Shown here one piece after another: positions 1-58,015 of a DNA stretch of 58,015 nt; position 1 is the first letter of the stretch, and every line of letters begins with the position of its first letter. Where the stretch lies: assembly GCA_017539045.1 (NCBI GenBank), contig JAFYHS010000008.1, positions 1 to 58,015 on the forward strand, read 5' to 3'. Made by a program: the position numbers and the translations under genes. The notes under the pieces were generated by a model. It saw only the letters and a program-made list of their open reading frames with translations, ran no database searches and had not been told where the DNA came from. The stretch comes from Bacteroidales bacterium (lineage in GTDB: Bacteria; Bacteroidota; Bacteroidia; Bacteroidales; F082).

Positions 1-1037
1 AAGAAAAGGGATACAAGCTCCTTTTGGTGCCTATCATTGATGTCGTGAGAGATTATATGTATGGCACCGACAAGGTCGAACAGAAGATCAAAGACCTTGT
101 TGCAGGCAAGGAAGTTCCCGTATTCGAGGATGGCGCTCCGCTTCCGTCGGTGCCGTTGTTCATCTCCAAGAACATGAAGGACCGCGAACTGTTTAGCGAT
201 CCGATCCATGTGGACATCAACATGGTGCACAACGACATCCTTGATGTGGCCGAGTTCTGCCAATGGCGCGACGACCTTAAGGATGCCAAGTTCATCTTTG
301 AGAAAGACAAGGACGGCAACGACATCTATGTCTGCGGTAACGAGGTGGAGAAGATGTCGAAATCGAAGTATAATGTGCAAAATCCTGACGACCTCGTAGA
401 GAAATACGGTGCCGACACGCTGCGTCTCTATGAGATGTTCCTCGGTCCTTTGGAGCAGTCGAAGCCCTGGGATACGCAGGGTATCGAAGGCACTTTCCGT
501 TTTGTGCGCAAGTTCTGGAGGCTGTTCCACAACGAGAACAACGAGTTTTGCGTCAGCAATGAACCCGCCACTGCGCCTGAGTTGAAGAGCCTGCACAAAC
601 TCATCAAGAAGGAAGAGGAGGGCATCGAGAGCATCTCGTTCAACACGGTTGTTTCGGCCTTCATGATCTGCGTCAACGAACTGGCCGACATGAAGTGCAA
701 CAAACGTGAGATTCTTGAGCCTTTGACGGTGATGATTTCACCTTACGCACCGCATATCGCCGAGGAGCTGTGGCATCTGCTTGGCCATGAGACCTCGGTG
801 GTGAACGCAGCATTCCCCGCTTACGACGAGAGTAAGACGATGGAAAACAGCTTTAACTACCCCATTAGCTTCAATGGTAAGATGCGTTTCAATATGGAAC
901 TGCCTGTCACGATGAATGCCGACGAGGTGCAAGCCGCCGTGCTCGCCGCCCCCGAAGCCGCCAAATGGATTGAAGGCAAGCAGGTCCGCAAGGTCATCTA
1001 CGTGCCGAAGAAGATTGTTAATATCGTTGTGGGGTGA
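1..1037 (+). CDS. leuS: Leucyl-tRNA synthetase, 3' part (5' end outside window)
   Basis: Charges tRNA-Leu with leucine in the cytoplasm. The reading frame is already open at the window edge (first full codon at base 3), so the catalytic core start and most of the editing domain are missing. About 345 C-terminal residues remain. They contain the class I KMSKS signature inside EKMSKSKYNVQNPDDLVEKYG, followed by the family's YEMFLGPLEQSKPWD segment, then the anticodon-binding helical domain (PYAPHIAEELW) and the small C-terminal domain ending KKIVNIVVG. The motif set is specific to LeuRS rather than IleRS or ValRS. Its last 20 bases overlap the 3' end of the convergent fucosidase gene. Confidence 0.95.
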   Translation, partial: EKGYKLLLVPIIDVVRDYMYGTDKVEQKIKDLVAGKEVPVFEDGAPLPSVPLFISKNMKDRELFSDPIHVDINMVHNDILDVAEFCQWRDDLKDAKFIFEKDKDGNDIYVCGNEVEKMSKSKYNVQNPDDLVEKYGADTLRLYEMFLGPLEQSKPWDTQGIEGTFRFVRKFWRLFHNENNEFCVSNEPATAPELKSLHKLIKKEEEGIESISFNTVVSAFMICVNELADMKCNKREILEPLTVMISPYAPHIAEELWHLLGHETSVVNAAFPAYDESKTMENSFNYPISFNGKMRFNMELPVTMNADEVQAAVLAAPEAAKWIEGKQVRKVIYVPKKIVNIVVG

Positions 1038-2487
1038 TTTCCGCTTTGCCACGGCGCATTTCAAACACCACCGCGTGAGGCATCTCGAACAGATAATTGT
1101 TTGGGATTTCGATTTGATAGGTGGGACTGTAATAGTCTAGGTCTTTTGAACCGCTTTTGAGGCTCAAAGTAGCTGTTTTATTGCTTCCCAGAATCTTGAT
1201 TTTTCCTGTTTTTAATTCGGGCATTCCTTTGGAATCGAACCAATACAAATTGGGCACAGGGCTTTCCTGTTCATCCAAGAGGAAAATAGCATAAACCTTG
1301 TCGCCCTTTTGCGTGAAGCGGAACTTACCGTATGTAAAGGGATAGATGGGGCGTGTCCCATAGATGGCTTCACCGTTCACCTGCATCCATTCGCCGATTT
1401 CCTTCATGCGGAGCAGTGCCGTGTCGGGCAGGTTGCCATCGGCATCGGGGCCTACGTTAAGGAGGAAGTTACCGCCTTTGGCCACGATGTCGCACAAAAG
1501 GTGGATGAGTTTGTTGGTGCTTTTGTATTGGTCCGTCGAGACATACGACCACGAGTTACCCATCGACATACAGGTTTCCCAAGGATAGGACAGAAGTGAG
1601 TCGGGCACTTGTTGCTCTGGGGTTTGGTAGTTCTCGTATTTGCCACCTACCGAGCGGTCCACAATGATAAGGTCGGGATTGTTCTCACGGGCTATTTTAG
1701 CCACTGTGGGCATGTCGATGTCTTGGATATAGCCTTGGCAGCCGAGCCAGGGGCGCGTTTCTTCGTTTACACTCCATTCGGGACGCACCCAGCCACCGTC
1801 CAGCCACAGGATGTCGATGTCGCCATAGTTATGGGTGAGTTCGCGTATCTGTCTGTGGGTGAATTGCTTGTATTTCTCGAAACGTTCAGGCATGACGGTC
1901 GGGTCATAGTTGACGTTGCGGTCGGGGGTGGCCCATTCGTGTGCCCAGTAGTCGTCACAGTGCCAGTCGGGCTTGGAGAAGTAGAGGCCGGTCCAAAAAC
2001 CTTTGGCACGGAAGGCATCTACCACTGCACCAGTGATATCGGCTTTTGGATTCTTGGAAAATGGGCAGCTCGGGTCGACAGTGGAGTAGGAGGTCTCCTT
2101 GGTATCGAACATGCAGAAGCCGTCGTGATGTTTCGTGGTGAAGACGACGTACTTCATGCCCGCGTTTTTGGCGGCATCGGCCCATTTTGAAGGGTCGAAG
2201 TTCTTCGGGTAAAATGTTTTGTTAAGGTTTTGATAATCAGTCTTGTATTTGTAATAATCGGCGCCATCGCGGTTGATCCAAGGCTCGTTGCAGATGGACC
2301 ACGACTCCACCACTTCCCATTGGGCATAGATGCCCCAGTGCATCATGAAGCCAAACTTCAGATCCTGCCATTGGCTGATGCGGTTGGTGATAACGGGGTC
2401 GGTTTCAGGGAGTTGGTCATCGGTTTGTGCGAAAGTAGGAGCGCAGAAGAGGCCTATTAAAAAGAGGAGTAATGCTTTTTTCTTCAT
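1018..2487 (-). CDS. Secreted alpha-L-fucosidase, GH29 family
   Basis: Predicted 489-aa exo-glycosidase removing alpha-linked L-fucose from glycans. A signal peptide (MKKKALLLFLIGLFCAPTFAQ) directs it to the periplasm or surface. The GH29 barrel is clear: FGFMMHWGIYAQWE near residue 46, TTKHHDGFCMFDT near 117, and GDIDILWLDGGW at 222-233, where Asp230 is the expected catalytic nucleophile. A second, beta-rich C-terminal domain follows. The length fits the family. The gene is monocistronic, with a TATCTTTG -7 element at 2508-2515, and its 3' end overlaps leuS by 20 bp. The acid/base residue is less conserved in GH29 and I did not assign it. Substrate linkage cannot be read from sequence. Confidence 0.93.
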   Translation of the reverse strand: MKKKALLLFLIGLFCAPTFAQTDDQLPETDPVITNRISQWQDLKFGFMMHWGIYAQWEVVESWSICNEPWINRDGADYYKYKTDYQNLNKTFYPKNFDPSKWADAAKNAGMKYVVFTTKHHDGFCMFDTKETSYSTVDPSCPFSKNPKADITGAVVDAFRAKGFWTGLYFSKPDWHCDDYWAHEWATPDRNVNYDPTVMPERFEKYKQFTHRQIRELTHNYGDIDILWLDGGWVRPEWSVNEETRPWLGCQGYIQDIDMPTVAKIARENNPDLIIVDRSVGGKYENYQTPEQQVPDSLLSYPWETCMSMGNSWSYVSTDQYKSTNKLIHLLCDIVAKGGNFLLNVGPDADGNLPDTALLRMKEIGEWMQVNGEAIYGTRPIYPFTYGKFRFTQKGDKVYAIFLLDEQESPVPNLYWFDSKGMPELKTGKIKILGSNKTATLSLKSGSKDLDYYSPTYQIEIPNNYLFEMPHAVVFEMRRGKAEITPQRY

Positions 2488-2507
2488 GAGATGGGATTTT
2501 AATGCGC

Positions 2508-2515
2508 CAAAGATA
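2508..2515 (-). promoter_or_regulatory. Promoter -7 element for the fucosidase gene
   Basis: On the minus strand the bases read TATCTTTG, a perfect match to the Bacteroidota -7 consensus TAnnTTTG, 20 nt upstream of the fucosidase ATG. The T-tract of the upstream terminator ends two bases before it, so the -33 region would lie inside that terminator hairpin. Confidence 0.65.
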
Positions 2516-2517
2516 CG

Positions 2518-2558
2518 AAAAAACCACGATTCGCAGCACGATGCTGCAAGTCGTGGTT
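2518..2558 (-). terminator. Rho-independent terminator after the zeta/partner gene pair
   Basis: Read on the minus strand, AACCACGA pairs with TCGTGGTT (8 bp). An inner GCAGC/GCTGC stem lies within, and a six-T run follows. It sits 24 bp after the stop of the 66-aa partner gene and just ahead of the fucosidase promoter. Confidence 0.75.
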
Positions 2559-2581
2559 GAGGTTCTATGTGATGCAGGAGA

Positions 2582-2782
2582 TTATTCCTGTTCCATCATG
2601 GCTCTGACTTCCTTGGCTTTCACGGTGTAGATGTTGCCATCTGCATCGCAGAAGCAGAAGGTGCCGTTATGGCGGCAACGCATGGTAAGCAAGCGTTGCA
2701 TCGAGAGGTCGAGGCCGCTCATCAATTTCTTGGTGAAGGACGAAACTTCATTCTTCTTGGCATTCACTGTTACTGTTGTCAT
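2582..2782 (-). CDS. Small protein (66 aa) overlapping the zeta-like kinase gene; possible antitoxin or partner
   Basis: Start chosen at MTTVTVNAKKNEV, because the longer frame (to 2848) lies entirely within the upstream gene. This gives 66 residues and a 35-bp overlap with the end of the zeta-like kinase gene, which implies translational coupling. The sequence has a lysine-rich N-terminal half and a C-terminal beta-like stretch (HNGTFCFCDADGNIYTVKAKEVRAMMEQE) with a CxC pair. I do not recognise a named family. The arrangement resembles a toxin-antitoxin pair, but with the small gene downstream of the kinase, the reverse of classical epsilon-zeta. A strong terminator follows. The antitoxin role is inferred from context only. 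Confidence 0.65.
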   Translation of the reverse strand: MTTVTVNAKKNEVSSFTKKLMSGLDLSMQRLLTMRCRHNGTFCFCDADGNIYTVKAKEVRAMMEQE

Positions 2783-3341
2783 ATTGTCTGATCTTTTTGA
2801 ATTTTTCTTCGTTGTAAAACTTAATGGATTTGATGCTACCTTCGGCAATCACTTCAGAGGGCATAATGCTGTTGTCGATGAACAGGAAGTAGTCAACGAC
2901 GGGGCAGTAAAGATGAAACAAGTTCTTGATGCCTGCTCTGTAGCGTCTGCGGATGATACTGTCGTCCACATGATGACCGCCGTGTTTCACGCGCTCTGCA
3001 ACGCGTTGGATGGCCAGGTCGGGGCTCTGCAGCCAGAAGTAGATGAGGCTGGCTTTGTAGCCTTCCTGACGTGCCTTGTTGATGAGGGCGTGGTAGGATT
3101 TGGCGGCCAAGGTGGTCTCGATGGCAAAGTCTTCTTTGTCAGCGATAAGTTTCTTGATGCGCGAGAGCATCAGGCGGCCAGCGGCGACCTTGGCGCCGTC
3201 GGGGTTGAGCGGCGACAGACCCTTGGCGATCTCGTCGCAGTTGACGAACTCCTTGCACTGCAGCGTCTCTGGCAAAACAGTCAAGGAAGCGGTCGTCTTA
3301 CCTGCTCCATTGCAACCTGATATGATATATAAACTCGGCAT
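2748..3341 (-). CDS. Zeta-toxin-like P-loop kinase
   Basis: 197-aa protein starting at MPSLYIISGCNGAGKTT. The longer frame to 3497 is rejected because it runs through the promoter. A Walker A motif (GCNGAGKTT) lies at residues 9-17, a FVNCDEIAKGLSP segment follows, and DFAIETTLAAK matches the substrate-binding ETTL region of zeta-family kinases, which in characterised members phosphorylate UDP-N-acetylglucosamine and poison wall synthesis. RVAERVKHGGHHVDDSIIRRRYRAG is the arginine-rich helix typical of the family. It overlaps the downstream 66-aa gene by 35 bp. Bacteroidota carry many chromosomal relatives whose toxicity is untested, so toxin action is uncertain although the kinase fold is not. 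Confidence 0.85.
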   Translation of the reverse strand: MPSLYIISGCNGAGKTTASLTVLPETLQCKEFVNCDEIAKGLSPLNPDGAKVAAGRLMLSRIKKLIADKEDFAIETTLAAKSYHALINKARQEGYKASLIYFWLQSPDLAIQRVAERVKHGGHHVDDSIIRRRYRAGIKNLFHLYCPVVDYFLFIDNSIMPSEVIAEGSIKSIKFYNEEKFKKIRQYDNSNSECQEE

Positions 3342-3396
3342 CAAATTATGGTTCTGCTCGTTTTTGTGATGGCATATATCGTGCCAAATCACGCTG

Positions 3397-3404
3397 CAAA
3401 GATA
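3397..3404 (-). promoter_or_regulatory. Promoter -7 element for the zeta-like operon
   Basis: The minus strand reads TATCTTTG, exact TAnnTTTG, followed by GCAG. It is 55 nt upstream of the chosen start at 3341. It also argues against the longer kinase frame, which would begin upstream of this element. Confidence 0.6.
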
Positions 3405-3574
3405 CAAAAAATGTGAATGTGTCAACACTTTTCCACACTTTTCCACGATATTTTTTCGAGTAAAAATAGCTAATACGCTGTAAATCAGCAATATCATTAT
3501 AGTTGATGATTATCTTATTGGGGACGTTCCCCATAGCCAAAATTTTCGTATTTTTACCGCCTAAAACGAAAGTG

Positions 3575-4141
3575 ATGAAAAAACGGACCTTGATAACGCT
3601 ATGTTCCCTCATGTTGGTGGTATGCGCCTGCCAAAAACAGGTGGAATACCCCATAGAGCCGAAGATCACATACGAGGGCTTCACCTATTTGATGAACCCC
3701 GACAGCACTTTCAGTGGCGAAGGCATCATCTCGTTTTCCTATACCGATGGCGACGGCGACCTGGGTCTTGACGAAAGCGATACCCTGCCGCCGTTTGGCT
3801 TCCATGATACCTATTATTACAATATGGTGGTCGACTACCTGAAATCGGAGAACGGCGTGTTTGTGAAGACGCCATTGCTGAGCCCGCATGTGCCGACCAG
3901 TCCCGACGATACCTTGGTGTTGTACGACACGGTGACCTTCAACGCCCGCTTCAAACGGCTTCGTGACTCAGAAGAGCCCAAGGCCATCAGTGGCTCGATG
4001 GACTACAAGCTCACGGTGCAGAATCCTTTCTCGCCCAACGACACGGTGAAGTTCGAAATCCGTATCCTCGACCGCGCCTTGCATGAGAGTAACGTGATCC
4101 AAACCGATCCGATTTTCACTAACCCCATTTTGAATAAATAA
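3575..4141 (+). CDS. Hypothetical lipoprotein
   Basis: 188-aa predicted lipoprotein. Start chosen at MKKRTLITLCSLMLVVCACQK; an in-frame upstream extension to 3503 crosses the likely promoter (TATTTTTA at 3549-3556) and would bury the signal peptide. The lipobox is VCAC, with Cys19 the likely lipidated residue. The mature part is beta-rich with the acidic motif SYTDGDGDLGLDESD and a repeated NPFSPNDTVKFEI-type strand pattern. I recognise the YTDGDGDLG feature from Bacteroidota hypothetical lipoproteins but know no function. It is 10 bp upstream of the M1 peptidase gene and probably co-transcribed with it. Confidence 0.8.
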   Translation: MKKRTLITLCSLMLVVCACQKQVEYPIEPKITYEGFTYLMNPDSTFSGEGIISFSYTDGDGDLGLDESDTLPPFGFHDTYYYNMVVDYLKSENGVFVKTPLLSPHVPTSPDDTLVLYDTVTFNARFKRLRDSEEPKAISGSMDYKLTVQNPFSPNDTVKFEIRILDRALHESNVIQTDPIFTNPILNK

Positions 4142-4151
4142 ACACAGAAAT

Positions 4152-6446
4152 ATGAAACAACTCCTTTTGTCTTTGGCATTGTTGCTTTCGTTTTCGTTGA
4201 TGCAGGCGCAAACTGCTGGCGAAAACATCGACGTGACACATTATGCCATCCATGTCAACGAACTTAATTTCACCAACCAAACCCTTCAGGGTGAGACCTT
4301 TATTGACTTTACGGCTACGGCCAATGTGCAACAAATCCTTCTTGAATTGAAGTATCTGGAAGTCGCTTCCGTGACGGCCACAGGCGCTACGGTATCCGGC
4401 TTCTCGCAAGACGGCGACTTCTTGACCATCAATTTGGCCTCACCTTTGGCAAGCGGTAATACAGCAACCTTAGACATCGTGTATGGTGGCAACACCTTCA
4501 GTGAGACTTGGGGTGGCGTGGAATGGTGGGGCGACTATGTCTACAACCTTGGCGTGGGTTTCGATAGCCAACCGCACAACTTAGGTAAGTCTTGGTTCCC
4601 CTGTGTCGATAACTTCACCGATAAGGCTACCTACGATGTCTTTGTCACCACGACCAACGATAAGAAGGCCATCTGTGGCGGTAACTTCGTGGAGACTATC
4701 GACAATGGTAATGGCACCTCCACCTGGCATTGGAACACACCTCAGGAGATCGCCACCTATCACATCTCGTTTGCCGTGGGCGACTATGAAGTCTGGGAGG
4801 ACGTCTATCACGGCATCGAGCGCGACATCCCGATTACGGTGTATGCCAAGCCTAGTCAGATCAACAATGTACCCGCTTCGATGGTACACGTCAAGGAGAT
4901 TGCGGCTTTCTTCGAGGAGAGCATGGGTGCCTATCCTTTCAATCGCATCGGCTATGTCGTTACGGGCAAAGGTTGTATGGAGCACACCGACAACATCGCC
5001 ATTGTGCCTTCTGTCGTCGACGGCACTTTGGCTGGTGAGGAATATATCGCTCACGAACTCTCTCACATGTGGTCAGGCAACCTGGTGACCTGTGCCGAGG
5101 CTGGCGACATGTGGCTCAACGAGGGCTTCGCCCAGTTCTGGGGCGCATTCTACGAGTCGGCTGTCTATGGCGAGGAGCATTTCCAAAACACCATTTCTGG
5201 CAAGGTCAATAGCATCAATGCTTGGTGCAACAGCCCCGCCAACTGGATGCCGCTCAACAACATGCCGCTTGACATGACCTATAACACCAATGCCATCTAT
5301 GAGCGCGGTGCTGTCATCGTCAATACGATGATGAACTACATGGGGCGTGAGAACTTCCTCGCCGCCATGCGCCAGTATTTCCAGGAATATGCCTATCAGA
5401 CAGCTACATCCGAACAACTATGCGAAGCCTTGACACAGTATTCCGGCATCGACATGCATGGATTTTTCGATACCTATGTCTATTCAAGTGGCATGCCCCA
5501 TCTTTACGCTGTCATCAAATCGGTGGAGCAGGTCGGCGAATGGTATGATGTGACGTTGGAACACCGTTACCAGCATATTGGAGATACCCACATCGGGCAA
5601 CACAATGCATACGAGTTGACTTTCATCGGCCCTGATTTCCAACTTGAAACCGCAAGAGTCGTTTGGGATGGCCTGAATTACGAGGCAACATGTTCAGTCG
5701 GTTTTGAGCCTGTCGGTGTTATCGGTGATTTCAATAACAACTGGTTGGATGGAAAGACCCAGAAAAACTTCATGCTGAAGTCGTCATCGCAGCAAAACTT
5801 TGCCAACTTCAAGGTAGAGGCGACATCTTTCACCGATTCGGTTTTTGTCGCTGTCGAAAACCATTTTGTCGGTCCTTACGACGACCCCTTGGTTCCCTAT
5901 CTGACCCTCTCGAGCCAGCATTTCTGGACCATCAACCGCTACGACTTCGGTGAGGCCCAGGTGACAGGCATGTTCGACTATACCACTTCTACTGACGGCG
6001 ACATCATACAGACGGCCAACGACTCGGCCACCTTGTTGTATCGTCGCGACGCCTCGGAGGCTTGGCACGAGATTGCTTACACGGTTTATGCGGGCAGCAC
6101 CTGGAAGCATGGCCGCTTTATCGTTGACAACCTGCCCTCAGGCGAATATACCATAGCCGCTTGGGACAAGGAAGCACTCGGCACCGAGGAGCAGCACCAG
6201 GCTGGCATGATGCTTCAGATGTATCCTAACCCCTCGGCTGACATGATTCGCCTCACATGGGATGAGCCCGCTGACGGCATGATCCGTATTATCGGTATGG
6301 ACGGCAGGGAACTGAGGCGGGCCATTTTCAGGAAGGCTGAAGGCGTAAGCCTCTCAACGGCAGGTCTGCCTAAAGGCTACTGTACGGTGATGCGCCTGGG
6401 TAAGGATGGCACGGTATTGGCTACTGAAAAACTGATTATTAAATGA
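4152..6446 (+). CDS. Secreted M1-family zinc metallopeptidase with T9SS type A tail
   Basis: 764 aa with signal peptide MKQLLLSLALLLSFSLMQAQ. An aminopeptidase-N-like beta domain spans about residues 25-215. The thermolysin-like domain carries the zinc motif HELSH at 301-305, with the third ligand Glu324 in NEGF. The GAMEN-type exopeptidase motif is altered to GCMEH (274-278), so N-terminal recognition may differ from classical M1 aminopeptidases. After residue 470 come beta-rich domains. The last ~75 residues form a T9SS C-terminal sorting domain (MYPNPSADMIRLTW, then DGREL, then LPKGYCTVM, ending EKLIIK), so the protein should be exported across the outer membrane. It overlaps the next gene by 4 bp (ATGA). 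Confidence 0.92.
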   Translation: MKQLLLSLALLLSFSLMQAQTAGENIDVTHYAIHVNELNFTNQTLQGETFIDFTATANVQQILLELKYLEVASVTATGATVSGFSQDGDFLTINLASPLASGNTATLDIVYGGNTFSETWGGVEWWGDYVYNLGVGFDSQPHNLGKSWFPCVDNFTDKATYDVFVTTTNDKKAICGGNFVETIDNGNGTSTWHWNTPQEIATYHISFAVGDYEVWEDVYHGIERDIPITVYAKPSQINNVPASMVHVKEIAAFFEESMGAYPFNRIGYVVTGKGCMEHTDNIAIVPSVVDGTLAGEEYIAHELSHMWSGNLVTCAEAGDMWLNEGFAQFWGAFYESAVYGEEHFQNTISGKVNSINAWCNSPANWMPLNNMPLDMTYNTNAIYERGAVIVNTMMNYMGRENFLAAMRQYFQEYAYQTATSEQLCEALTQYSGIDMHGFFDTYVYSSGMPHLYAVIKSVEQVGEWYDVTLEHRYQHIGDTHIGQHNAYELTFIGPDFQLETARVVWDGLNYEATCSVGFEPVGVIGDFNNNWLDGKTQKNFMLKSSSQQNFANFKVEATSFTDSVFVAVENHFVGPYDDPLVPYLTLSSQHFWTINRYDFGEAQVTGMFDYTTSTDGDIIQTANDSATLLYRRDASEAWHEIAYTVYAGSTWKHGRFIVDNLPSGEYTIAAWDKEALGTEEQHQAGMMLQMYPNPSADMIRLTWDEPADGMIRIIGMDGRELRRAIFRKAEGVSLSTAGLPKGYCTVMRLGKDGTVLATEKLIIK

Positions 6447-6886
6447 TAAACAATATGAAAAGCTTTAAGTTATTTGCCCTGCTTTGTGTACTGGGTGTCT
6501 TCTTTGCCTCATGCAAGGAACCAAAAAACGAATGGGAGAATTATTTTGGCTATACCAATCAGGAACTCGTCGGTTCCTATGTCTCATCTGATGTTGCCGA
6601 TGCGTTCGATGGCTTGATAGAGGGCACTTACTGCCACATCTGCCATGACGCCACCATCAAAGTGTCGCCCAATGGCGGAAAACTGAAATTTGAAATCAAG
6701 AGTCCGAACAACGGCCTTACCCACAACTGTGTCGGCGACCCCAGCTTGAGCAACAGCGATTGCCTGATACAGATAGGCAACGAATTGTTGGCTACGGTTT
6801 ATACCAATAGTTCACAAGGAATACGCATTCACGGCTATGTTCGGATTAATAATGTCAACTATTATTTTGATGTCATAAAAGAATAA
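6443..6886 (+). CDS. Small lipoprotein downstream of the M1 peptidase
   Basis: 147 aa. The first ATG overlaps the M1 peptidase stop codon as ATGA; an alternative start at 6455 (MKSFKLFALLC) also gives a full lipoprotein signal. The lipobox is FASC. The mature part contains a cluster of cysteines and histidines (GTYCHICHDATIK, then THNCVGDPSLSNSDC) that could bind metal or form disulfides. CHICH superficially recalls a haem c site but lacks the CxxCH order. No family recognised. Translational coupling suggests a role linked to the exported peptidase. Confidence 0.75.
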   Translation: MINNMKSFKLFALLCVLGVFFASCKEPKNEWENYFGYTNQELVGSYVSSDVADAFDGLIEGTYCHICHDATIKVSPNGGKLKFEIKSPNNGLTHNCVGDPSLSNSDCLIQIGNELLATVYTNSSQGIRIHGYVRINNVNYYFDVIKE

Positions 6887-6898
6887 ACACATACAACT

Positions 6899-8086
6899 AT
6901 GAAAAAAGGATTATTTGTTTTGGCTGTCCTCGTGATGGCTTTGGGAAATGTGAGCTTTGCCCAGCGCAAGGCTGAACTGAAATCGAATGCGAATGCCAAT
7001 GTGCTGAAGCATTATGGCGTACGTGACGAAACGACTGTAGTGCCGGCGACGGCCTCCTGGCAAACCACCGACGGCGAGCAGTATCATACCACCTATACCT
7101 ACGATGAGTATGACTATTACCTCATCGAGGAATTGACCGAGATGAATTATGGTGATGGTTGGCAGGAGTTTAGCCTGTTGACCTATGACTATGATTTCTC
7201 CGGCAATGTGATTGAAATCGTGGCTCAGATCATGGAAGATGGCGGCTGGGAAAATGAGGCGAGAGCTTCTTATACCTACGACGATGATTTGGTGGCCGAG
7301 GTCATCATCCAAGAATGGGAAAACGGTAACTGGGTGAACGAAACTAAGGAGGTGTACAACTACAGTGGCGATGTGACTACCGTCCTCTATTGGGACTGGA
7401 ACGGCAGCAACTGGTCGTCGGACGAGCTTTGGACTTACACCAAAGACGGCAACACCATCGAACTGATCATCCAATATATGCAAGGCGGTGCCTGGCAGAA
7501 CGATGAGAAGCAGCTTCTCACCCTTGATTTCGACGAACATGTCACCGAAATCCTCGACCAAGACTGGGTTGGTACTTCATGGGTCAATGATGAACGCACG
7601 ACCTATATCTATGAAGACGGTGTCTTCACAAATAAGAACGTCGAAGACTGGAATGGATCGGCATGGGAAGACGATCTTGCTTTTGAATATGAATATGTGG
7701 ATGGCAACGCCAAACACGGTGAGTGCTTTGAAAAGGAGGCAGGCCAATGGATGCCAGCCGATGATGATATCGAAATGGCTTTTGGCTATGGCGCCAAGAG
7801 TAATGAGTATTATGGCTATCGCGTTGATATTCAATACGTTGATTTGACTCAAGTGGGCGAAAACACTACTGCCAGTTTTGTGGTCTATCCCGTGCCTGCC
7901 CAGGATGTGTTGTTCATTGAGACTGATAGCTTCCAGAAGGCAGAGATCTATAGTCTTTCGGGACAGAAAGTGATGGAAAGCCTGCGTGATAGGATGAACG
8001 TGAGCGCTTTGTCTTCGGGCATGTATCTCATCAAGGTTTACGACCGAGAAGGAGGCTGCTCCTCACAACGGTTTGTCGTTAAATGA
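6899..8086 (+). CDS. Secreted tandem-repeat protein with T9SS type A tail
   Basis: 395 aa with a signal peptide ending SFAQ. Residues ~75-285 hold about seven imperfect repeats of 28-30 aa, each with a Trp-centred start (GWENE, NWVNE, NWSSD, AWQND, SWVND, AWEDD) followed by a Y-x-Y strand, D-G turn and acidic strand. The pattern suggests a beta-propeller-like or YD-like elongated surface domain. Residues ~325-395 form a T9SS sorting domain (FVVYPVPAQDVLFIE, SLSGQKVM, LSSGMYLIKVYD, ending RFVVK). No enzymatic motif is seen. It lies 12 bp after the lipoprotein gene, so it probably belongs to the same operon as the M1 peptidase, and ends in a strong terminator. Confidence 0.85.
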   Translation: MKKGLFVLAVLVMALGNVSFAQRKAELKSNANANVLKHYGVRDETTVVPATASWQTTDGEQYHTTYTYDEYDYYLIEELTEMNYGDGWQEFSLLTYDYDFSGNVIEIVAQIMEDGGWENEARASYTYDDDLVAEVIIQEWENGNWVNETKEVYNYSGDVTTVLYWDWNGSNWSSDELWTYTKDGNTIELIIQYMQGGAWQNDEKQLLTLDFDEHVTEILDQDWVGTSWVNDERTTYIYEDGVFTNKNVEDWNGSAWEDDLAFEYEYVDGNAKHGECFEKEAGQWMPADDDIEMAFGYGAKSNEYYGYRVDIQYVDLTQVGENTTASFVVYPVPAQDVLFIETDSFQKAEIYSLSGQKVMESLRDRMNVSALSSGMYLIKVYDREGGCSSQRFVVK

Positions 8087-8113
8087 AAAAAGGAGGCAAT
8101 CGCCTCCTTTTTT
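8086..8113. terminator. Bidirectional terminator between convergent genes
   Basis: Perfect 12-bp stem (AAAAAAGGAGGC / GCCTCCTTTTTT) around a 4-base loop, giving a T-run in both directions. It starts in the stop codon of the repeat protein gene and lies 8 bp from the 3' end of the minus-strand sensor kinase gene. Confidence 0.9.
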
Positions 8114-8120
8114 CATTTTA

Positions 8121-9629
8121 TCATTTCTTCAAGGTAATCCGGAACGTCGTCCCTTCGCCCACTACAGACGATTTAACGAAGATCTTACCCTTGTGGTAGT
8201 CTTCGATGATGCGCTTGGCTAGCGACAGACCCAAACCCCAGCCGCGTTTCTTGCTAGTGTAGCCAGGATTGAAGACCTGCTTAATTTGTGACTTCGGGAT
8301 GCCTTTACCCGTGTCGCTGAGGTCGATGTGGATGTGGTCGCCGTCGTCGATGAGGTCGACAGTGATTTTCCCGTGGTCACCCATGGCATCAACAGAGTTT
8401 TTGGTTAGGTTTTCGAGCACCCAGCGGAACAGCGAGGGTATCAAAGGCATAACCAATTCGCCCTCGGGTAGGTTGATTTCAAACTCGAACTTTTTGGAGA
8501 ACCGCTTCTGCAAATAATCCATTGTGTCGCGGATGAGGTAGTTGATGTCGGTGGGTTCAGGTGTTGGCACGGAGCCGATTTTTGAGAATCGGTCGGTGAC
8601 AATTTGCAGACGTTCGATATCCTTCTCCATCTCGTGCGTGCCCACAAAGGGTTCTTCCTGCATCTTCAGCAGCTCGATCCAGCCCATCAGAGAGGATAGG
8701 GGCGTGCCCAGCTGGTGGGCGGTCTCCTTGGCCATGCCGGCCCATACTTGGTTCTGCTCGGAGCGACGGGCATAGCTGAACAACAGGTAGGCGATCAGCA
8801 GGAATAAGGCGAAGACAATGATTTGGATGACAGGGTAGTAGCGCATCTGTTGCACCAGATCGGTGGTGCGGTAGAAGATGGTGGCTTTACCCTTGTTCAT
8901 GAACTCGATCTGCAGCGGGTCGTTCTCGTCGCGCATGATGGCAAGCTGTTGCTTGACGTAGTTGCTGTCCTGCATCATGAGGGAGTCGAGGTTACCAAAA
9001 CTCAGGATTTGTGTCTGGTCTTCGTTGGTGATGATGACGGGTGCGCCTACCGAATTCAATGTGATCTCCTCCATGAAGTGGTCAATCATGTCTTCCAACA
9101 CGGCCTTCAGGTCGGTGTAGATCATGGACTCGTTGTAATACAGCCACTGCACCGAGCCGTATCCCGGGTCGATTTTGATGGGAGGGAATTTGGAATAGGC
9201 CTGTTGCATCTCCTCGTCAAAAGCTTTTTTGCCTTCTTGTGAGGGCGGTAGGTTGCTTGAGAAGATGATGTTGTCCTTGGTGTCGGTGATGACCAAAGGG
9301 ATGCTGATGTTGTTACGGATGATGTCAAGATAGATGGCCGTGTTTTCGTTGCTTGAGATGTCGATGACACGACGGTAGGCATTGGCCAAGAGGTCGACAC
9401 GCAGTTGCTCCTGCTCGCTCACCTTGTTGAAGAACTCTTCCGTCGATTTCATCATCACGGCATGCTGCTCCATAGCCGCTGCCCACATCTTCACTTGGCG
9501 TGTCTCTTGCTCAGCGATAGACTTCACCAAATGGTTGGTGTACCACAACGACGCACCGATGATGAGCATAGCGATGATCGCTAGCGCCCATTTCCAGCGT
9601 TTCTTGTTTGTATAGAGGTTCGTTTTCAC
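8121..9629 (-). CDS. Membrane sensor histidine kinase
   Basis: 502-aa two-component sensor. There is an N-terminal membrane segment at ~13-31, an extracytoplasmic sensing region at ~32-265, and a second membrane segment at ~266-286. The dimerisation/phosphoacceptor motif is AHQLGTPLSSLMGW, with His305 as the phosphorylation site. The ATP-binding domain shows the N box (LENLTKNSVDAM, from ~405), G1 (DTGKG, 439-443) and G2 (GWGLGLSLAKRI, ~463). The 'QLGTPLSSL' H-box is typical of Bacteroidota kinases. No response regulator is adjacent; rpoN lies directly downstream of a 30-bp gap on the other side, so a sigma-54-type partner is conceivable but not shown. Ligand unknown. Confidence 0.92.
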   Translation of the reverse strand: MKTNLYTNKKRWKWALAIIAMLIIGASLWYTNHLVKSIAEQETRQVKMWAAAMEQHAVMMKSTEEFFNKVSEQEQLRVDLLANAYRRVIDISSNENTAIYLDIIRNNISIPLVITDTKDNIIFSSNLPPSQEGKKAFDEEMQQAYSKFPPIKIDPGYGSVQWLYYNESMIYTDLKAVLEDMIDHFMEEITLNSVGAPVIITNEDQTQILSFGNLDSLMMQDSNYVKQQLAIMRDENDPLQIEFMNKGKATIFYRTTDLVQQMRYYPVIQIIVFALFLLIAYLLFSYARRSEQNQVWAGMAKETAHQLGTPLSSLMGWIELLKMQEEPFVGTHEMEKDIERLQIVTDRFSKIGSVPTPEPTDINYLIRDTMDYLQKRFSKKFEFEINLPEGELVMPLIPSLFRWVLENLTKNSVDAMGDHGKITVDLIDDGDHIHIDLSDTGKGIPKSQIKQVFNPGYTSKKRGWGLGLSLAKRIIEDYHKGKIFVKSSVVGEGTTFRITLKK

Positions 9630-9659
9630 GTTGATAAAAACGAAGTTATGGCTGTATTA

Positions 9660-11228
9660 TTATATCTTTTTTCTCATCCTTCCTACGGGAATGCCTAACT
9701 GCTCCCTGTATTTGGCCACAGTGCGGCGGGCGATGGGATAGCCTTTGTCCTTCAAAATGAGCATCAGCTGCTCGTCGGTCATGGGCTTCGCTTTGTCTTC
9801 GTTCTCCACGCAGTCTTTCAAGATTTTCTTGATTTCGCGCGTCGACACCTCCTCGCCACCCTCGTTCTTGATGCCTTCGCTGAAGAAGAACTTCAGCATG
9901 AAGGTACCATAAGGTGTTTGGACGTATTTGCTGTTGGCTACGCGTGAGATGGTAGAAATGTCTAAGCCCACTTTTTCGGCCACGTCTTTGAGGATCATCG
10001 GCTTAAGCTTGGCCTCGTCGCCGGTGAGGAAGTACTCTTCCTGCATCTCAACGATGGCTTTCATGGTCTTGTAGAGCGTGGTCTGCCGTTGGTTGATGGC
10101 ATCAATGAACCATTTGGCAGCATCGATTTTCTGCTTCACGAATTGTACGGCCTCCTGTTTGCTGCGGCTGTCTTTGCTGTTTGAGAACTCCTCAAGCATA
10201 TTGATGTAAGACTTGCTGACGCGCAACTCAGGGGCGTTGCGGCCGTCGAGCGAAAGCTCCACCTTGCCATCTCTTACGAAGATGAAGAAATCGGGGGTGA
10301 TGTAATGGATGTTCTTGGTGCTGGCGCTAGAGGCGTCGGCGGGCTTCGGGTTGAGTTTCAGTATCTCATCCAAGGCGGCTTTCAGCTCTCGGTTGCTGAC
10401 TTCCAGCTTCTTGGCGATTTTGTCATAGTGTTTCTTGGTGAATTCTTCGAAGAAATCGTTGACGATGGTGATGGAGAGGTCGAGATTTAGGTAGGGGTTC
10501 TCTTCCTGAAGTCGTTTTAGTTGGATGAGGAGGCACTCTTGCAGATTGCGTGCGGCAATGCCGGGAGGGTCGAGTTCCTGGACGATAGCCAGCACCTCTT
10601 TTACCTCTTCTTCGGTGGCCGAGAGGTTCATGGTGAAGAGCAGGTCGTCGACGATGTTGAGTGTGGTGCGGCTCAGATAGCCGTTGTCGTCGAGGTTGCC
10701 GATAATGTATTCTCCAATCTGGAGCTGCTTATCGGTCAGGTCGCGATAGGCCAGTTGCCGGTTCAGATAGTCTTGGAAAGTCTCTTCGTTGACGATGGGC
10801 GACTCATAGAGGTCGTCGTCATCGCTGTAGTTGTTGGCTTGATACTTATAGGAATAGTCGTCGCGGTCTTCTTCGGGCAGGTAGTCGTTGATGTCGAACT
10901 CGTCATCCTTGCTGAAGTTGACCTCGTCGTCGTTATAGTCGTCGTTTTCGCCGTTGTTGTCTCTCTCTTCTCCGCTATCTTTCTCTTCGCTATCCTTCTC
11001 TTCGCCGTAGTCTTCGTTATACTCTTCTTCGTTGGGGTCGTCAACGGTTGGCTCATCATCATAGTCGTTGTCACGAACGTCTTCAAGGGCGGGGTTGATC
11101 TCCATCTCCTCCTTGATGCGTTGTTCGAGTTCGATTAATGGCAGCTGCAACAGCTTCATCAGCTGGATCTGCTGCGGCGAGAGTTTTAGCTCCTGCCGCT
11201 GGGTTTGAGACAATCGTTGGTTATTCAT
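9660..11228 (-). CDS. rpoN: RNA polymerase sigma-54 factor
   Basis: 522-aa alternative sigma factor that recognises -24/-12 promoters and needs AAA+ activators. Region I is glutamine/leucine-rich at the N-terminus (SQTQRQELKLSPQQIQLMKLLQLPL). An unusually long, Asp/Glu-rich region II spans ~47-150. The core-binding and helix-turn-helix domains follow (DISTISRVANSKYVQTPYG), and the C-terminus carries the RpoN box (ARRTVAKYREQLGIP, from ~500) that contacts the -24 element. It ends 5 bp downstream of asnS, so the two are likely co-transcribed. No enhancer-binding activator is present in the window. Confidence 0.97.
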   Translation of the reverse strand: MNNQRLSQTQRQELKLSPQQIQLMKLLQLPLIELEQRIKEEMEINPALEDVRDNDYDDEPTVDDPNEEEYNEDYGEEKDSEEKDSGEERDNNGENDDYNDDEVNFSKDDEFDINDYLPEEDRDDYSYKYQANNYSDDDDLYESPIVNEETFQDYLNRQLAYRDLTDKQLQIGEYIIGNLDDNGYLSRTTLNIVDDLLFTMNLSATEEEVKEVLAIVQELDPPGIAARNLQECLLIQLKRLQEENPYLNLDLSITIVNDFFEEFTKKHYDKIAKKLEVSNRELKAALDEILKLNPKPADASSASTKNIHYITPDFFIFVRDGKVELSLDGRNAPELRVSKSYINMLEEFSNSKDSRSKQEAVQFVKQKIDAAKWFIDAINQRQTTLYKTMKAIVEMQEEYFLTGDEAKLKPMILKDVAEKVGLDISTISRVANSKYVQTPYGTFMLKFFFSEGIKNEGGEEVSTREIKKILKDCVENEDKAKPMTDEQLMLILKDKGYPIARRTVAKYREQLGIPVGRMRKKI

Positions 11229-11233
11229 GGTGA

Positions 11234-12673
11234 TTAATACAAGCAGTTTTTGGGTGTGCGCGGGAAGGGGATGACGTCGCGGATATTGGTCATGCCGGTG
11301 ATGAAGAGCAGCAGACGCTCGAAGCCCAGGCCGTAGCCCGAGTGGGGCACCGAGCCAAAGCGGCGGCTGTCGAGGTACCAGTTCATGGATTCCTCAGGGA
11401 TGCCGACCTCATGCATGCGGTCGAGGATCTTGTTGATATCGGTCTCACGCTCTGAGCCACCGATGATCTCACCGATACCGGGGAAGAGCACGTCCATGGC
11501 ACGGACGGTCTTGCCGTCTTCGTTCTGCTTCATGTAGAAGGCCTTGATCTCCTTCGGGTAGTCGGTCAGGATGACGGGCTTCTTGAAGTGCTTCTCCACG
11601 AGGTAACGCTCGTGCTCCGACTGCAGGTCGACGCCCCAGCCATCCACGGGATATTGGAACTTGCCCTTCTTGTTGTAGTTGGAGTTGCGCAGGATGTCGA
11701 TGGCCTCGGTGTAGGTGAGGCGCACGAACTCATGCTCGAGCACAAAGTGCAGCTTGCTGATGAGCTCCATCGACTTGTCTTCTTCCTTCTTGCCCTTCTC
11801 TTCGTCTTGCAGACGCTTGCTGAGGAACTGGAGGTCGTCCATGTTGTTGTCCAAAGCGTATTGGATCAAGTATTTCAGCATCTCCTCGGCGAGGTCCATG
11901 TTGTCGTTGATGTCGTAGAAGGCCATCTCGGGCTCAATCATCCAGAACTCGGCCAGGTGGCGTGTGGTGTTGGAGTTCTCGGCGCGGAAGGTGGGACCGA
12001 AGGTGTAGATCTTGCCCAGGGCCGTGGCAGCCAACTCGCCTTCGAGCTGACCCGAAACGGTGAGGTTGGTCGACTTGCCGAAGAAGTCCTGCTTGTAGTC
12101 GACGTTGCCCTGCTCGTCACGAGGCGGGTTGTTGAGGTCGAGCGTGGTCACTTGGAACATCTCGCCAGCACCTTCGGCGTCGGAGGCAGTGATTAATGGC
12201 GTGTGGATATTATAGAAGCCTCGCTCGGTGAAGAACTTGTGGATGGCGAACACCATGGCATGGCGCAGACGCATGACGGCACCGAAGGTGTTGGTGCGGA
12301 AACGCAGGTGAGCGATGTCGCGCAGGAACTCCAGCGAGTGTTTCTTGGGCTGCAGCGGGTATTCGTCAGGGTTGGCAGGACCGAACAGGCCGATCTCCTT
12401 CACGGAGAGCTCCACGGCCTGGCCGCTACCCATCGAGGCGACGAGGACGCCCTTGGCCCAAAGCGATGCACCAGCGTGCATCAAGGCCAGTTTTTCTTCG
12501 GGGATGACGTTCAGATCGATGACCAATTGCAGGTTGTTGATGGTAGAGCCGTCGTTGAGGGCGATGAAGGCCACGTTCTTGCTGCCGCGCTTGTTGCGCA
12601 CCCAACCCATTACAGTAATCTCATTGTCAGAGGCTTGCATCTGCAAGGCTTGCTTGATTTCTACTCTTTTCAT
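11234..12673 (-). CDS. asnS: Asparaginyl-tRNA synthetase
   Basis: 479-aa class II synthetase attaching asparagine to tRNA-Asn. The N-terminal OB-fold anticodon-binding domain contains [23 protein letters not shown]. The catalytic domain has motif 2 ([24 protein letters not shown]) and motif 3 near the C-terminus ([29 protein letters not shown]). The asparagine-type GYGLGFER and lack of an AspRS insertion domain favour AsnRS over AspRS. The length matches bacterial AsnRS. It leads a minus-strand unit with rpoN 5 bp downstream. Confidence 0.97.
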
Positions 12674-12758
12674 TTTATGTTGATATTCTCTTTAAAAGCG
12701 TAACTAATTAAACTGCAAAGTAACAAAAAAAAACGTCACGGTCAGTCAAAATTGCTGT

Positions 12759-12766
12759 ATATTTGC
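12759..12766 (+). promoter_or_regulatory. Promoter -7 element for the IS200-like transposase gene
   Basis: TATATTTG, exact TAnnTTTG, followed by CAAAA and 25 nt from the ATG at 12792, in the divergent gap upstream of asnS. Confidence 0.55.
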
Positions 12767-12791
12767 AAAACCTACAACGTACATTGTTCTT

Positions 12792-13247
12792 ATGGCAAAC
12801 ACTTACACACAATTGTACACCCATATTGTTTTCCACACGAAAAGCACGGGTATTGTTATGCGCGATGAGGATTTAAATCGTGTGTTTGAATATATAGGTG
12901 GCATTATCCGCAGTGAAGGTTCTATACCGTTTGCTGTTGGTGGTGTTGCCGACCATATTCATATTTTGATGACGTTGCCGAAGACTGTCACCATGTCGGA
13001 TTTTGTTCGTGTCATCAAGGCGAAAAGCAGTAAGTGGTTGAAAACAGTGGATGCGTATTATGAGCCATTCCAATGGCAGGAAGGTTATGGTGCTTTTAGT
13101 GTTAGCCCATCTTTGATGGAACGGACTACAAAATATATTTTCGGTCAGGCGGAGCATCATAAAACCAAAACGTATCATGACGAATATTGCGAAACGTTGA
13201 AAGCGTATGGAATCGAATATGATGAACGATATGCATTTGGGGATTGA
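12792..13247 (+). CDS. REP-associated tyrosine transposase (IS200-like Y1 transposase, RAYT)
   Basis: 151-aa single-domain HUH nuclease of the IS200/REP-associated tyrosine transposase superfamily, which cuts and joins single-stranded DNA at hairpins. The metal-binding HUH motif is DHIHIL (His55, His57). The WQEGYGAFSVSPS segment is diagnostic, and Tyr115 in TKYIFGQAEHH is the probable catalytic tyrosine, with Gln119 next to it. The full length is intact and there is no tnpB or orfB. REP-like palindromes lie immediately downstream (13258-13283, 13342-13366) and in the following gene (13877-13900), as expected for a domesticated RAYT that mobilises REPs. The gene is visibly A+T-richer than asnS and purL, consistent with acquired DNA. 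Confidence 0.92.
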   Translation: MANTYTQLYTHIVFHTKSTGIVMRDEDLNRVFEYIGGIIRSEGSIPFAVGGVADHIHILMTLPKTVTMSDFVRVIKAKSSKWLKTVDAYYEPFQWQEGYGAFSVSPSLMERTTKYIFGQAEHHKTKTYHDEYCETLKAYGIEYDERYAFGD

Positions 13248-13257
13248 ACGGACTGAT

Positions 13258-13283
13258 CTCCGTCACCCCTACGGGGTTTTATC
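13258..13283 (+). repeat. REP-like palindrome, copy 1
   Basis: Contains the perfect core CCCCTACGGGG at 13266-13276 in the context TCCGTCAC-core-TTTTAT. It aligns over about 22 bases with copies at 13342-13366 and, inverted, 13877-13900. It starts 11 bp after the transposase stop. Confidence 0.7.
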
Positions 13284-13341
13284 GGAATCGGATTTTCGTT
13301 TGTCGGCAGGAGTTTCATTGCATTCCACAACCTGCCTATCG

Positions 13342-13366
13342 TCCTGCGTCCCTACAGGACTTTGCT
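13342..13366 (+). repeat. REP-like palindrome, copy 2
   Basis: TCCTGCGTCCCTACAGGACT at 13342-13361, followed by TTGCT. The core GTCC-CTACA-GGAC forms a 4-bp hairpin with compensating changes relative to copy 1. It has the same orientation as copy 1 and lies 17 bp upstream of the next gene. Confidence 0.65.
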
Positions 13367-13382
13367 GCACAGATAAAAAAGG

Positions 13383-14957
13383 ATGAAAATGAATATGTTA
13401 TTAAAACGATGGACATTATTCGATAAGGCAGAATTGATAGTTTTGTGCAATGCTGTGGATAGAACATATCTCTCGGACAGATTGCCTTATCCTTATACTG
13501 ATGCGGATGCCGATTGGTGGTTGGGAATGGTTGAATTGAATGAAGGTAAAATGGGAGTTTTTCGTGCTATTGTTGTGGATGGGAAAATTATTGGAAGCAT
13601 TTCTGTTGAACGTAGTCTAGAAGACCCTAATGAAGGCGAAGTCGGATATATGTTGCTCAAGGAGCATGGGTCAAAGGGCATCGCTACGGAGATGGTTTCC
13701 CAGATTTGTGGGATTGCGTTTCGTGAATTATTGTTGGATAGAATTGTAGCGAAGGTATATGAATCAAATGTGGCATCCATCAAGGTTTTGGAAAAGAATG
13801 GATTTGTATGCGTTCAAACGTTGAACAATGTAACGACAAAGGAAGGATATACAACGTTTTTGCAGGTTTATAGTACACAAAGCCCCGTAGGGGCGCAGGA
13901 TATTAAGCAGGTGGATTCATCCCCTGCTTTTACACATACGATCATCGCCGGTCCATGCAGCGTAGAAAGCGAAGCACAAATCCTCGCCACAGCGCAAGCC
14001 TTGGCCAAAATCCCCGAGGTGAAGATGCTCCGTGGCGGCATCTGGAAGCCGCGCACCCGCCCTGCTGCCTTCGAAGGCAGGGGAGAGGATGGTCTTGTAT
14101 GGCTACGCGAAGCGAAGCAGACGACAGGCTTGCCCATCATCACCGAGGTGGCTACCTTTGAGCATGTAGAACTGGCGCTGAAATACGACATCGACGCCCT
14201 ATGGGTGGGTGCCCGCACGGTGGTCAACCCGTTCTCGGTGCAGCAACTCGCCGATGCGGTACGTGGTGTTGACATCCCCGTGTTCATCAAAAACCCGGTT
14301 TCGCCCGACTTGCAACTGTGGATTGGCGCCTTCGAGCGCTTCCAAAAGGCAGGTGTGACCCGGTTGGTGGCCATACATCGCGGCTTCTCCTATTATAAGG
14401 AGTCGCCCTATCGCAATTTCCCCATGTGGGAAATCCCCATTGAGTTGACCCAAAAGCTGAACGTGCCCATCGTTACCGACGTGAGTCATATCTGTGGCAA
14501 CCGCGAGCTGTTGCAAGCCACGGCACAAAAAGCCCTCGACCTCGCAACGGATGGATTAATGATAGAATGCCACATTAATCCCGCCGAGGCCTTGACCGAC
14601 GCCAAGCAACAAATCACTCCTGACGAGTTGAAGTCGTTGCTGGCCGGCTTGACGTTCCGTTCGAAAAGCTCAAGCCATGTGGAACGCGACCTGGCCAACC
14701 TTCGTAGCGAGATCGACGACATCGACAATGAATTGTTGCAACTCCTGGCACGCCGCATGGAGGTGAGTGCCCAGATTGGCGAGTACAAGAAACGCAACAA
14801 CGTCACTGTGGTTCAGATGGACCGTTGGAAGAAAATCCTGGCTGAGCATGTGGCAACGGGTGCCGATTTGGGCTTGTCGCCGCAATTGATTGACGAGGTT
14901 TTTGAGGCCATACATCAGGCGTCCATCGAGCGGCAGAGCAGCATAATGGAAGATTAA
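13383..14957 (+). CDS. Fused ORF: GNAT acetyltransferase + DAHP synthase/chorismate mutase (bifunctional)
   Basis: One uninterrupted 524-codon frame. Residues 1-163 are a RimJ-like GNAT acetyltransferase (VGYMLLKEHGSKGIATEMV acetyl-CoA loop, then SNVASIKVLEKNGFV). Residues 164-176 are encoded largely by a REP-like palindrome. Residues ~184-430 are a KDOPS/type I-beta DAHP synthase (IIAGPCSVESEAQ, MLRGGIWKPRTRP, FIKNPVSPD, AIHRGFS, VTDVSHICGN), the first step of aromatic amino acid synthesis. Residues ~435-524 are an AroQ-type chorismate mutase (LRSEIDDIDNELLQLLARRM). Bacteroidota normally encode the last two as a ~350-aa bifunctional protein without GNAT. A GTG at 13911 could serve as an independent start for the enzyme, so the product may be one polypeptide or two. 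It is A+T-richer before 13870 than after. Confidence 0.85.
   Translation: MKMNMLLKRWTLFDKAELIVLCNAVDRTYLSDRLPYPYTDADADWWLGMVELNEGKMGVFRAIVVDGKIIGSISVERSLEDPNEGEVGYMLLKEHGSKGIATEMVSQICGIAFRELLLDRIVAKVYESNVASIKVLEKNGFVCVQTLNNVTTKEGYTTFLQVYSTQSPVGAQDIKQVDSSPAFTHTIIAGPCSVESEAQILATAQALAKIPEVKMLRGGIWKPRTRPAAFEGRGEDGLVWLREAKQTTGLPIITEVATFEHVELALKYDIDALWVGARTVVNPFSVQQLADAVRGVDIPVFIKNPVSPDLQLWIGAFERFQKAGVTRLVAIHRGFSYYKESPYRNFPMWEIPIELTQKLNVPIVTDVSHICGNRELLQATAQKALDLATDGLMIECHINPAEALTDAKQQITPDELKSLLAGLTFRSKSSSHVERDLANLRSEIDDIDNELLQLLARRMEVSAQIGEYKKRNNVTVVQMDRWKKILAEHVATGADLGLSPQLIDEVFEAIHQASIERQSSIMED
13877..13900 (-). repeat. REP-like palindrome, copy 3, inside the GNAT/DAHP synthase frame
   Basis: Core GCCCC-GTA-GGGGC at 13882-13894. 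The reverse complement reads TCCTGCGCCCCTACGGGGCT, then TTGT, matching copies 1 and 2. It lies in the reading frame exactly at the boundary of the two unrelated domains and encodes part of a TQSPVGAQD linker. Confidence 0.75.
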
Positions 14958-15445
14958 TTCGATATCGTCAGTTTGACTCCATCATAGGTGGTATGGTATT
15001 GTATCAAGGGATACACCACTGTGCCATCGGTGGGGAAATTCGGAATCTTATCGGGAGTGGCAACGATGATTTGTCCATTCAGGATGTTATAATAGGCGTT
15101 GTTGCATCGGTCGACCACAAAGGGGAAGTCCACCACCAGACGGGTCGTGTTGCCATAGTTGTCGGTGCAGGCATCGGGCTCGTTGGGAGGAAGGCGGTCG
15201 TAGGCAAGAAACTCGTTGGCACTCTGCCTGTAAACGATGATGCCTCGGCTGGTGCTCTCAATTTCAGAGGTGATGTAAAGCCAATTGCCTACGAAATTGA
15301 GGTCGTAATATTGCTGTGTGTTGGGATAGATCGTGATGGGATAGGGGAGGACCGGCCGGTTGGGGTTCTCGGGATATTCATGGCAGGCCTGCAAGAAAGG
15401 CAGGAGAATTAATAATATTAATAGGTGTAGACGCTTTGTTTTCAT
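14954..15445 (-). CDS. Rieske-like-fold lipoprotein (hypothetical)
   Basis: 163-aa lipoprotein; lipobox LQAC after MKTKRLHLLILLILLPF. The mature domain has the layout of a Bacteroidota family with a degenerate Rieske/ferredoxin-like fold: LNFVGNWLYIT, RGIIVYRQSANEFLAYDRLPPNEPDAC, then VVDRCNNAYYNILNGQII and a C-terminal PLIQYHTTYDG. In true Rieske proteins CxH and CxxH ligands sit where this protein has YDRLPP and VDRCNN, so an iron-sulfur cluster is not expected. Its 3' end overlaps the DAHP synthase stop by 4 bp (convergent). Function unknown. The fold assignment is from memory of the family and should be treated as tentative. Confidence 0.75.
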   Translation of the reverse strand: MKTKRLHLLILLILLPFLQACHEYPENPNRPVLPYPITIYPNTQQYYDLNFVGNWLYITSEIESTSRGIIVYRQSANEFLAYDRLPPNEPDACTDNYGNTTRLVVDFPFVVDRCNNAYYNILNGQIIVATPDKIPNFPTDGTVVYPLIQYHTTYDGVKLTISN

Positions 15446-15500
15446 GACGACAAAGAAACGCTTTTTTTTTCAAAAACGTACATTTTTCCGCAAGAATTAT

Positions 15501-15508
15501 TATATTTG
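15501..15508 (+). promoter_or_regulatory. Promoter -7 element for the small basic lipoprotein
   Basis: TATATTTG, exact TAnnTTTG, followed by CAC and 18 nt upstream of the ATG at 15527. Confidence 0.6.
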
Positions 15509-15526
15509 CACTTAAAATAGATAGTC

Positions 15527-15790
15527 ATGAAGAAAAGGATTAATGTAATAGCATATCTTTTGGCCCTTGTGTTGTTGTTCGGATCGTGTGCCTCTTCCAA
15601 GTCGCGAGCCATCCGAAAGGCGGAGCGTCAGATGGAGCGTCAGGAGAAAAATGCTGCAAAACAGTATAAAAAAGCCAAGACTGCACACTACAAGCATCAG
15701 GCGAAAAAGACCAAGAGAATGATTAAAAAAGACAAGCGTCACGCCGAGAAGATGCGTCGACGACAGCGGTCGAACCCCTTCTTCTCCTAG
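15527..15790 (+). CDS. Small basic lipoprotein
   Basis: 87 aa. The lipoprotein signal MKKRINVIAYLLALVLLFGSC places the lipidated Cys at residue 21. The rest is almost entirely charged (RKAERQMERQEKNAAKQYKKAKTAHYKHQ and a KKTKRMIKKDKRHAEKMRRRQR stretch), a probable single alpha-helix with high Lys/Arg content. Similar short Lys/Arg-rich lipoproteins are common Bacteroidota hypotheticals. Such a tail could contact peptidoglycan, LPS or nucleic acid. No function can be assigned. It has its own promoter and no close downstream partner. Confidence 0.8.
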   Translation: MKKRINVIAYLLALVLLFGSCASSKSRAIRKAERQMERQEKNAAKQYKKAKTAHYKHQAKKTKRMIKKDKRHAEKMRRRQRSNPFFS

Positions 15791-15923
15791 TGAGTATTAA
15801 TTAATAAGGTGTCGGTGAGTGGATTTCGACGCCAAAAAAACTGTTATTTTTGTTGTTTTATAAATCGTTAAATTTCAGAATTATATGGACAGCCTTATAT
15901 TTTTTGGTAGAAAAAAAGTGACG

Positions 15924-16000
15924 AAAAAGCGCTTTTTTCTTGCGTACTTTGAAATAAGGTTGTAATTTTGACGACTTTTAATGCACCAATATGCACCAAA
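15924..16000 (+). promoter_or_regulatory. Leader/operator region of the TonB receptor operon
   Basis: The 239-bp AT-rich gap 15791-16029 holds no credible gene. It contains a 14-bp perfect palindrome AAAAAGCGCTTTTT at 15924-15937, an exact -7 element TAATTTTG at 15963-15970, and a tandem 10-mer (ATGCACCAAT, ATGCACCAAA) at 15981-16000, which would lie in the first bases of the transcript. The palindrome sits about 26 bp upstream of the -7 element, where an operator or the -33 region would be. Confidence 0.5.
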
Positions 16001-16029
16001 TAAAGTAGTATTACATAAAATTACAAGGT

Positions 16030-19000
16030 ATGTTTAAAAATTTACTAATGACCCTTGCCATCGTTCTGGCCACCTGCACGATGACCATGGCACAAGCGCA
16101 AGGAAGACTCAAAGGCAAGATTACCGATGACAGTGGACAACCGGTACCATTTGCAAACGTCATTGTTGAAAAAGGCGGAACGCAAGTGGGTGGTGCATCC
16201 TCTGACTTTGACGGTAATTATGACATCAACCCGATTCCTCCGGGAACGTATGACCTTAAGGCGAGCTGCATTGGCTTGAATCCGTTCGTGTTGCGCGGAC
16301 TGGTCATTCCGGCCAACAAGATCACCTTCTACGACATCAAGATGGCCAGTGGCGCAATCAACCTGAATGAGGTCACGGTCATTGATTATGAGATTCCTTT
16401 GATTTCAAAGGATAACACGCAGTCGGGTGCCTCAATCACCTCGGAAGAAATTGCCAAGTTGCCTGTCCGTTCGGCAGAGGGTGTCGCCGCCAGCGTCGGT
16501 GGTGTGTTCTCGCAAGACGGTGAGGTCGGCTCCATCCGTGGTTCTCGTGAAGGTGCCGTGTATTACATCGACGGTGTGAAGGTTATTGGTAGTACAAGCG
16601 TACCTCAAGGCGCTATCGACCAAGTCGACGTTATCTTGGGTGGTACGCCTGCCATGTATGGTGATGCCATGGGTGGTATCATCAACATGACCACCAAGGG
16701 CCCCAGCCGTACTTGGGGTGGCGGCCTCGAAGCCGAGTATTCCGTTGATGGTTATGGTCACGGCCGCTTGGGTGGTAGCATCCAAGGTCCCCTCATCAAG
16801 AGCAAGAAGAACGACCAGGAAGCCCTCCTCGGTTTCTTCCTCGCTTTCGACCTGACTCGTAACCAGTATGGTAGCACCTCCGCGGTGGGTTACTGGCGTG
16901 CCAAGGAAGATTGGATGGAACAGATCAAAGCCAATCCTCTGACCCTCGCAGGTATGGGTACCAGCACCTATCAAACGGCTGCTTTCACCCATAAAGACAA
17001 CCTGTATGACACCCGTTTCCTCAACAACACGACCAACCAGAGCATCAACGTGACTGGTAAGATCGACGTCCGCACCGGTAAGAACTCCAACCTTACCTTC
17101 GGTGGTTCGATGGTCAGAAACGGCGGTCACTACGACGGCGGTAGCGGTCAACACTTCTTCAATACCGAAAAGAACTACCTGTCAAAGTCGGGTACCTATC
17201 GTGGTTATGTCCGTTTCAGCCAGCGCTTCCCCAGCGATCCCGAGAGCACCTCGCTGATCTCGAACGTTTATTATAGCGCCCAGGCCGACTACTCGCACTA
17301 TAAGAGCGAGTCGGGCGACCCCGATCTGTGGAACAATATCTTTGCTTATGGCAACATCGGTAAGTTCACCACGACCCGTGAGCCCAACTTCCACTTCTCA
17401 CCCGATGCCATCGACTCAGTGCTTGTCGACGGTCAATACAAGAGCATCAGCAATGCTTGGGTGTTGGATAACTACTTCGACACCTACGTTGACTTCCAGC
17501 CTTCCAACTTCAACCCCCTGTTGGCAACTTATGTGACCAACTATTATAACCTTTACGAGCCTTATGGCGCTCTGGGTTACTATGATAACATTTCCAACAT
17601 CATCCTCCACAATGGTTTGGTCAACGGTATGTCACCGTCAGCCGTGTACGGCTTGTATGCTGTTCCTGGCATGGTACAGACGGGCTATGCCAAGTCGGTC
17701 AGTGACCAGATCGCCGTCAATGTCAACGGTTCTATGACACTGGGTAGAGGCGATAACTCGCACGAAATCAAGTTGGGCTTCCAATATGAGCAGCGCAACA
17801 ACTCTTCGATGCAGTACAACATCACCGCCTACAACAGAAATCCCTGGACGTTGATGCGTGACATGGTGAACTTCCACATCAGAGAGCTTGATGTTGATCA
17901 TCCTTATGCAGTCAGCTACGACGGTTATGTCGATACCATTATGTACAACAGAATGTACGACGAGAGCACCCAGTTCACTGTCGACGCCCGCTTGCGTCAG
18001 GCCATGGGCCTGCCGGTGAACGGCACGGAATGGATCCTCATCGACACCTATGATTTCGACAATAACACGATGAAATATTACGATGCCAACGGTAACCTGA
18101 GAACCGCTACCGTGGACGGCGGCCTCAACATGAACTTGTTCGGTGCCGACGAACTCACCCGTGACGGTCAGCTTTCGGTTTACTACTATGGCTACACCTA
18201 CGACGGCAACAGAAAGTACGGTCTCACCGAGCGTCCTTCGCTGTCTGACTTCTTTACCGAGAAGGATGACCAAGGTGTGCTGACCCGCCCGATTGGTGCC
18301 CAACAGCCCATCTACATGGCCGGTTACATCCAAGATAAGTTCGCTTTCAAAGACCTGATCTTCAACATCGGTGTGCGTGTCGACCGTTTCGACGCCAACC
18401 AGGATGTGCTGAAAGACCCGTATGTCCTCTATGACTTCAATACCGCTGGCGACCTGATGCAGAACGGTAGAATGATTAAGATGGACGATGAGTCATGGGC
18501 CGAAGTTCCCGACAACATCGGTAACGACTATGTGGTATATGTCAACAAGGCCACTGAGAGAACCGCTATCGTTGGTTATCGTAATGGCAACACCTGGTAC
18601 AACGAAGCTGGTGTTGAAATCAACGACCCGACCGCCATCGGCATGGGCTCTGGTGCAGCTCCTTGGCTGAAGAACCCTGACCAGATGGTTGTCGATAAGG
18701 AATCCTTCAAGGACTACGATCCCGCTTGGAGCGTCATGCCTCGTATCTCCTTCTCCTTCCCGATTTCCGACGAAGCCTTGTTCTTCGCTCACTATGATGT
18801 GTTGACGCAGCGTCCTTCCAGCTCATTCTACTGCAGTCCGCTGTATTACTACCGCTTCAACGAGACCTCGAACACGCTGGCCAATCCTGATCTGAAGCCC
18901 GCTCAGACCATTGAGTACGAACTCGGTTTCACGCAGAAGGTGACCAACACTTCATCGTTGACCATTTCGGCTTACTACCACGAGTTGCGTAACATGATCC

Positions 19001-19791
19001 AGATGTACCGTTTCAACGGTGCTTATCCTAAGGCCTACAACTCCTTCAGCAACCTCGACTTCGGTACCGTCAAGGGTTTGACGGCCAGCTACGACATGCG
19101 TCGTACGAAGAACGCCCGTATCCGTGCCAGCTACACTTTGCAGTATGCCGACATGACTGGTTCTTCGACCTCCACCGCTTCTGCCTTGATTGCTGCTGGT
19201 GTGCCTAACCTGAGATCCACCTTCCCGACCAATGCCGACCGTCGTCACAGCTTCAACCTCACGCTCGACTATCGTTACAGCGAAGGTAAGAACTACAATG
19301 GTCCTACGATCAAAGGCCACCAGATCCTCTCCAACACTGGCTTCTCACTGCAAGTCAATGGTGGTTCGGGTACGCCTTACACCGCTTCGCGTACGGTTTC
19401 TTCGCCGATCTCTGGCGGTAACAACCTGCTCCAAGGTACCTACAACGGTTCCAGAATTCCTGCCTCCTTCCGTTTCGACCTCCGTGTCGACAAGGACTTC
19501 AACTTCACCGTGGGTGGCAAGAAGGAAGGCGAATCGAAGGGCCGCGAGATGGGCGTGAATGTCTATCTGCAAGTGCTCAACCTGCTCAATTCGAAGAATA
19601 TCACCGACGTGTATCCCGCCACCGGTAATGCCGACGACGACGGTTACCTCTCGGCTCCTGCATGGCAGCGTGAAATCAACAGCCAGATTGACCCGCAGGC
19701 CTTCATCCAGATGTATCAACTGATGGTCAACAGCGGTTACAACTATTCAATGCCTCGTCACATCAGACTCGGTTTGAGCCTTAACTTCTAA
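16030..19791 (+). CDS. TonB-dependent outer-membrane receptor with carboxypeptidase-like N-domain
   Basis: 1253 aa. The signal peptide ends MTMAQAQ. Residues ~25-112 are a carboxypeptidase-regulatory-like beta-sandwich (GRLKGKITDDSGQPVPFANV, SDFDGNYDINPIPPGTYDL). Residues ~130-225 are the plug (LPVRSAEGVAASVGGV, SIRGSREGAVYYIDGVKV, GGTPAMYGDAMGGIINM). A long 22-strand-type barrel follows, ending in an aromatic terminal strand (HIRLGLSLNF). It is not a typical SusC and has no SusD partner. Instead the next two genes, 32 and 33 bp apart, encode a giant secreted protein and a PorV-like barrel, suggesting a role in display or uptake linked to them. Substrate unknown. Confidence 0.92.
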   Translation: MFKNLLMTLAIVLATCTMTMAQAQGRLKGKITDDSGQPVPFANVIVEKGGTQVGGASSDFDGNYDINPIPPGTYDLKASCIGLNPFVLRGLVIPANKITFYDIKMASGAINLNEVTVIDYEIPLISKDNTQSGASITSEEIAKLPVRSAEGVAASVGGVFSQDGEVGSIRGSREGAVYYIDGVKVIGSTSVPQGAIDQVDVILGGTPAMYGDAMGGIINMTTKGPSRTWGGGLEAEYSVDGYGHGRLGGSIQGPLIKSKKNDQEALLGFFLAFDLTRNQYGSTSAVGYWRAKEDWMEQIKANPLTLAGMGTSTYQTAAFTHKDNLYDTRFLNNTTNQSINVTGKIDVRTGKNSNLTFGGSMVRNGGHYDGGSGQHFFNTEKNYLSKSGTYRGYVRFSQRFPSDPESTSLISNVYYSAQADYSHYKSESGDPDLWNNIFAYGNIGKFTTTREPNFHFSPDAIDSVLVDGQYKSISNAWVLDNYFDTYVDFQPSNFNPLLATYVTNYYNLYEPYGALGYYDNISNIILHNGLVNGMSPSAVYGLYAVPGMVQTGYAKSVSDQIAVNVNGSMTLGRGDNSHEIKLGFQYEQRNNSSMQYNITAYNRNPWTLMRDMVNFHIRELDVDHPYAVSYDGYVDTIMYNRMYDESTQFTVDARLRQAMGLPVNGTEWILIDTYDFDNNTMKYYDANGNLRTATVDGGLNMNLFGADELTRDGQLSVYYYGYTYDGNRKYGLTERPSLSDFFTEKDDQGVLTRPIGAQQPIYMAGYIQDKFAFKDLIFNIGVRVDRFDANQDVLKDPYVLYDFNTAGDLMQNGRMIKMDDESWAEVPDNIGNDYVVYVNKATERTAIVGYRNGNTWYNEAGVEINDPTAIGMGSGAAPWLKNPDQMVVDKESFKDYDPAWSVMPRISFSFPISDEALFFAHYDVLTQRPSSSFYCSPLYYYRFNETSNTLANPDLKPAQTIEYELGFTQKVTNTSSLTISAYYHELRNMIQMYRFNGAYPKAYNSFSNLDFGTVKGLTASYDMRRTKNARIRASYTLQYADMTGSSTSTASALIAAGVPNLRSTFPTNADRRHSFNLTLDYRYSEGKNYNGPTIKGHQILSNTGFSLQVNGGSGTPYTASRTVSSPISGGNNLLQGTYNGSRIPASFRFDLRVDKDFNFTVGGKKEGESKGREMGVNVYLQVLNLLNSKNITDVYPATGNADDDGYLSAPAWQREINSQIDPQAFIQMYQLMVNSGYNYSMPRHIRLGLSLNF

Positions 19792-19823
19792 AAAGTCATT
19801 CCTAACGATAAATTACAAGTATT

Positions 19824-22800
19824 ATGAAGAATATATTTCGAACTTTGTTTGCGGCGCTGCTCATTGTTAGTGCTGTGATTCCCGGAAAGGCTGAGATGGT
19901 GAAGAATGTGCAATCTGGCAGCAAAGGCCAGCGCGCGCAAACCGCAGCCGGATGTACGCCTTCGTCGTCATACGACTGGCTCGACATCAACAACGTTAGA
20001 ACGCGTATCAATTCTGGTGGTGATATGTGGTGGGACCTGCCTGCTGGCACTGGCTCCAAGTACTTCATCCCCGCCAATGGCTCTGCTACCTCCCTGTTCG
20101 CTGGCTCCCTGTGGATTGCTGGTGTCGACGTCAATAACCAGTTGAAGTGCGCTGCCCTGCGTTTCCGTCAGGTCGGTAACGACTACTACACTGGTCCTCT
20201 GACCGTTGATGGTAGAGCATCCATCACCCCTGAGACTTGCGCCAAATGGGATAAGATCTTCAAGATCACCCGCGCCGAAGTGGATGAGTTCCTCGCCAAT
20301 GTTGACTACTCTGGCAGTGAGCCCAAACTGAAAGAAGGTTATGAGGTTCCTTCCATCATCAAGAATTGGCCCGCCACGCGTGCCGACGACGACCCGGAAG
20401 GCATTGCCTACTATCTGGCTCCCTTCTACGATGCCAATGGTGACGGTGAATACAACCCCGAAAAAGGTGACTATCCTTACTACGACATCAACAATGAACT
20501 CTGCCACACCAAGATCCCGACCATGGAAGAAGAAATCCATGGCACCATGCACGGCTCCATCCTTGCCGACCAGGTGCTGAAGGGCGACCAAACCCTGTGG
20601 TGGATCTTCAACGATAAAGGTGCTTCGCACACTGAGTCAAGCGGTCAAGCAATTGGTATCGAAGTGCGTGCCCAGGCTTTTGCCTTCGCCACCAACGACG
20701 AAATCAATAACATGACCTTCTACAGCTACGAGATCATCAACCGTTCCACCTATACTTTGACGGGCACTTACTTCTCGCCTTGGACCGACGTTGACCTCGG
20801 CTACGGCTGGGACGACTATGTAGGTTGCGATGTCGCTCGTGGTCTCGGCTATGGTTACAACGGCTCCGCCGTCGACGGTAGCGGTGAACCTGAGGCCTAC
20901 GGTGCACAACCTCCTGCGATTGGTATCGACTTCTTCCAAGGTCCTTATATGGATCCTGATGGAATCGACAATCCCAAGTACACTTTCGACATTGAATCCA
21001 GCTTCAGCCATATCGACCCTGCTACGGGTGACTCCATCTTCGTCTTCGACACCACCGGTTATCATCAGGTGGTTGACGAAAGCATCAACGGTGTGAACTT
21101 CGGTAACGGCATCGTCGACGACGAACGTTTCGGTATGCGTCGTTTCGTGTATCACAACAACGCTAATACAGATAATGGTGACCCTGATACTGCTCCTGAA
21201 TATTACAACTATCTGCGTGGTATTTGGAAGAATGGCGCCAAGATGCGTTATGGTGGCAATGCCTTTAGTGGCAGCGACGTGGTGGGTCCCGAGTGCGACT
21301 TCATGTTCCCTGGCGATTCTGACCCGTGGAACTGGGGTACCAATGGCACGCCTCCCAATGGCAACTACAATACAAATGGTAAGTATTGGTCAGAAGAGCA
21401 ATGCCAAAACGCTCCTAACGACCGTCGTTTCATGCAGTCGGCAGGCCCCTTCACCTTGGAACCCGGTGCAGTCAACTACATCACCTTCGGTGTGCCGTGG
21501 GCTCGTGCCACTTCTGGCGGTGCCTGGGCTTCTGTTGAACTGCTGCGCGTGGTCGACGACAAGTGCCAAGCCCTGTTCGACAACTGCTTTAAGGTTATTG
21601 ACGGTCCTAGCGCTCCCGATTTGACCATCCGCGAGCTCGACCAACAGCTCATCGTTTATCTGTCGAACGCCTCCCTTTCCAACAACTACAAGGAAGGTTA
21701 TCTCGAACTCGATCCTGAAATTCCGGAAGGAAGAGTTGACACTGAAGTCAAATTCGACTCCATCCAGGTTATCACCATCGATGGTGACACTGTGTACACT
21801 GTTACCCAACATGAAGAGAAGATCGAAACGATCTACGACAGATATTATCGCTTCGAAGGTTACAAGGTGTATCAGCTGGCCAACGCTGAAGTGGGTGCTG
21901 ACGAACTCAGCAACACCGACAAGGCTCGTTTGGTGTTCCAGTGCGACGTTCGCAACAATGTTGCTACGCTGATCAACTACGAATATGACGAATCGCTCCA
22001 GGCCAATGTGCCTGTCAGAAAAGTGGTTGGTGGCGATGCCGGCATCACCCACAGCTTCGTGTTGACCCAAGACCAGTTTGCCCAAGGCGACAACCCGAAC
22101 TTGGTCAACCACAACACCTATTATTATATGGCTGTGGCTTATGCTTACAACAACTACCTCACCTACTCACAAGATCCTAGCGAACCCTTCGGCCTGCTCG
22201 GTCAGAAGAAACCCTACCTCGAAGGTAGAAAGAACATCAAGGTCTATTCGGCCGTACCTCACAAGACCATCAATGGTACCGTGCTTCGCGCCTCTTATGG
22301 TGACAGCCCTGCTATCACCCGTATCGTTGGTGTTGGCAACGGAGGTAATGAACTTGAGCTCTCTCAAGCCACTATCGACGAAATCCTGAGCAAGCCTATG
22401 GCTTCTGAAACCAACCGTTTCGGTAGCCCCGACTACCCGATTGCCTATCATCCCACCTATGAGCCTGGCTATGGTCCTATCAATGTTAAGATCATCGACC
22501 CGTTGAATGTGCAGTCTCACAGATATGAGCTCTATTTCGACGATATGTTTGAGCAATACACGCATAATATTAGTGGTAATCCTGATGTCAGAGGCGACTC
22601 TGCCATGCGTATGGCCAGCCACTGGTGGCTCCTTGACTTGGACACCAATGATACGCTTCGCGCCGACACCACGAGCGTGTATGACAACGAACAGATGTTC
22701 ATCGATCGTGGTATCTCCATTACTATTGCTCAGACCTACAACATCGGCCGTGTTAAGATTGGTCAATACTATGCAGTTCCTTCAGGTGGTACCCCTGGCT

Positions 22801-24461
22801 CTCAATATGAAGAAAACTGGCACGATTTCGATGCTGTGATTGCTCCCAACAATGGTGTGATCACTTCGTCGATGGAATTCCAGAAGCCCGATTCAGTTTG
22901 GATGGATGGTATCCGCGACGTCGATGTGCCTGGTCTGTCGTTGAACTGGATCCGTTCTGGATCGTATTCCTCAATTGACAACGCCGCCGACAACGACCAC
23001 AACTGTAGCGCTGCTACCTCTACGTTGATTACCAACCTGCCTTGGGACCCGAACGAGAACTTCGAAAAGCTGGCTGGTCGCACTTGGGCTCCTGCCAACC
23101 TGACTTCCTACTGGAAGCAAGGATCCAACTTCAATCCTGGTCCTTTGTTTGAAGGTGGTTCGCGTTCCGACCAAGACTTCAAGGATGTTTGCAGTGTCGA
23201 CATCGTGTTCACTACCGATAAGAGCAAGTGGACCCGCTGCCCCGTCCTCGAAATGGGTCTTGACAAGAACTTGAATGAAGGTGGTGCCGACCGCTTCTTC
23301 CTGCGCCGTCACCCCTCGGTTGACAAGGATGGTAAGCCTTATGCCAACAATTGGAACTGTAAGGGCAACGAACTTGTCGTTGACAACAATCCTGCCGACC
23401 CGAATGCCGATGGCTTCGTCTACGCCTCCACCAACCCCGATGATCCTAACTTCATCTCACCTCAGGGTATGGGCTGGTTCCCGGGTTACGTCATTGACGT
23501 GGAAACGGGTATGCGTTTGAATGTGGCCTTCGGTGAGGACTCCTATCTCGAGGATATGGGTGGACGCGACATGCTCTTCAACCCCGCCAAACTGTTGAAG
23601 ACCACTGTCGACGACAATAGCGGTTTGTCGCAGACTCTCGATCCCGCCGTCTTCCGTGGTGCCAACAGCGATCCCGTGTTCGGTGGCAAGCACTTCGTCT
23701 ACATCTGGCGTGCCGACTCCATCGTGATGTCGAACACCTCTCCTTATAAGGATGTGAAGAACTACGGTTATGACGGTGGTCAACTATTGTTCAACACCTT
23801 GAATTACATTCAGAACGTGCCGCAAACTGGCGTCCAAAGGAACTTGAACATCTACTTCTATAAACTCTTGATGTATGTGGGTATGCCTATGGGTATTGAA
23901 GGCATGAAGTGGTTGCCTGAAGGCAATGACTGCCGCATCCGTATCCGTCTGGCCAAGCCCTATGATGCCGGTTACGGTAACCATATCAAGACTGGTGGTG
24001 GTCTGCCCAATGCCTATGGCGCTGGTTATGGCCTCCAGACCTATGACCCGGATTTGGACATCAACAACTACAATCCTAAGTTCGCCTTCTCAATTGACGG
24101 TTGGGATCCTATCCAAAACGATCCTGAAAAGACCGAGGAAGACCTCAACCTCGTCACTGTGGTGCCCAATCCTTACTATGCTTACGACTCCTACGAAGGC
24201 AATGCTTTGACCAATAAGGTGAAGATCACCAACCTGCCTAACAAGTGCGTGGTTACCATCTACACCTTGAGCGGTACTAAGGTGCGTCAGTTCCGTAAGG
24301 ATAATGAAGAACCGAGCATTGAATGGGACCTCACGAACTTCGCCAATACGCCCGTGGCTAGCGGCTTCTATCTGATCCACATCAAGGATCTGACGAGCAA
24401 CAGCGAGCGTACCATCAAGTTCTTCGGTGCCATGCGTCAAGTTGACCTGAACACATTCTAA
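19824..24461 (+). CDS. Giant secreted surface protein with T9SS-like C-terminal domain
   Basis: 1545 aa with a signal peptide (MKNIFRTLFAALLIVSAVIPGKAE). Near the N-terminus is AGSLWIAGVDVNNQLKCAALRFRQVGNDYYTGPL, a segment I recognise from large Bacteroidota exported proteins. No catalytic motif is visible. The middle is rich in Asp/Asn/Tyr turns (DGDGEYNPEKGDYPYYD, DPDG) like calcium-binding beta domains. The last ~95 residues (VTVVPNPYYAYDSYEGN, LPNKCVVTIYTLSGTKVRQF, VASGFYLIHIKD) fit a T9SS sorting domain but extend past its usual end (TIKFFGAMRQVDLNTF). It is in an operon between the TonB receptor and the PorV/PorQ-like gene, so it is probably the cargo they handle. Confidence 0.85.
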   Translation: MKNIFRTLFAALLIVSAVIPGKAEMVKNVQSGSKGQRAQTAAGCTPSSSYDWLDINNVRTRINSGGDMWWDLPAGTGSKYFIPANGSATSLFAGSLWIAGVDVNNQLKCAALRFRQVGNDYYTGPLTVDGRASITPETCAKWDKIFKITRAEVDEFLANVDYSGSEPKLKEGYEVPSIIKNWPATRADDDPEGIAYYLAPFYDANGDGEYNPEKGDYPYYDINNELCHTKIPTMEEEIHGTMHGSILADQVLKGDQTLWWIFNDKGASHTESSGQAIGIEVRAQAFAFATNDEINNMTFYSYEIINRSTYTLTGTYFSPWTDVDLGYGWDDYVGCDVARGLGYGYNGSAVDGSGEPEAYGAQPPAIGIDFFQGPYMDPDGIDNPKYTFDIESSFSHIDPATGDSIFVFDTTGYHQVVDESINGVNFGNGIVDDERFGMRRFVYHNNANTDNGDPDTAPEYYNYLRGIWKNGAKMRYGGNAFSGSDVVGPECDFMFPGDSDPWNWGTNGTPPNGNYNTNGKYWSEEQCQNAPNDRRFMQSAGPFTLEPGAVNYITFGVPWARATSGGAWASVELLRVVDDKCQALFDNCFKVIDGPSAPDLTIRELDQQLIVYLSNASLSNNYKEGYLELDPEIPEGRVDTEVKFDSIQVITIDGDTVYTVTQHEEKIETIYDRYYRFEGYKVYQLANAEVGADELSNTDKARLVFQCDVRNNVATLINYEYDESLQANVPVRKVVGGDAGITHSFVLTQDQFAQGDNPNLVNHNTYYYMAVAYAYNNYLTYSQDPSEPFGLLGQKKPYLEGRKNIKVYSAVPHKTINGTVLRASYGDSPAITRIVGVGNGGNELELSQATIDEILSKPMASETNRFGSPDYPIAYHPTYEPGYGPINVKIIDPLNVQSHRYELYFDDMFEQYTHNISGNPDVRGDSAMRMASHWWLLDLDTNDTLRADTTSVYDNEQMFIDRGISITIAQTYNIGRVKIGQYYAVPSGGTPGSQYEENWHDFDAVIAPNNGVITSSMEFQKPDSVWMDGIRDVDVPGLSLNWIRSGSYSSIDNAADNDHNCSAATSTLITNLPWDPNENFEKLAGRTWAPANLTSYWKQGSNFNPGPLFEGGSRSDQDFKDVCSVDIVFTTDKSKWTRCPVLEMGLDKNLNEGGADRFFLRRHPSVDKDGKPYANNWNCKGNELVVDNNPADPNADGFVYASTNPDDPNFISPQGMGWFPGYVIDVETGMRLNVAFGEDSYLEDMGGRDMLFNPAKLLKTTVDDNSGLSQTLDPAVFRGANSDPVFGGKHFVYIWRADSIVMSNTSPYKDVKNYGYDGGQLLFNTLNYIQNVPQTGVQRNLNIYFYKLLMYVGMPMGIEGMKWLPEGNDCRIRIRLAKPYDAGYGNHIKTGGGLPNAYGAGYGLQTYDPDLDINNYNPKFAFSIDGWDPIQNDPEKTEEDLNLVTVVPNPYYAYDSYEGNALTNKVKITNLPNKCVVTIYTLSGTKVRQFRKDNEEPSIEWDLTNFANTPVASGFYLIHIKDLTSNSERTIKFFGAMRQVDLNTF

Positions 24462-24494
24462 AATGTAATTGCTAACCGTAAATAACTTATCATC

Positions 24495-25592
24495 ATGAAG
24501 AAATCATTTAGATATATCGTCTTGAGCTTCGTAGTCCTTATGGGATTAAGTGCTCCTCAAGCATTTGCAGGTAATAAAGACCGTTCAGGCCAAGCTGGCG
24601 CTTCAGAGCTGTTGATCAACCCCTGGGCTGCTTCGTCAGGTTGGGGCAATGCAGGCATGTCGTTCGTGCATGGTGTCGAAGCCATCTACGGCAATGTGGC
24701 TGGCATCAGCTCTTGCAACACTTTGGATCTGAACTTCAGTCACACCAGCTGGCTGGTGGGCGTGGGCAACGACACCCGTATCTCCTCGTTCGGCCTCTTG
24801 GCCCGCGTGGGTGAGTCGAGTGTGTTGGGCCTCTCGTTCATGTCGTTCAGCATCGGCGAGATTCCGATCACTACCACTCAGAACCCTGACCCCGGTACCC
24901 TCGGTACCTTCAAACCCAACCTGATGAACATCAACCTGTCGTTCGCCAAGGCTTTCTCCAATAGCATCAGCGGCGGCTTCAACTTGAAGATCATCAGCGA
25001 GTCCATCAAGGATATGGGTGGTGTCGGTGTCGCCCTTGATGCTGGTATCCAGTACGTCACTGGTCCTTTCGACAATGTCCACTTTGGTATCACCTTGAAG
25101 AATATCGGACCCACGATGAAATTCTCTGGCGACGGTATCTCACTGCGTGTGTTCATGGACAACAACGACAACCAGCAGTTCACCATGGTGCAACGCGTCG
25201 ACGACTTCGAATTGCCCACTCAGTTGAGCATCGCTGCTGCCTACGACTGGCTGTTTGCCGAAAACAACCGTCTGACCATTGCAGGTAACTTCGCCTCCAA
25301 CTCCTTCACCAACGACCAGATCACCCTGGGCTTTGAGTATGGTTGGAAAGAGATGTTCATGATCCGCGCTGGCTATACCTATGAAAAGGGTATCTGGGCC
25401 AAGCAGTTCACTGAAGGCGTTCTCTACGACGACAACTGCATGAACGTCAACAGAGGTCTGAGCGCAGGTTGCTCTGTGCAAGTCCCGCTGTCGAAGGACG
25501 AAAACGCTATGAAGTTCGCTGTGGATTATTCCTACAGAGACACCTACACCTTCGGTGGCACGCATAGCGTTGGCGCAAGAATTATTTTCTAA
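24495..25592 (+). CDS. PorV/PorQ-family outer-membrane beta-barrel protein
   Basis: 365 aa with signal peptide MKKSFRYIVLSFVVLMGLSAPQAFAG. The N-terminal GQAGASELLINPWAASSGWGNAGMSFVHGVEAIYGNVAGIS matches the diagnostic start of the PorV/PorQ (UPF0164) family, which in the T9SS carries cargo proteins from the translocon to the attachment complex. Fourteen or so amphipathic strands follow, ending in HSVGARIIF. It is the third gene of the receptor/cargo operon rather than being beside other T9SS machinery genes, so I infer a cargo-dedicated paralogue of PorV. It could also be the genome's main PorV; only the rest of the genome would tell. Confidence 0.85.
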   Translation: MKKSFRYIVLSFVVLMGLSAPQAFAGNKDRSGQAGASELLINPWAASSGWGNAGMSFVHGVEAIYGNVAGISSCNTLDLNFSHTSWLVGVGNDTRISSFGLLARVGESSVLGLSFMSFSIGEIPITTTQNPDPGTLGTFKPNLMNINLSFAKAFSNSISGGFNLKIISESIKDMGGVGVALDAGIQYVTGPFDNVHFGITLKNIGPTMKFSGDGISLRVFMDNNDNQQFTMVQRVDDFELPTQLSIAAAYDWLFAENNRLTIAGNFASNSFTNDQITLGFEYGWKEMFMIRAGYTYEKGIWAKQFTEGVLYDDNCMNVNRGLSAGCSVQVPLSKDENAMKFAVDYSYRDTYTFGGTHSVGARIIF

Positions 25593-25619
25593 AACTGACG
25601 CCAGTTCGGAAATAATTCG

Positions 25620-25627
25620 TATCTTTG
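25620..25627 (+). promoter_or_regulatory. Promoter -7 element upstream of greA
   Basis: TATCTTTG, exact TAnnTTTG, 28 bp after the PorV-like stop. A terminator-like hairpin lies between it and greA. Confidence 0.6.
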
Positions 25628-25644
25628 CAGTCGCAAACAAAAGA

Positions 25645-25675
25645 AGACCCTTATTTCGGTAAGGGTCTCTTTTTT
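25645..25675 (+). terminator. Terminator-like hairpin in the greA leader
   Basis: Perfect 9-bp stem AGACCCTTA / TAAGGGTCT around TTTCGG, followed by C and six T. It may end the receptor/PorV-like operon. Because it lies downstream of the TATCTTTG element and 36 bp before greA, it may also act as an attenuator. Confidence 0.75.
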
Positions 25676-25710
25676 GCAACTTGTAACGAAACAAATATAA
25701 AACATTTATC

Positions 25711-26184
25711 ATGTCAGAAATCAAATATTTTACCCCGGAAGGGTTACAGAAACTGAAAGATGAACTCGACGAGCTGATTCTTCGTGAGCGTCCGCGCATC
25801 GTGCAGGCCATCCAGGAAGCACGTGACAAGGGCGACCTCTCCGAGAACGCCGAATATGACGCCGCCAAAGAGGCTCAAGGTCTGCTGGAAGCCAAGATCG
25901 CTGAATTGCAGGACTTGATTTTCAACGCCCGTATTCTCGATGAGTCAAAGATGGACAACTCGAAGGTGCTGCTCTATTCGACGGTGAAGATCAGAAACAC
26001 CAAGTCGGGCATGATGATGACCTACGCCATCGTGCCTGAGAAAGAGGCCAACTTCAAGGAAGGCAAGCTCTCCATCAACTCTCCCATCGGTCAAGGCCTG
26101 TTGGGTAAGCAGGTGGGCGAGGTGGCCGAGATTCAGGTTCCCGCTGGCAAAGTGCAGTTTGAGATCGTCGAAATCACCCGCTAA
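25711..26184 (+). CDS. greA: Transcription elongation factor GreA
   Basis: 157 aa, the normal GreA length. It stimulates RNA cleavage by backtracked RNA polymerase. The N-terminal coiled-coil hairpin (residues ~1-75) carries the acidic tip segment GDLSENAEYDAAKEAQG, which inserts into the polymerase secondary channel. The C-terminal FKBP-like domain ends SPIGQGLLGKQVGEVAEIQVPAGKVQFEIVEI, the family signature. The HIT protein gene begins 12 bp downstream, so the two form an operon. A hairpin in the leader may regulate it. Confidence 0.97.
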   Translation: MSEIKYFTPEGLQKLKDELDELILRERPRIVQAIQEARDKGDLSENAEYDAAKEAQGLLEAKIAELQDLIFNARILDESKMDNSKVLLYSTVKIRNTKSGMMMTYAIVPEKEANFKEGKLSINSPIGQGLLGKQVGEVAEIQVPAGKVQFEIVEITR

Positions 26185-26195
26185 TATTAGAGACT

Positions 26196-26588
26196 ATGGC
26201 TACCATTTTTTCGAGAATCATAGCAGGTGAGATCCCTTGCTACAAGATTGCAGAGGACGAACGTTTCTTCGCCTTTTTGGATATCAATCCCGTGATGAAA
26301 GGCCACACCTTGGTGGTGCCCAAACACGAGGATGACTACATTTTCAACCTCGACGACGACGAAATCGGCGCCATGATGGTCTTCGCCAAAAAAGTGGCCA
26401 AAGCCATCGAGAAAGCCGTGCCTTGCAAACGCATCGCCGTGGCCGTCATCGGCTTGGAGGTGCCCCACGCCCATATCCACCTCATCCCCATCACAAAAGA
26501 GGGTGACATGGACTTCAAAAAGGAGCATGTGCATCTGACACCAGAAGAGTTTGCAGAGGTGCAACAAAGCATCGTTGAGAACCTGTGA
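26196..26588 (+). CDS. HIT-family nucleotide hydrolase
   Basis: 130-aa histidine-triad protein of the Hint/protein-kinase-C-interactor branch, which hydrolyses AMP-linked compounds. The active-site triad is HAHIHLIPI with His91, His93 and His95. The N-terminal FSRIIAGEIPCYKIAEDERFFAFLDINP is the standard Hint start. It is cytoplasmic, directly follows greA by 12 bp, and ends in a strong terminator 2 bp after its stop codon. Confidence 0.95.
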   Translation: MATIFSRIIAGEIPCYKIAEDERFFAFLDINPVMKGHTLVVPKHEDDYIFNLDDDEIGAMMVFAKKVAKAIEKAVPCKRIAVAVIGLEVPHAHIHLIPITKEGDMDFKKEHVHLTPEEFAEVQQSIVENL

Positions 26589-26589
26589 T

Positions 26590-26617
26590 AAAAAAGCCGT
26601 TCAAAACGGCTTTTTTT
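26590..26617 (+). terminator. Rho-independent terminator after the greA-HIT operon
   Basis: Perfect 12-bp stem AAAAAAGCCGTT / AACGGCTTTTTT with a CAA loop and a seven-T run. The next promoter -7 element begins three bases after the T-run. Confidence 0.9.
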
Positions 26618-26619
26618 GT

Positions 26620-26627
26620 TATCTTTG
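26620..26627 (+). promoter_or_regulatory. Promoter -7 element for the T9SS plug gene
   Basis: TATCTTTG, exact TAnnTTTG, followed by CCG. It is 18 nt from the ATG at 26646, so the leader would be only about 12 nt. The -33 position falls inside the preceding terminator hairpin. Confidence 0.65.
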
Positions 26628-26645
26628 CCGAAAAATAACCACACA

Positions 26646-27917
26646 ATGAAACGAATCACCATATTGATACTGACGTTATGCATGGCCACGGGTTTGTTTG
26701 CCCAGGATTTCGATCTGCTCTGTAGCAACCTTAACTACAAGCCTCAGGTGCAGACCGTGTTGCTCTATGCCGACGACAACCAGCTGAACGATCCCATCGT
26801 ACCATTGGAAGACATGATGGGCAGGCTGACCCTCTCTTTCGACATCATCGACGGGGATGGCGAGGTGCTCAACTACACCTTCATCCATTGCACCCATGAC
26901 TGGATGCCTACCGACATGCAACGCATCCAATATGCTTCGGGTTTTGAGTCGGACCGCTTGGACGACTATGCCTTCTCGCGCAACACCTTGATCGATTACG
27001 TCAACTATCAGCTCAAGTTTCCCACCGAGGACATGATGCCTCTTGTTTCGGGCAATTACCTGCTTGTGGTTTTTGGCAACGACTTGAACGATGTGTATTT
27101 CACGCGTCGCTTTATGGTGGTCGACGAGAAGGCTCATGTGGGCGCTACCGTGCCGCGCTATCCCGACGATTTGGCACTCACCGACACCCATCAGCAGCTC
27201 GATGTCCGCGTAAACATGAATAGCTACCTGACGGGCAACACCCAGCAATACAGCTTCCTGAACATACGTCAGAATGGCCGTTGGGACAACGCTGCCATTG
27301 GCTTGAAACCCACCTATGTCTATCCGGATTATATCTCCTTTGAGCATCATCCCCAGACCGTTTTTGAGGCAGCCAACCAGTATCTCCGGTTCAATACCAG
27401 CAACTTCTATTTCCAGTCGGAAAACCTGGCCCATATCCGTCAAACCGACGAGAGCTTTGAAATCGACATCGCCACCTGCGAGTCGCGGGCGAGGAAGGCC
27501 TATATCTCCTATGAAGATATCCATGGCGAGAAATTCGTTTATGTGGAGAACGAAAACCTCGACAACAGCACGGAAGCCGATTATTGTCGTGTCAACTTCT
27601 TCTATAAGAGCGAGTCGCCGCTAACGCATGAGGACATCTATATCATGGGCGCCCTCAACGACTGGTGCTTCAATGAGAGCAACAAGATGACCTATGACTA
27701 TAAGCTGCGTGGTTATACCTGCTCGATGGTGCTCAAGCAAGGCTATTATAATTTCATGTTCGTCACCATCGACCGTAAGACCCATGAGATCATGACCGAC
27801 CTGACGGCGGGCAACCATTGGGAAACCAACAACGTCTACAAGCTGTATTTCTACTACTATAATGCCATCAAGGGCTACGATGAGTTGGTAGGCTATTCAG
27901 AGGTCAACTCGCATTAA
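26646..27917 (+). CDS. Type IX secretion system plug protein (DUF5103 family)
   Basis: 423 aa from the chosen start MKRITILILTLCMATGLFAQ; the longer frame to 26616 is rejected because it begins at or before the promoter. It matches the DUF5103/T9SS plug family, whose member in Flavobacterium johnsoniae was found closing the periplasmic side of the SprA translocon. Family features visible: an N-terminal domain with LLYADDNQLNDPIVPL and FIHCTHDWMPTDMQRIQYASGF, a middle NYLLVVF and RFMVVDE region, and the C-terminal MGALNDWCFNESNKM and LKQGYYNFMF segments. It stands apart from other secretion genes and is one base from priA, with which it must be co-transcribed. Confidence 0.9.
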   Translation: MKRITILILTLCMATGLFAQDFDLLCSNLNYKPQVQTVLLYADDNQLNDPIVPLEDMMGRLTLSFDIIDGDGEVLNYTFIHCTHDWMPTDMQRIQYASGFESDRLDDYAFSRNTLIDYVNYQLKFPTEDMMPLVSGNYLLVVFGNDLNDVYFTRRFMVVDEKAHVGATVPRYPDDLALTDTHQQLDVRVNMNSYLTGNTQQYSFLNIRQNGRWDNAAIGLKPTYVYPDYISFEHHPQTVFEAANQYLRFNTSNFYFQSENLAHIRQTDESFEIDIATCESRARKAYISYEDIHGEKFVYVENENLDNSTEADYCRVNFFYKSESPLTHEDIYIMGALNDWCFNESNKMTYDYKLRGYTCSMVLKQGYYNFMFVTIDRKTHEIMTDLTAGNHWETNNVYKLYFYYYNAIKGYDELVGYSEVNSH

Positions 27918-27918
27918 T

Positions 27919-30402
27919 ATGGTTTCCGATAGAATCACCCTTTTTGCTGAAGTTCTCCTGCCGATTCCCGTGCCAGGTACCTTCACCTATCGTGTGCCTT
28001 TCGCACTGAACGACCAGGTGCGCGTAGGCCAGCGAGCAGTAGTGCAGTTTGGCAAGAGCAAGATCATGTCGGGACTCATCGTTGGGCTGACTGAGCAGGT
28101 GCCCTCGGTTGAAGTCAAGTTCCTTACTGACTTGCTCGACGACCAACCCATGGTCAACGAGAAACAACTGAAGTTCTGGGACTGGGTGAAGACCTATTAC
28201 ATGTGTCATCCTGGCGAGGTAATGCAGGCCGCGCTACCTTCCGCCTTGAAACTGAGCAGCGAGACCACCGTTGCTCTTTCGCCCGACTATGTGCTTGACT
28301 CCGTGGCCTTGAACGACTTCGAATACCTCATCGTGGAAGCCCTGCAGATCAAGCCCAAGATCACCGTCAGCGAGGTCAGCAAAATCATCGGCTTCAAGAA
28401 GGTGATGCCACTCGTCCATTCGATGATGGAAAAAGGCATCCTCGTGATGGAGGAGGAGCTGAATGAGAAATATAGGGCCAAATACGAACGCTTTGTGCAT
28501 CTTGCGGCTGAATACCGCGAGGAGGCCAAACTGCAGGAACTGATGGACCAGTTGACCAAGCGCGCCTACAAGCAGTTGGAAGTGCTGTTGGCCTTCATCA
28601 CCCTTGGCGGCGATGCCGACAACGACGTGATGGCCAAAACCTTGCTTCAGAAGGCGAATGCGACTTCGGCGATACTGAAGAGCATGACAGACAAGGGCAT
28701 TTTTGAGGTCTATGAGCGTAAGGTCAGCCGACTGAAGGAATTCAAGGTGCAGACCGACGTGGACAGCATACAGCTCACCGAAGCGCAGCAGAAAGCCTAT
28801 GAGGGCATCAAGGCTGGATTTGGCGAGAACAAGCCCGTCTTGCTGCACGGCGTGACTTCTTCTGGTAAGACTGAGATTTACATCAAACTCATCAAGGAAG
28901 CCATAGACCGCGGCAAACAGGTGCTATATCTGCTGCCCGAGATTGCACTCACGGCACAAATCATCAACCGCCTTAAGGAATACTTTGGCGACAAGTTGGG
29001 TGTGTACCACTCTCGTTATGGGAACAACGAGCGGGTAGAGGTATGGGAACAAGTGCGCGACTTCGGTCAGACGCAATCGCCTAAACACCAGATCATCATA
29101 GGCTCGCGATCGGCCATCTTCTTGCCATATTCCGACATTGGGCTGGTCATCGTTGACGAAGAGCACGACAGTAGCTTCAAGCAGATTGACCCTGCGCCGC
29201 GCTACAATGCCCGCGATGCCGCCATTGTGCTGGCGGCCATGCACAAGGCCAACGTCTTGTTAGGTTCGGCCACGCCGTCCTACGAGAGCTATTACAACGC
29301 CTTGAACGGCCGTTTCCATCTGGTGGAAATCATGGAGCGCTATGGCGGTGTGCAGATGCCCGAAATCATCCTCAGCGACATGCGTGTGGAACGTCGGCGC
29401 AAGACCATGAAGGCCGACTTTGGTAGCACCCTTTTGGATGCCATGAAAGAGACCTTGGACGAACACAACCAGACCATCCTGTTCCAAAACCGACGGGGCT
29501 TCTCGTTGCGTCTGGAGTGTGAGGATTGCCACCATGTGCCGCAGTGCATCAACTGTGACGTGAGCCTCATTTACCACAAGAGCCAGAACGTGTTGCGTTG
29601 CCATTATTGCGGCTATACCGCCAGTGTGCCGAGCGAATGTCCTGTCTGTCACAGCCCCAACATCCGTATGCATGGCTTTGGCACAGAGAAGATTGAGGAA
29701 GACTTGAGTCTTGTTATGCCTGAAGCCAAGGTGGCGCGTCTCGACCTCGACACCACGCGTTCGAAAAACGACTACCAGAACATCCTTGAGGCTTTCCAGG
29801 ACAAGGAAACCAACATCCTCGTGGGCACGCAGATGGTCACCAAAGGCTTGGACTTCGACTCGGTGAAGGTGGTGGGTATCCTCAATGCTGACAACATGCT
29901 CTCGTTCCCCGATTTCCGTGCCCACGAGCGCAGTTTCCAGCTGATGGCCCAGGTGGCAGGTAGGGCAGGACGTAAGGGCAAGCAGGGTAAGGTCATCATC
30001 CAGACCTACGAGCCGGCACATCCCGTGCTGCAAGACGTGTTGCGCAACGATTTCCGTGGGCTTTACGACAAGCAGATGGTCATCCGCCACCAGTTCGGCT
30101 ATCCGCCCTTCTATCGATTGATTCTCATCCGACTGAAGCACAAGGACTACCAGAAACTCAACCCAGCCGCAGCTGAGTTGGCCAGTATGCTTCGGCCCAT
30201 CTTCAAACAGGATCTATTAGGTCCTGAATATCCCGTTGTTTCAAGGGTCAAAAATCTGTATATCAAGCAGATGATGGTGAAGTTTAAGCGCGATTACAAC
30301 ACTCAGAAGGTAAAAGAATTGATAGCGCAACAGATCCATTTGTTCCAGCAGGATGCGGAGTATAAGTCGGTTCAGGTGCAGATTGACGTCGATCCGATGT
30401 GA
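27919..30402 (+). CDS. priA: Primosomal protein N' (replication restart helicase)
   Basis: 827-aa superfamily 2 DNA helicase that reloads the replisome at stalled forks. The N-terminal 3'-DNA-binding domain starts RITLFAEVLLPIPVPGTFTYRVP. The Walker A motif is GVTSSGKTEIY (Lys317) and Walker B is DEEHD (413-417). GSATPSYESYYNAL is motif III. The zinc-binding cysteine cluster (CEDCHHVPQCINC, CHYCGY, CPVCHS) lies at ~535-580 and the conserved GTQMVTKGLDFDSVKVVGILNAD at ~635. The gene begins one base after the plug stop codon. Confidence 0.97.
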   Translation: MVSDRITLFAEVLLPIPVPGTFTYRVPFALNDQVRVGQRAVVQFGKSKIMSGLIVGLTEQVPSVEVKFLTDLLDDQPMVNEKQLKFWDWVKTYYMCHPGEVMQAALPSALKLSSETTVALSPDYVLDSVALNDFEYLIVEALQIKPKITVSEVSKIIGFKKVMPLVHSMMEKGILVMEEELNEKYRAKYERFVHLAAEYREEAKLQELMDQLTKRAYKQLEVLLAFITLGGDADNDVMAKTLLQKANATSAILKSMTDKGIFEVYERKVSRLKEFKVQTDVDSIQLTEAQQKAYEGIKAGFGENKPVLLHGVTSSGKTEIYIKLIKEAIDRGKQVLYLLPEIALTAQIINRLKEYFGDKLGVYHSRYGNNERVEVWEQVRDFGQTQSPKHQIIIGSRSAIFLPYSDIGLVIVDEEHDSSFKQIDPAPRYNARDAAIVLAAMHKANVLLGSATPSYESYYNALNGRFHLVEIMERYGGVQMPEIILSDMRVERRRKTMKADFGSTLLDAMKETLDEHNQTILFQNRRGFSLRLECEDCHHVPQCINCDVSLIYHKSQNVLRCHYCGYTASVPSECPVCHSPNIRMHGFGTEKIEEDLSLVMPEAKVARLDLDTTRSKNDYQNILEAFQDKETNILVGTQMVTKGLDFDSVKVVGILNADNMLSFPDFRAHERSFQLMAQVAGRAGRKGKQGKVIIQTYEPAHPVLQDVLRNDFRGLYDKQMVIRHQFGYPPFYRLILIRLKHKDYQKLNPAAAELASMLRPIFKQDLLGPEYPVVSRVKNLYIKQMMVKFKRDYNTQKVKELIAQQIHLFQQDAEYKSVQVQIDVDPM

Positions 30403-30443
30403 TTTTCTCCTACAATTCCAACCGCTAATTGCTTGAAAATGCC

Positions 30444-30451
30444 TATTTTTG
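30444..30451 (+). promoter_or_regulatory. Promoter -7 element for the TonB-type barrel gene
   Basis: TATTTTTG, exact TAnnTTTG, followed by CAGCC and 24 nt upstream of the ATG at 30476. Confidence 0.6.
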
Positions 30452-30475
30452 CAGCCTTAACGAGCAGTATCTTTT

Positions 30476-32959
30476 ATGAAGAAAAATCTCCTTTTTATAT
30501 TGGCACTTTTGTGCTTAACCCAGATTTCATTCGCCGCCATTACGGTAAAAGGCCGTGTTTTTGACAAAGCCACGGGCCATCCCATGGAATATGCCACCGT
30601 GCGGGCTTGCACCTTGCCTGACAAGACTTTCGTGTCGGGCTGCATCACCGACCCCTCGGGGCACTTCGCAATGGAACTCGAGAAAGGCCGTTATGAGCTT
30701 GAAATACAGTTTATGGGTTTCGTCACCTCCTATAAGACCGTCAACCTGGACGGCACAAAAGGTGTGGTTGACGTGGGCAAGATCAACCTCTCGCCTGACA
30801 GCCGTCTGCTGGAGGAAGTGAATGTGGTGGCTGAGAAGAGCACCTACGAGATGACGTTGGACAAGCATGTGTTCAACGTGGGTAAGGACGTGGGCAACAC
30901 GGCGGGCAACGCCATTGAAGTGTTGGAGAATATCCCAGCCGTGTCGGTCGACGTGGAGGGTAATGTGAGTTTGCGTGGCGACGATGGTGTGCGCATCCTT
31001 ATCGACGGCAAGGAGTCGGGCCTCTCGGGCATGAGCACCCAAGATGCCTTGCGCACCTTGCAGGGCGATATGATCGAGCGGGTGGAGGTCATCACCAATC
31101 CCTCGGTGCGTTACGACGCTGAAGGTTCGGCAGGTATCATCAATATCATCCTGAAAAAGGACAAACGTCAAGGCTTCAACGGTGCGGTCAATGTGCGCAC
31201 GGGTTATCCTTGGATGTATGGCGCAAGCCTTTCGGGCAACTATCGCTTGAAGCGATGGAATCTGTTTGCCAGCTATGGCTTCAACAACCGCTCCAACGTC
31301 GGTGGCGGTGTGAATCGTACAAAGCGTTACAGCGATATTGTTGACGGCGACACCTTGTTCACCCAACTCACCGACCAGACCACCGAACGTAGGATGAACC
31401 GCATGGGTCACAATGTGCGCGTGGGCGCCGACTATTACATTACCGACCGTGACATTGTTAGCGCTGCCTTCGTCTACCGTTACGGTAAGCTGGCAACGCA
31501 TCCCGTGGTGCGCTATTCCGACGTGTATCCTATTTGGGACTCTGCTTCGTATGACGTGCGTGCCGAGGATTATGCGGAGGTTGACCCGATGTATGAGGTC
31601 ACCCTCGACTACGACAAGACCTTTGAGCGCAAGGGCCGCAGCCTGAAAGCCAATGTGCGTTTCTTCACCAATACCGAGAATGCAGGCTCCGACATCACCG
31701 AGTCGCTCTATCCTAATGCCGACGCACAACAGGCGCTCTGGACCATGTATCAGAAGACAGGCAACGACCAGCGTATGCGAAACCTGCAGGCCAGCATCGA
31801 CTATGTGCATCCCTTCCTCACTAAGGCGCAGTGGGAGATTGGCGGAAAATACACCAACCGCAACATCCTGAGCAACGACAGCGTATGGCAGAAGAACGAC
31901 GGCGTTTGGGAGCCTTTGGCTAACTATTGTTACGACTATGAGTACAACGAGCAAGTGGCTGCGCTCTACACCAGCCTCGGCAACGAATGGGGCCGATGGT
32001 CGGGACAGGTGGGCCTGCGTGCCGAGATGACCGACATCTTGACCAACCTGAAAGGCTATGCCCACGACGGCACCGACTCCATCAACGGCGGCAAGCCTTA
32101 TTTCGACTTCTTCCCGAGTGCGCACATCAACTATTCGGTGAACGAGTTCAACCAGTTCCAGATTAGCTACACGCGTCGCATCCGTCGACCAGGCTTCTGG
32201 CAGATGAGTCCCTTCCGTTCCTATAACGACAACCGTAACATCCGCCTTGGCAACCCCGCCTTGACACCGACCTACATGGACAGCTACGAACTCGGTTACA
32301 TCCATTTCTGGGACAAGGCCAGCTTCAACTTCACGACTTATTACCGTCATGGCACCAACATGATCCGAAGCTATACCTATGAGGATGATGGCGTGTTTTA
32401 CAGCATGCCCATCAACTTCGGCAAGGCCGACGACTTTGGCGTGGAGATGGTGGCTCAAGGCCAGATGACCAAATGGTGGAACCTCAACGGAAACGTCAAC
32501 TTCTTCCGTTCCCAATTCAATGGCACCATCAACGATAAGGTCTATAACGATGCCACTTGGATGCTCTTTGGTCGTGCCGTGTCGAAATTCAAGGTGAGCG
32601 ACTGGTTTGACTTCCAGCTGACAGCCCATGTCATGGGCCCGCACAAGGAGCCGCTGGGCATGCGTAAGGGCAACTGGTGGGTGGACCTCGCAGTGAGCAA
32701 AGAAGTCTTCAATGGCAACGGCACCATTACCTTCAATGTCCGCGACCTCTTCAACTCACGCAGCTGGGGCGGCGAGTCGTGGGGCGACGGCTTCTGGCAA
32801 TACAACACCAGCACCTGGAACCGTCGTTCGTTCTCGCTCAATTTCAACTACCGTATCAACCAGCAGAACATGAAACGCAACCGTCCCGATGGCGACGAAG
32901 GTGGCGACGAAGGCGGTGGTGAAGGCGGCGGCGAGGAACAGTCGGGAGAGGATTATTGA
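30476..32959 (+). CDS. TonB-dependent receptor / outer-membrane beta-barrel protein (OMP_b-brl_3 type)
   Basis: 827 aa. The signal peptide ends ISFAA. Residues ~20-110 are a carboxypeptidase-regulatory-like domain (KGRVFDKATGHPMEYATVRA, SGHFAMELEKGRYELEIQFMGF). Residues ~125-225 are the TonB plug (NAIEVLENIPAVSVDVEGNVSLRGDDGVRILIDGKESGL, YDAEGSAGIINIILKKD). The rest is a barrel of the family-3 outer-membrane type with YTRRIRRPGFWQMSPF. After the last strand there is a ~25-residue Gly/Asp/Glu tail (GDEGGDEGGGEGGGEEQSGEDY), unusual because barrels normally end at an aromatic residue. It has its own promoter. Ligand unknown. Confidence 0.9.
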   Translation: MKKNLLFILALLCLTQISFAAITVKGRVFDKATGHPMEYATVRACTLPDKTFVSGCITDPSGHFAMELEKGRYELEIQFMGFVTSYKTVNLDGTKGVVDVGKINLSPDSRLLEEVNVVAEKSTYEMTLDKHVFNVGKDVGNTAGNAIEVLENIPAVSVDVEGNVSLRGDDGVRILIDGKESGLSGMSTQDALRTLQGDMIERVEVITNPSVRYDAEGSAGIINIILKKDKRQGFNGAVNVRTGYPWMYGASLSGNYRLKRWNLFASYGFNNRSNVGGGVNRTKRYSDIVDGDTLFTQLTDQTTERRMNRMGHNVRVGADYYITDRDIVSAAFVYRYGKLATHPVVRYSDVYPIWDSASYDVRAEDYAEVDPMYEVTLDYDKTFERKGRSLKANVRFFTNTENAGSDITESLYPNADAQQALWTMYQKTGNDQRMRNLQASIDYVHPFLTKAQWEIGGKYTNRNILSNDSVWQKNDGVWEPLANYCYDYEYNEQVAALYTSLGNEWGRWSGQVGLRAEMTDILTNLKGYAHDGTDSINGGKPYFDFFPSAHINYSVNEFNQFQISYTRRIRRPGFWQMSPFRSYNDNRNIRLGNPALTPTYMDSYELGYIHFWDKASFNFTTYYRHGTNMIRSYTYEDDGVFYSMPINFGKADDFGVEMVAQGQMTKWWNLNGNVNFFRSQFNGTINDKVYNDATWMLFGRAVSKFKVSDWFDFQLTAHVMGPHKEPLGMRKGNWWVDLAVSKEVFNGNGTITFNVRDLFNSRSWGGESWGDGFWQYNTSTWNRRSFSLNFNYRINQQNMKRNRPDGDEGGDEGGGEGGGEEQSGEDY

Positions 32960-32998
32960 TTTTTAAGATTTTTGGTTAAACTATACGGATAAAAAACC

Positions 32999-33006
32999 TA
33001 TCTTTG
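32999..33006 (+). promoter_or_regulatory. Promoter -7 element for purL
   Basis: TATCTTTG, exact TAnnTTTG, followed by CGGC and 32 nt upstream of the purL ATG. A TTTG at 32971-32974 is a possible, slightly distant, -33 element. Confidence 0.65.
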
Positions 33007-33038
33007 CGGCATCGTTTTATGCATAAAACCTTGCACTT

Positions 33039-36000
33039 ATGATATGCTTTTTTCAATCTGATAATCAAAAGGTTATCGCTGTTGATTCCAAATCTCCGCT
33101 TTCCGAGGAAACCGTTTCCAAGCTTTCATGGCTTTTCGGTAATGCTGCAATGATCGAAAAAGACACGGTGAAAGGCCATTTTGTTGGCCCGCGCCGTGAG
33201 ATGATCACGCCTTGGAGCACCAATGCCGTCGAGATTACCCAAAACATGGGTATCAAGGGCATTATTCGCATTGAAGAGTTCCAAAAAGTGGACTCGAAGA
33301 AGGCCCCTTACGACCCGATGCTGCAAAACCGTTACGAGAACCTCGACCAGATGGTGTTCTCCGTGGACCGCAAGCCCGAGCCGTTGAAATACATCGACGA
33401 CATCGAGGCTTACAACCAGCAGGAAGGTCTGGCTTTGAGTGAGGAGGAGATGGAATACCTGAAAGGCATATCTGCAAAGATTGGGCGCAAACTTACTGAC
33501 AGCGAGGTGTATGGCTTCGCACAAGTCAACTCCGAGCACTGCCGCCACAAGATCTTCAACGGCACTTTCATCATCGATGGCAAGCGCATGCCCAACACGC
33601 TTTTCGCCCTCATCAAGAAGACGTCGAAGATGAACCCCAACCGCCTGGTGTCGGCCTACAAGGACAATGTGGCCTTCATTCTTGGCCCCAAGGTGGAGCA
33701 GTTCGCTCCCGCCGAGCCCAACAAGCCTTCGTCCTTCCAGATCAAACCCATTGAGACGGTGCTTTCGCTGAAAGCCGAGACGCATAACTTCCCGACTACC
33801 GTGGAGCCTTTCAACGGCGCTGCCACGGGTACGGGCGGTGAGATCCGCGACCGTTTGGCTGGTGGCCAAGGTAGCTTGCCTCTGGCGGGTACGGCCGTCT
33901 ATATGACCTCTTATCCCCGCACGGAGCAAGGCCGTGAGTGGGAGAAGGATATCGAGCCGCGCAAGTGGCTCTATCAGACCCCTGAAGAGATCCTCATCAA
34001 GGCCTCCAACGGTGCCTCTGACTTCGGCAACAAGTTCGGCCAACCCCTCATCAACGGCAGTTTGCTGACTTTCGAACATAGCGAAAAGGAAACCCTTGGC
34101 TACGACAAGGTCATCATGCTGGCAGGCGGCATTGGCTTCGCTAAGGTGAAGGACGCCAAGAAGCTGGAACCCGAAGAGGGCGACGTCATCATCGTGTTGG
34201 GTGGCGACAACTACCGCATCGGTATGGGTGGCGGCGCCGTGTCGAGTGTCGATACGGGCCAATATAGCAATGCCATCGAGTTGAACGCCGTGCAACGTGC
34301 CAACCCCGAGATGCAGAAGCGCGTGAGCAACGTCATCCGTTCTATGGCCGAAAGCGACTGCAACCCCATCCGTAGCATCCATGACCATGGTGCTGGCGGC
34401 CACCTCAACTGCCTCTCCGAGCTCATCGAAGACGCAGGCGGTGTGGTGTATGTCGACAACCTGCCCGTCGGCGACCCGACCCTGTCAGACAAGGAGATCA
34501 TCGGCAACGAGTCGCAGGAGCGTATGGGCCTCTTGGTCAACAAGAAGGACAAAGACATCATCAAGGAGACCGCTGAGCGTGAGCGTGCCCCGTATTACGA
34601 AGTGGGTGAGGTGACGGGTGACGAGCGCCTCCGTTTCGTCCGCAAGAAAGGCAAGGCTCCCATCGACTTGGCCATCTCCGACTTCTTCGGCAGCGCCCCC
34701 AAGACGATATTGAAGGACAAGACCAAACCCTATCATTTTAAGAAGATAAGCTATACCAAGCGCGATATACACAAATACCTCAACAACGTGCTGCAGATGG
34801 AAGCCGTGGCCTGCAAGGACTGGCTCACCAACAAGGTGGACCGCTCGGTGACGGGTCGTGTGGCCCAGCAGCAATGTGTGGGTGAGGTGCAGCTGCCGCT
34901 GAGTAACCTCGGCATCAGCGCCTTGGACTACAACGGCAAACGTGGCATCGCCACGGCCTTGGGTCATGCCCCGATAGCGGGCCTCATCGACCCTGCCGCT
35001 GCCTCGCGTCTGTCGGTCTCTGAGGCCTTGACCAACATCCTCTGGGCTCCCATCGAAGGCAACCTCGCAGGGGTTTCTTTGAGTGCCAACTGGATGTGGC
35101 CTGCCAAGCAGGAAGGTGAGACCGCCCGTCTCTACGAAGCCGTCAAGGCCTTGAGCGACTACTGCGTCTCTTTGGGCATCAACGTGCCGACGGGTAAGGA
35201 TAGCCTATCCATGACGCAGAAATATCCCGACGGCGAGAAGGTCGTCGCCCCTGGTACGGTCATCGTCTCCGCCGCTGGCGAGGTGTCGAACATCCGCCAA
35301 GTGGTGCGTCCCGTGATGAAGGCTGACGAGAACACCGAGCTGCTTTACATCGATTTCTCGAAAGACGGCTTCGAGCTGGGTGGTAGCAGCTTTGCACAAA
35401 GCATAGGCGCTATCGGTCAGGCCACGCCGGATGTGAAGAGTGTCAACTACTTCAAGAAGTGTTTCAACGCCATCCAGATGCTCATCGAGAGCAACTTGGT
35501 TTTGGCTGGTCACGATGTGTCGGCAGGCGGTTTGATTACCACCTTGTTGGAGATGAACTTCGCCAATACGACCTACGGCATGAACCTCGACTTGAGCGCC
35601 TTCGACAAGGAAGACCTCATGGCCGTGCTGTTCTGCGAGAAGCCTTCGGTGGTCATCCAAGTCTCCAACGACGGCATCGCCAACCGCATGCTTCGTGAGC
35701 TTGGCATCGCCTTCAAGATGATCGGCAAGCCCCAAGCCAAACGTCAGATCAACATCGCCCATGCTGACCACAACTACATCTTCGACATCGATGCGCTGCG
35801 CGACACTTGGTTCAAGTCGTCGTACCTGCTCGACCGCAAGCAGAGTGGTCCGCGCAAGGCCATGGAGCGTTTCATGAACTACAAGAAACAGTATTTGCAC
35901 TATAGCTTTGGCAGAAACTTCACCGGCACTGCCTCCAGCCTCGGTATCGACATGCATCGCCGCAAGCCCACAGGCATCAACGCGGCCATCATCCGCGAGA

Positions 36001-36728
36001 AGGGCTGCCAGTGCGACCGTGAGATGGCTTATGCCCTCTATCTGGCTGGCTTCGACGTGAGGGATGTCACTATGACCGACCTCGCCACGGGCCGTGAAGA
36101 CCTCAAGGACGTGAATATGATCGCCTTCGTGGGCGGCTTCTCCAACTCCGACGTGCTGGGCTCGGCCAAAGGCTGGGCGGGCGCCTTCCTTTACAACAAG
36201 AAGGCCAAGAAGGCGTTGGACGACTTCTACGCCCGTGAGGACACCTTGAGCCTCGGCGTATGCAACGGCTGCCAGCTGATGATGGAACTCGGCCTGCTCT
36301 ATCCTGATCATGAGGAACATCCCGTGATGATGCACAACGACTCGCATAAGTTCGAGTCGGGCTTCCTCAATGTGGAGATTGCCCAAAACGAGAGCGTGAT
36401 GCTTAAGTCGCTGTCGGGCCGCCGTCTCGGCGTGTGGATCGCCCATGGCGAGGGCCGTTTCTACTTCCCCTGCTATCGCGACCAATACAAGATTGTGATG
36501 ACCTACGGTCAGGACGAATATCCCGGCAACCCCAATGGAAGCGACTGGTCGACGGCAGGCATCTGCTCCAACGACGGTCGTCATCTTGCCATGATGCCTC
36601 ACCTCGAGCGTGCCTTCCTGCCTTGGCAGTGGGCCTTCTATCCCGAAGAGCGCAAGAACGACGAGGTGTCACCTTGGATGGAGGCCTTCGTGAATGCTAG
36701 GAAGTGGGTGGAAGAGCATGTCAAATAA
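33039..36728 (+). CDS. purL: Phosphoribosylformylglycinamidine synthase, single-chain form
   Basis: 1229 aa, the large PurL type with synthetase and glutaminase fused. It converts FGAR and glutamine to FGAM in purine synthesis. The N-terminal PurS-like part is followed by two ATP-grasp-like AIRS halves ([13 protein letters not shown] near 165, [28 protein letters not shown] near 248, [13 protein letters not shown] near 448). The C-terminal class I amidotransferase carries the nucleophile [13 protein letters not shown] (Cys1075) and the HGEGRFYF dyad (His1136, Glu1138). It leads an operon with ybaK 3 bp downstream. Confidence 0.98.
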   Translation: [1229 protein letters not shown]

Positions 36729-36731
36729 GTC

Positions 36732-37235
36732 ATGCCCAAAGAGAAAATCAATAAGACCAACGCTTGCCGCATCCTCGACCAGAAGAAGGTGGCATACGAG
36801 CTGATTCCCTATGAGGTGGACGAGAACGACCTCGGGGCGCAGCATATTGCCGACCAGTTGGGAGAGGACATCGACCAGGTGTTTAAGACCTTGGTGCTGA
36901 AAGGCGACAAGATCGGGTATTTCGTTTGCGTCATCCCAGGTAACGACGAACTCGACCTGAAGAAGACCGCCAAGGCCACGGGCAACAAAAGCTGCGACCT
37001 CATCCCGATGAAGGAGCTGCTGCCCCTGACGGGATACATCCGTGGAGGCTGCTCGCCTGTGGGCATGAAGAAGCAATTCCCCACCTTCATCCACGAGACC
37101 TGTGAACTATTTGAATACATTTATGTCAGCGCAGGCGTGAGAGGCTTGCAGTTCAAGCTCAACCCTGAGGACTTGATCCGGGTGGTGGATATGACTGTTG
37201 CCGATTTGACCATCTTTGAATTGGGACAAAAATGA
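36732..37235 (+). CDS. ybaK: Cys-tRNA(Pro)/Cys-tRNA(Cys) deacylase, YbaK family
   Basis: 167-aa trans-editing enzyme that hydrolyses mischarged Cys-tRNA(Pro). It has the YbaK fold: TNACRILDQKKVAYELIPYEVDENDLGAQHIADQLGED at the N-terminus, VFKTLVLKGDKIGYFVCVIPGNDELDLKKTAKATG with the conserved lysine, and the glycine-rich LTGYIRGGCSPVGMKKQFPTFI active-site loop at ~97-120. Length matches YbaK. It lies 3 bp after purL and overlaps the next gene by 4 bp. Confidence 0.95.
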   Translation: MPKEKINKTNACRILDQKKVAYELIPYEVDENDLGAQHIADQLGEDIDQVFKTLVLKGDKIGYFVCVIPGNDELDLKKTAKATGNKSCDLIPMKELLPLTGYIRGGCSPVGMKKQFPTFIHETCELFEYIYVSAGVRGLQFKLNPEDLIRVVDMTVADLTIFELGQK

Positions 37236-37741
37236 ACTATACCATTCGCAAATCGACATTGGCCGACCTGCCGACCATACTCAATCTTCGCGACCAGGCG
37301 CGCGAGATCATGCGCAGCTACGGCAACACCTTCCAATGGCCCGATGGCTATCCCCGTGACGATATGTTTCGGAAAGACATTGAGGTTGGCGGTAGCCATG
37401 TCATGATAGACGAGAGGGGAGAAGTGGTGGGTACTTTTGCGCTGCTGCCCAGCCCCGAGGTGACCTACAATGTCATTTACAACGGTCAATGGCTTGACGA
37501 TGCGCCTTATTATGTCATCCACCGTATTGCCAGCACGCCAAGCTCACATGGCATATTGGATGCGTTGTTGGACTATTGCGAATCGCAGGTTGACAATATT
37601 CGCATCGACACGCACGAGGCCAATATCATCATGCGGAAGGGCTTGGAAAAGCATGGATACCAATATTGTGGCATCATTTACCTTCTGGATGGTAACGAGC
37701 GCTTGGCTTTCCAGAAAGTCATCAATCAATATTCTCGATAA
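37232..37741 (+). CDS. GNAT-family N-acetyltransferase
   Basis: 169 aa. The N-terminal beta strand IRKSTLADLPTILNLRDQAREIM and central DERGEVVGTFALLPSPEVTYNVIYNGQW are GNAT strands. The acetyl-CoA-binding loop is modified (RIASTPSSHGILDALLDYCE, lacking the usual Q/RxxGxG/A). The C-terminal half has the ANIIMRKGLEKHGYQYCGIIYL pattern expected of the fold. Substrate unknown. The start overlaps the ybaK stop (ATGA), so it is translationally coupled in the purL operon. Its last 20 bp overlap the convergent permease gene. Confidence 0.85.
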   Translation: MNYTIRKSTLADLPTILNLRDQAREIMRSYGNTFQWPDGYPRDDMFRKDIEVGGSHVMIDERGEVVGTFALLPSPEVTYNVIYNGQWLDDAPYYVIHRIASTPSSHGILDALLDYCESQVDNIRIDTHEANIIMRKGLEKHGYQYCGIIYLLDGNERLAFQKVINQYSR

Positions 37742-38879
37742 TCTTATCCTCTTCCTCCAAGTCGGGAACAAGCCGTTGTATGGGCTTGAAGCGGTAGAAG
37801 AACCGGATGGCGATGACGCGCACGATGGTGTAGGCCGGTACGGCCACCAACATGCCGATGGTGCCGCCGATATGGCCCGCCATGAGTAGCACGATGAAAA
37901 TCTCCAAGGGATGTGCCTTGATGCTCGTCGAATAGATGAGCGGCTGATAGATGAAGTTATCAATCAGTTGTGCGGTCAGCATGATGGCGAGGATGATGAG
38001 GGCAAAGATCCAGATGTTGACATCCAAGCCGGCGCCGGTGCCTAGTTTCAACACGATGCCAATCAAGACGCCTATGGCTTCGCCGATGATGGGCCCAACG
38101 TAAGGAATAACGTTGAGCAGACCTGCGATGAAAGCGATGCCTATGGCATAGTTGAAGTTGAGGCGGGCGATGAGCCACAGGCCGAGGAAATCGACCAAGG
38201 CGACGCCCAGCATCTCGATGAACAGCCCCACGAAGTAGCGTGAGAGCAGTTCCTTGATCTCGTTCATGGTCTTGTTCATGGTCAGCTCGTGTTTGTCGGG
38301 CACAAGGGCACAGACGATACGTCCGAACAGCCCGTTCTCCTTAAGGAAGAAAAACGAGATAAACACCACGGCGAATGCGGCCACAAAGAGGCTCGTCACC
38401 ATAGAGGCTACAGAACCGACGATGCCACCTACCTTGCCGAAGTCGACCACCTCCTTGACCTTGTCCATGACTAGGGCAGCGATGTCGAAGTTGCGATCCA
38501 ACCCCGGGAACACCCCGATAAGCCATTCATTGATCTTATCAATGGGATTCGATTCGAAATAGCTGCTCTCGGTGATGGCTGAAGCATCGCGTATTATATT
38601 GGAAACCAAAGGGATGATCTGGGAGATAAGCAGAATGATCAAGGCGATGATGATGAGGATGGACAACACGGCCAGTAACCAATCGGGGGCTGATTTCCCT
38701 TTGATTTTGACCTTACGCATCACCTTCATCAAAGGCCGTCCGAGGAGGGTGACCACAAGCGCGGCGACGATATAGATCAGCACATTCTTGAAGTACCAAC
38801 ACAGGGCCACGACGATGGCAAGACAACCCAATTTGATGATGTAACCCGCCAGTTTTTCAGTGTTTTTTTCGTTATCCAT
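37722..38879 (-). CDS. AI-2E family transporter (TqsA/PerM-like permease)
   Basis: 385 aa from the ATG at 38879 (MDNEKNTEKLAGYIIKL). An in-frame TTG at 38906 is rejected because it overlaps the -7 element. About eight membrane segments: paired hydrophobic helices near the N-terminus (LGCLAIVVALCWYFKNVLIYIVAALVV), a long amphipathic middle, then VAAFAVVFISFFFLKENGLF and, near the C-terminus, NYAIGIAFIAGLLNVIPYVGPIIGEAIGVLIG, the family signature. Members export small molecules or ions; few are characterised. It is single, with its own promoter, and overlaps the GNAT 3' end by 20 bp. Confidence 0.93.
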   Translation of the reverse strand: MDNEKNTEKLAGYIIKLGCLAIVVALCWYFKNVLIYIVAALVVTLLGRPLMKVMRKVKIKGKSAPDWLLAVLSILIIIALIILLISQIIPLVSNIIRDASAITESSYFESNPIDKINEWLIGVFPGLDRNFDIAALVMDKVKEVVDFGKVGGIVGSVASMVTSLFVAAFAVVFISFFFLKENGLFGRIVCALVPDKHELTMNKTMNEIKELLSRYFVGLFIEMLGVALVDFLGLWLIARLNFNYAIGIAFIAGLLNVIPYVGPIIGEAIGVLIGIVLKLGTGAGLDVNIWIFALIILAIMLTAQLIDNFIYQPLIYSTSIKAHPLEIFIVLLMAGHIGGTIGMLVAVPAYTIVRVIAIRFFYRFKPIQRLVPDLEEEDKIIENID

Positions 38880-38903
38880 GGTAATCGGCTTCTTTTTGGA
38901 TGA

Positions 38904-38911
38904 CAAAAATA
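38904..38911 (-). promoter_or_regulatory. Promoter -7 element for the AI-2E permease gene
   Basis: The minus strand reads TATTTTTG, exact TAnnTTTG, 24 nt upstream of the ATG at 38879. It is part of a 122-bp divergent promoter region. Confidence 0.6.
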
Positions 38912-38944
38912 GATTTTTTTCCGTTTTCGATAAACGATTTTTGT

Positions 38945-38952
38945 TATTTTTG
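38945..38952 (+). promoter_or_regulatory. Promoter -7 element for the lytic transglycosylase gene
   Basis: TATTTTTG, exact TAnnTTTG, followed by CG and 49 nt upstream of the ATG at 39002. Confidence 0.6.
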
Positions 38953-39001
38953 CGTTTTCTATAAAACCCTCAATCTAACCATTAAAATAAATCAAAATCC
39001 T

Positions 39002-40525
39002 ATGAAATACGCTCACTTACTTTTGTTTGTTTTTCTCCCCTTTGCCAACCTGATGGCTCAAAACTATGATCCTGAAGGATATGACCCTGATACACTGGAG
39101 GTTGAGATCAACGAACAGGAAATCAAGGACCTGAATTCCGGTAAGGCGGTGGTGGAGGAATCCACCGTGATGGAGATGCTTGATATGGTGAGCAATATCA
39201 TGTATTTCAAGGATACCTATCTCGACATCGACTCATCGCTGATGAATGTCTATGGCTATTCGAAAAACGAGATCCCTTACTTCCCCGACAGTGTTTACGC
39301 CAACCGTATCGAGGCCTTGGCGCGTGAAACTACCATCCCACTGACATTCAACACCCACGTGAAGTCGTTCATCGACCTCTATGCCAACCGTCGCCGTCAG
39401 CAGACGAGCCGTATGTTGGGTCTTTCCTATGTGTATTTCCCGATGTTTGAGGAATACCTTGCCAAATACAACCTCCCGCTGGAGCTGAAGTATCTGGCCA
39501 TGGTGGAGTCGGCCCTCAACCCCACGGCAGGCTCAAAGGCAGGTGCCAAGGGCTTGTGGCAGTTCATGCAAGGCACAGGTAGGGAGTTTGGCTTAAAGGT
39601 CACCTCGTTGGTTGACGACCGTTACGACCCGATGAAAGAGACCGAGGCGGCCTGCCAGTATCTGCAGAGCCTCTATGCCCGGTATGGCGATTGGTTCCTT
39701 GTGCTTGCGGCTTACAACTCGGGCCCTGGCACGGTCAACAAGGCCATCATTAGGGCGGGTGGTGTGAAGAACTATTGGGCAATTTGGCCATATCTGCCCA
39801 GCGAGACGCGTGGTTATGTGCCCGCCTTCATAGCGGTGACCTACGTCATGAACTTCGCCACGGCGCATAACCTCTATCCCATCAACCCGGGTCTGTTGCT
39901 GCATGGCACCGACACCGTGATGGTGCGCGACCGTGTGGCTTTCGACCAAATCAACGAGTGCATCGGCGTGCCCATGTCGGACCTCGTCTTCTTCAACCCC
40001 CAATATACCAAACAGATTGTCCCTGCCTCGAAATACAATCCCTGCGCCTTGCGTATGCCTATGAAGTACACCTTGCTTTTTGCCCAGCTGGAGGATAGCA
40101 TTTATGCCTATAAGAGCAAGGCGGAAATCAAGCGTGAGGTTATCGAGGAGAAGGTGGAGGCGGTGAGCGACAGCTTCGTCCATGTGGTGAAAAAGGGCGA
40201 AAGCCTGGGTAGCATCGCGCGAAAGCACCATGTGACCGTGGCCAACATCAAGCGTTGGAACCGTCTCAAGCGCGATTCTATCCGTCCCGGACAACGCCTC
40301 ACCATCTATCGCTCTGGCGCTCCCATGGCACAGGTGAGCAAGCCATCGAAGAGCAGCAAGGCCAACGCGACAGGCCCGACCGTGAAGGTGCACACCGTGA
40401 AACGCGGTGAGACCTTGACCTCGATTGCCAAGAAATACAGATGTTCGGTCAACGACATCAAGAAGTGGAACGGCATCAAGAGCAACAACATCAAAGTAGG
40501 TCAGAAGCTGAAGATCAAGAAATAA
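39002..40525 (+). CDS. Membrane-bound lytic transglycosylase D-like, two LysM domains
   Basis: 507 aa from MKYAHLLLFVFLPFANLMAQ; the longer frame to 38900 starts within the opposing promoter region and lacks a signal peptide. It cleaves peptidoglycan glycan strands to anhydro-muramyl ends in the periplasm. The SLT domain contains AMVESALNPTAGSKAGAKGLWQFM, with the catalytic Glu169, and AYNSGPGTVNKAI. Two LysM peptidoglycan-binding repeats follow at ~390-440 (HVVKKGESLGSIARKHHV) and ~457-507 (HTVKRGETLTSIAKKYRC), both ending in a P/V-GQ-x-L-x-I motif. It is probably co-transcribed with the DUF4837 lipoprotein gene 24 bp downstream. Confidence 0.95.
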   Translation: MKYAHLLLFVFLPFANLMAQNYDPEGYDPDTLEVEINEQEIKDLNSGKAVVEESTVMEMLDMVSNIMYFKDTYLDIDSSLMNVYGYSKNEIPYFPDSVYANRIEALARETTIPLTFNTHVKSFIDLYANRRRQQTSRMLGLSYVYFPMFEEYLAKYNLPLELKYLAMVESALNPTAGSKAGAKGLWQFMQGTGREFGLKVTSLVDDRYDPMKETEAACQYLQSLYARYGDWFLVLAAYNSGPGTVNKAIIRAGGVKNYWAIWPYLPSETRGYVPAFIAVTYVMNFATAHNLYPINPGLLLHGTDTVMVRDRVAFDQINECIGVPMSDLVFFNPQYTKQIVPASKYNPCALRMPMKYTLLFAQLEDSIYAYKSKAEIKREVIEEKVEAVSDSFVHVVKKGESLGSIARKHHVTVANIKRWNRLKRDSIRPGQRLTIYRSGAPMAQVSKPSKSSKANATGPTVKVHTVKRGETLTSIAKKYRCSVNDIKKWNGIKSNNIKVGQKLKIKK

Positions 40526-40549
40526 CCACTAACAAAAAAACATAATACC

Positions 40550-41545
40550 ATGAAAAGCTATCTCAAAATCGCAGCCGTCATCTTAATTGCCGCTGTGATG
40601 ACGTCATGCACTCAAACAAGATCGGGTCGTAAGGACCGCTCGGTGGGTGGTACTTCCGAGATCCTTGTGGTCACCCAAAACGACGAACAATGGAATGGCA
40701 GCATCGGCGACTCGATCCGTCATTTCTTCCTCGACTACCAGTATGGTCTGCCGCAGCCTGAGTCGCGCAACGATTTGGCGCATATCAACGTGGAGGGCTT
40801 CTCCGACCTGTTCCAGAAACACAAAAACATCCTTCAGGTCGTCATTGATCCCAGCAAGGAAAAGGCTGTGGCCGAGACCGCCGAGGACATGTGGGCCGCG
40901 CCTCAGCGTTTTGTGAAGATCACGGCGCCCGACCTCGGCTCGTGGGTGGAGCTCTTCGACAAGCAGAAAGAGGTGTATAAGCAATGGTTCGACAAGGTGG
41001 AACGCGAGCGCATCCTCAACGTGTTTCGTCCCACCAAGGACGAAGCCATCGAGAATGCCATTGCCAAGAAGTTCGGCTTCACGCTCACTGTGCCACAAGG
41101 CTTCTATATCGCCAAGGACGAGCCCGACTTCATGTGGCTCCGTAAGGAGCAGGAGCGTTCGAGCGCTGATATCGTCATCTACCAAACGCCTTACCGCGAC
41201 ACGATGCAGTTTGAGACGAACAGCCTCATCGCCATGCGTAATATGATGGTGGGACAGTATATCCCTGGTCCTTCGGAAGGCTCCTACATGGGCACCGAGA
41301 CTGAGTTTGTGCCGCCTTTGGTGACGCAAGTCAAGGACTTCCCGGCTGGTTTCGCAGAGGAGATGCGAGGCATGTGGAAGGTGGAGAACGACTTCATGGG
41401 TGGTCCCTTCGTGTCGTACACCTTCGTGAATGCCGACAAGCTGGCCACGGTGGAGGGGTTCTACTATGAGCCCAACCAGAAGAAGCGCAATATGATGCTC
41501 CAATTGGAGTCGATTGCGTATAGCTTGAAGTTCGTGGAGGAATAG
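40550..41545 (+). CDS. DUF4837 family lipoprotein
   Basis: 331 aa with lipobox VMTSC after MKSYLKIAAVILIAA. It belongs to the Bacteroidota-specific DUF4837 family: early GGTSEILVVTQNDEQWNGSIGDSIRHFF, middle KKFGFTLTVPQGFYIAKDEPDFMWLRKE, and C-terminal GPFVSYTFVNADKLATVEGFYYEPNQKKRNMM. No biochemical function is known for the family. It follows the lytic transglycosylase gene by 24 bp, suggesting an envelope role. Its stop codon abuts the convergent lipoprotein gene with no spacer. Confidence 0.9.
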   Translation: MKSYLKIAAVILIAAVMTSCTQTRSGRKDRSVGGTSEILVVTQNDEQWNGSIGDSIRHFFLDYQYGLPQPESRNDLAHINVEGFSDLFQKHKNILQVVIDPSKEKAVAETAEDMWAAPQRFVKITAPDLGSWVELFDKQKEVYKQWFDKVERERILNVFRPTKDEAIENAIAKKFGFTLTVPQGFYIAKDEPDFMWLRKEQERSSADIVIYQTPYRDTMQFETNSLIAMRNMMVGQYIPGPSEGSYMGTETEFVPPLVTQVKDFPAGFAEEMRGMWKVENDFMGGPFVSYTFVNADKLATVEGFYYEPNQKKRNMMLQLESIAYSLKFVEE

Positions 41546-41917
41546 TTACTTCGCCTTCTTGTATCTAACGACGACCTCGCCCAAGGGTGAGGTCGTTTGC
41601 GTTATAAGCGTTTCGTCTTTCCATTGCCCGAAGGCAACCCCGTCAAGAAGAAGTGTGCCGTCGCTTTTGAGGCTGAGTCTGCCTTGTACCAAGTCATCCA
41701 TGCCTTTGAGCGTCAAAGTGGAATCAGCGGTGATGCTGATGACGTTCTGCCGCTCCATCTCGCCGATTTGTTTCACCAGTTCGGGGGTGCTGTGTTGTTC
41801 GTCGAACTGCACATTGACCTTGTCGACGGTCCAGGTGCCGAAGAGAGGATCGACCTTGTGGTGGCAGGCGCACAGGATTAAGGAGATGCCGATAAGAAGA
41901 AGAAACTCGGTTTTCAT
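41546..41917 (-). CDS. Small lipocalin-like lipoprotein
   Basis: 123 aa. Lipobox LILCAC after MKTEFLLLIGISLI. The mature part begins DPLFGTWTVDKVNVQFDE, a GxW start typical of lipocalin-like small barrels in Bacteroidota, followed by short strands (NVISITADSTLTLKGMDDLVQGRLSLKSDGTLLLDG). Function unknown. A -7 element (TACCTTTG) ends four bases before the ATG, so the mRNA may be leaderless. A perfect 9-bp inverted repeat (AACGACCTC/GAGGTCGTT, from about 41569) near its 3' end could terminate the convergent DUF4837 transcript. Confidence 0.75.
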   Translation of the reverse strand: MKTEFLLLIGISLILCACHHKVDPLFGTWTVDKVNVQFDEQHSTPELVKQIGEMERQNVISITADSTLTLKGMDDLVQGRLSLKSDGTLLLDGVAFGQWKDETLITQTTSPLGEVVVRYKKAK

Positions 41918-41921
41918 GCTG

Positions 41922-41929
41922 CAAAGGTA
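41922..41929 (-). promoter_or_regulatory. Promoter -7 element of the lipocalin-like gene
   Basis: The minus strand reads TACCTTTG, exact TAnnTTTG, only four bases before the start codon at 41917. No other in-frame start lies downstream before the lipobox. Confidence 0.5.
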
Positions 41930-41950
41930 AAATAATTTATCTGAAATGAG

Positions 41951-41973
41951 ATTCCCCTACGGGAAACTCTTTG
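41951..41973 (+). repeat. Possible fourth REP-like copy, degenerate
   Basis: ATTCCCCTACGGGAAACTCT, then TTG. It shares the CCCCTACGGG core and the downstream CTTTG of the palindromes near 13.3 kb, and TTCCC/GGGAA pair as arms. It lies between two divergent genes. Confidence 0.4.
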
Positions 41974-41998
41974 TAATTCTCTGTCCGGAAAAAACACT

Positions 41999-42006
41999 AT
42001 CTTTGC
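41999..42006 (+). promoter_or_regulatory. Promoter -7 element for the HsdR-N-like gene
   Basis: TATCTTTG, exact TAnnTTTG, followed by CATTT and 21 nt upstream of the ATG at 42028. Confidence 0.6.
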
Positions 42007-42027
42007 ATTTCCAAAACCCAATAAACA

Positions 42028-42471
42028 ATGCCTGGACAAGCCCTGCAATGGTTCAAGACGGAGGAGCAGGAGGGCAAGACGCGAGTCTTCGATCCTTTGC
42101 GCCGTCGTTTCGTCGCCTTGACGCCCGAAGAGGAGGTGCGGCAGAAGATGTTGTATCTGCTGGTGGAGCACCTCAAGGTGCCGGCGGGGCTGTTGGCGGT
42201 GGAGTATTCGGTGAAGGTGAACGGCTTGGACAAGCGTGCCGATGCCGTGGTCTTCAGCAATGATGGTTCGCCGTTGATGATCGTGGAATGCAAGGCGCCG
42301 TCGGTGAAGCTCACCGAGGATGTGCTTGAGCAGGCGGTGCGGTATCATTCTGCCCTAAGGCCCAAGTATCTGTTGCTTAGCAACGGTGCCGTTCTGCATT
42401 GTTTCAAGGCCGAAGGCCAGTCGTTGCGGCCTTTGGACCATCTGCCTGATTATGCGGAGATGATAGGGTAG
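42028..42471 (+). CDS. Type I restriction HsdR N-terminal-like (PD-(D/E)xK fold) protein
   Basis: 147-aa standalone protein matching the HSDR_N_2 domain. The nuclease-fold core is visible: EEEVRQKMLYLLVEHLKVPAGLLAVEYSVKVNG, then KRADAVVFSNDGSPLMIVECKAPS, where the Asp of RADAV and the ExK of VECKAP are the expected PD-(D/E)xK metal site, then QAVRYHSALRPKYLLLSNGAVLHCF. No helicase or specificity/methylase gene is adjacent, so it is not part of a restriction locus. Such orphans are common in Bacteroidota and their role is unknown. It has its own promoter. Confidence 0.9.
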   Translation: MPGQALQWFKTEEQEGKTRVFDPLRRRFVALTPEEEVRQKMLYLLVEHLKVPAGLLAVEYSVKVNGLDKRADAVVFSNDGSPLMIVECKAPSVKLTEDVLEQAVRYHSALRPKYLLLSNGAVLHCFKAEGQSLRPLDHLPDYAEMIG

Positions 42472-42485
42472 GGGTCCCACGCCCA

Positions 42486-42568
42486 CAGTGTCTGTTGCTA
42501 TGCAATGCAAGCAGGCATGTCATCCCCACGCTGGCCTGAGCGGGAGCATGGGATCTATGCCTGCGGCT
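42486..42568 (+). repeat. Interspersed hairpin repeat, copy 1
   Basis: It contains TGCAATGCAAGCAGGCATGT, later ATCTATGCCTGCGGCT. The arms GCAGGCAT (42511-42518) and ATGCCTGC (42557-42564) pair. The same sequence recurs at 51394-51497 and 51711-51808. The 270-bp gap 42472-42741 otherwise holds only this repeat and a promoter. Confidence 0.75.
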
Positions 42569-42648
42569 CGGCCAAGTCAGGTATCCTTCAAGGATAAAAA
42601 TAACAAAAATTATTTTCATTTTCCTCGCGCGCGTATCTATAAAATGTC

Positions 42649-42656
42649 TAATTTTG
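42649..42656 (+). promoter_or_regulatory. Promoter -7 element for the 1250-aa surface protein
   Basis: TAATTTTG, exact TAnnTTTG, followed by CAGCC and 85 nt upstream of the ATG at 42742. The leader includes a short AAAAGG/CCTTTT hairpin. Confidence 0.55.
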
Positions 42657-42741
42657 CAGCCCCAAAAGGGAAGGTGTGCCTTTTCTTATGGTAAATAACG
42701 ATAAATCAAATAATTAGATAATAAATAATACAAAAACACAA

Positions 42742-45700
42742 ATGAAAGGAAAATTTACAAAAATTATGGCAGCCTTGGCGCTGCTGGTAGGACTCACTAT
42801 CCCGATGGGGGTGTGGGGACAGACAAGTGTAACTTGGCCCGGAACGACCGCTCTCCCTGGTACGGCTACCCCTGTAGCAAATGATCAGAATGTTACCATC
42901 ATGGTTTCGTCTACCAACACTTATTCGAATCCTATTCGTATATATGCTAATACGACGGTAACGATTAATGCCAATAATGGTGCTATAATAACTAGTGTTG
43001 CGTACGAAGCCTCTTCAACGGGTAATTATGTTACTGTTGCTCAAAATGCAACTGTTTCACCAGAAGTGACTCCCTCGGTTAATGGAAAGATTGTGACGTG
43101 GACTTATGATGAAAGTGCCAATGTTACGGCATTTACTTTTACTCCTAGTGCTCAAACAAGAAGCAATGGAATTACTATAACTTACATTACTTCGGGTAGC
43201 ACTCCCACTTGCGCTACTCCTACCTTTAGCCCTGTTGCTGGCACTTACACCCAAGCTCAAAGCGTGAGCATCAGCTGCGCTACCGAAGGTGCCACGATTT
43301 ATTACACTACCAATGGTAACGATCCTACCACAAACAGCACGGTTTATGTCGATCCTATCAGTGTCAGTTCAAATATGACCATCAAGGCTATGGCTGTCAA
43401 ATCTGGATTTGACAACAGTGCTGTAGCAACTGCGGAATACGCTTTCATCACTTTAGACCATGCTGGCACACTGGAAGATCCTTACACTGTTGCTGATGCC
43501 TATACTGCCATCGATGCCAATGCTGGCACCCAAAACGTTTATGCCACAGGTATTGTTTCCAATATCGAGACCGCATGGAGCTCTCAATATAACAATATTA
43601 CCTTTAACTTCGTTGATGAAGAAGGTGATGAAGCTTTTCTGCAAGCCTTCCGTTGCGTTAGCGGTACTGGCGTAGACGCATCCACGGTTGTCGTTGGTGA
43701 TGTTGTTGTGGTTTATGGTGATTTGACCAAATATGGTTCGACATACGAATTCGGTCAAGGTTGCCAGCTGGTTTCATTGACGCATACTGCCGAACCTTTC
43801 ATCACAGTGAATCCTACCGAGGTCAATGTTGGCGCAGAAGGCGCAACTGGTACCCTTAGCGTGACATGCGAAAACATAGATGATACCTATGAGATTGGTG
43901 TTCGATTCTATGAAGATCCTCAAACCCCAGCAACGGATCCTGCCATCTACGAAGATTGGTTTGAAATTGTCCCTGCCGGAGGTTCATCTAATAATTTTAG
44001 TTATGAAGTGTTTTCCAATGAAGGTGACGCCCGTACAGCTTATCTGACAATTTGTGCCTTTGCTACTAATGGTGAAATGCTTACGGAATCCCAACTTGTC
44101 ACTTTCAACCAAGCCGCTTATGTGGCTCCCACCTTTGCTGAATTGCCCTTCTCATTTAATGGCGGTAAAGCGGCTGTTGAAGAGACGGATGGACTCTCAC
44201 AGGAAGGCCTTGGCACGGATTATGCTGAAAGTACTAATCCTACTACCAAACTTAAATTCGACAACACTGGCGACTGGTTGCTGCTCCAATTCAATGAGCG
44301 TCCCGGCACCCTCACCTACGACATCAAGAACAACAGCTTCTCTGGAGGTACTTTTAAACTACAGACTTCAGAAGACGGTGTTACATACACTGATTTGGAA
44401 ACTTACACTGAAATAACGGGAACCCAAAACGAAGAATTCACCGATTTGGGTGAAAACATCCGCTACATCAAGTGGATTTATACTAATAAAGTCTCTGGCA
44501 ATGTCGGCTTGGGCAACATCGCTCTCGCCAAATATGTAGAGCCTGTTCTTGTTCCTTCCATCACCGTCACTCCTACTGAGGTTAACATAAGCGCAGAAGG
44601 CACAACTGGTACCCTCACCGTGACATGTGAAAACATAGATGATACCTATGAGATTGGTGTTCGATTCTATGCAGATCCTCAAACCCCAGCAACGAATCCT
44701 GCCATCTACGAAGATTGGTTTGAAATCGTCCCTGCCGGAAGCTCATCTAATGATTTTAGTTATGAAGCATTCCCCAATGAAGGTGACGCCCGTACAGCTT
44801 ATCTGACAATTTGTGCCTTTGCCACTAATGGTGAAATGCTTACGGAATCCCAACTCGTCACCATCAACCAAGCCGCTTATGTGGCTCCTCCCACTTCCGG
44901 CAATTGGGTGTTGACCGACCTCGCCGATCTTACTTCTGGCGATGTGTTTGTGATTGTTGGCGTAGATAATGATACAGATGCTTCCTATGCTATGTCAAAT
45001 GACAAAGGCACTTCAAATGCTCCCACCGCCGTTGCAGTCACTATTGTTGACAACACCTTGTCATGTGAAATAGCCGACAACATTCAATGGAATCTTACCG
45101 TAAGCAATAGCGGTTATACGTTCTATCCTGCGGGTTCGGCCACTACTTGGTTGTATTGCACTAACACCAACAATGGCGTTCGCGTTGGATCTAATACTTT
45201 AAACACCTTTAAAGTTGATGCGGAATCAGGCTATCTGCAACATCAAGGCACATCTCGCTATGTTGGCTTATACACACCTAATGGAAGTTCCTCCGCACAA
45301 GACTGGAGGTGCTATACAAACACTACAGGTAACATAGCCAACCAATCCTTCGCTTTTTACAAGAAAGTCAGCGATGATGTTACCTACACTAAGTCTGTTG
45401 CTGCATACGAAGGTAATGGCGGTTATGTCTTGATTGCCTCGCCTGTTTGCTCGGTCGCTCCTACAGCCGACAATGGTTTCCTTACTAGTGAATACGATCT
45501 TTATGCCTTCGACCAAGCACAAGAGCAAGAATGGCGTAACTATGAGACCAGCAGTTTCAATCTCGTCTCTGGCAAAGGTTACATGTATGCTAGTAGCTCA
45601 GCTACCACTCTCACTATCACTGGTCAGCCATACAACGGCAATGGTATGATTCCCTTGGATTACACTGAGGGTGTTGCTTTCGCTGGCTGGAACCTGGTGG

Positions 45701-46494
45701 GTAACCCTTACGCCGTCGCTGCCACGCCTAATAAACCTTACTATAGACTTAATGCTGCAGGCAGTGAAGTGAGTGCTTCTACTGAGTCAAGTGTTGTCAA
45801 TGCCATGGAAGGTGTGTTTGTGGTTGCCACAGAGGCTGGCCAAACTGTTTCCTTCAGCACCACTAATTCCGGTAGCAAGGGTGAGAGCATCGCTCTCAAC
45901 GTGATGAAGGACCGTGGCACCGTCATCGACCGCGCCATCGTCCGCTTTGGTGAAGGCGAGCAGCTGCCTAAGTTCCAACTCTTCGAGAACAGCACCAAGC
46001 TCTATATCCCGCAGGGCAACAGCGACTACGCCATCGTTCGCAGCGCCGCCGAAGGCGAGATGCCCGTCAACTTCAAGGCCAAAGAGAACGGCACCTATAC
46101 CATCAGCGTCAATACCGAGAATGTCGAGATGGACTACCTCCACCTCATCGACAATATGACTGGCAATGATGTCGACCTGCTCCAGACCCCGAGCTACACC
46201 TTCGAGGCTACCACCCGCGACTACGCCTCGCGCTTCCGCCTGGTGTTTAACGCAAATGAGATGGACGGCCCTTCGACGGGCTCAGGGCCCTTTGCTTACT
46301 TCAACGGCAGCGAATGGCAGATCAGCAACATCGGTGAAGCCACCTTGCAGGTTGTCGACGTGATGGGCCGCATTGTGAAGAACGTTGCCCTTGAAGGCAA
46401 TGCCACGGTAAGCATCAACGAGATGCCTGGCGTTTATATGATGCGCCTCCTCAACGGCAATGATGTGAAAGTCCAAAAGGTAATAATCAAATAA
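42742..46494 (+). CDS. Multidomain secreted surface protein with T9SS tail
   Basis: 1250 aa with a signal peptide ending GVWGQ. A beta domain (~30-150) is followed by a chitobiase/beta-hexosaminidase C-terminal-like repeat (CATEGATIYYTTNGNDPTT, MTIKAMAVKSGF; ~155-235) and an OB-like segment (EDPYTVADAYTAIDANAG; ~245-350). Residues ~354-463 and ~607-716 are two near-identical Ig/BACON-like modules (TCENIDDTYEIGVRFY) separated by a discoidin-like domain (~470-600). Then come a ligand-type beta domain (~720-880), a GWNLVGNPY domain, and a type A T9SS tail (LQVVDVMGRIVKNV, VYMMRLLNG, ending VIIK). The stretch encoding GPSTGSGP just before the tail is a REP-type palindrome. No catalytic motif is seen; it may bind glycans or act as an adhesin. 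Confidence 0.87.
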   Translation: MKGKFTKIMAALALLVGLTIPMGVWGQTSVTWPGTTALPGTATPVANDQNVTIMVSSTNTYSNPIRIYANTTVTINANNGAIITSVAYEASSTGNYVTVAQNATVSPEVTPSVNGKIVTWTYDESANVTAFTFTPSAQTRSNGITITYITSGSTPTCATPTFSPVAGTYTQAQSVSISCATEGATIYYTTNGNDPTTNSTVYVDPISVSSNMTIKAMAVKSGFDNSAVATAEYAFITLDHAGTLEDPYTVADAYTAIDANAGTQNVYATGIVSNIETAWSSQYNNITFNFVDEEGDEAFLQAFRCVSGTGVDASTVVVGDVVVVYGDLTKYGSTYEFGQGCQLVSLTHTAEPFITVNPTEVNVGAEGATGTLSVTCENIDDTYEIGVRFYEDPQTPATDPAIYEDWFEIVPAGGSSNNFSYEVFSNEGDARTAYLTICAFATNGEMLTESQLVTFNQAAYVAPTFAELPFSFNGGKAAVEETDGLSQEGLGTDYAESTNPTTKLKFDNTGDWLLLQFNERPGTLTYDIKNNSFSGGTFKLQTSEDGVTYTDLETYTEITGTQNEEFTDLGENIRYIKWIYTNKVSGNVGLGNIALAKYVEPVLVPSITVTPTEVNISAEGTTGTLTVTCENIDDTYEIGVRFYADPQTPATNPAIYEDWFEIVPAGSSSNDFSYEAFPNEGDARTAYLTICAFATNGEMLTESQLVTINQAAYVAPPTSGNWVLTDLADLTSGDVFVIVGVDNDTDASYAMSNDKGTSNAPTAVAVTIVDNTLSCEIADNIQWNLTVSNSGYTFYPAGSATTWLYCTNTNNGVRVGSNTLNTFKVDAESGYLQHQGTSRYVGLYTPNGSSSAQDWRCYTNTTGNIANQSFAFYKKVSDDVTYTKSVAAYEGNGGYVLIASPVCSVAPTADNGFLTSEYDLYAFDQAQEQEWRNYETSSFNLVSGKGYMYASSSATTLTITGQPYNGNGMIPLDYTEGVAFAGWNLVGNPYAVAATPNKPYYRLNAAGSEVSASTESSVVNAMEGVFVVATEAGQTVSFSTTNSGSKGESIALNVMKDRGTVIDRAIVRFGEGEQLPKFQLFENSTKLYIPQGNSDYAIVRSAAEGEMPVNFKAKENGTYTISVNTENVEMDYLHLIDNMTGNDVDLLQTPSYTFEATTRDYASRFRLVFNANEMDGPSTGSGPFAYFNGSEWQISNIGEATLQVVDVMGRIVKNVALEGNATVSINEMPGVYMMRLLNGNDVKVQKVIIK
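43801..44129 (+). repeat. Direct repeat unit A within the surface protein gene
   Basis: About 329 bp, nearly identical at DNA level to 44560-44888, for example the shared run GATGATACCTATGAGATTGG and the encoded EDWFEIVPAG and TESQLVT segments. This indicates a recent intragenic duplication of one Ig-like module. Confidence 0.85.
44560..44888 (+). repeat. Direct repeat unit B within the surface protein gene
   Basis: Second copy of the module at 43801-44129, with scattered substitutions (for example YEDPQ to YADPQ, GGSSNN to GSSSND). Confidence 0.85.
46267..46289 (+). repeat. REP-type palindrome inside the surface protein frame
   Basis: GGCCCT (46267-46272) pairs with AGGGCC (46284-46289) around TCGACGGGCTC. 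This resembles the widespread CTTCGACAAGCTCAGG bacterial repeat. It is read in frame as GPSTGSGP. Confidence 0.7.
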
Positions 46495-46503
46495 CATACT
46501 ACG

Positions 46504-46749
46504 ATGAAAAAGCTTATAATGACAATCGCAATCGTCCTAGGCCTTGGCCTGACGACTTCATTCGCCCAGGGCGGACTGTTCCAGCGTGGTGGCGAGCCTA
46601 CCGAAGAGCAAGGTAACCGTGATGGCGGCCCTGGCCTTCCGGGTCATGGCGCCTCGGGTCACCAAGACGCTCCCCTCGGTAGCGGCATAGCCGTGTTGGC
46701 TGCTCTTGGTAGTGCCTATCTTGTGGCTAAGAAACGCAGAGAGGAATAA
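46504..46749 (+). CDS. Small secreted protein with CTERM-like sorting tail
   Basis: 81 aa in three parts: a signal peptide (MKKLIMTIAIVLGLGLTTSFAQ), a ~28-residue Gly/Pro/Glu-rich linker (GGEPTEEQGNRDGGPGLPG), and a C-terminal tail of the form PLGSG + hydrophobic helix (IAVLAALGSAYLVA) + KKRREE. The layout resembles LPXTG/PEP-CTERM-type tails, and specifically the short PIDGG-like ('PID-CTERM') tails of Bacteroidota. It starts 9 bp after the 1250-aa surface protein gene, so the two are co-transcribed. A strong terminator follows. Function unknown. Confidence 0.75.
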   Translation: MKKLIMTIAIVLGLGLTTSFAQGGLFQRGGEPTEEQGNRDGGPGLPGHGASGHQDAPLGSGIAVLAALGSAYLVAKKRREE

Positions 46750-46761
46750 TGTAAAATGATG

Positions 46762-46800
46762 AAAAAAATAAGCCGCGACCTCGTCGCGGCTTATTTTTTT
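46762..46800 (+). terminator. Rho-independent terminator after the surface protein operon
   Basis: Perfect 18-bp stem AAAAAAATAAGCCGCGAC / GTCGCGGCTTATTTTTTT with a CTC loop. The promoter of the next gene begins four bases later. Confidence 0.92.
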
Positions 46801-46803
46801 AAC

Positions 46804-46811
46804 TAACTTTG
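46804..46811 (+). promoter_or_regulatory. Promoter -7 element for the C10 protease gene
   Basis: TAACTTTG, exact TAnnTTTG, 22 nt upstream of the ATG at 46834. Its -33 region would fall within the preceding terminator hairpin. Confidence 0.6.
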
Positions 46812-46833
46812 GAGCCGCTAACAAACACGTGCT

Positions 46834-49623
46834 ATGAAAAGAGTTTTATTATCTTTGATTTTGCTGACGATGCTCCCCGCTTTGGCCATGGCCGAACACG
46901 TCGAGTCCGCCCGCGCCCAGCAGGCCGCCAAGACCTTCTTCAACAACAATGGCGTGAACGCCAACAAACTCACCGACCTTTCGGCAGAGTCTGGCTTTAC
47001 TAACCTATACATCTACAATGCCGACAAAGGCTTTGTGGTGATGGCCGCCGACGACCGCGTGCAACCCGTGTTGGGCTATTCGCTGACGGGTAGCTTCGAC
47101 CCCGATGCGATGCCCGACAATGTGCGCGCCTGGCTGCAGGGCTATAACGACGAGATACAATACATCATTGATAACCGACTGTCGGCCGAACCCGAAGCCA
47201 CCCGACAATGGAATGCCTACGCCAAGGGCGAAACTATGGCCAAGGCAACCGTGATGGTGGAGCCTTTGCTGTCTACCCAATGGGATCAAGGAGACCCTTA
47301 TAACCAGCAGTGTCCTACCGTCAATGGCTCAGAAACCTATTCCGGTTGTGTGGCCACTTCGATGGCGCAGATTATGAAATACTGGAACTGGCCTATCCAA
47401 GGCAATAGCTCCCACTCGTATACATGGAATGGCCAGAGCCTTAGCGCAAATTTCAGTACTACGACATACGATTGGTCCAATATGACTGACACCTATGACT
47501 GGAACAGCACCGAGGTAGAGGAGACGGCCGTGGCCACCTTGATGTACCACTGCGGAGTGTCGGTAGATATGAGTTATGGTACCGATGGCAGCGGCGCCTA
47601 TTCCACCGATATTCCTTCGGCATTGACCAATTACTTCCGATACAATAATAGTGTTAGCTCACATAGCAAACCCAGCTTTAATACAAATAATTTCATTAGT
47701 TCCCTGAAAACGGAACTTGATAATGCAAGACCTATCCAATACAGTGGTAGTGGCACAGGTGGTGGCCACGCTTTCGTTTGCGACGGCTACGACGACAGCG
47801 ACTATTTCCACTTCAACTGGGGGTGGAGCGGCATGTATGATGGCTATTTTAAGGTCAGCAATCTGAATCCTGGTACAGGGGGCTCGGGCTCTGGTTCATC
47901 AGGTACCTATAACAGCCGTCAAGCAGCGGTTTATCCCATTTATCCTAACTACGGCATTAGCAATGCGCCATCGGGGCTCACGGCTACCTTGGTCCAAGAT
48001 ATTTCGACCCGTAATGTAAACTTGAGTTGGAGTTCCCTTTCGGGTGCATCTTCCTACCAAGTGTTCAGAAATGGCCGTTTGATAGGCACCGCATCTTCCA
48101 CCACCTACGTCGACGAAGCCGCTCCCTACGGTGATAATGAGTATTGCATTAGAGGTGTTACCTCGAGCAACGGCATCTCACCATATTCCACAAAGGTTCC
48201 TGTAAGCATTTCTTTTGCGGCACCTACAAACTTGAGAGCCTCTGTCGAAGAACGACTCTTTACCGTTTCTTGGGATGCAGCCGACTTGGCGGTATCATAC
48301 AATTTGTATTGTAATGACAGAATCATCGGATCGGAATTGACTTCAACGTCAATTACTTTCACTTTAAAAGTTTATGGCGACCTAACCTTTTATGTGAAAG
48401 GTGTTGATTATCATGGCGACTTGTCTGAAGCTTCCAATGATTCTGAAACGTTGTTCCAGGAATTCTATGGTCCCTTGGTGGATTTGACGGCTACTATTGA
48501 GGATAATGACGTCACCTTAAGCTGGGATGCCTTGGAAAGCGATACTGGATCCATCTCCCAATTGGGCGGATATGGTGGTGGTATATATGGCTCTAGCCTT
48601 TCAAGTAATGGAGCCTATTGGGCGCTGCGTTTTCCGCCTTCAGAATTGTCCTTCTATGCAGGTATGGCAGTTTTGGAAGTTGAGTCCTGGTTCTATGAGG
48701 CGGGCACTTATCAGGTCTCCATTTACCAAGGTACCAATAATGATGCTCCCGCTGGGTCGCCAATTGCCACGACTTCCAAAACGCTTGCAGCTCAAGCCTC
48801 TTGGCAGACCTTCACTTTTGACAACCCTGTGCTTATTGACCATACCAGGGACTTATGGGTTGTCTTCTATTCCAGTAATGTGAGTATGTTGTTACTGGCC
48901 GACATGGAAAACCCGTATGCCGACTACTATTCTACCAATGGAACCACTTGGAATCACGCCACGGGTTGCACATGGATTGTTTATACTGTGATCTCTGACG
49001 GCAACTACTCCTATAACCTCTACAGAAACGGCGAAGCCATTGCAAGCAATATGACCACCACGTCGTATACTGATAACGATTTGGGCATTGGTACATACGA
49101 GTACTACGTCAAGACCAATTATTATGGCGGTGAGTCAGCAGCTTCCAATGTCGTAAGCTTTGAGATTGCTGATCAGGCCATTCCTCTCGGTGCTGGTTGG
49201 AACTGGTGGGCGCCTATTGTAGTGACTGACAATATGCTGGATCAACTACAACATGCCCCCGGGGTGCTGCTCATCACGTCGCAAAGTGGTGATCCTGTTA
49301 GCAGTATTGTTCCGGGACAGATGTACAAGATTCAGACTTCCGAAACCGTTAACCTTAATATGATAGGTGTCGTTGCCGATCTCAACACGCTTGAAATCAC
49401 CATCGCTCCTGACATCAACTGGTTCGGCTATCCCGGCAAGACGGCACTAAACATCAACGCAATGAACATCACGCCTGCCGATGGCGATAAGATTATCTCG
49501 CAGGACGAAGGCTTTGCTACCTACCAAAACGGTGCCTGGACGGGCACCCTCACCATGCTGCAACCAGGACAAGGTTATATTTATGTGTCGGTTGCGCAAG
49601 AGAACAAGACGCTGAGGTTTTGA
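46834..49623 (+). CDS. Secreted C10-family (streptopain-like) cysteine protease with WNWW tail
   Basis: 929 aa with a signal peptide ending ALAMA. Residues ~20-125 are a Spi_C10-type propeptide (ARAQQAAKTFFNNNGVN, NADKGFVVMAADDRVQPVLGYS). The peptidase domain has the nucleophile in YSGCVATSMAQIMKYWNWP (Cys172) and general base His312 in GGGHAFVCDGYDD, followed by FHFNWGWSGMYDGYF. Fibronectin-III-like domains follow at ~375-560 (SNAPSGLTATLVQD, YQVFRNGRLIG), interrupted by a beta domain at ~570-715. Residues ~783-929 are the duplicated WNWW/WFGYPG module also found at the ends of the next two proteins. It has its own promoter. It is similar to the interpain/PrtT-type proteases of oral Bacteroidales. 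Confidence 0.93.
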   Translation: MKRVLLSLILLTMLPALAMAEHVESARAQQAAKTFFNNNGVNANKLTDLSAESGFTNLYIYNADKGFVVMAADDRVQPVLGYSLTGSFDPDAMPDNVRAWLQGYNDEIQYIIDNRLSAEPEATRQWNAYAKGETMAKATVMVEPLLSTQWDQGDPYNQQCPTVNGSETYSGCVATSMAQIMKYWNWPIQGNSSHSYTWNGQSLSANFSTTTYDWSNMTDTYDWNSTEVEETAVATLMYHCGVSVDMSYGTDGSGAYSTDIPSALTNYFRYNNSVSSHSKPSFNTNNFISSLKTELDNARPIQYSGSGTGGGHAFVCDGYDDSDYFHFNWGWSGMYDGYFKVSNLNPGTGGSGSGSSGTYNSRQAAVYPIYPNYGISNAPSGLTATLVQDISTRNVNLSWSSLSGASSYQVFRNGRLIGTASSTTYVDEAAPYGDNEYCIRGVTSSNGISPYSTKVPVSISFAAPTNLRASVEERLFTVSWDAADLAVSYNLYCNDRIIGSELTSTSITFTLKVYGDLTFYVKGVDYHGDLSEASNDSETLFQEFYGPLVDLTATIEDNDVTLSWDALESDTGSISQLGGYGGGIYGSSLSSNGAYWALRFPPSELSFYAGMAVLEVESWFYEAGTYQVSIYQGTNNDAPAGSPIATTSKTLAAQASWQTFTFDNPVLIDHTRDLWVVFYSSNVSMLLLADMENPYADYYSTNGTTWNHATGCTWIVYTVISDGNYSYNLYRNGEAIASNMTTTSYTDNDLGIGTYEYYVKTNYYGGESAASNVVSFEIADQAIPLGAGWNWWAPIVVTDNMLDQLQHAPGVLLITSQSGDPVSSIVPGQMYKIQTSETVNLNMIGVVADLNTLEITIAPDINWFGYPGKTALNINAMNITPADGDKIISQDEGFATYQNGAWTGTLTMLQPGQGYIYVSVAQENKTLRF

Positions 49624-51377
49624 ACCATAATGCCTTGAAACGGCACCTTACCATATTGTTTTTATCAGTCAGCCTCATTGGCGTTTCGCAGATTCCCAAC
49701 GGATACTACAACCAAGCCAACGGCAAGACGGGCGACGCACTGAAAGTGGCCTTGCATGACATCATCAAGGGGCACACTACGGTCTCGTACAGTAATCTTT
49801 GGGACGCCTTCTGGAGTACCGACAACAAAGGCGACGGTGTCGTGTGGGACATGTATTCCGACGTCCCTGGTGGAATGCCTCCGTATACCTACCAATTGGG
49901 AGAGGGTCAATGCGGAGAATACAATTCCGAAGGTGATTGCTATAATCGCGAGCATTCGTGGCCAAAGAGCTGGTTCGGTAGTCAAACCACCCCTGAATGC
50001 GATTTGCATCACATTTTCCCTACCGATGGCTTTGTAAACCAAAAACGAGATAACTATCCCTTTGGAAAAGTTCAGTCCGCCACATGGACCTCACAAAACG
50101 GTTCAAAACTGGGTACTTGCAAAGCATCGTTAGGCTATTCGGGCACTGTGTTTGAGCCAATTGACGCCTACAAGGGCGACTTCGCCCGCGCCCTCATGTA
50201 CATGAGCGTTCGTTACTATGGCGAAGACAGCAATTGGGGCAGCAGCGACATGACCAACAAGTCGGAAATCTTGCCTTGGGCCATTGCCATGCTCATGGAC
50301 TGGAACGAGCAAGACCCTGTGAGTCAGAAGGAAATCGACCGTAACAATGCCATTTACACTGATTATCAGCATAACAGAAATCCTTTTGTCGACCATCCCG
50401 AGTATGCTCGTATGATTTGGGATCCTGATTGGCAAGGTGGTGGTGGCAGCGGCGGCAACACGGGCAATGGTGACTACGTAAAAGTCACAACCGCACCGAC
50501 GGACTGGAGTGGTGAGTATCTGCTTGTGTATGAGAACAATGCTACATCAGGATATGTCTGGACGGGAGTGGATGCTGCAAACTGTTTTCAGGAGGCTGCA
50601 ATAACGGATTATTCGATAGAGGATAATGGATTTGTAACCATTATTATTGCTCCAATGTCGGGTGGTTATTCTATCCGGATTAATGGTGGAACCAATGACG
50701 GAAAATATATCTATGGGCAATCGGGAAACAACACTATAAGATTTGGGACTTCGGCTTCTTTGAACACCTTGGAATACGAGTCTGATTGGGTGAAAATCAC
50801 CTCCAACACTTCCGTGATGCGGTTCAACAAAGCTGCCAGCGAAATGCGTTTTCGCTATTACAAAGCAGCTTCTTATTTGAATAACAATATTGAATCCGTT
50901 CAACTCTATAAGAAAACAGATGGCCAAACCGTTGAGCAGAGCATTGCCTTGGCTCAAGGTTGGAACTGGTGGGCGCCGACGGTGGAAACGACCCTTGAGG
51001 CGCTGCAGACGGCTCTCGGCAACACGCTTATGCAGATCAAGTCGCAGGACGGAACACCTACCGAGCTTGTTCTCGGGCAGATGTACAGGATTCAGGCCAA
51101 CGCTGCTTGCGAAATCTCGTTAAGTGGCGCACCTGCCGGCAATGTCACGATTAACATTACATCGGGCTGCAACTGGTTTGGTTATCCAGGCACGGAGTCG
51201 TTGTCCCTTGATGACCTTGACATCAGTCCAACGACAGGCGACAAGGTCGTCTCGCAGGATGGCGGTTTCGCTGTATACAACGGCACGGCGTGGAAAGGTA
51301 CGCTCACGAGCCTTCAACCGGGTAAGGGATATGTGTATGTTTCGGTGGATAATCAATCGAAGACGTTGACATTCTGA
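49620..51377 (+). CDS. Secreted endonuclease I family nuclease with WNWW tail
   Basis: 585 aa. No ATG is available: the frame starts with TTG at 49620, overlapping the previous stop (TTGA), or TTG at 49635, which gives MKRHLTILFLSVSLIGVSQ, a better signal peptide. Residues ~25-265 are endonuclease I/extracellular DNase (GYYNQANGKTGDALKVALHDII near 27; CYNREHSWPKSWFG and ECDLHHIFPTDGFVN, with the catalytic His and metal ligands; NRNPFVDHPEYARMIW). A Gly-rich linker leads to a beta domain (~283-430, YVKVTTAPTDWSGEYLLVYE). Residues ~442-585 are the duplicated WNWW/WFGYPG tail. Translational coupling to the C10 protease suggests joint digestion of protein and DNA. Confidence 0.93.
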   Translation: MNHNALKRHLTILFLSVSLIGVSQIPNGYYNQANGKTGDALKVALHDIIKGHTTVSYSNLWDAFWSTDNKGDGVVWDMYSDVPGGMPPYTYQLGEGQCGEYNSEGDCYNREHSWPKSWFGSQTTPECDLHHIFPTDGFVNQKRDNYPFGKVQSATWTSQNGSKLGTCKASLGYSGTVFEPIDAYKGDFARALMYMSVRYYGEDSNWGSSDMTNKSEILPWAIAMLMDWNEQDPVSQKEIDRNNAIYTDYQHNRNPFVDHPEYARMIWDPDWQGGGGSGGNTGNGDYVKVTTAPTDWSGEYLLVYENNATSGYVWTGVDAANCFQEAAITDYSIEDNGFVTIIIAPMSGGYSIRINGGTNDGKYIYGQSGNNTIRFGTSASLNTLEYESDWVKITSNTSVMRFNKAASEMRFRYYKAASYLNNNIESVQLYKKTDGQTVEQSIALAQGWNWWAPTVETTLEALQTALGNTLMQIKSQDGTPTELVLGQMYRIQANAACEISLSGAPAGNVTINITSGCNWFGYPGTESLSLDDLDISPTTGDKVVSQDGGFAVYNGTAWKGTLTSLQPGKGYVYVSVDNQSKTLTF

Positions 51378-51393
51378 TAGAAGGGTTTCTCGG

Positions 51394-51497
51394 ACACGGT
51401 GTCCTTGGGTATGTGGTGCGAGTAGGCATGTCATACCGAGCCCCTTAGGGCGAGTGTATCTATGCCTGCGGCTTGCTATTTATGTCCCTTTCCCCTT
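51394..51497 (+). repeat. Interspersed hairpin repeat, copy 2
   Basis: Starts ACACGGTGTCCTTGGGT and ends GCTTGCTATTTATGTCCCTT, then TCCCCTT. Arms GTAGGCAT (51422-51429) and ATGCCTGC (51462-51469). The region between them is self-complementary (GAGCCCCTTAGGGCGAG). Same orientation as copy 3. Confidence 0.8.
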
Positions 51498-51554
51498 GAT
51501 GGGAAAGGAACCAAAGGATCAAGGCCGCCTTCATCGGACCTCCCCGCGGCCGTC

Positions 51555-51634
51555 TAAGGGCCTGACCCTCAGGTCGCGGAGTGCCTTCTGCGAAGGCAAA
51601 CGACAAGCGCCGCTCCGTGAGGGTCAAGCCCTTA
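51555..51634 (+). ncRNA. Highly structured GC-rich intergenic element (possible structured RNA or mobile repeat)
   Basis: The 514-bp gap 51378-51891 holds no credible gene. Between two direct repeats lies a large inverted repeat: arms at 51555-51571 and 51618-51634 pair over 17 bp with one mismatch. Inside it CGGAG pairs with CTCCG, and a perfect GCCTTC/GAAGGC hairpin lies at 51583-51597. Open frames crossing it differ in every frame and look like repeat shadows. Whether it is transcribed is unknown; it could equally be a DNA-level mobile repeat. Confidence 0.5.
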
Positions 51635-51710
51635 GCCGTCCCTTGCGGGCGCTTCCCCGCCCGGCGGCCGGTCCCACGCGCCCATCCCAGTCGAGGTTGG
51701 GCGTTCCCGC

Positions 51711-51808
51711 ACACGGTGTCCTTGGGTGTGCAATGCAAGCAGGCATGTCATACCGACCGAGGGAGTGTATCTATGCCTGCGGCTTGCTATTTATGTCCCT
51801 TTCCCCTT
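51711..51808 (+). repeat. Interspersed hairpin repeat, copy 3
   Basis: Begins ACACGGTGTCCTTGGGT like copy 2 and shares the TGCAATGCAAGCAGGCATGT run with copy 1. Arms GCAGGCAT (51739-51746) and ATGCCTGC (51773-51780). It ends CTATTTATGTCCCTTTCCCC, then TT. Confidence 0.8.
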
Positions 51809-51863
51809 AAGGCCAAAAACATAAAAAACAAACACATTTTGTCTTGCGAGTCAACATTTTTCG

Positions 51864-51871
51864 TACCTTTG
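51864..51871 (+). promoter_or_regulatory. Promoter -7 element for the M14 peptidase gene
   Basis: TACCTTTG, exact TAnnTTTG, followed by CATG and 20 nt upstream of the ATG at 51892. It argues against the longer frame beginning at 51844. Confidence 0.6.
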
Positions 51872-51891
51872 CATGTTTATTTTTTAAGAAA

Positions 51892-54264
51892 ATGAAGCTT
51901 TTACGTTTTGTATGCCTTTTTTGTGCTGCTATCCTTGGTGGCACAACCATGGCTCAGAGCCAGAGAGAACTCCAACAACTGATGCGTGACCGCGGTGAGT
52001 ATTACTTCACCCTCAGCGTCGACGACCCCGCCCAGATACATGAACTCAGCCGTATTTGCTCTGTCGACGGCACAGACGGCCGTAATGTAGTGGCCTACGC
52101 CAACCAGCAGGAATACGACAAACTCATCGCCTTGGGATTCCAACCCGAGTTGCAGACCCCGCCTTGTATGCTCCACGATGCCGTTATGTGGGATGGTAGC
52201 AATCGATCTTCGTATGCGTGGGACAGTTACCCAACTTATGATGCATACCAAAACATGATGGAAGCCTTCCCTGAACAAGCTTTGAGCGATCGTTCTTGTA
52301 CACTTCTAGACCTTGGAACTTTGAATAGCGGGCGCAAAATTCTTGGTGTTCGCCTGAATAACGGACAACCTAATGGAAAGCCAAAATTCCTGTATAGTTC
52401 TACTATGCATGGTGATGAGGTAACGGGTATGATGCTCATGTTAAGGCTCATTGACGAATTCTGTACTAGTAATGACCCTCGTATTGTCAATCTCTTGAAT
52501 AATATAGATCTCTTCATATTCCCTTTGACCAATCCCGATGGCACGTATTATGGCGGCAACAATACCATGAATCAGGCTCGTAGATACAATAATAATGGAG
52601 TGGATTTAAACCGTAACTATAAGGATTATCACAGAGGCGATCATCCTGACGGGAATAGTTATGCTTTAGAGACGCAATGGACCATGCAGTTGGCAGACGA
52701 GTATTTGTTCACAATGAGCGCCAACTATCATGGTGGTGCCGAGGTGGCAAACTATCCTTGGGACGCTATTGATGACAGACATCCTGACGATGCCTGGTAT
52801 CAATACATTTGTCTGGACTATGTCAGTCGTGCTAGAGCGGTTTCTTCATCCTATATGAAAGATCCTTTTTCCAACGGCATCACTAATGGTGCAGACTGGT
52901 ATGTGATTACTGGTAGTCGTCAGGATTATGAGAATGCCTACGGCCAATGTCGTGAAATTACAATGGAATGTTCTAGTACAAAGAAACCCAATGCCTCTAC
53001 CATGCCGACCTATTGGAACTATAACCATAATGCCATGTTGGGACTTTTGGAACAGTGCTTGAATGGTGTTCATGGTGTGGTGCGTGACGCCGACACAGGT
53101 GAACCTATTGAAGGTGTGAAGGTGACCGTGCTCAACCACGACAGTGAGACTTCTTTTGTCACCACGCATTCCGTGGGTGATTTCCATAGGCCTATCAAAG
53201 GCGGCACCTATACCTTCGAATTCTCTAAAGATGGTTTTTGCACCGAGAAAACGAATGTGACTGTTTCCGATGGCCAACGGGAGGATGTTGATGTCTTTCT
53301 ATTCCCCGAAGGCAATTGCCCGGTTACTATGGAATGCTATGAACAAGTGAGTCCTTCAGCCGCGGGCTCCTATGTGATGGGCTACCTCAACGGTTCAACT
53401 CTTTTGATGCCAACTCACAATGGCAGCTCAACAGCAAACGCTACCTCTGTTGATGTGACTCCGACTGAGAATGGTTTTTCTGTGGAAGAAGAAACACTTA
53501 CTGGTTTATACACTTTGACGGCATACGGAAATGGTCAGTATTATATCTCGTATAACGGACGGTATTTAGCAAAAACCAACTATGGCAGTAGCCTTACATG
53601 GGGGACTTCCACAAGCCAATACGGCAGATGGCATATTGATAATAATGGTATTTATGTAACTTCATCAAGTGGCATGGGAGGCAGCTCCACGTATTATTTA
53701 TTCTTCGACACCAACAGCAACTCTTTCAAGCTTAGCACAACTCAACACAACAACATCACTTTCTACCAAGAAGGCGATTGCCCCACCACGGTAGCCCTCA
53801 ATGATGAATGGAACTGGTGGACGCCCACCATTGAAATGTCGCTTGAAGACCTTGAGACAGCCCTTGGCGGCAACGCCATCCTCATCAATTCGCAAGATGA
53901 GGGCTTCGCCCGCTATGATGGTGAAGGCTGGAGCGGCACCTTGACGGAGATTGAACCTGGACAGATGTACCGTGTCCTGACTACCGCAGCAACGGAATTC
54001 ACCTTGAACGGCGCGGCCGTGACCTCTGCAATCACCATCCTCCCGGGTTACAACTGGTTTGGCTACACGGGCTCGCAGTCGAAGACGATCTCTGCCGCTT
54101 TCAGTGGATTCACGCCCACCGAGGACGACACCATTACCGCAGAGGACGGTACTTCCGCCACTTACACCAATGGCAGTTGGGATGATAACTTCATCCTAAT
54201 GCCAGGTCACGGCTACGTGTACCACTCCAACGCCCAAGAAAGCCGTAACATTACTTTTGAATAA
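51892..54264 (+). CDS. Secreted M14 zinc carboxypeptidase with WNWW tail
   Basis: 790 aa from MKLLRFVCLFCAAILGGTTMAQS. Residues ~25-125 are a propeptide-like region. The M14 catalytic domain (~125-390) has zinc ligands His173 and Glu176 (STMHGDEVTGMM) and His280 (SANYHGGAEV), substrate residues GVDLNRNYKDYH, and the catalytic Glu359 (REITMECSS). A carboxypeptidase-regulatory-like domain (~395-475, GVVRDADTGEPIEGVKVTVLNHD) follows, then a beta domain (~500-625, YVMGYLNGSTLLMP, YYISYNGRYLAK). Residues ~634-790 carry the duplicated module (NDEWNWWTPTIEM, then GYNWFGYTG) common to the two upstream hydrolases. It is cell-surface or extracellular. It has its own promoter and is 19 bp from the next protease gene, likely in the same operon. 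Confidence 0.94.
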   Translation: MKLLRFVCLFCAAILGGTTMAQSQRELQQLMRDRGEYYFTLSVDDPAQIHELSRICSVDGTDGRNVVAYANQQEYDKLIALGFQPELQTPPCMLHDAVMWDGSNRSSYAWDSYPTYDAYQNMMEAFPEQALSDRSCTLLDLGTLNSGRKILGVRLNNGQPNGKPKFLYSSTMHGDEVTGMMLMLRLIDEFCTSNDPRIVNLLNNIDLFIFPLTNPDGTYYGGNNTMNQARRYNNNGVDLNRNYKDYHRGDHPDGNSYALETQWTMQLADEYLFTMSANYHGGAEVANYPWDAIDDRHPDDAWYQYICLDYVSRARAVSSSYMKDPFSNGITNGADWYVITGSRQDYENAYGQCREITMECSSTKKPNASTMPTYWNYNHNAMLGLLEQCLNGVHGVVRDADTGEPIEGVKVTVLNHDSETSFVTTHSVGDFHRPIKGGTYTFEFSKDGFCTEKTNVTVSDGQREDVDVFLFPEGNCPVTMECYEQVSPSAAGSYVMGYLNGSTLLMPTHNGSSTANATSVDVTPTENGFSVEEETLTGLYTLTAYGNGQYYISYNGRYLAKTNYGSSLTWGTSTSQYGRWHIDNNGIYVTSSSGMGGSSTYYLFFDTNSNSFKLSTTQHNNITFYQEGDCPTTVALNDEWNWWTPTIEMSLEDLETALGGNAILINSQDEGFARYDGEGWSGTLTEIEPGQMYRVLTTAATEFTLNGAAVTSAITILPGYNWFGYTGSQSKTISAAFSGFTPTEDDTITAEDGTSATYTNGSWDDNFILMPGHGYVYHSNAQESRNITFE

Positions 54265-54283
54265 ATAACAAACATAACATACG

Positions 54284-57200
54284 ATGAAAAAAGTACTATT
54301 CTCACTATTGCTTCTTGCCTTCGGCCTGAGTGCCATGGCACAACAGATACAACTGCGTTCCGCCGACAAGGCCGAATGTGTGAAGAGCGACATGACAAGC
54401 CTCAAGGCCTCGTTCTCCTTCTCCACCATCAAGGCGGAGGACGTGGAGAGCGAACGTGGCACTTTCTCGTGGCTCTCGATGGCCAACACCGTCATCGGAG
54501 GCAACGAAGGCGAGCCCCAAATCCCCGTTGTCAACCAATTGATTGCCGTTCCTTTCGGTGCACAGCCGCGCATCGAGATTACGAGCTACAGCACGACGGA
54601 CTATCGTCTCGAAGACCTTGGCATCCACACCTTGGTGCCGCGTCAGCCTTCGATTCGTAAGGACAAACGTCCCGAGGATGTGCCCTTTGTCATGAACGAA
54701 GCCGCCTACCAGACCCGTGGCTTGCGTTCTGAACCCACAGCGACTGTCAGTGTGGAAGGTACGATGCGTGGCGTACAACTTGGCACGATGACCATCGAGC
54801 CTGTCAGCTACGACCCCGTCAACAACACCCTGCGCGTGTTCAACGACATCGAGGTAGAGGTGCACTTCGACGGCGCCGACGCCCAAGCCACAGAGGATAT
54901 GCTGTTGAGGACCTATAGCCCAGCTTTCGACAACGTCTATGCTCAATTGTTCAACAACAGAGCCATAACAGATGTTTATACCGACCACCCTGACCTGTAC
55001 AACACACCAGTCAAGATGCTGGTGATCTGTTATTCGGGCTTCCAAGGCAATGCCGCCCTTGAGAGTTGGCTGCAATGGAAGCTTCAGAAGGGCTATTATG
55101 TCGATATCTACTACACTAGTGAGACAGGTACTACAGCAAGCGCCATCGCTTCTTTCATCAAGACAAAATACAACGCTTCCGTTTCGGCCGGCAACGCCTA
55201 CACCTATCTCATTGTCATTGGCGACACGGGACAAGTCCCGCAATACATGACCAAGACAGTTGACGAACAGTGTGCCTCTGACCTCGGTTATTCAAGTGTC
55301 AATTTCTCGTCAAGTACGAGCAACTACTTCCCCGACATGTACTACAGCCGTATGTCGGTGGAGAACACTACGCACCTGACCAACTATATCAACAAAGTGC
55401 TGACCTACGAGAGATATGAGTTCACCGATGGCGGTAACTACCTGAACAACGTTATTCTCGTCGGCGGTTGGGATTCGAGTTGGACAGCCAGAGTGGCCAA
55501 ACCCACCATCAACTATGCTACGAACTATTACTTCAAGTCAAGCAACACCACCTATGGTGGCTTTGAAAACGGCACTATCAGTGCCACAGTGTCAACAAGC
55601 TCGACACAGGGTTATTCTGGAACGAACAACGGTTGCTATAATGGCATCAACAACGGTGTGTGCTTCCTGAACTACACCGCACACGGCGACAAGCAGGAAT
55701 GGTATCAGCCTAAAATGACTGCTGCCCATGTGGCCACGCTTACCAACACGGGCAAGTATTTCTTTGGCGTGGGTAACTGCTGCCTGACAGGTAACTTCAA
55801 CAATACCTCGACAACCTATTCACCTGGCTCTGCCATAGGCACCAACGCCTGTTTTGCGGAAACCATGATTCGTGTTCCCAATGCCGGTGCCGTTGCCTAC
55901 GTTGGCTGCTCGCCCTATTCCTATTGGTATGAGGACTTTTATTGGGCAGTTGGAGCACATTCCTACTCGGCAGGCAACTACCCGACTCAATCGGCTTCTT
56001 CAAAAGGTGTATATGATATTATGTTTGAAGACCAATACTGGAATTCGGCATCTTCACTGCTGTATCTTGGCAATCTCGCCGTGCAACAAGCTGTTACCAA
56101 TGGTAACACTACTAGCGGAATCACCGATGGCAACTGCAACAACTCGGCCCACTATTACTTCCAGTTCTACCACACCTTTGGCGATGGTTCCGTGATGCCT
56201 TACATCACCAAACCCGAAGTGAACACCGTGACGATACCCAGCACGGTCACCCCGGGTACCACCTCCATCACTGTTAATGCCTTGGCGGGTTCATACGTCG
56301 CTGTCACCGACAACAGCTCGGTCATCTACGGCGTTGCCGAGGCCAACTCGTCGGGAGTGGCCACCGTGAACTTTACCAATGCCATCCCCAGCAGCGGCAC
56401 GCTTTATGTGGTCGTCACCCGCCAGCAATACCAGCCCTATTTTGGCACCATTAGCATCGTGGGTGGCACACAATACACCATCACCGCCACGGCCAACCCG
56501 ACTAACGGCGGTACTGTCAGTGGCACAGGGCAGTATTACGGGAATACCTCCTGCACGCTGGCCGCCACGGCCAACACGCAATACGAGTTCGTCAACTGGA
56601 CGAAGAATGGCTCTCAGGTTTCTACCGATAACCCATATACCTTCACCGTAACGGGCAACTCTACATACGTGGCCAACTTTGTAGTTTTGACACCTCATAC
56701 CGTGAACTGTGCCACAGTGGAGAATGGTAGCATCAGCGCCAGCCCCACCACGGCCTACAAGAACGAGATTGTCACGCTGACGGCCACGCCCGCTTCGGGT
56801 TACTTCTTCTCGGCATGGGACGTGCGCGACGCCAGCAACAATCCCATCACGGTGACCGACAACCAATTCACCATGCCCGACAGCGATGTTACTGTCAGCG
56901 CCACCTTCGTCAGCGGCTGCACCGTCACCGTCGCTGAGGTGGAGCACGGCACGGTCACAGCTACGCCCATGGGTGCTGTCCCTGGCACGACCATCACGTT
57001 GACGGCCACACCCGACACAGACTACTTCCTGAGCACATGGCTCGTCTTCAAGACGGGCGATGTGAATACCGCCGTGACTGTGACGAACAACCAGTTCGCC
57101 TTGCCCGCATACGACGTGACCGTTGTCGGCATCTTCAAGCTGCCACAAGAAGAGAACATTATCGTTGGAAGCGACGGAGAATCTTATGCATATTTGCCTA

Positions 57201-58015
57201 CTTATTCCTATTGGAAATACAACTTTTCACAACAGATTTACACCGTTTCTGAAATCGGACAAGCTGGTACAATTACAGCAATTGCATTTAAGAATCCTAC
57301 TGCAAACTCTACTTCGAGAAATTTGGACGTTTATCTTGCCCATACTTCCAAAACGAGTTTTACCAGTAATAACGATTGGGTTGCCATGAATGCGTCTAGT
57401 AAGGCGTTTTCAGGTAATGTCGAGTTTTTGGCTAATGGCTGGACCACTATTACTCTAGACACTCCCTTTGAGTATAATGGTCAAAACAATTTGATTGTAT
57501 GTGTTGACGATAACACTGGATCATACATATCTAGTTCAAGTTCACCAAATTTCAACATCTATACCACAAGTACACAAACATCCATCTATGCATACAACGA
57601 CAACACAAACTATAATCCCGCTTCCATGAGCGCATCAGGAAGTCGTGTCAAGAACAACAACCAAATCACCTTCACAATTTCTGTGCCCAGTAACAACGCT
57701 TCGCTGGCCGTTGCGCCCAACGCCATGGACGGCTTCACCTATGCAGAAGGTGATGGTCCATCGGTGGTGAAGAGTGTGGCTGTCATCGGAGTCGACCTCT
57801 CGGGCGACATCACCGTGACCGCGCCCGACGACTATGAGGTCAGCGATGCGGAAAACGGCACCTACGGCAACACAGTTACCCTCGCCGCCGGCAACCGGGG
57901 CAACCGCGAGACGCTTACCTACGACTTCGAGGACGGCTGGCAGAACTGGACCACGTTCCAAGGCTCGACCACCTCGCCGCACAGCTGGATGCACAACACG
58001 GAATATACGGCATAC
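54284..58015 (+). CDS. Gingipain-like C25 cysteine protease, 3' end outside window
   Basis: An open frame of 1244 codons from ATG 54284 to the window end with no stop. The signal peptide MKKVLFSLLLLAFGLSAMAQ is followed by a gingipain-type propeptide (~22-235, GEPQIPVVNQLIAVPFGAQPRIEI). The C25 peptidase domain (~240-610) has catalytic His467 in NYTAHGDKQEW and Cys500 in GNCCLTGNF, followed by NACFAETMIRVPNAGAVAYVG, as in the gingipain CxxGxF...CFAE arrangement. An Ig-like domain (~640-725), three divergent InlB-type B-repeats (~730-952, NPTNGGTVSGTGQYYGNTSC), a beta domain (~957-1130), and the start of a cleaved-adhesin/MAM-like domain (YDFEDGWQNWTTFQGS) follow. The expected sorting tail lies beyond the window. 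Confidence 0.93.
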   Translation, partial: MKKVLFSLLLLAFGLSAMAQQIQLRSADKAECVKSDMTSLKASFSFSTIKAEDVESERGTFSWLSMANTVIGGNEGEPQIPVVNQLIAVPFGAQPRIEITSYSTTDYRLEDLGIHTLVPRQPSIRKDKRPEDVPFVMNEAAYQTRGLRSEPTATVSVEGTMRGVQLGTMTIEPVSYDPVNNTLRVFNDIEVEVHFDGADAQATEDMLLRTYSPAFDNVYAQLFNNRAITDVYTDHPDLYNTPVKMLVICYSGFQGNAALESWLQWKLQKGYYVDIYYTSETGTTASAIASFIKTKYNASVSAGNAYTYLIVIGDTGQVPQYMTKTVDEQCASDLGYSSVNFSSSTSNYFPDMYYSRMSVENTTHLTNYINKVLTYERYEFTDGGNYLNNVILVGGWDSSWTARVAKPTINYATNYYFKSSNTTYGGFENGTISATVSTSSTQGYSGTNNGCYNGINNGVCFLNYTAHGDKQEWYQPKMTAAHVATLTNTGKYFFGVGNCCLTGNFNNTSTTYSPGSAIGTNACFAETMIRVPNAGAVAYVGCSPYSYWYEDFYWAVGAHSYSAGNYPTQSASSKGVYDIMFEDQYWNSASSLLYLGNLAVQQAVTNGNTTSGITDGNCNNSAHYYFQFYHTFGDGSVMPYITKPEVNTVTIPSTVTPGTTSITVNALAGSYVAVTDNSSVIYGVAEANSSGVATVNFTNAIPSSGTLYVVVTRQQYQPYFGTISIVGGTQYTITATANPTNGGTVSGTGQYYGNTSCTLAATANTQYEFVNWTKNGSQVSTDNPYTFTVTGNSTYVANFVVLTPHTVNCATVENGSISASPTTAYKNEIVTLTATPASGYFFSAWDVRDASNNPITVTDNQFTMPDSDVTVSATFVSGCTVTVAEVEHGTVTATPMGAVPGTTITLTATPDTDYFLSTWLVFKTGDVNTAVTVTNNQFALPAYDVTVVGIFKLPQEENIIVGSDGESYAYLPTYSYWKYNFSQQIYTVSEIGQAGTITAIAFKNPTANSTSRNLDVYLAHTSKTSFTSNNDWVAMNASSKAFSGNVEFLANGWTTITLDTPFEYNGQNNLIVCVDDNTGSYISSSSSPNFNIYTTSTQTSIYAYNDNTNYNPASMSASGSRVKNNNQITFTISVPSNNASLAVAPNAMDGFTYAEGDGPSVVKSVAVIGVDLSGDITVTAPDDYEVSDAENGTYGNTVTLAAGNRGNRETLTYDFEDGWQNWTTFQGSTTSPHSWMHNTEYTAY

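Follow-up and report, generated by a model that had tools for sequence, protein, structure and literature searches.

A C10 protease, an endonuclease I and an M14 carboxypeptidase that are encoded in succession by a rumen lineage of Bacteroidales all end in one module of about 150 residues, and we consider it about an even bet (probability roughly 0.5, judged from sequence) that in these clades a surface module has taken over the terminal T9SS sorting or anchoring role. The module arose by duplication, is the last domain of proteins that carry Sec-type signals by a simple rule, changes places with the type A tag among orthologous enzymes, and is found alongside T9SS genes.

The available portions of two papers describe T9SS tags as C-terminal and as falling into several families, namely types A, B and C (PMC10202324, PMC10994853), and they have the type A tag binding in a pocket, plastic and for the most part hydrophobic, to which both SprA and PorV contribute (PMC10202324, PMC10994853). 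A conserved Lys close to the C-terminus of type A tags is also reported (PMC10994853). The list of known tags in an earlier reading of this DNA from its letters alone (the sequence-only reading) named types A and B and omitted type C, which is included in the available text of PMC10202324.

The module and its two halves

The window (the whole stretch of 58,015 nucleotides that was analysed) belongs to an assembly, here called G000, of 2.36 Mb in 43 contigs that is 81% complete. The C10 protease, endonuclease I, M14 carboxypeptidase and a C25 protease are encoded by four genes in a row, the last of which leaves the contig (Table 1). When the tails of the first three proteins were aligned, those of the second and third were 50% and 40% identical to the C10 tail, with 41 invariant columns; the sequence-only reading that the three proteins share one terminal module is therefore upheld. 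A profile of 148 positions built from these three tails matched its own sources at E 2.7e-80 to 2.6e-72, as follows from its construction, and found four more sites in G000 (E 4.4e-48 to 1.9e-25), which brings the genome to seven modules, one of them internal.

Table 1. Positions in the window of the hydrolase genes, the module halves and a related domain
Feature	Position	Strand	Remark
GWNLVGNPY domain in 1250-aa type A protein	45391..45978	+	distant module relative (hhalign)
C10 protease gene (Spi inhibitor prodomain + C10)	46834..49623	+	Sec signal; module at end
C10 protein, module half 1, short form	49168..49389	+	half boundary taken from alignment
C10 protein, module half 2	49390..49620	+	runs to stop codon
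Endonuclease I gene	49620..51377	+	Sec signal, non-ATG start; module at end
Endonuclease I protein, module half 1, short form	50934..51146	+	alignment, profile
Endonuclease I protein, module half 2	51147..51374	+	runs to stop codon
M14 carboxypeptidase gene	51844..54264	+	Sec signal; module at end
M14 protein, module half 1, full form	53782..54027	+	alignment, profile
M14 protein, module half 2	54028..54258	+	stops one residue short of stop; structure modelled
C25 (gingipain-type) protease gene	54284..58015	+	cut by contig end

The two halves had been proposed to descend from one ancestral unit, and this was confirmed by hhalign, in which half-1 and half-2 profiles drawn from 62 modules proved homologous (probability 98.5, E 2.3e-15); the tandem is thus a duplication, with half 1 shortened in the C10 and endonuclease I proteins and complete in the M14 protein. 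The structure predicted for the M14 module consists of two small beta-rich domains (pLDDT 92, pTM 0.81). Compared with solved structures, this model gave no significant match, and no T9SS tag was among the fold matches listed; folds of the cupin or jelly-roll type came up in the searches with weak similarity. The GWNLVGNPY domain of the 1250-aa protein, which had been suggested as a distant relative, is indeed one by hhalign (probability 92, E 6e-7), but it is longer than the module (196 residues as cut for hhalign) and in the window protein it is internal, ahead of a type A tag.

The module had also been taken to lack a family assignment, and Pfam and NCBIfam scans of the three window proteins agree with this, as no family covers it; the sole overlapping entry was NfeD on the M14 protein (E 0.087, below the NfeD cut-off). 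When the ends of 21 terminal members from several genomes were scanned against NCBIfam and Pfam, the matched families lay upstream of the module wherever positions were checked, and in 10 rescanned end stretches all matches at E<=0.001 finished by residue 142 of about 300, ahead of the module.

The type A tag folds as a seven-stranded Ig-like beta-sandwich. The type A CTD (PF18962 / TIGR04183) resembles the module in being C-terminal, in its occurrence on Sec-signal hydrolases and in being interchanged with it in four enzyme families; unlike that CTD, the module is about twice as long, is made of two homologous halves and is predicted to form two small beta domains. Its dissimilarity to type A, claimed earlier from the absence of the usual motif, was borne out: neither TIGR04183 nor PF18962 matched the three window proteins, and hhalign of each half against a profile of 18 type A tails from G000 gave probabilities of 0.3 and 0.6, that is, no kinship. 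The type A and type B models (TIGR04183, PF18962, TIGR04131, PF13585) were likewise absent at E<=10 from the matches listed for the 21 terminal members, for which the NCBIfam list was complete and the Pfam list comprised 25 of 29 families. The existence of types B (PF13585 / TIGR04131) and C (ChiA) shows that T9SS tags do not all belong to a single family (PMC10202324). The NCBIfam scan of the 21 terminal members gave no match of type C (ChiA-type), in a library that may not hold a ChiA-type model.

Ordinary T9SS cargo is abundant in G000, with 134 TIGR04183 matches (132 above cut-off), part of them on apparently duplicated contigs. On the contig pairs C10/C13, C27/C41 and C5/C19, TIGR04183 matches with identical scores are present on both contigs (for example C10:7883-8083 and C13:4883-5083), which suggests that sequence is duplicated within the assembly. 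C10 protease matches in this 2.4-Mb genome number 15 at E<=1e-40, with at least one pair on duplicated contigs, and a same-genus relative has up to 17, so that C10 peptidases are expanded in this genus of rumen bacteria.

Exchange of the module and the type A tag

In all eight same-genus endonuclease I orthologues with a complete end, a type A tag follows straight after the catalytic domain, which is 75-82% identical to that of the window gene; a ninth orthologue is cut. The junction reads YA(R/D)MIWDPxW, and from it the proteins of G000 and G204 (84%) continue with an extra domain and then the module, so the unit exchanged in endonuclease I includes a further domain upstream of the module. 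Two genomes, G199 and G205, each have a type A version as well as a module version of the enzyme. In a tree of endonuclease I made by a quick method (31 rows), four tail changes were counted, with two rows that have neither tail omitted from the count, and well-supported branches demand three of these; the rows that branch deepest end in a type A tail or in neither. The corresponding M14 tree (31 rows) has two tail changes. The further domain of the window's endonuclease I, at about 50460-50930 between catalytic part and module (DYVKVTTAPTDWSGEYLLVYE...), was swapped along with the module and has a weak Pfam match only (SPP1_Dit, E 0.043).

The C25 gene of the window runs off the contig, and its relatives in G199, G204 and G200 (same genus, C25 domain 92-100% identical) all three have the module as their C-terminus. 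Gingipains are C25 enzymes. The gingipain RgpB is a type A cargo (PMC10202324). The window's C25 gene is a mosaic with respect to that of G199 (locus L230), the DNA being 96.6% identical over 1652 bp, where the C25 domain is 100% identical as protein, and then 71.8% identical over 1557 bp, and this suggests that the catalytic part was recently transferred or recombined.

Complete homologues of endonuclease I, M14, C10 and C25 enzymes in the fetched loci amount to 130 distinct proteins, of which 40 end in the module, 83 in a type A tag and 7 in neither. A search with the module biases its loci towards module tails; loci obtained from enzyme searches alone were counted separately, and their 109 homologues comprised 23 with the module, 79 with type A and 7 with neither. 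These tail counts refer to fetched loci only, which are those nearest to the window (for C10 above all, the genomes have many more matches than these), and 22 cut homologues were excluded from them (2 endonuclease I, 4 M14, 14 C10 and 2 C25). Type A tails were scored with our own model, made from 18 type A tails of G000; it is not fully sensitive, since two C25 rows (L242 and L245) that it scored as having neither tail resemble type A on visual inspection. By this model 7 of the 130 complete homologues have neither tail, which indicates that a terminal tag is not strictly required.

Position, export signals and T9SS genes across the phylum

The module is far from always terminal. A first set of loci contained 126 distinct module proteins, of which 68 were terminal, 52 internal and 6 undecidable, where terminal means that the module ends no more than 20 residues from the stop in the protein, tail and signal counts, and no more than 25 in the tree of 145 modules described below. 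By our own type A model, none of the 68 terminal-module proteins has a type A tail, and 48 of the 52 internal-module proteins end in one. Internal modules are mostly followed by 200-250 residues that form an unnamed domain, and then by the type A tag. This unnamed domain was seen between module and tag at many loci, L028, L032, L039 and L072 included, and in nearer loci it carries the motif NMxVIAVVELDGEELRSDxYELAAFVGDECRGSAR.

In an enlarged set of 145 modules covering profile positions 10 to 135, from which 6 modules with a cut end were left out, 72 are terminal, near-duplicates included (L082 and L210 are one module), and 73 are internal, 62 of the latter with a type A tail. Sorting was therefore not the ancestral function of the module, and its older place in the phylum was probably inside large exported proteins, ahead of the unnamed domain and then a type A tag. 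Frequent internal occurrence had been named in the sequence-only reading as evidence against a sorting module, and for the wider family it is what was found. The proposal of a distinct C-terminal sorting or anchoring module thus stands for enzymes such as those of the window, where the module is at the extreme C-terminus of Sec-signal hydrolases and replaces type A in orthologues, but it fails as a general statement. Given how often the wider family is internal, any sorting role must be a derived one, restricted to certain clades; in the internal proteins, moreover, the module must be insufficient by itself or unused, because 62 of 73 have a true type A tag.

Terminal position is confined to particular clades and has more than one independent origin. 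A tree of the 145 modules (quick method) requires 10 changes between terminal and internal position, against a mean of about 48 when positions are shuffled, and at least 5 of them are forced by well-supported branches; the three modules of the window lie in a wholly terminal clade of 41 rows (SH-aLRT 97). Beyond this clade, all 11 modules fetched from G004, a member of another family of the order with 15 matches reported in its genome, are terminal, a few terminal modules are found in G040 and G072, and those at L263, L267 and L275 belong to one further family in the phylum sample. At one locus (L026), near-identical modules are present in adjoining genes, and while one of them is terminal the other precedes a type A tag; since the neighbouring copy carries that tag too, the module need not suffice for sorting. 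Many of the loci fetched with the module come from rumen and ruminant-gut Bacteroidales assemblies. The module is not universal in the window's genus, as a same-genus genome that is 99% complete (G101) has zero modules and 93 type A tails.

Sec signals were found in all 40 terminal-module proteins with an uncut N-terminus, one of them flagged as a possible lipoprotein, by a heuristic and not by SignalP. When a simple rule was applied alike to several sets of proteins, signals were scored in 42 of 47 terminal-module proteins under the strict form of the rule and in 47 of 47 under the loose form, in 91 (strict) and 95 (loose) of 98 type A proteins, and in 127 (strict) and 191 (loose) of 405 other ORFs.

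G000 itself has matches to SprA and PorV. In the order sample, SprA was present in 40/40 module genomes and in 187/198 genomes overall (hypergeometric 0.078), and PorV, which was counted in this sample only, in 190/198. In the phylum sample SprA was present in 32/32 module genomes and in 304/395 overall, and the corresponding hypergeometric value of 1.5e-4 is inflated and carries little weight because many of the SprA-less genomes are close relatives. Occurrence in genomes devoid of a T9SS had been named as a further point against a sorting role; no module was found in a SprA-less genome of the order (198) or the phylum (395) sample, a test of little power. Co-occurrence with the T9SS was dropped as proof; SprA is near-universal among the sampled genera (166/171).

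A type B tag would be expected to have a cognate PorP/SprF gene beside it; a PorV/PorQ-family gene in the window is about 21 kb upstream and does not adjoin the module genes. It is one of the T9SS genes held by positions 19824-27917, which encode a 1545-aa protein with a PorZ-like end (NF052228, below cut-off), the PorV/PorQ-family protein (NF033709, 144 bits) and a T9SS plug protein; the first two are possibly a PorZ/PorQ-like pair.

What the terminal module may do

The account that we favour begins with a beta domain of about 75 residues, of which the module is a tandem duplicate. In the rumen Bacteroidales lineage of the window, and independently in some others, the module has come to stand last in exported hydrolases whose C-terminus is otherwise a type A tag. 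Most likely, enzymes with a terminal module would cross the inner membrane by Sec, after which the folded C-terminal module would be recognised, instead of a type A tag, by the T9SS translocon, in which SprA would act with PorV or with a PorV/PorP-like candidate carrier; the enzymes, perhaps after cleavage, might then be released or kept on the cell surface. An exported peptidase without a tag is expected to remain in the periplasm, and just 7 of 130 complete homologues have neither tail. It is most economical to suppose that in these clades the work of the tag is done by the module. In its broader form, this makes the module a further class of T9SS sorting or anchoring signal, unrelated in sequence to type A, which would derive from a penultimate surface module promoted to the terminus and would repeatedly have replaced type A in rumen Bacteroidales, on C10, C25 and M14 peptidases as well as on endonuclease I, with parallels in other Bacteroidota lineages; we would put this a shade below an even chance. 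Several observations weigh against the favoured account: the many internal copies that have a type A tag of their own, the pair of modules in L026, the terminal copies that are one strand short, the lack of profile kinship to type A, the further domain exchanged in endonuclease I, the homologues with neither tail, and G101, which manages without the module.

The main rival, which is possible if somewhat doubtful, is that the module is a domain for binding or surface retention, with a glycan, the cell envelope or a partner protein as its target, and that export depends on a signal elsewhere or on another route. An older role other than sorting is indicated by the half or so of the family that is internal, mostly with a type A tag, and the adhesin-type domains that precede the module in certain terminal members (choice-of-anchor J in 3, Cleaved_Adhesin, LRR_5) are in keeping with binding, which the weak cupin or jelly-roll-type likeness of the predicted structure would also suit. 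On the other hand, no other recognisable sorting tag was found in the end stretches of the 21 terminal members scanned with NCBIfam and Pfam or, by our own type A model, in all 68, and the module occupies the exact place of the type A tag of orthologues. The choice-of-anchor J domain (NF038128), seen upstream in 3 of the 21 terminal members and ending about 5 to 55 residues before the module, is a neighbour of the module and not the module itself. Domains of this kind stand ahead of differing tags for surface attachment or sorting, and a module in the position of a tag would fit this arrangement.

Alternatively, the terminal forms could be remnants left by the loss of some 210 C-terminal residues, the type A tag among them, and the enzymes could now be periplasmic. 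Distant members with the order module, unnamed domain and type A tag would yield a terminal form by just such a loss, and some terminal ends are one strand short: the copies in L230, L231, L017, L024, L005 and L023 end in YVYxRQ(Q), a conserved variant end with the last strand absent. This explanation is nevertheless improbable, in that the 41-row clade with all three window modules (SH-aLRT 97) is wholly terminal, the module is common to adjoining enzymes of four families, and endonuclease I received it in exchange for a directly attached type A tag and not via truncation, which makes simple loss of a tag less likely. Directly after the YVYxRQ(Q) ends, a G+C-rich hairpin with a T run, resembling a terminator, is present in 6/6 loci. 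A frameshift origin of these ends was rejected; the other frames show no last strand within 57 bases downstream.

That the module is instead a known T9SS tag, of type A, B or C, which has diverged beyond the reach of the models, is very improbable, for although it shares their position and a beta-rich end, and K or R stands at the aligned last-strand column in 31/38 terminal versus 7/19 internal copies (p 0.0012, post hoc and uncorrected for kinship), hhalign to the type A profile reaches a probability of just 0.3-0.6, the matches at E<=10 listed for 21 terminal members (NCBIfam, and 25 of 29 Pfam families) include no T9SS model, and most internal copies are accompanied in their protein by a type A tag that is distinct and genuine.

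The module was not found described in our searches of the open-access literature on T9SS tags and CTDs, on sorting domains of rumen Bacteroidales or on novel secretion signals. It is unnamed, occupies the position that the type A tag has in related enzymes, and may be an overlooked tag for export or surface attachment. If secretion is indeed its function, some T9SS cargo of uncultured gut Bacteroidales escapes the models now in use, for none of the sorting-domain models matches the three window enzymes. A proposal based on translocon structures holds the binding pocket to be plastic, and has the conserved motifs of type A tags determine the fold of the tag and not its contacts (PMC10994853). 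If the reading preferred here is true, that proposal would be put to the test, and an unrelated domain serving as a tag would be a strong case.
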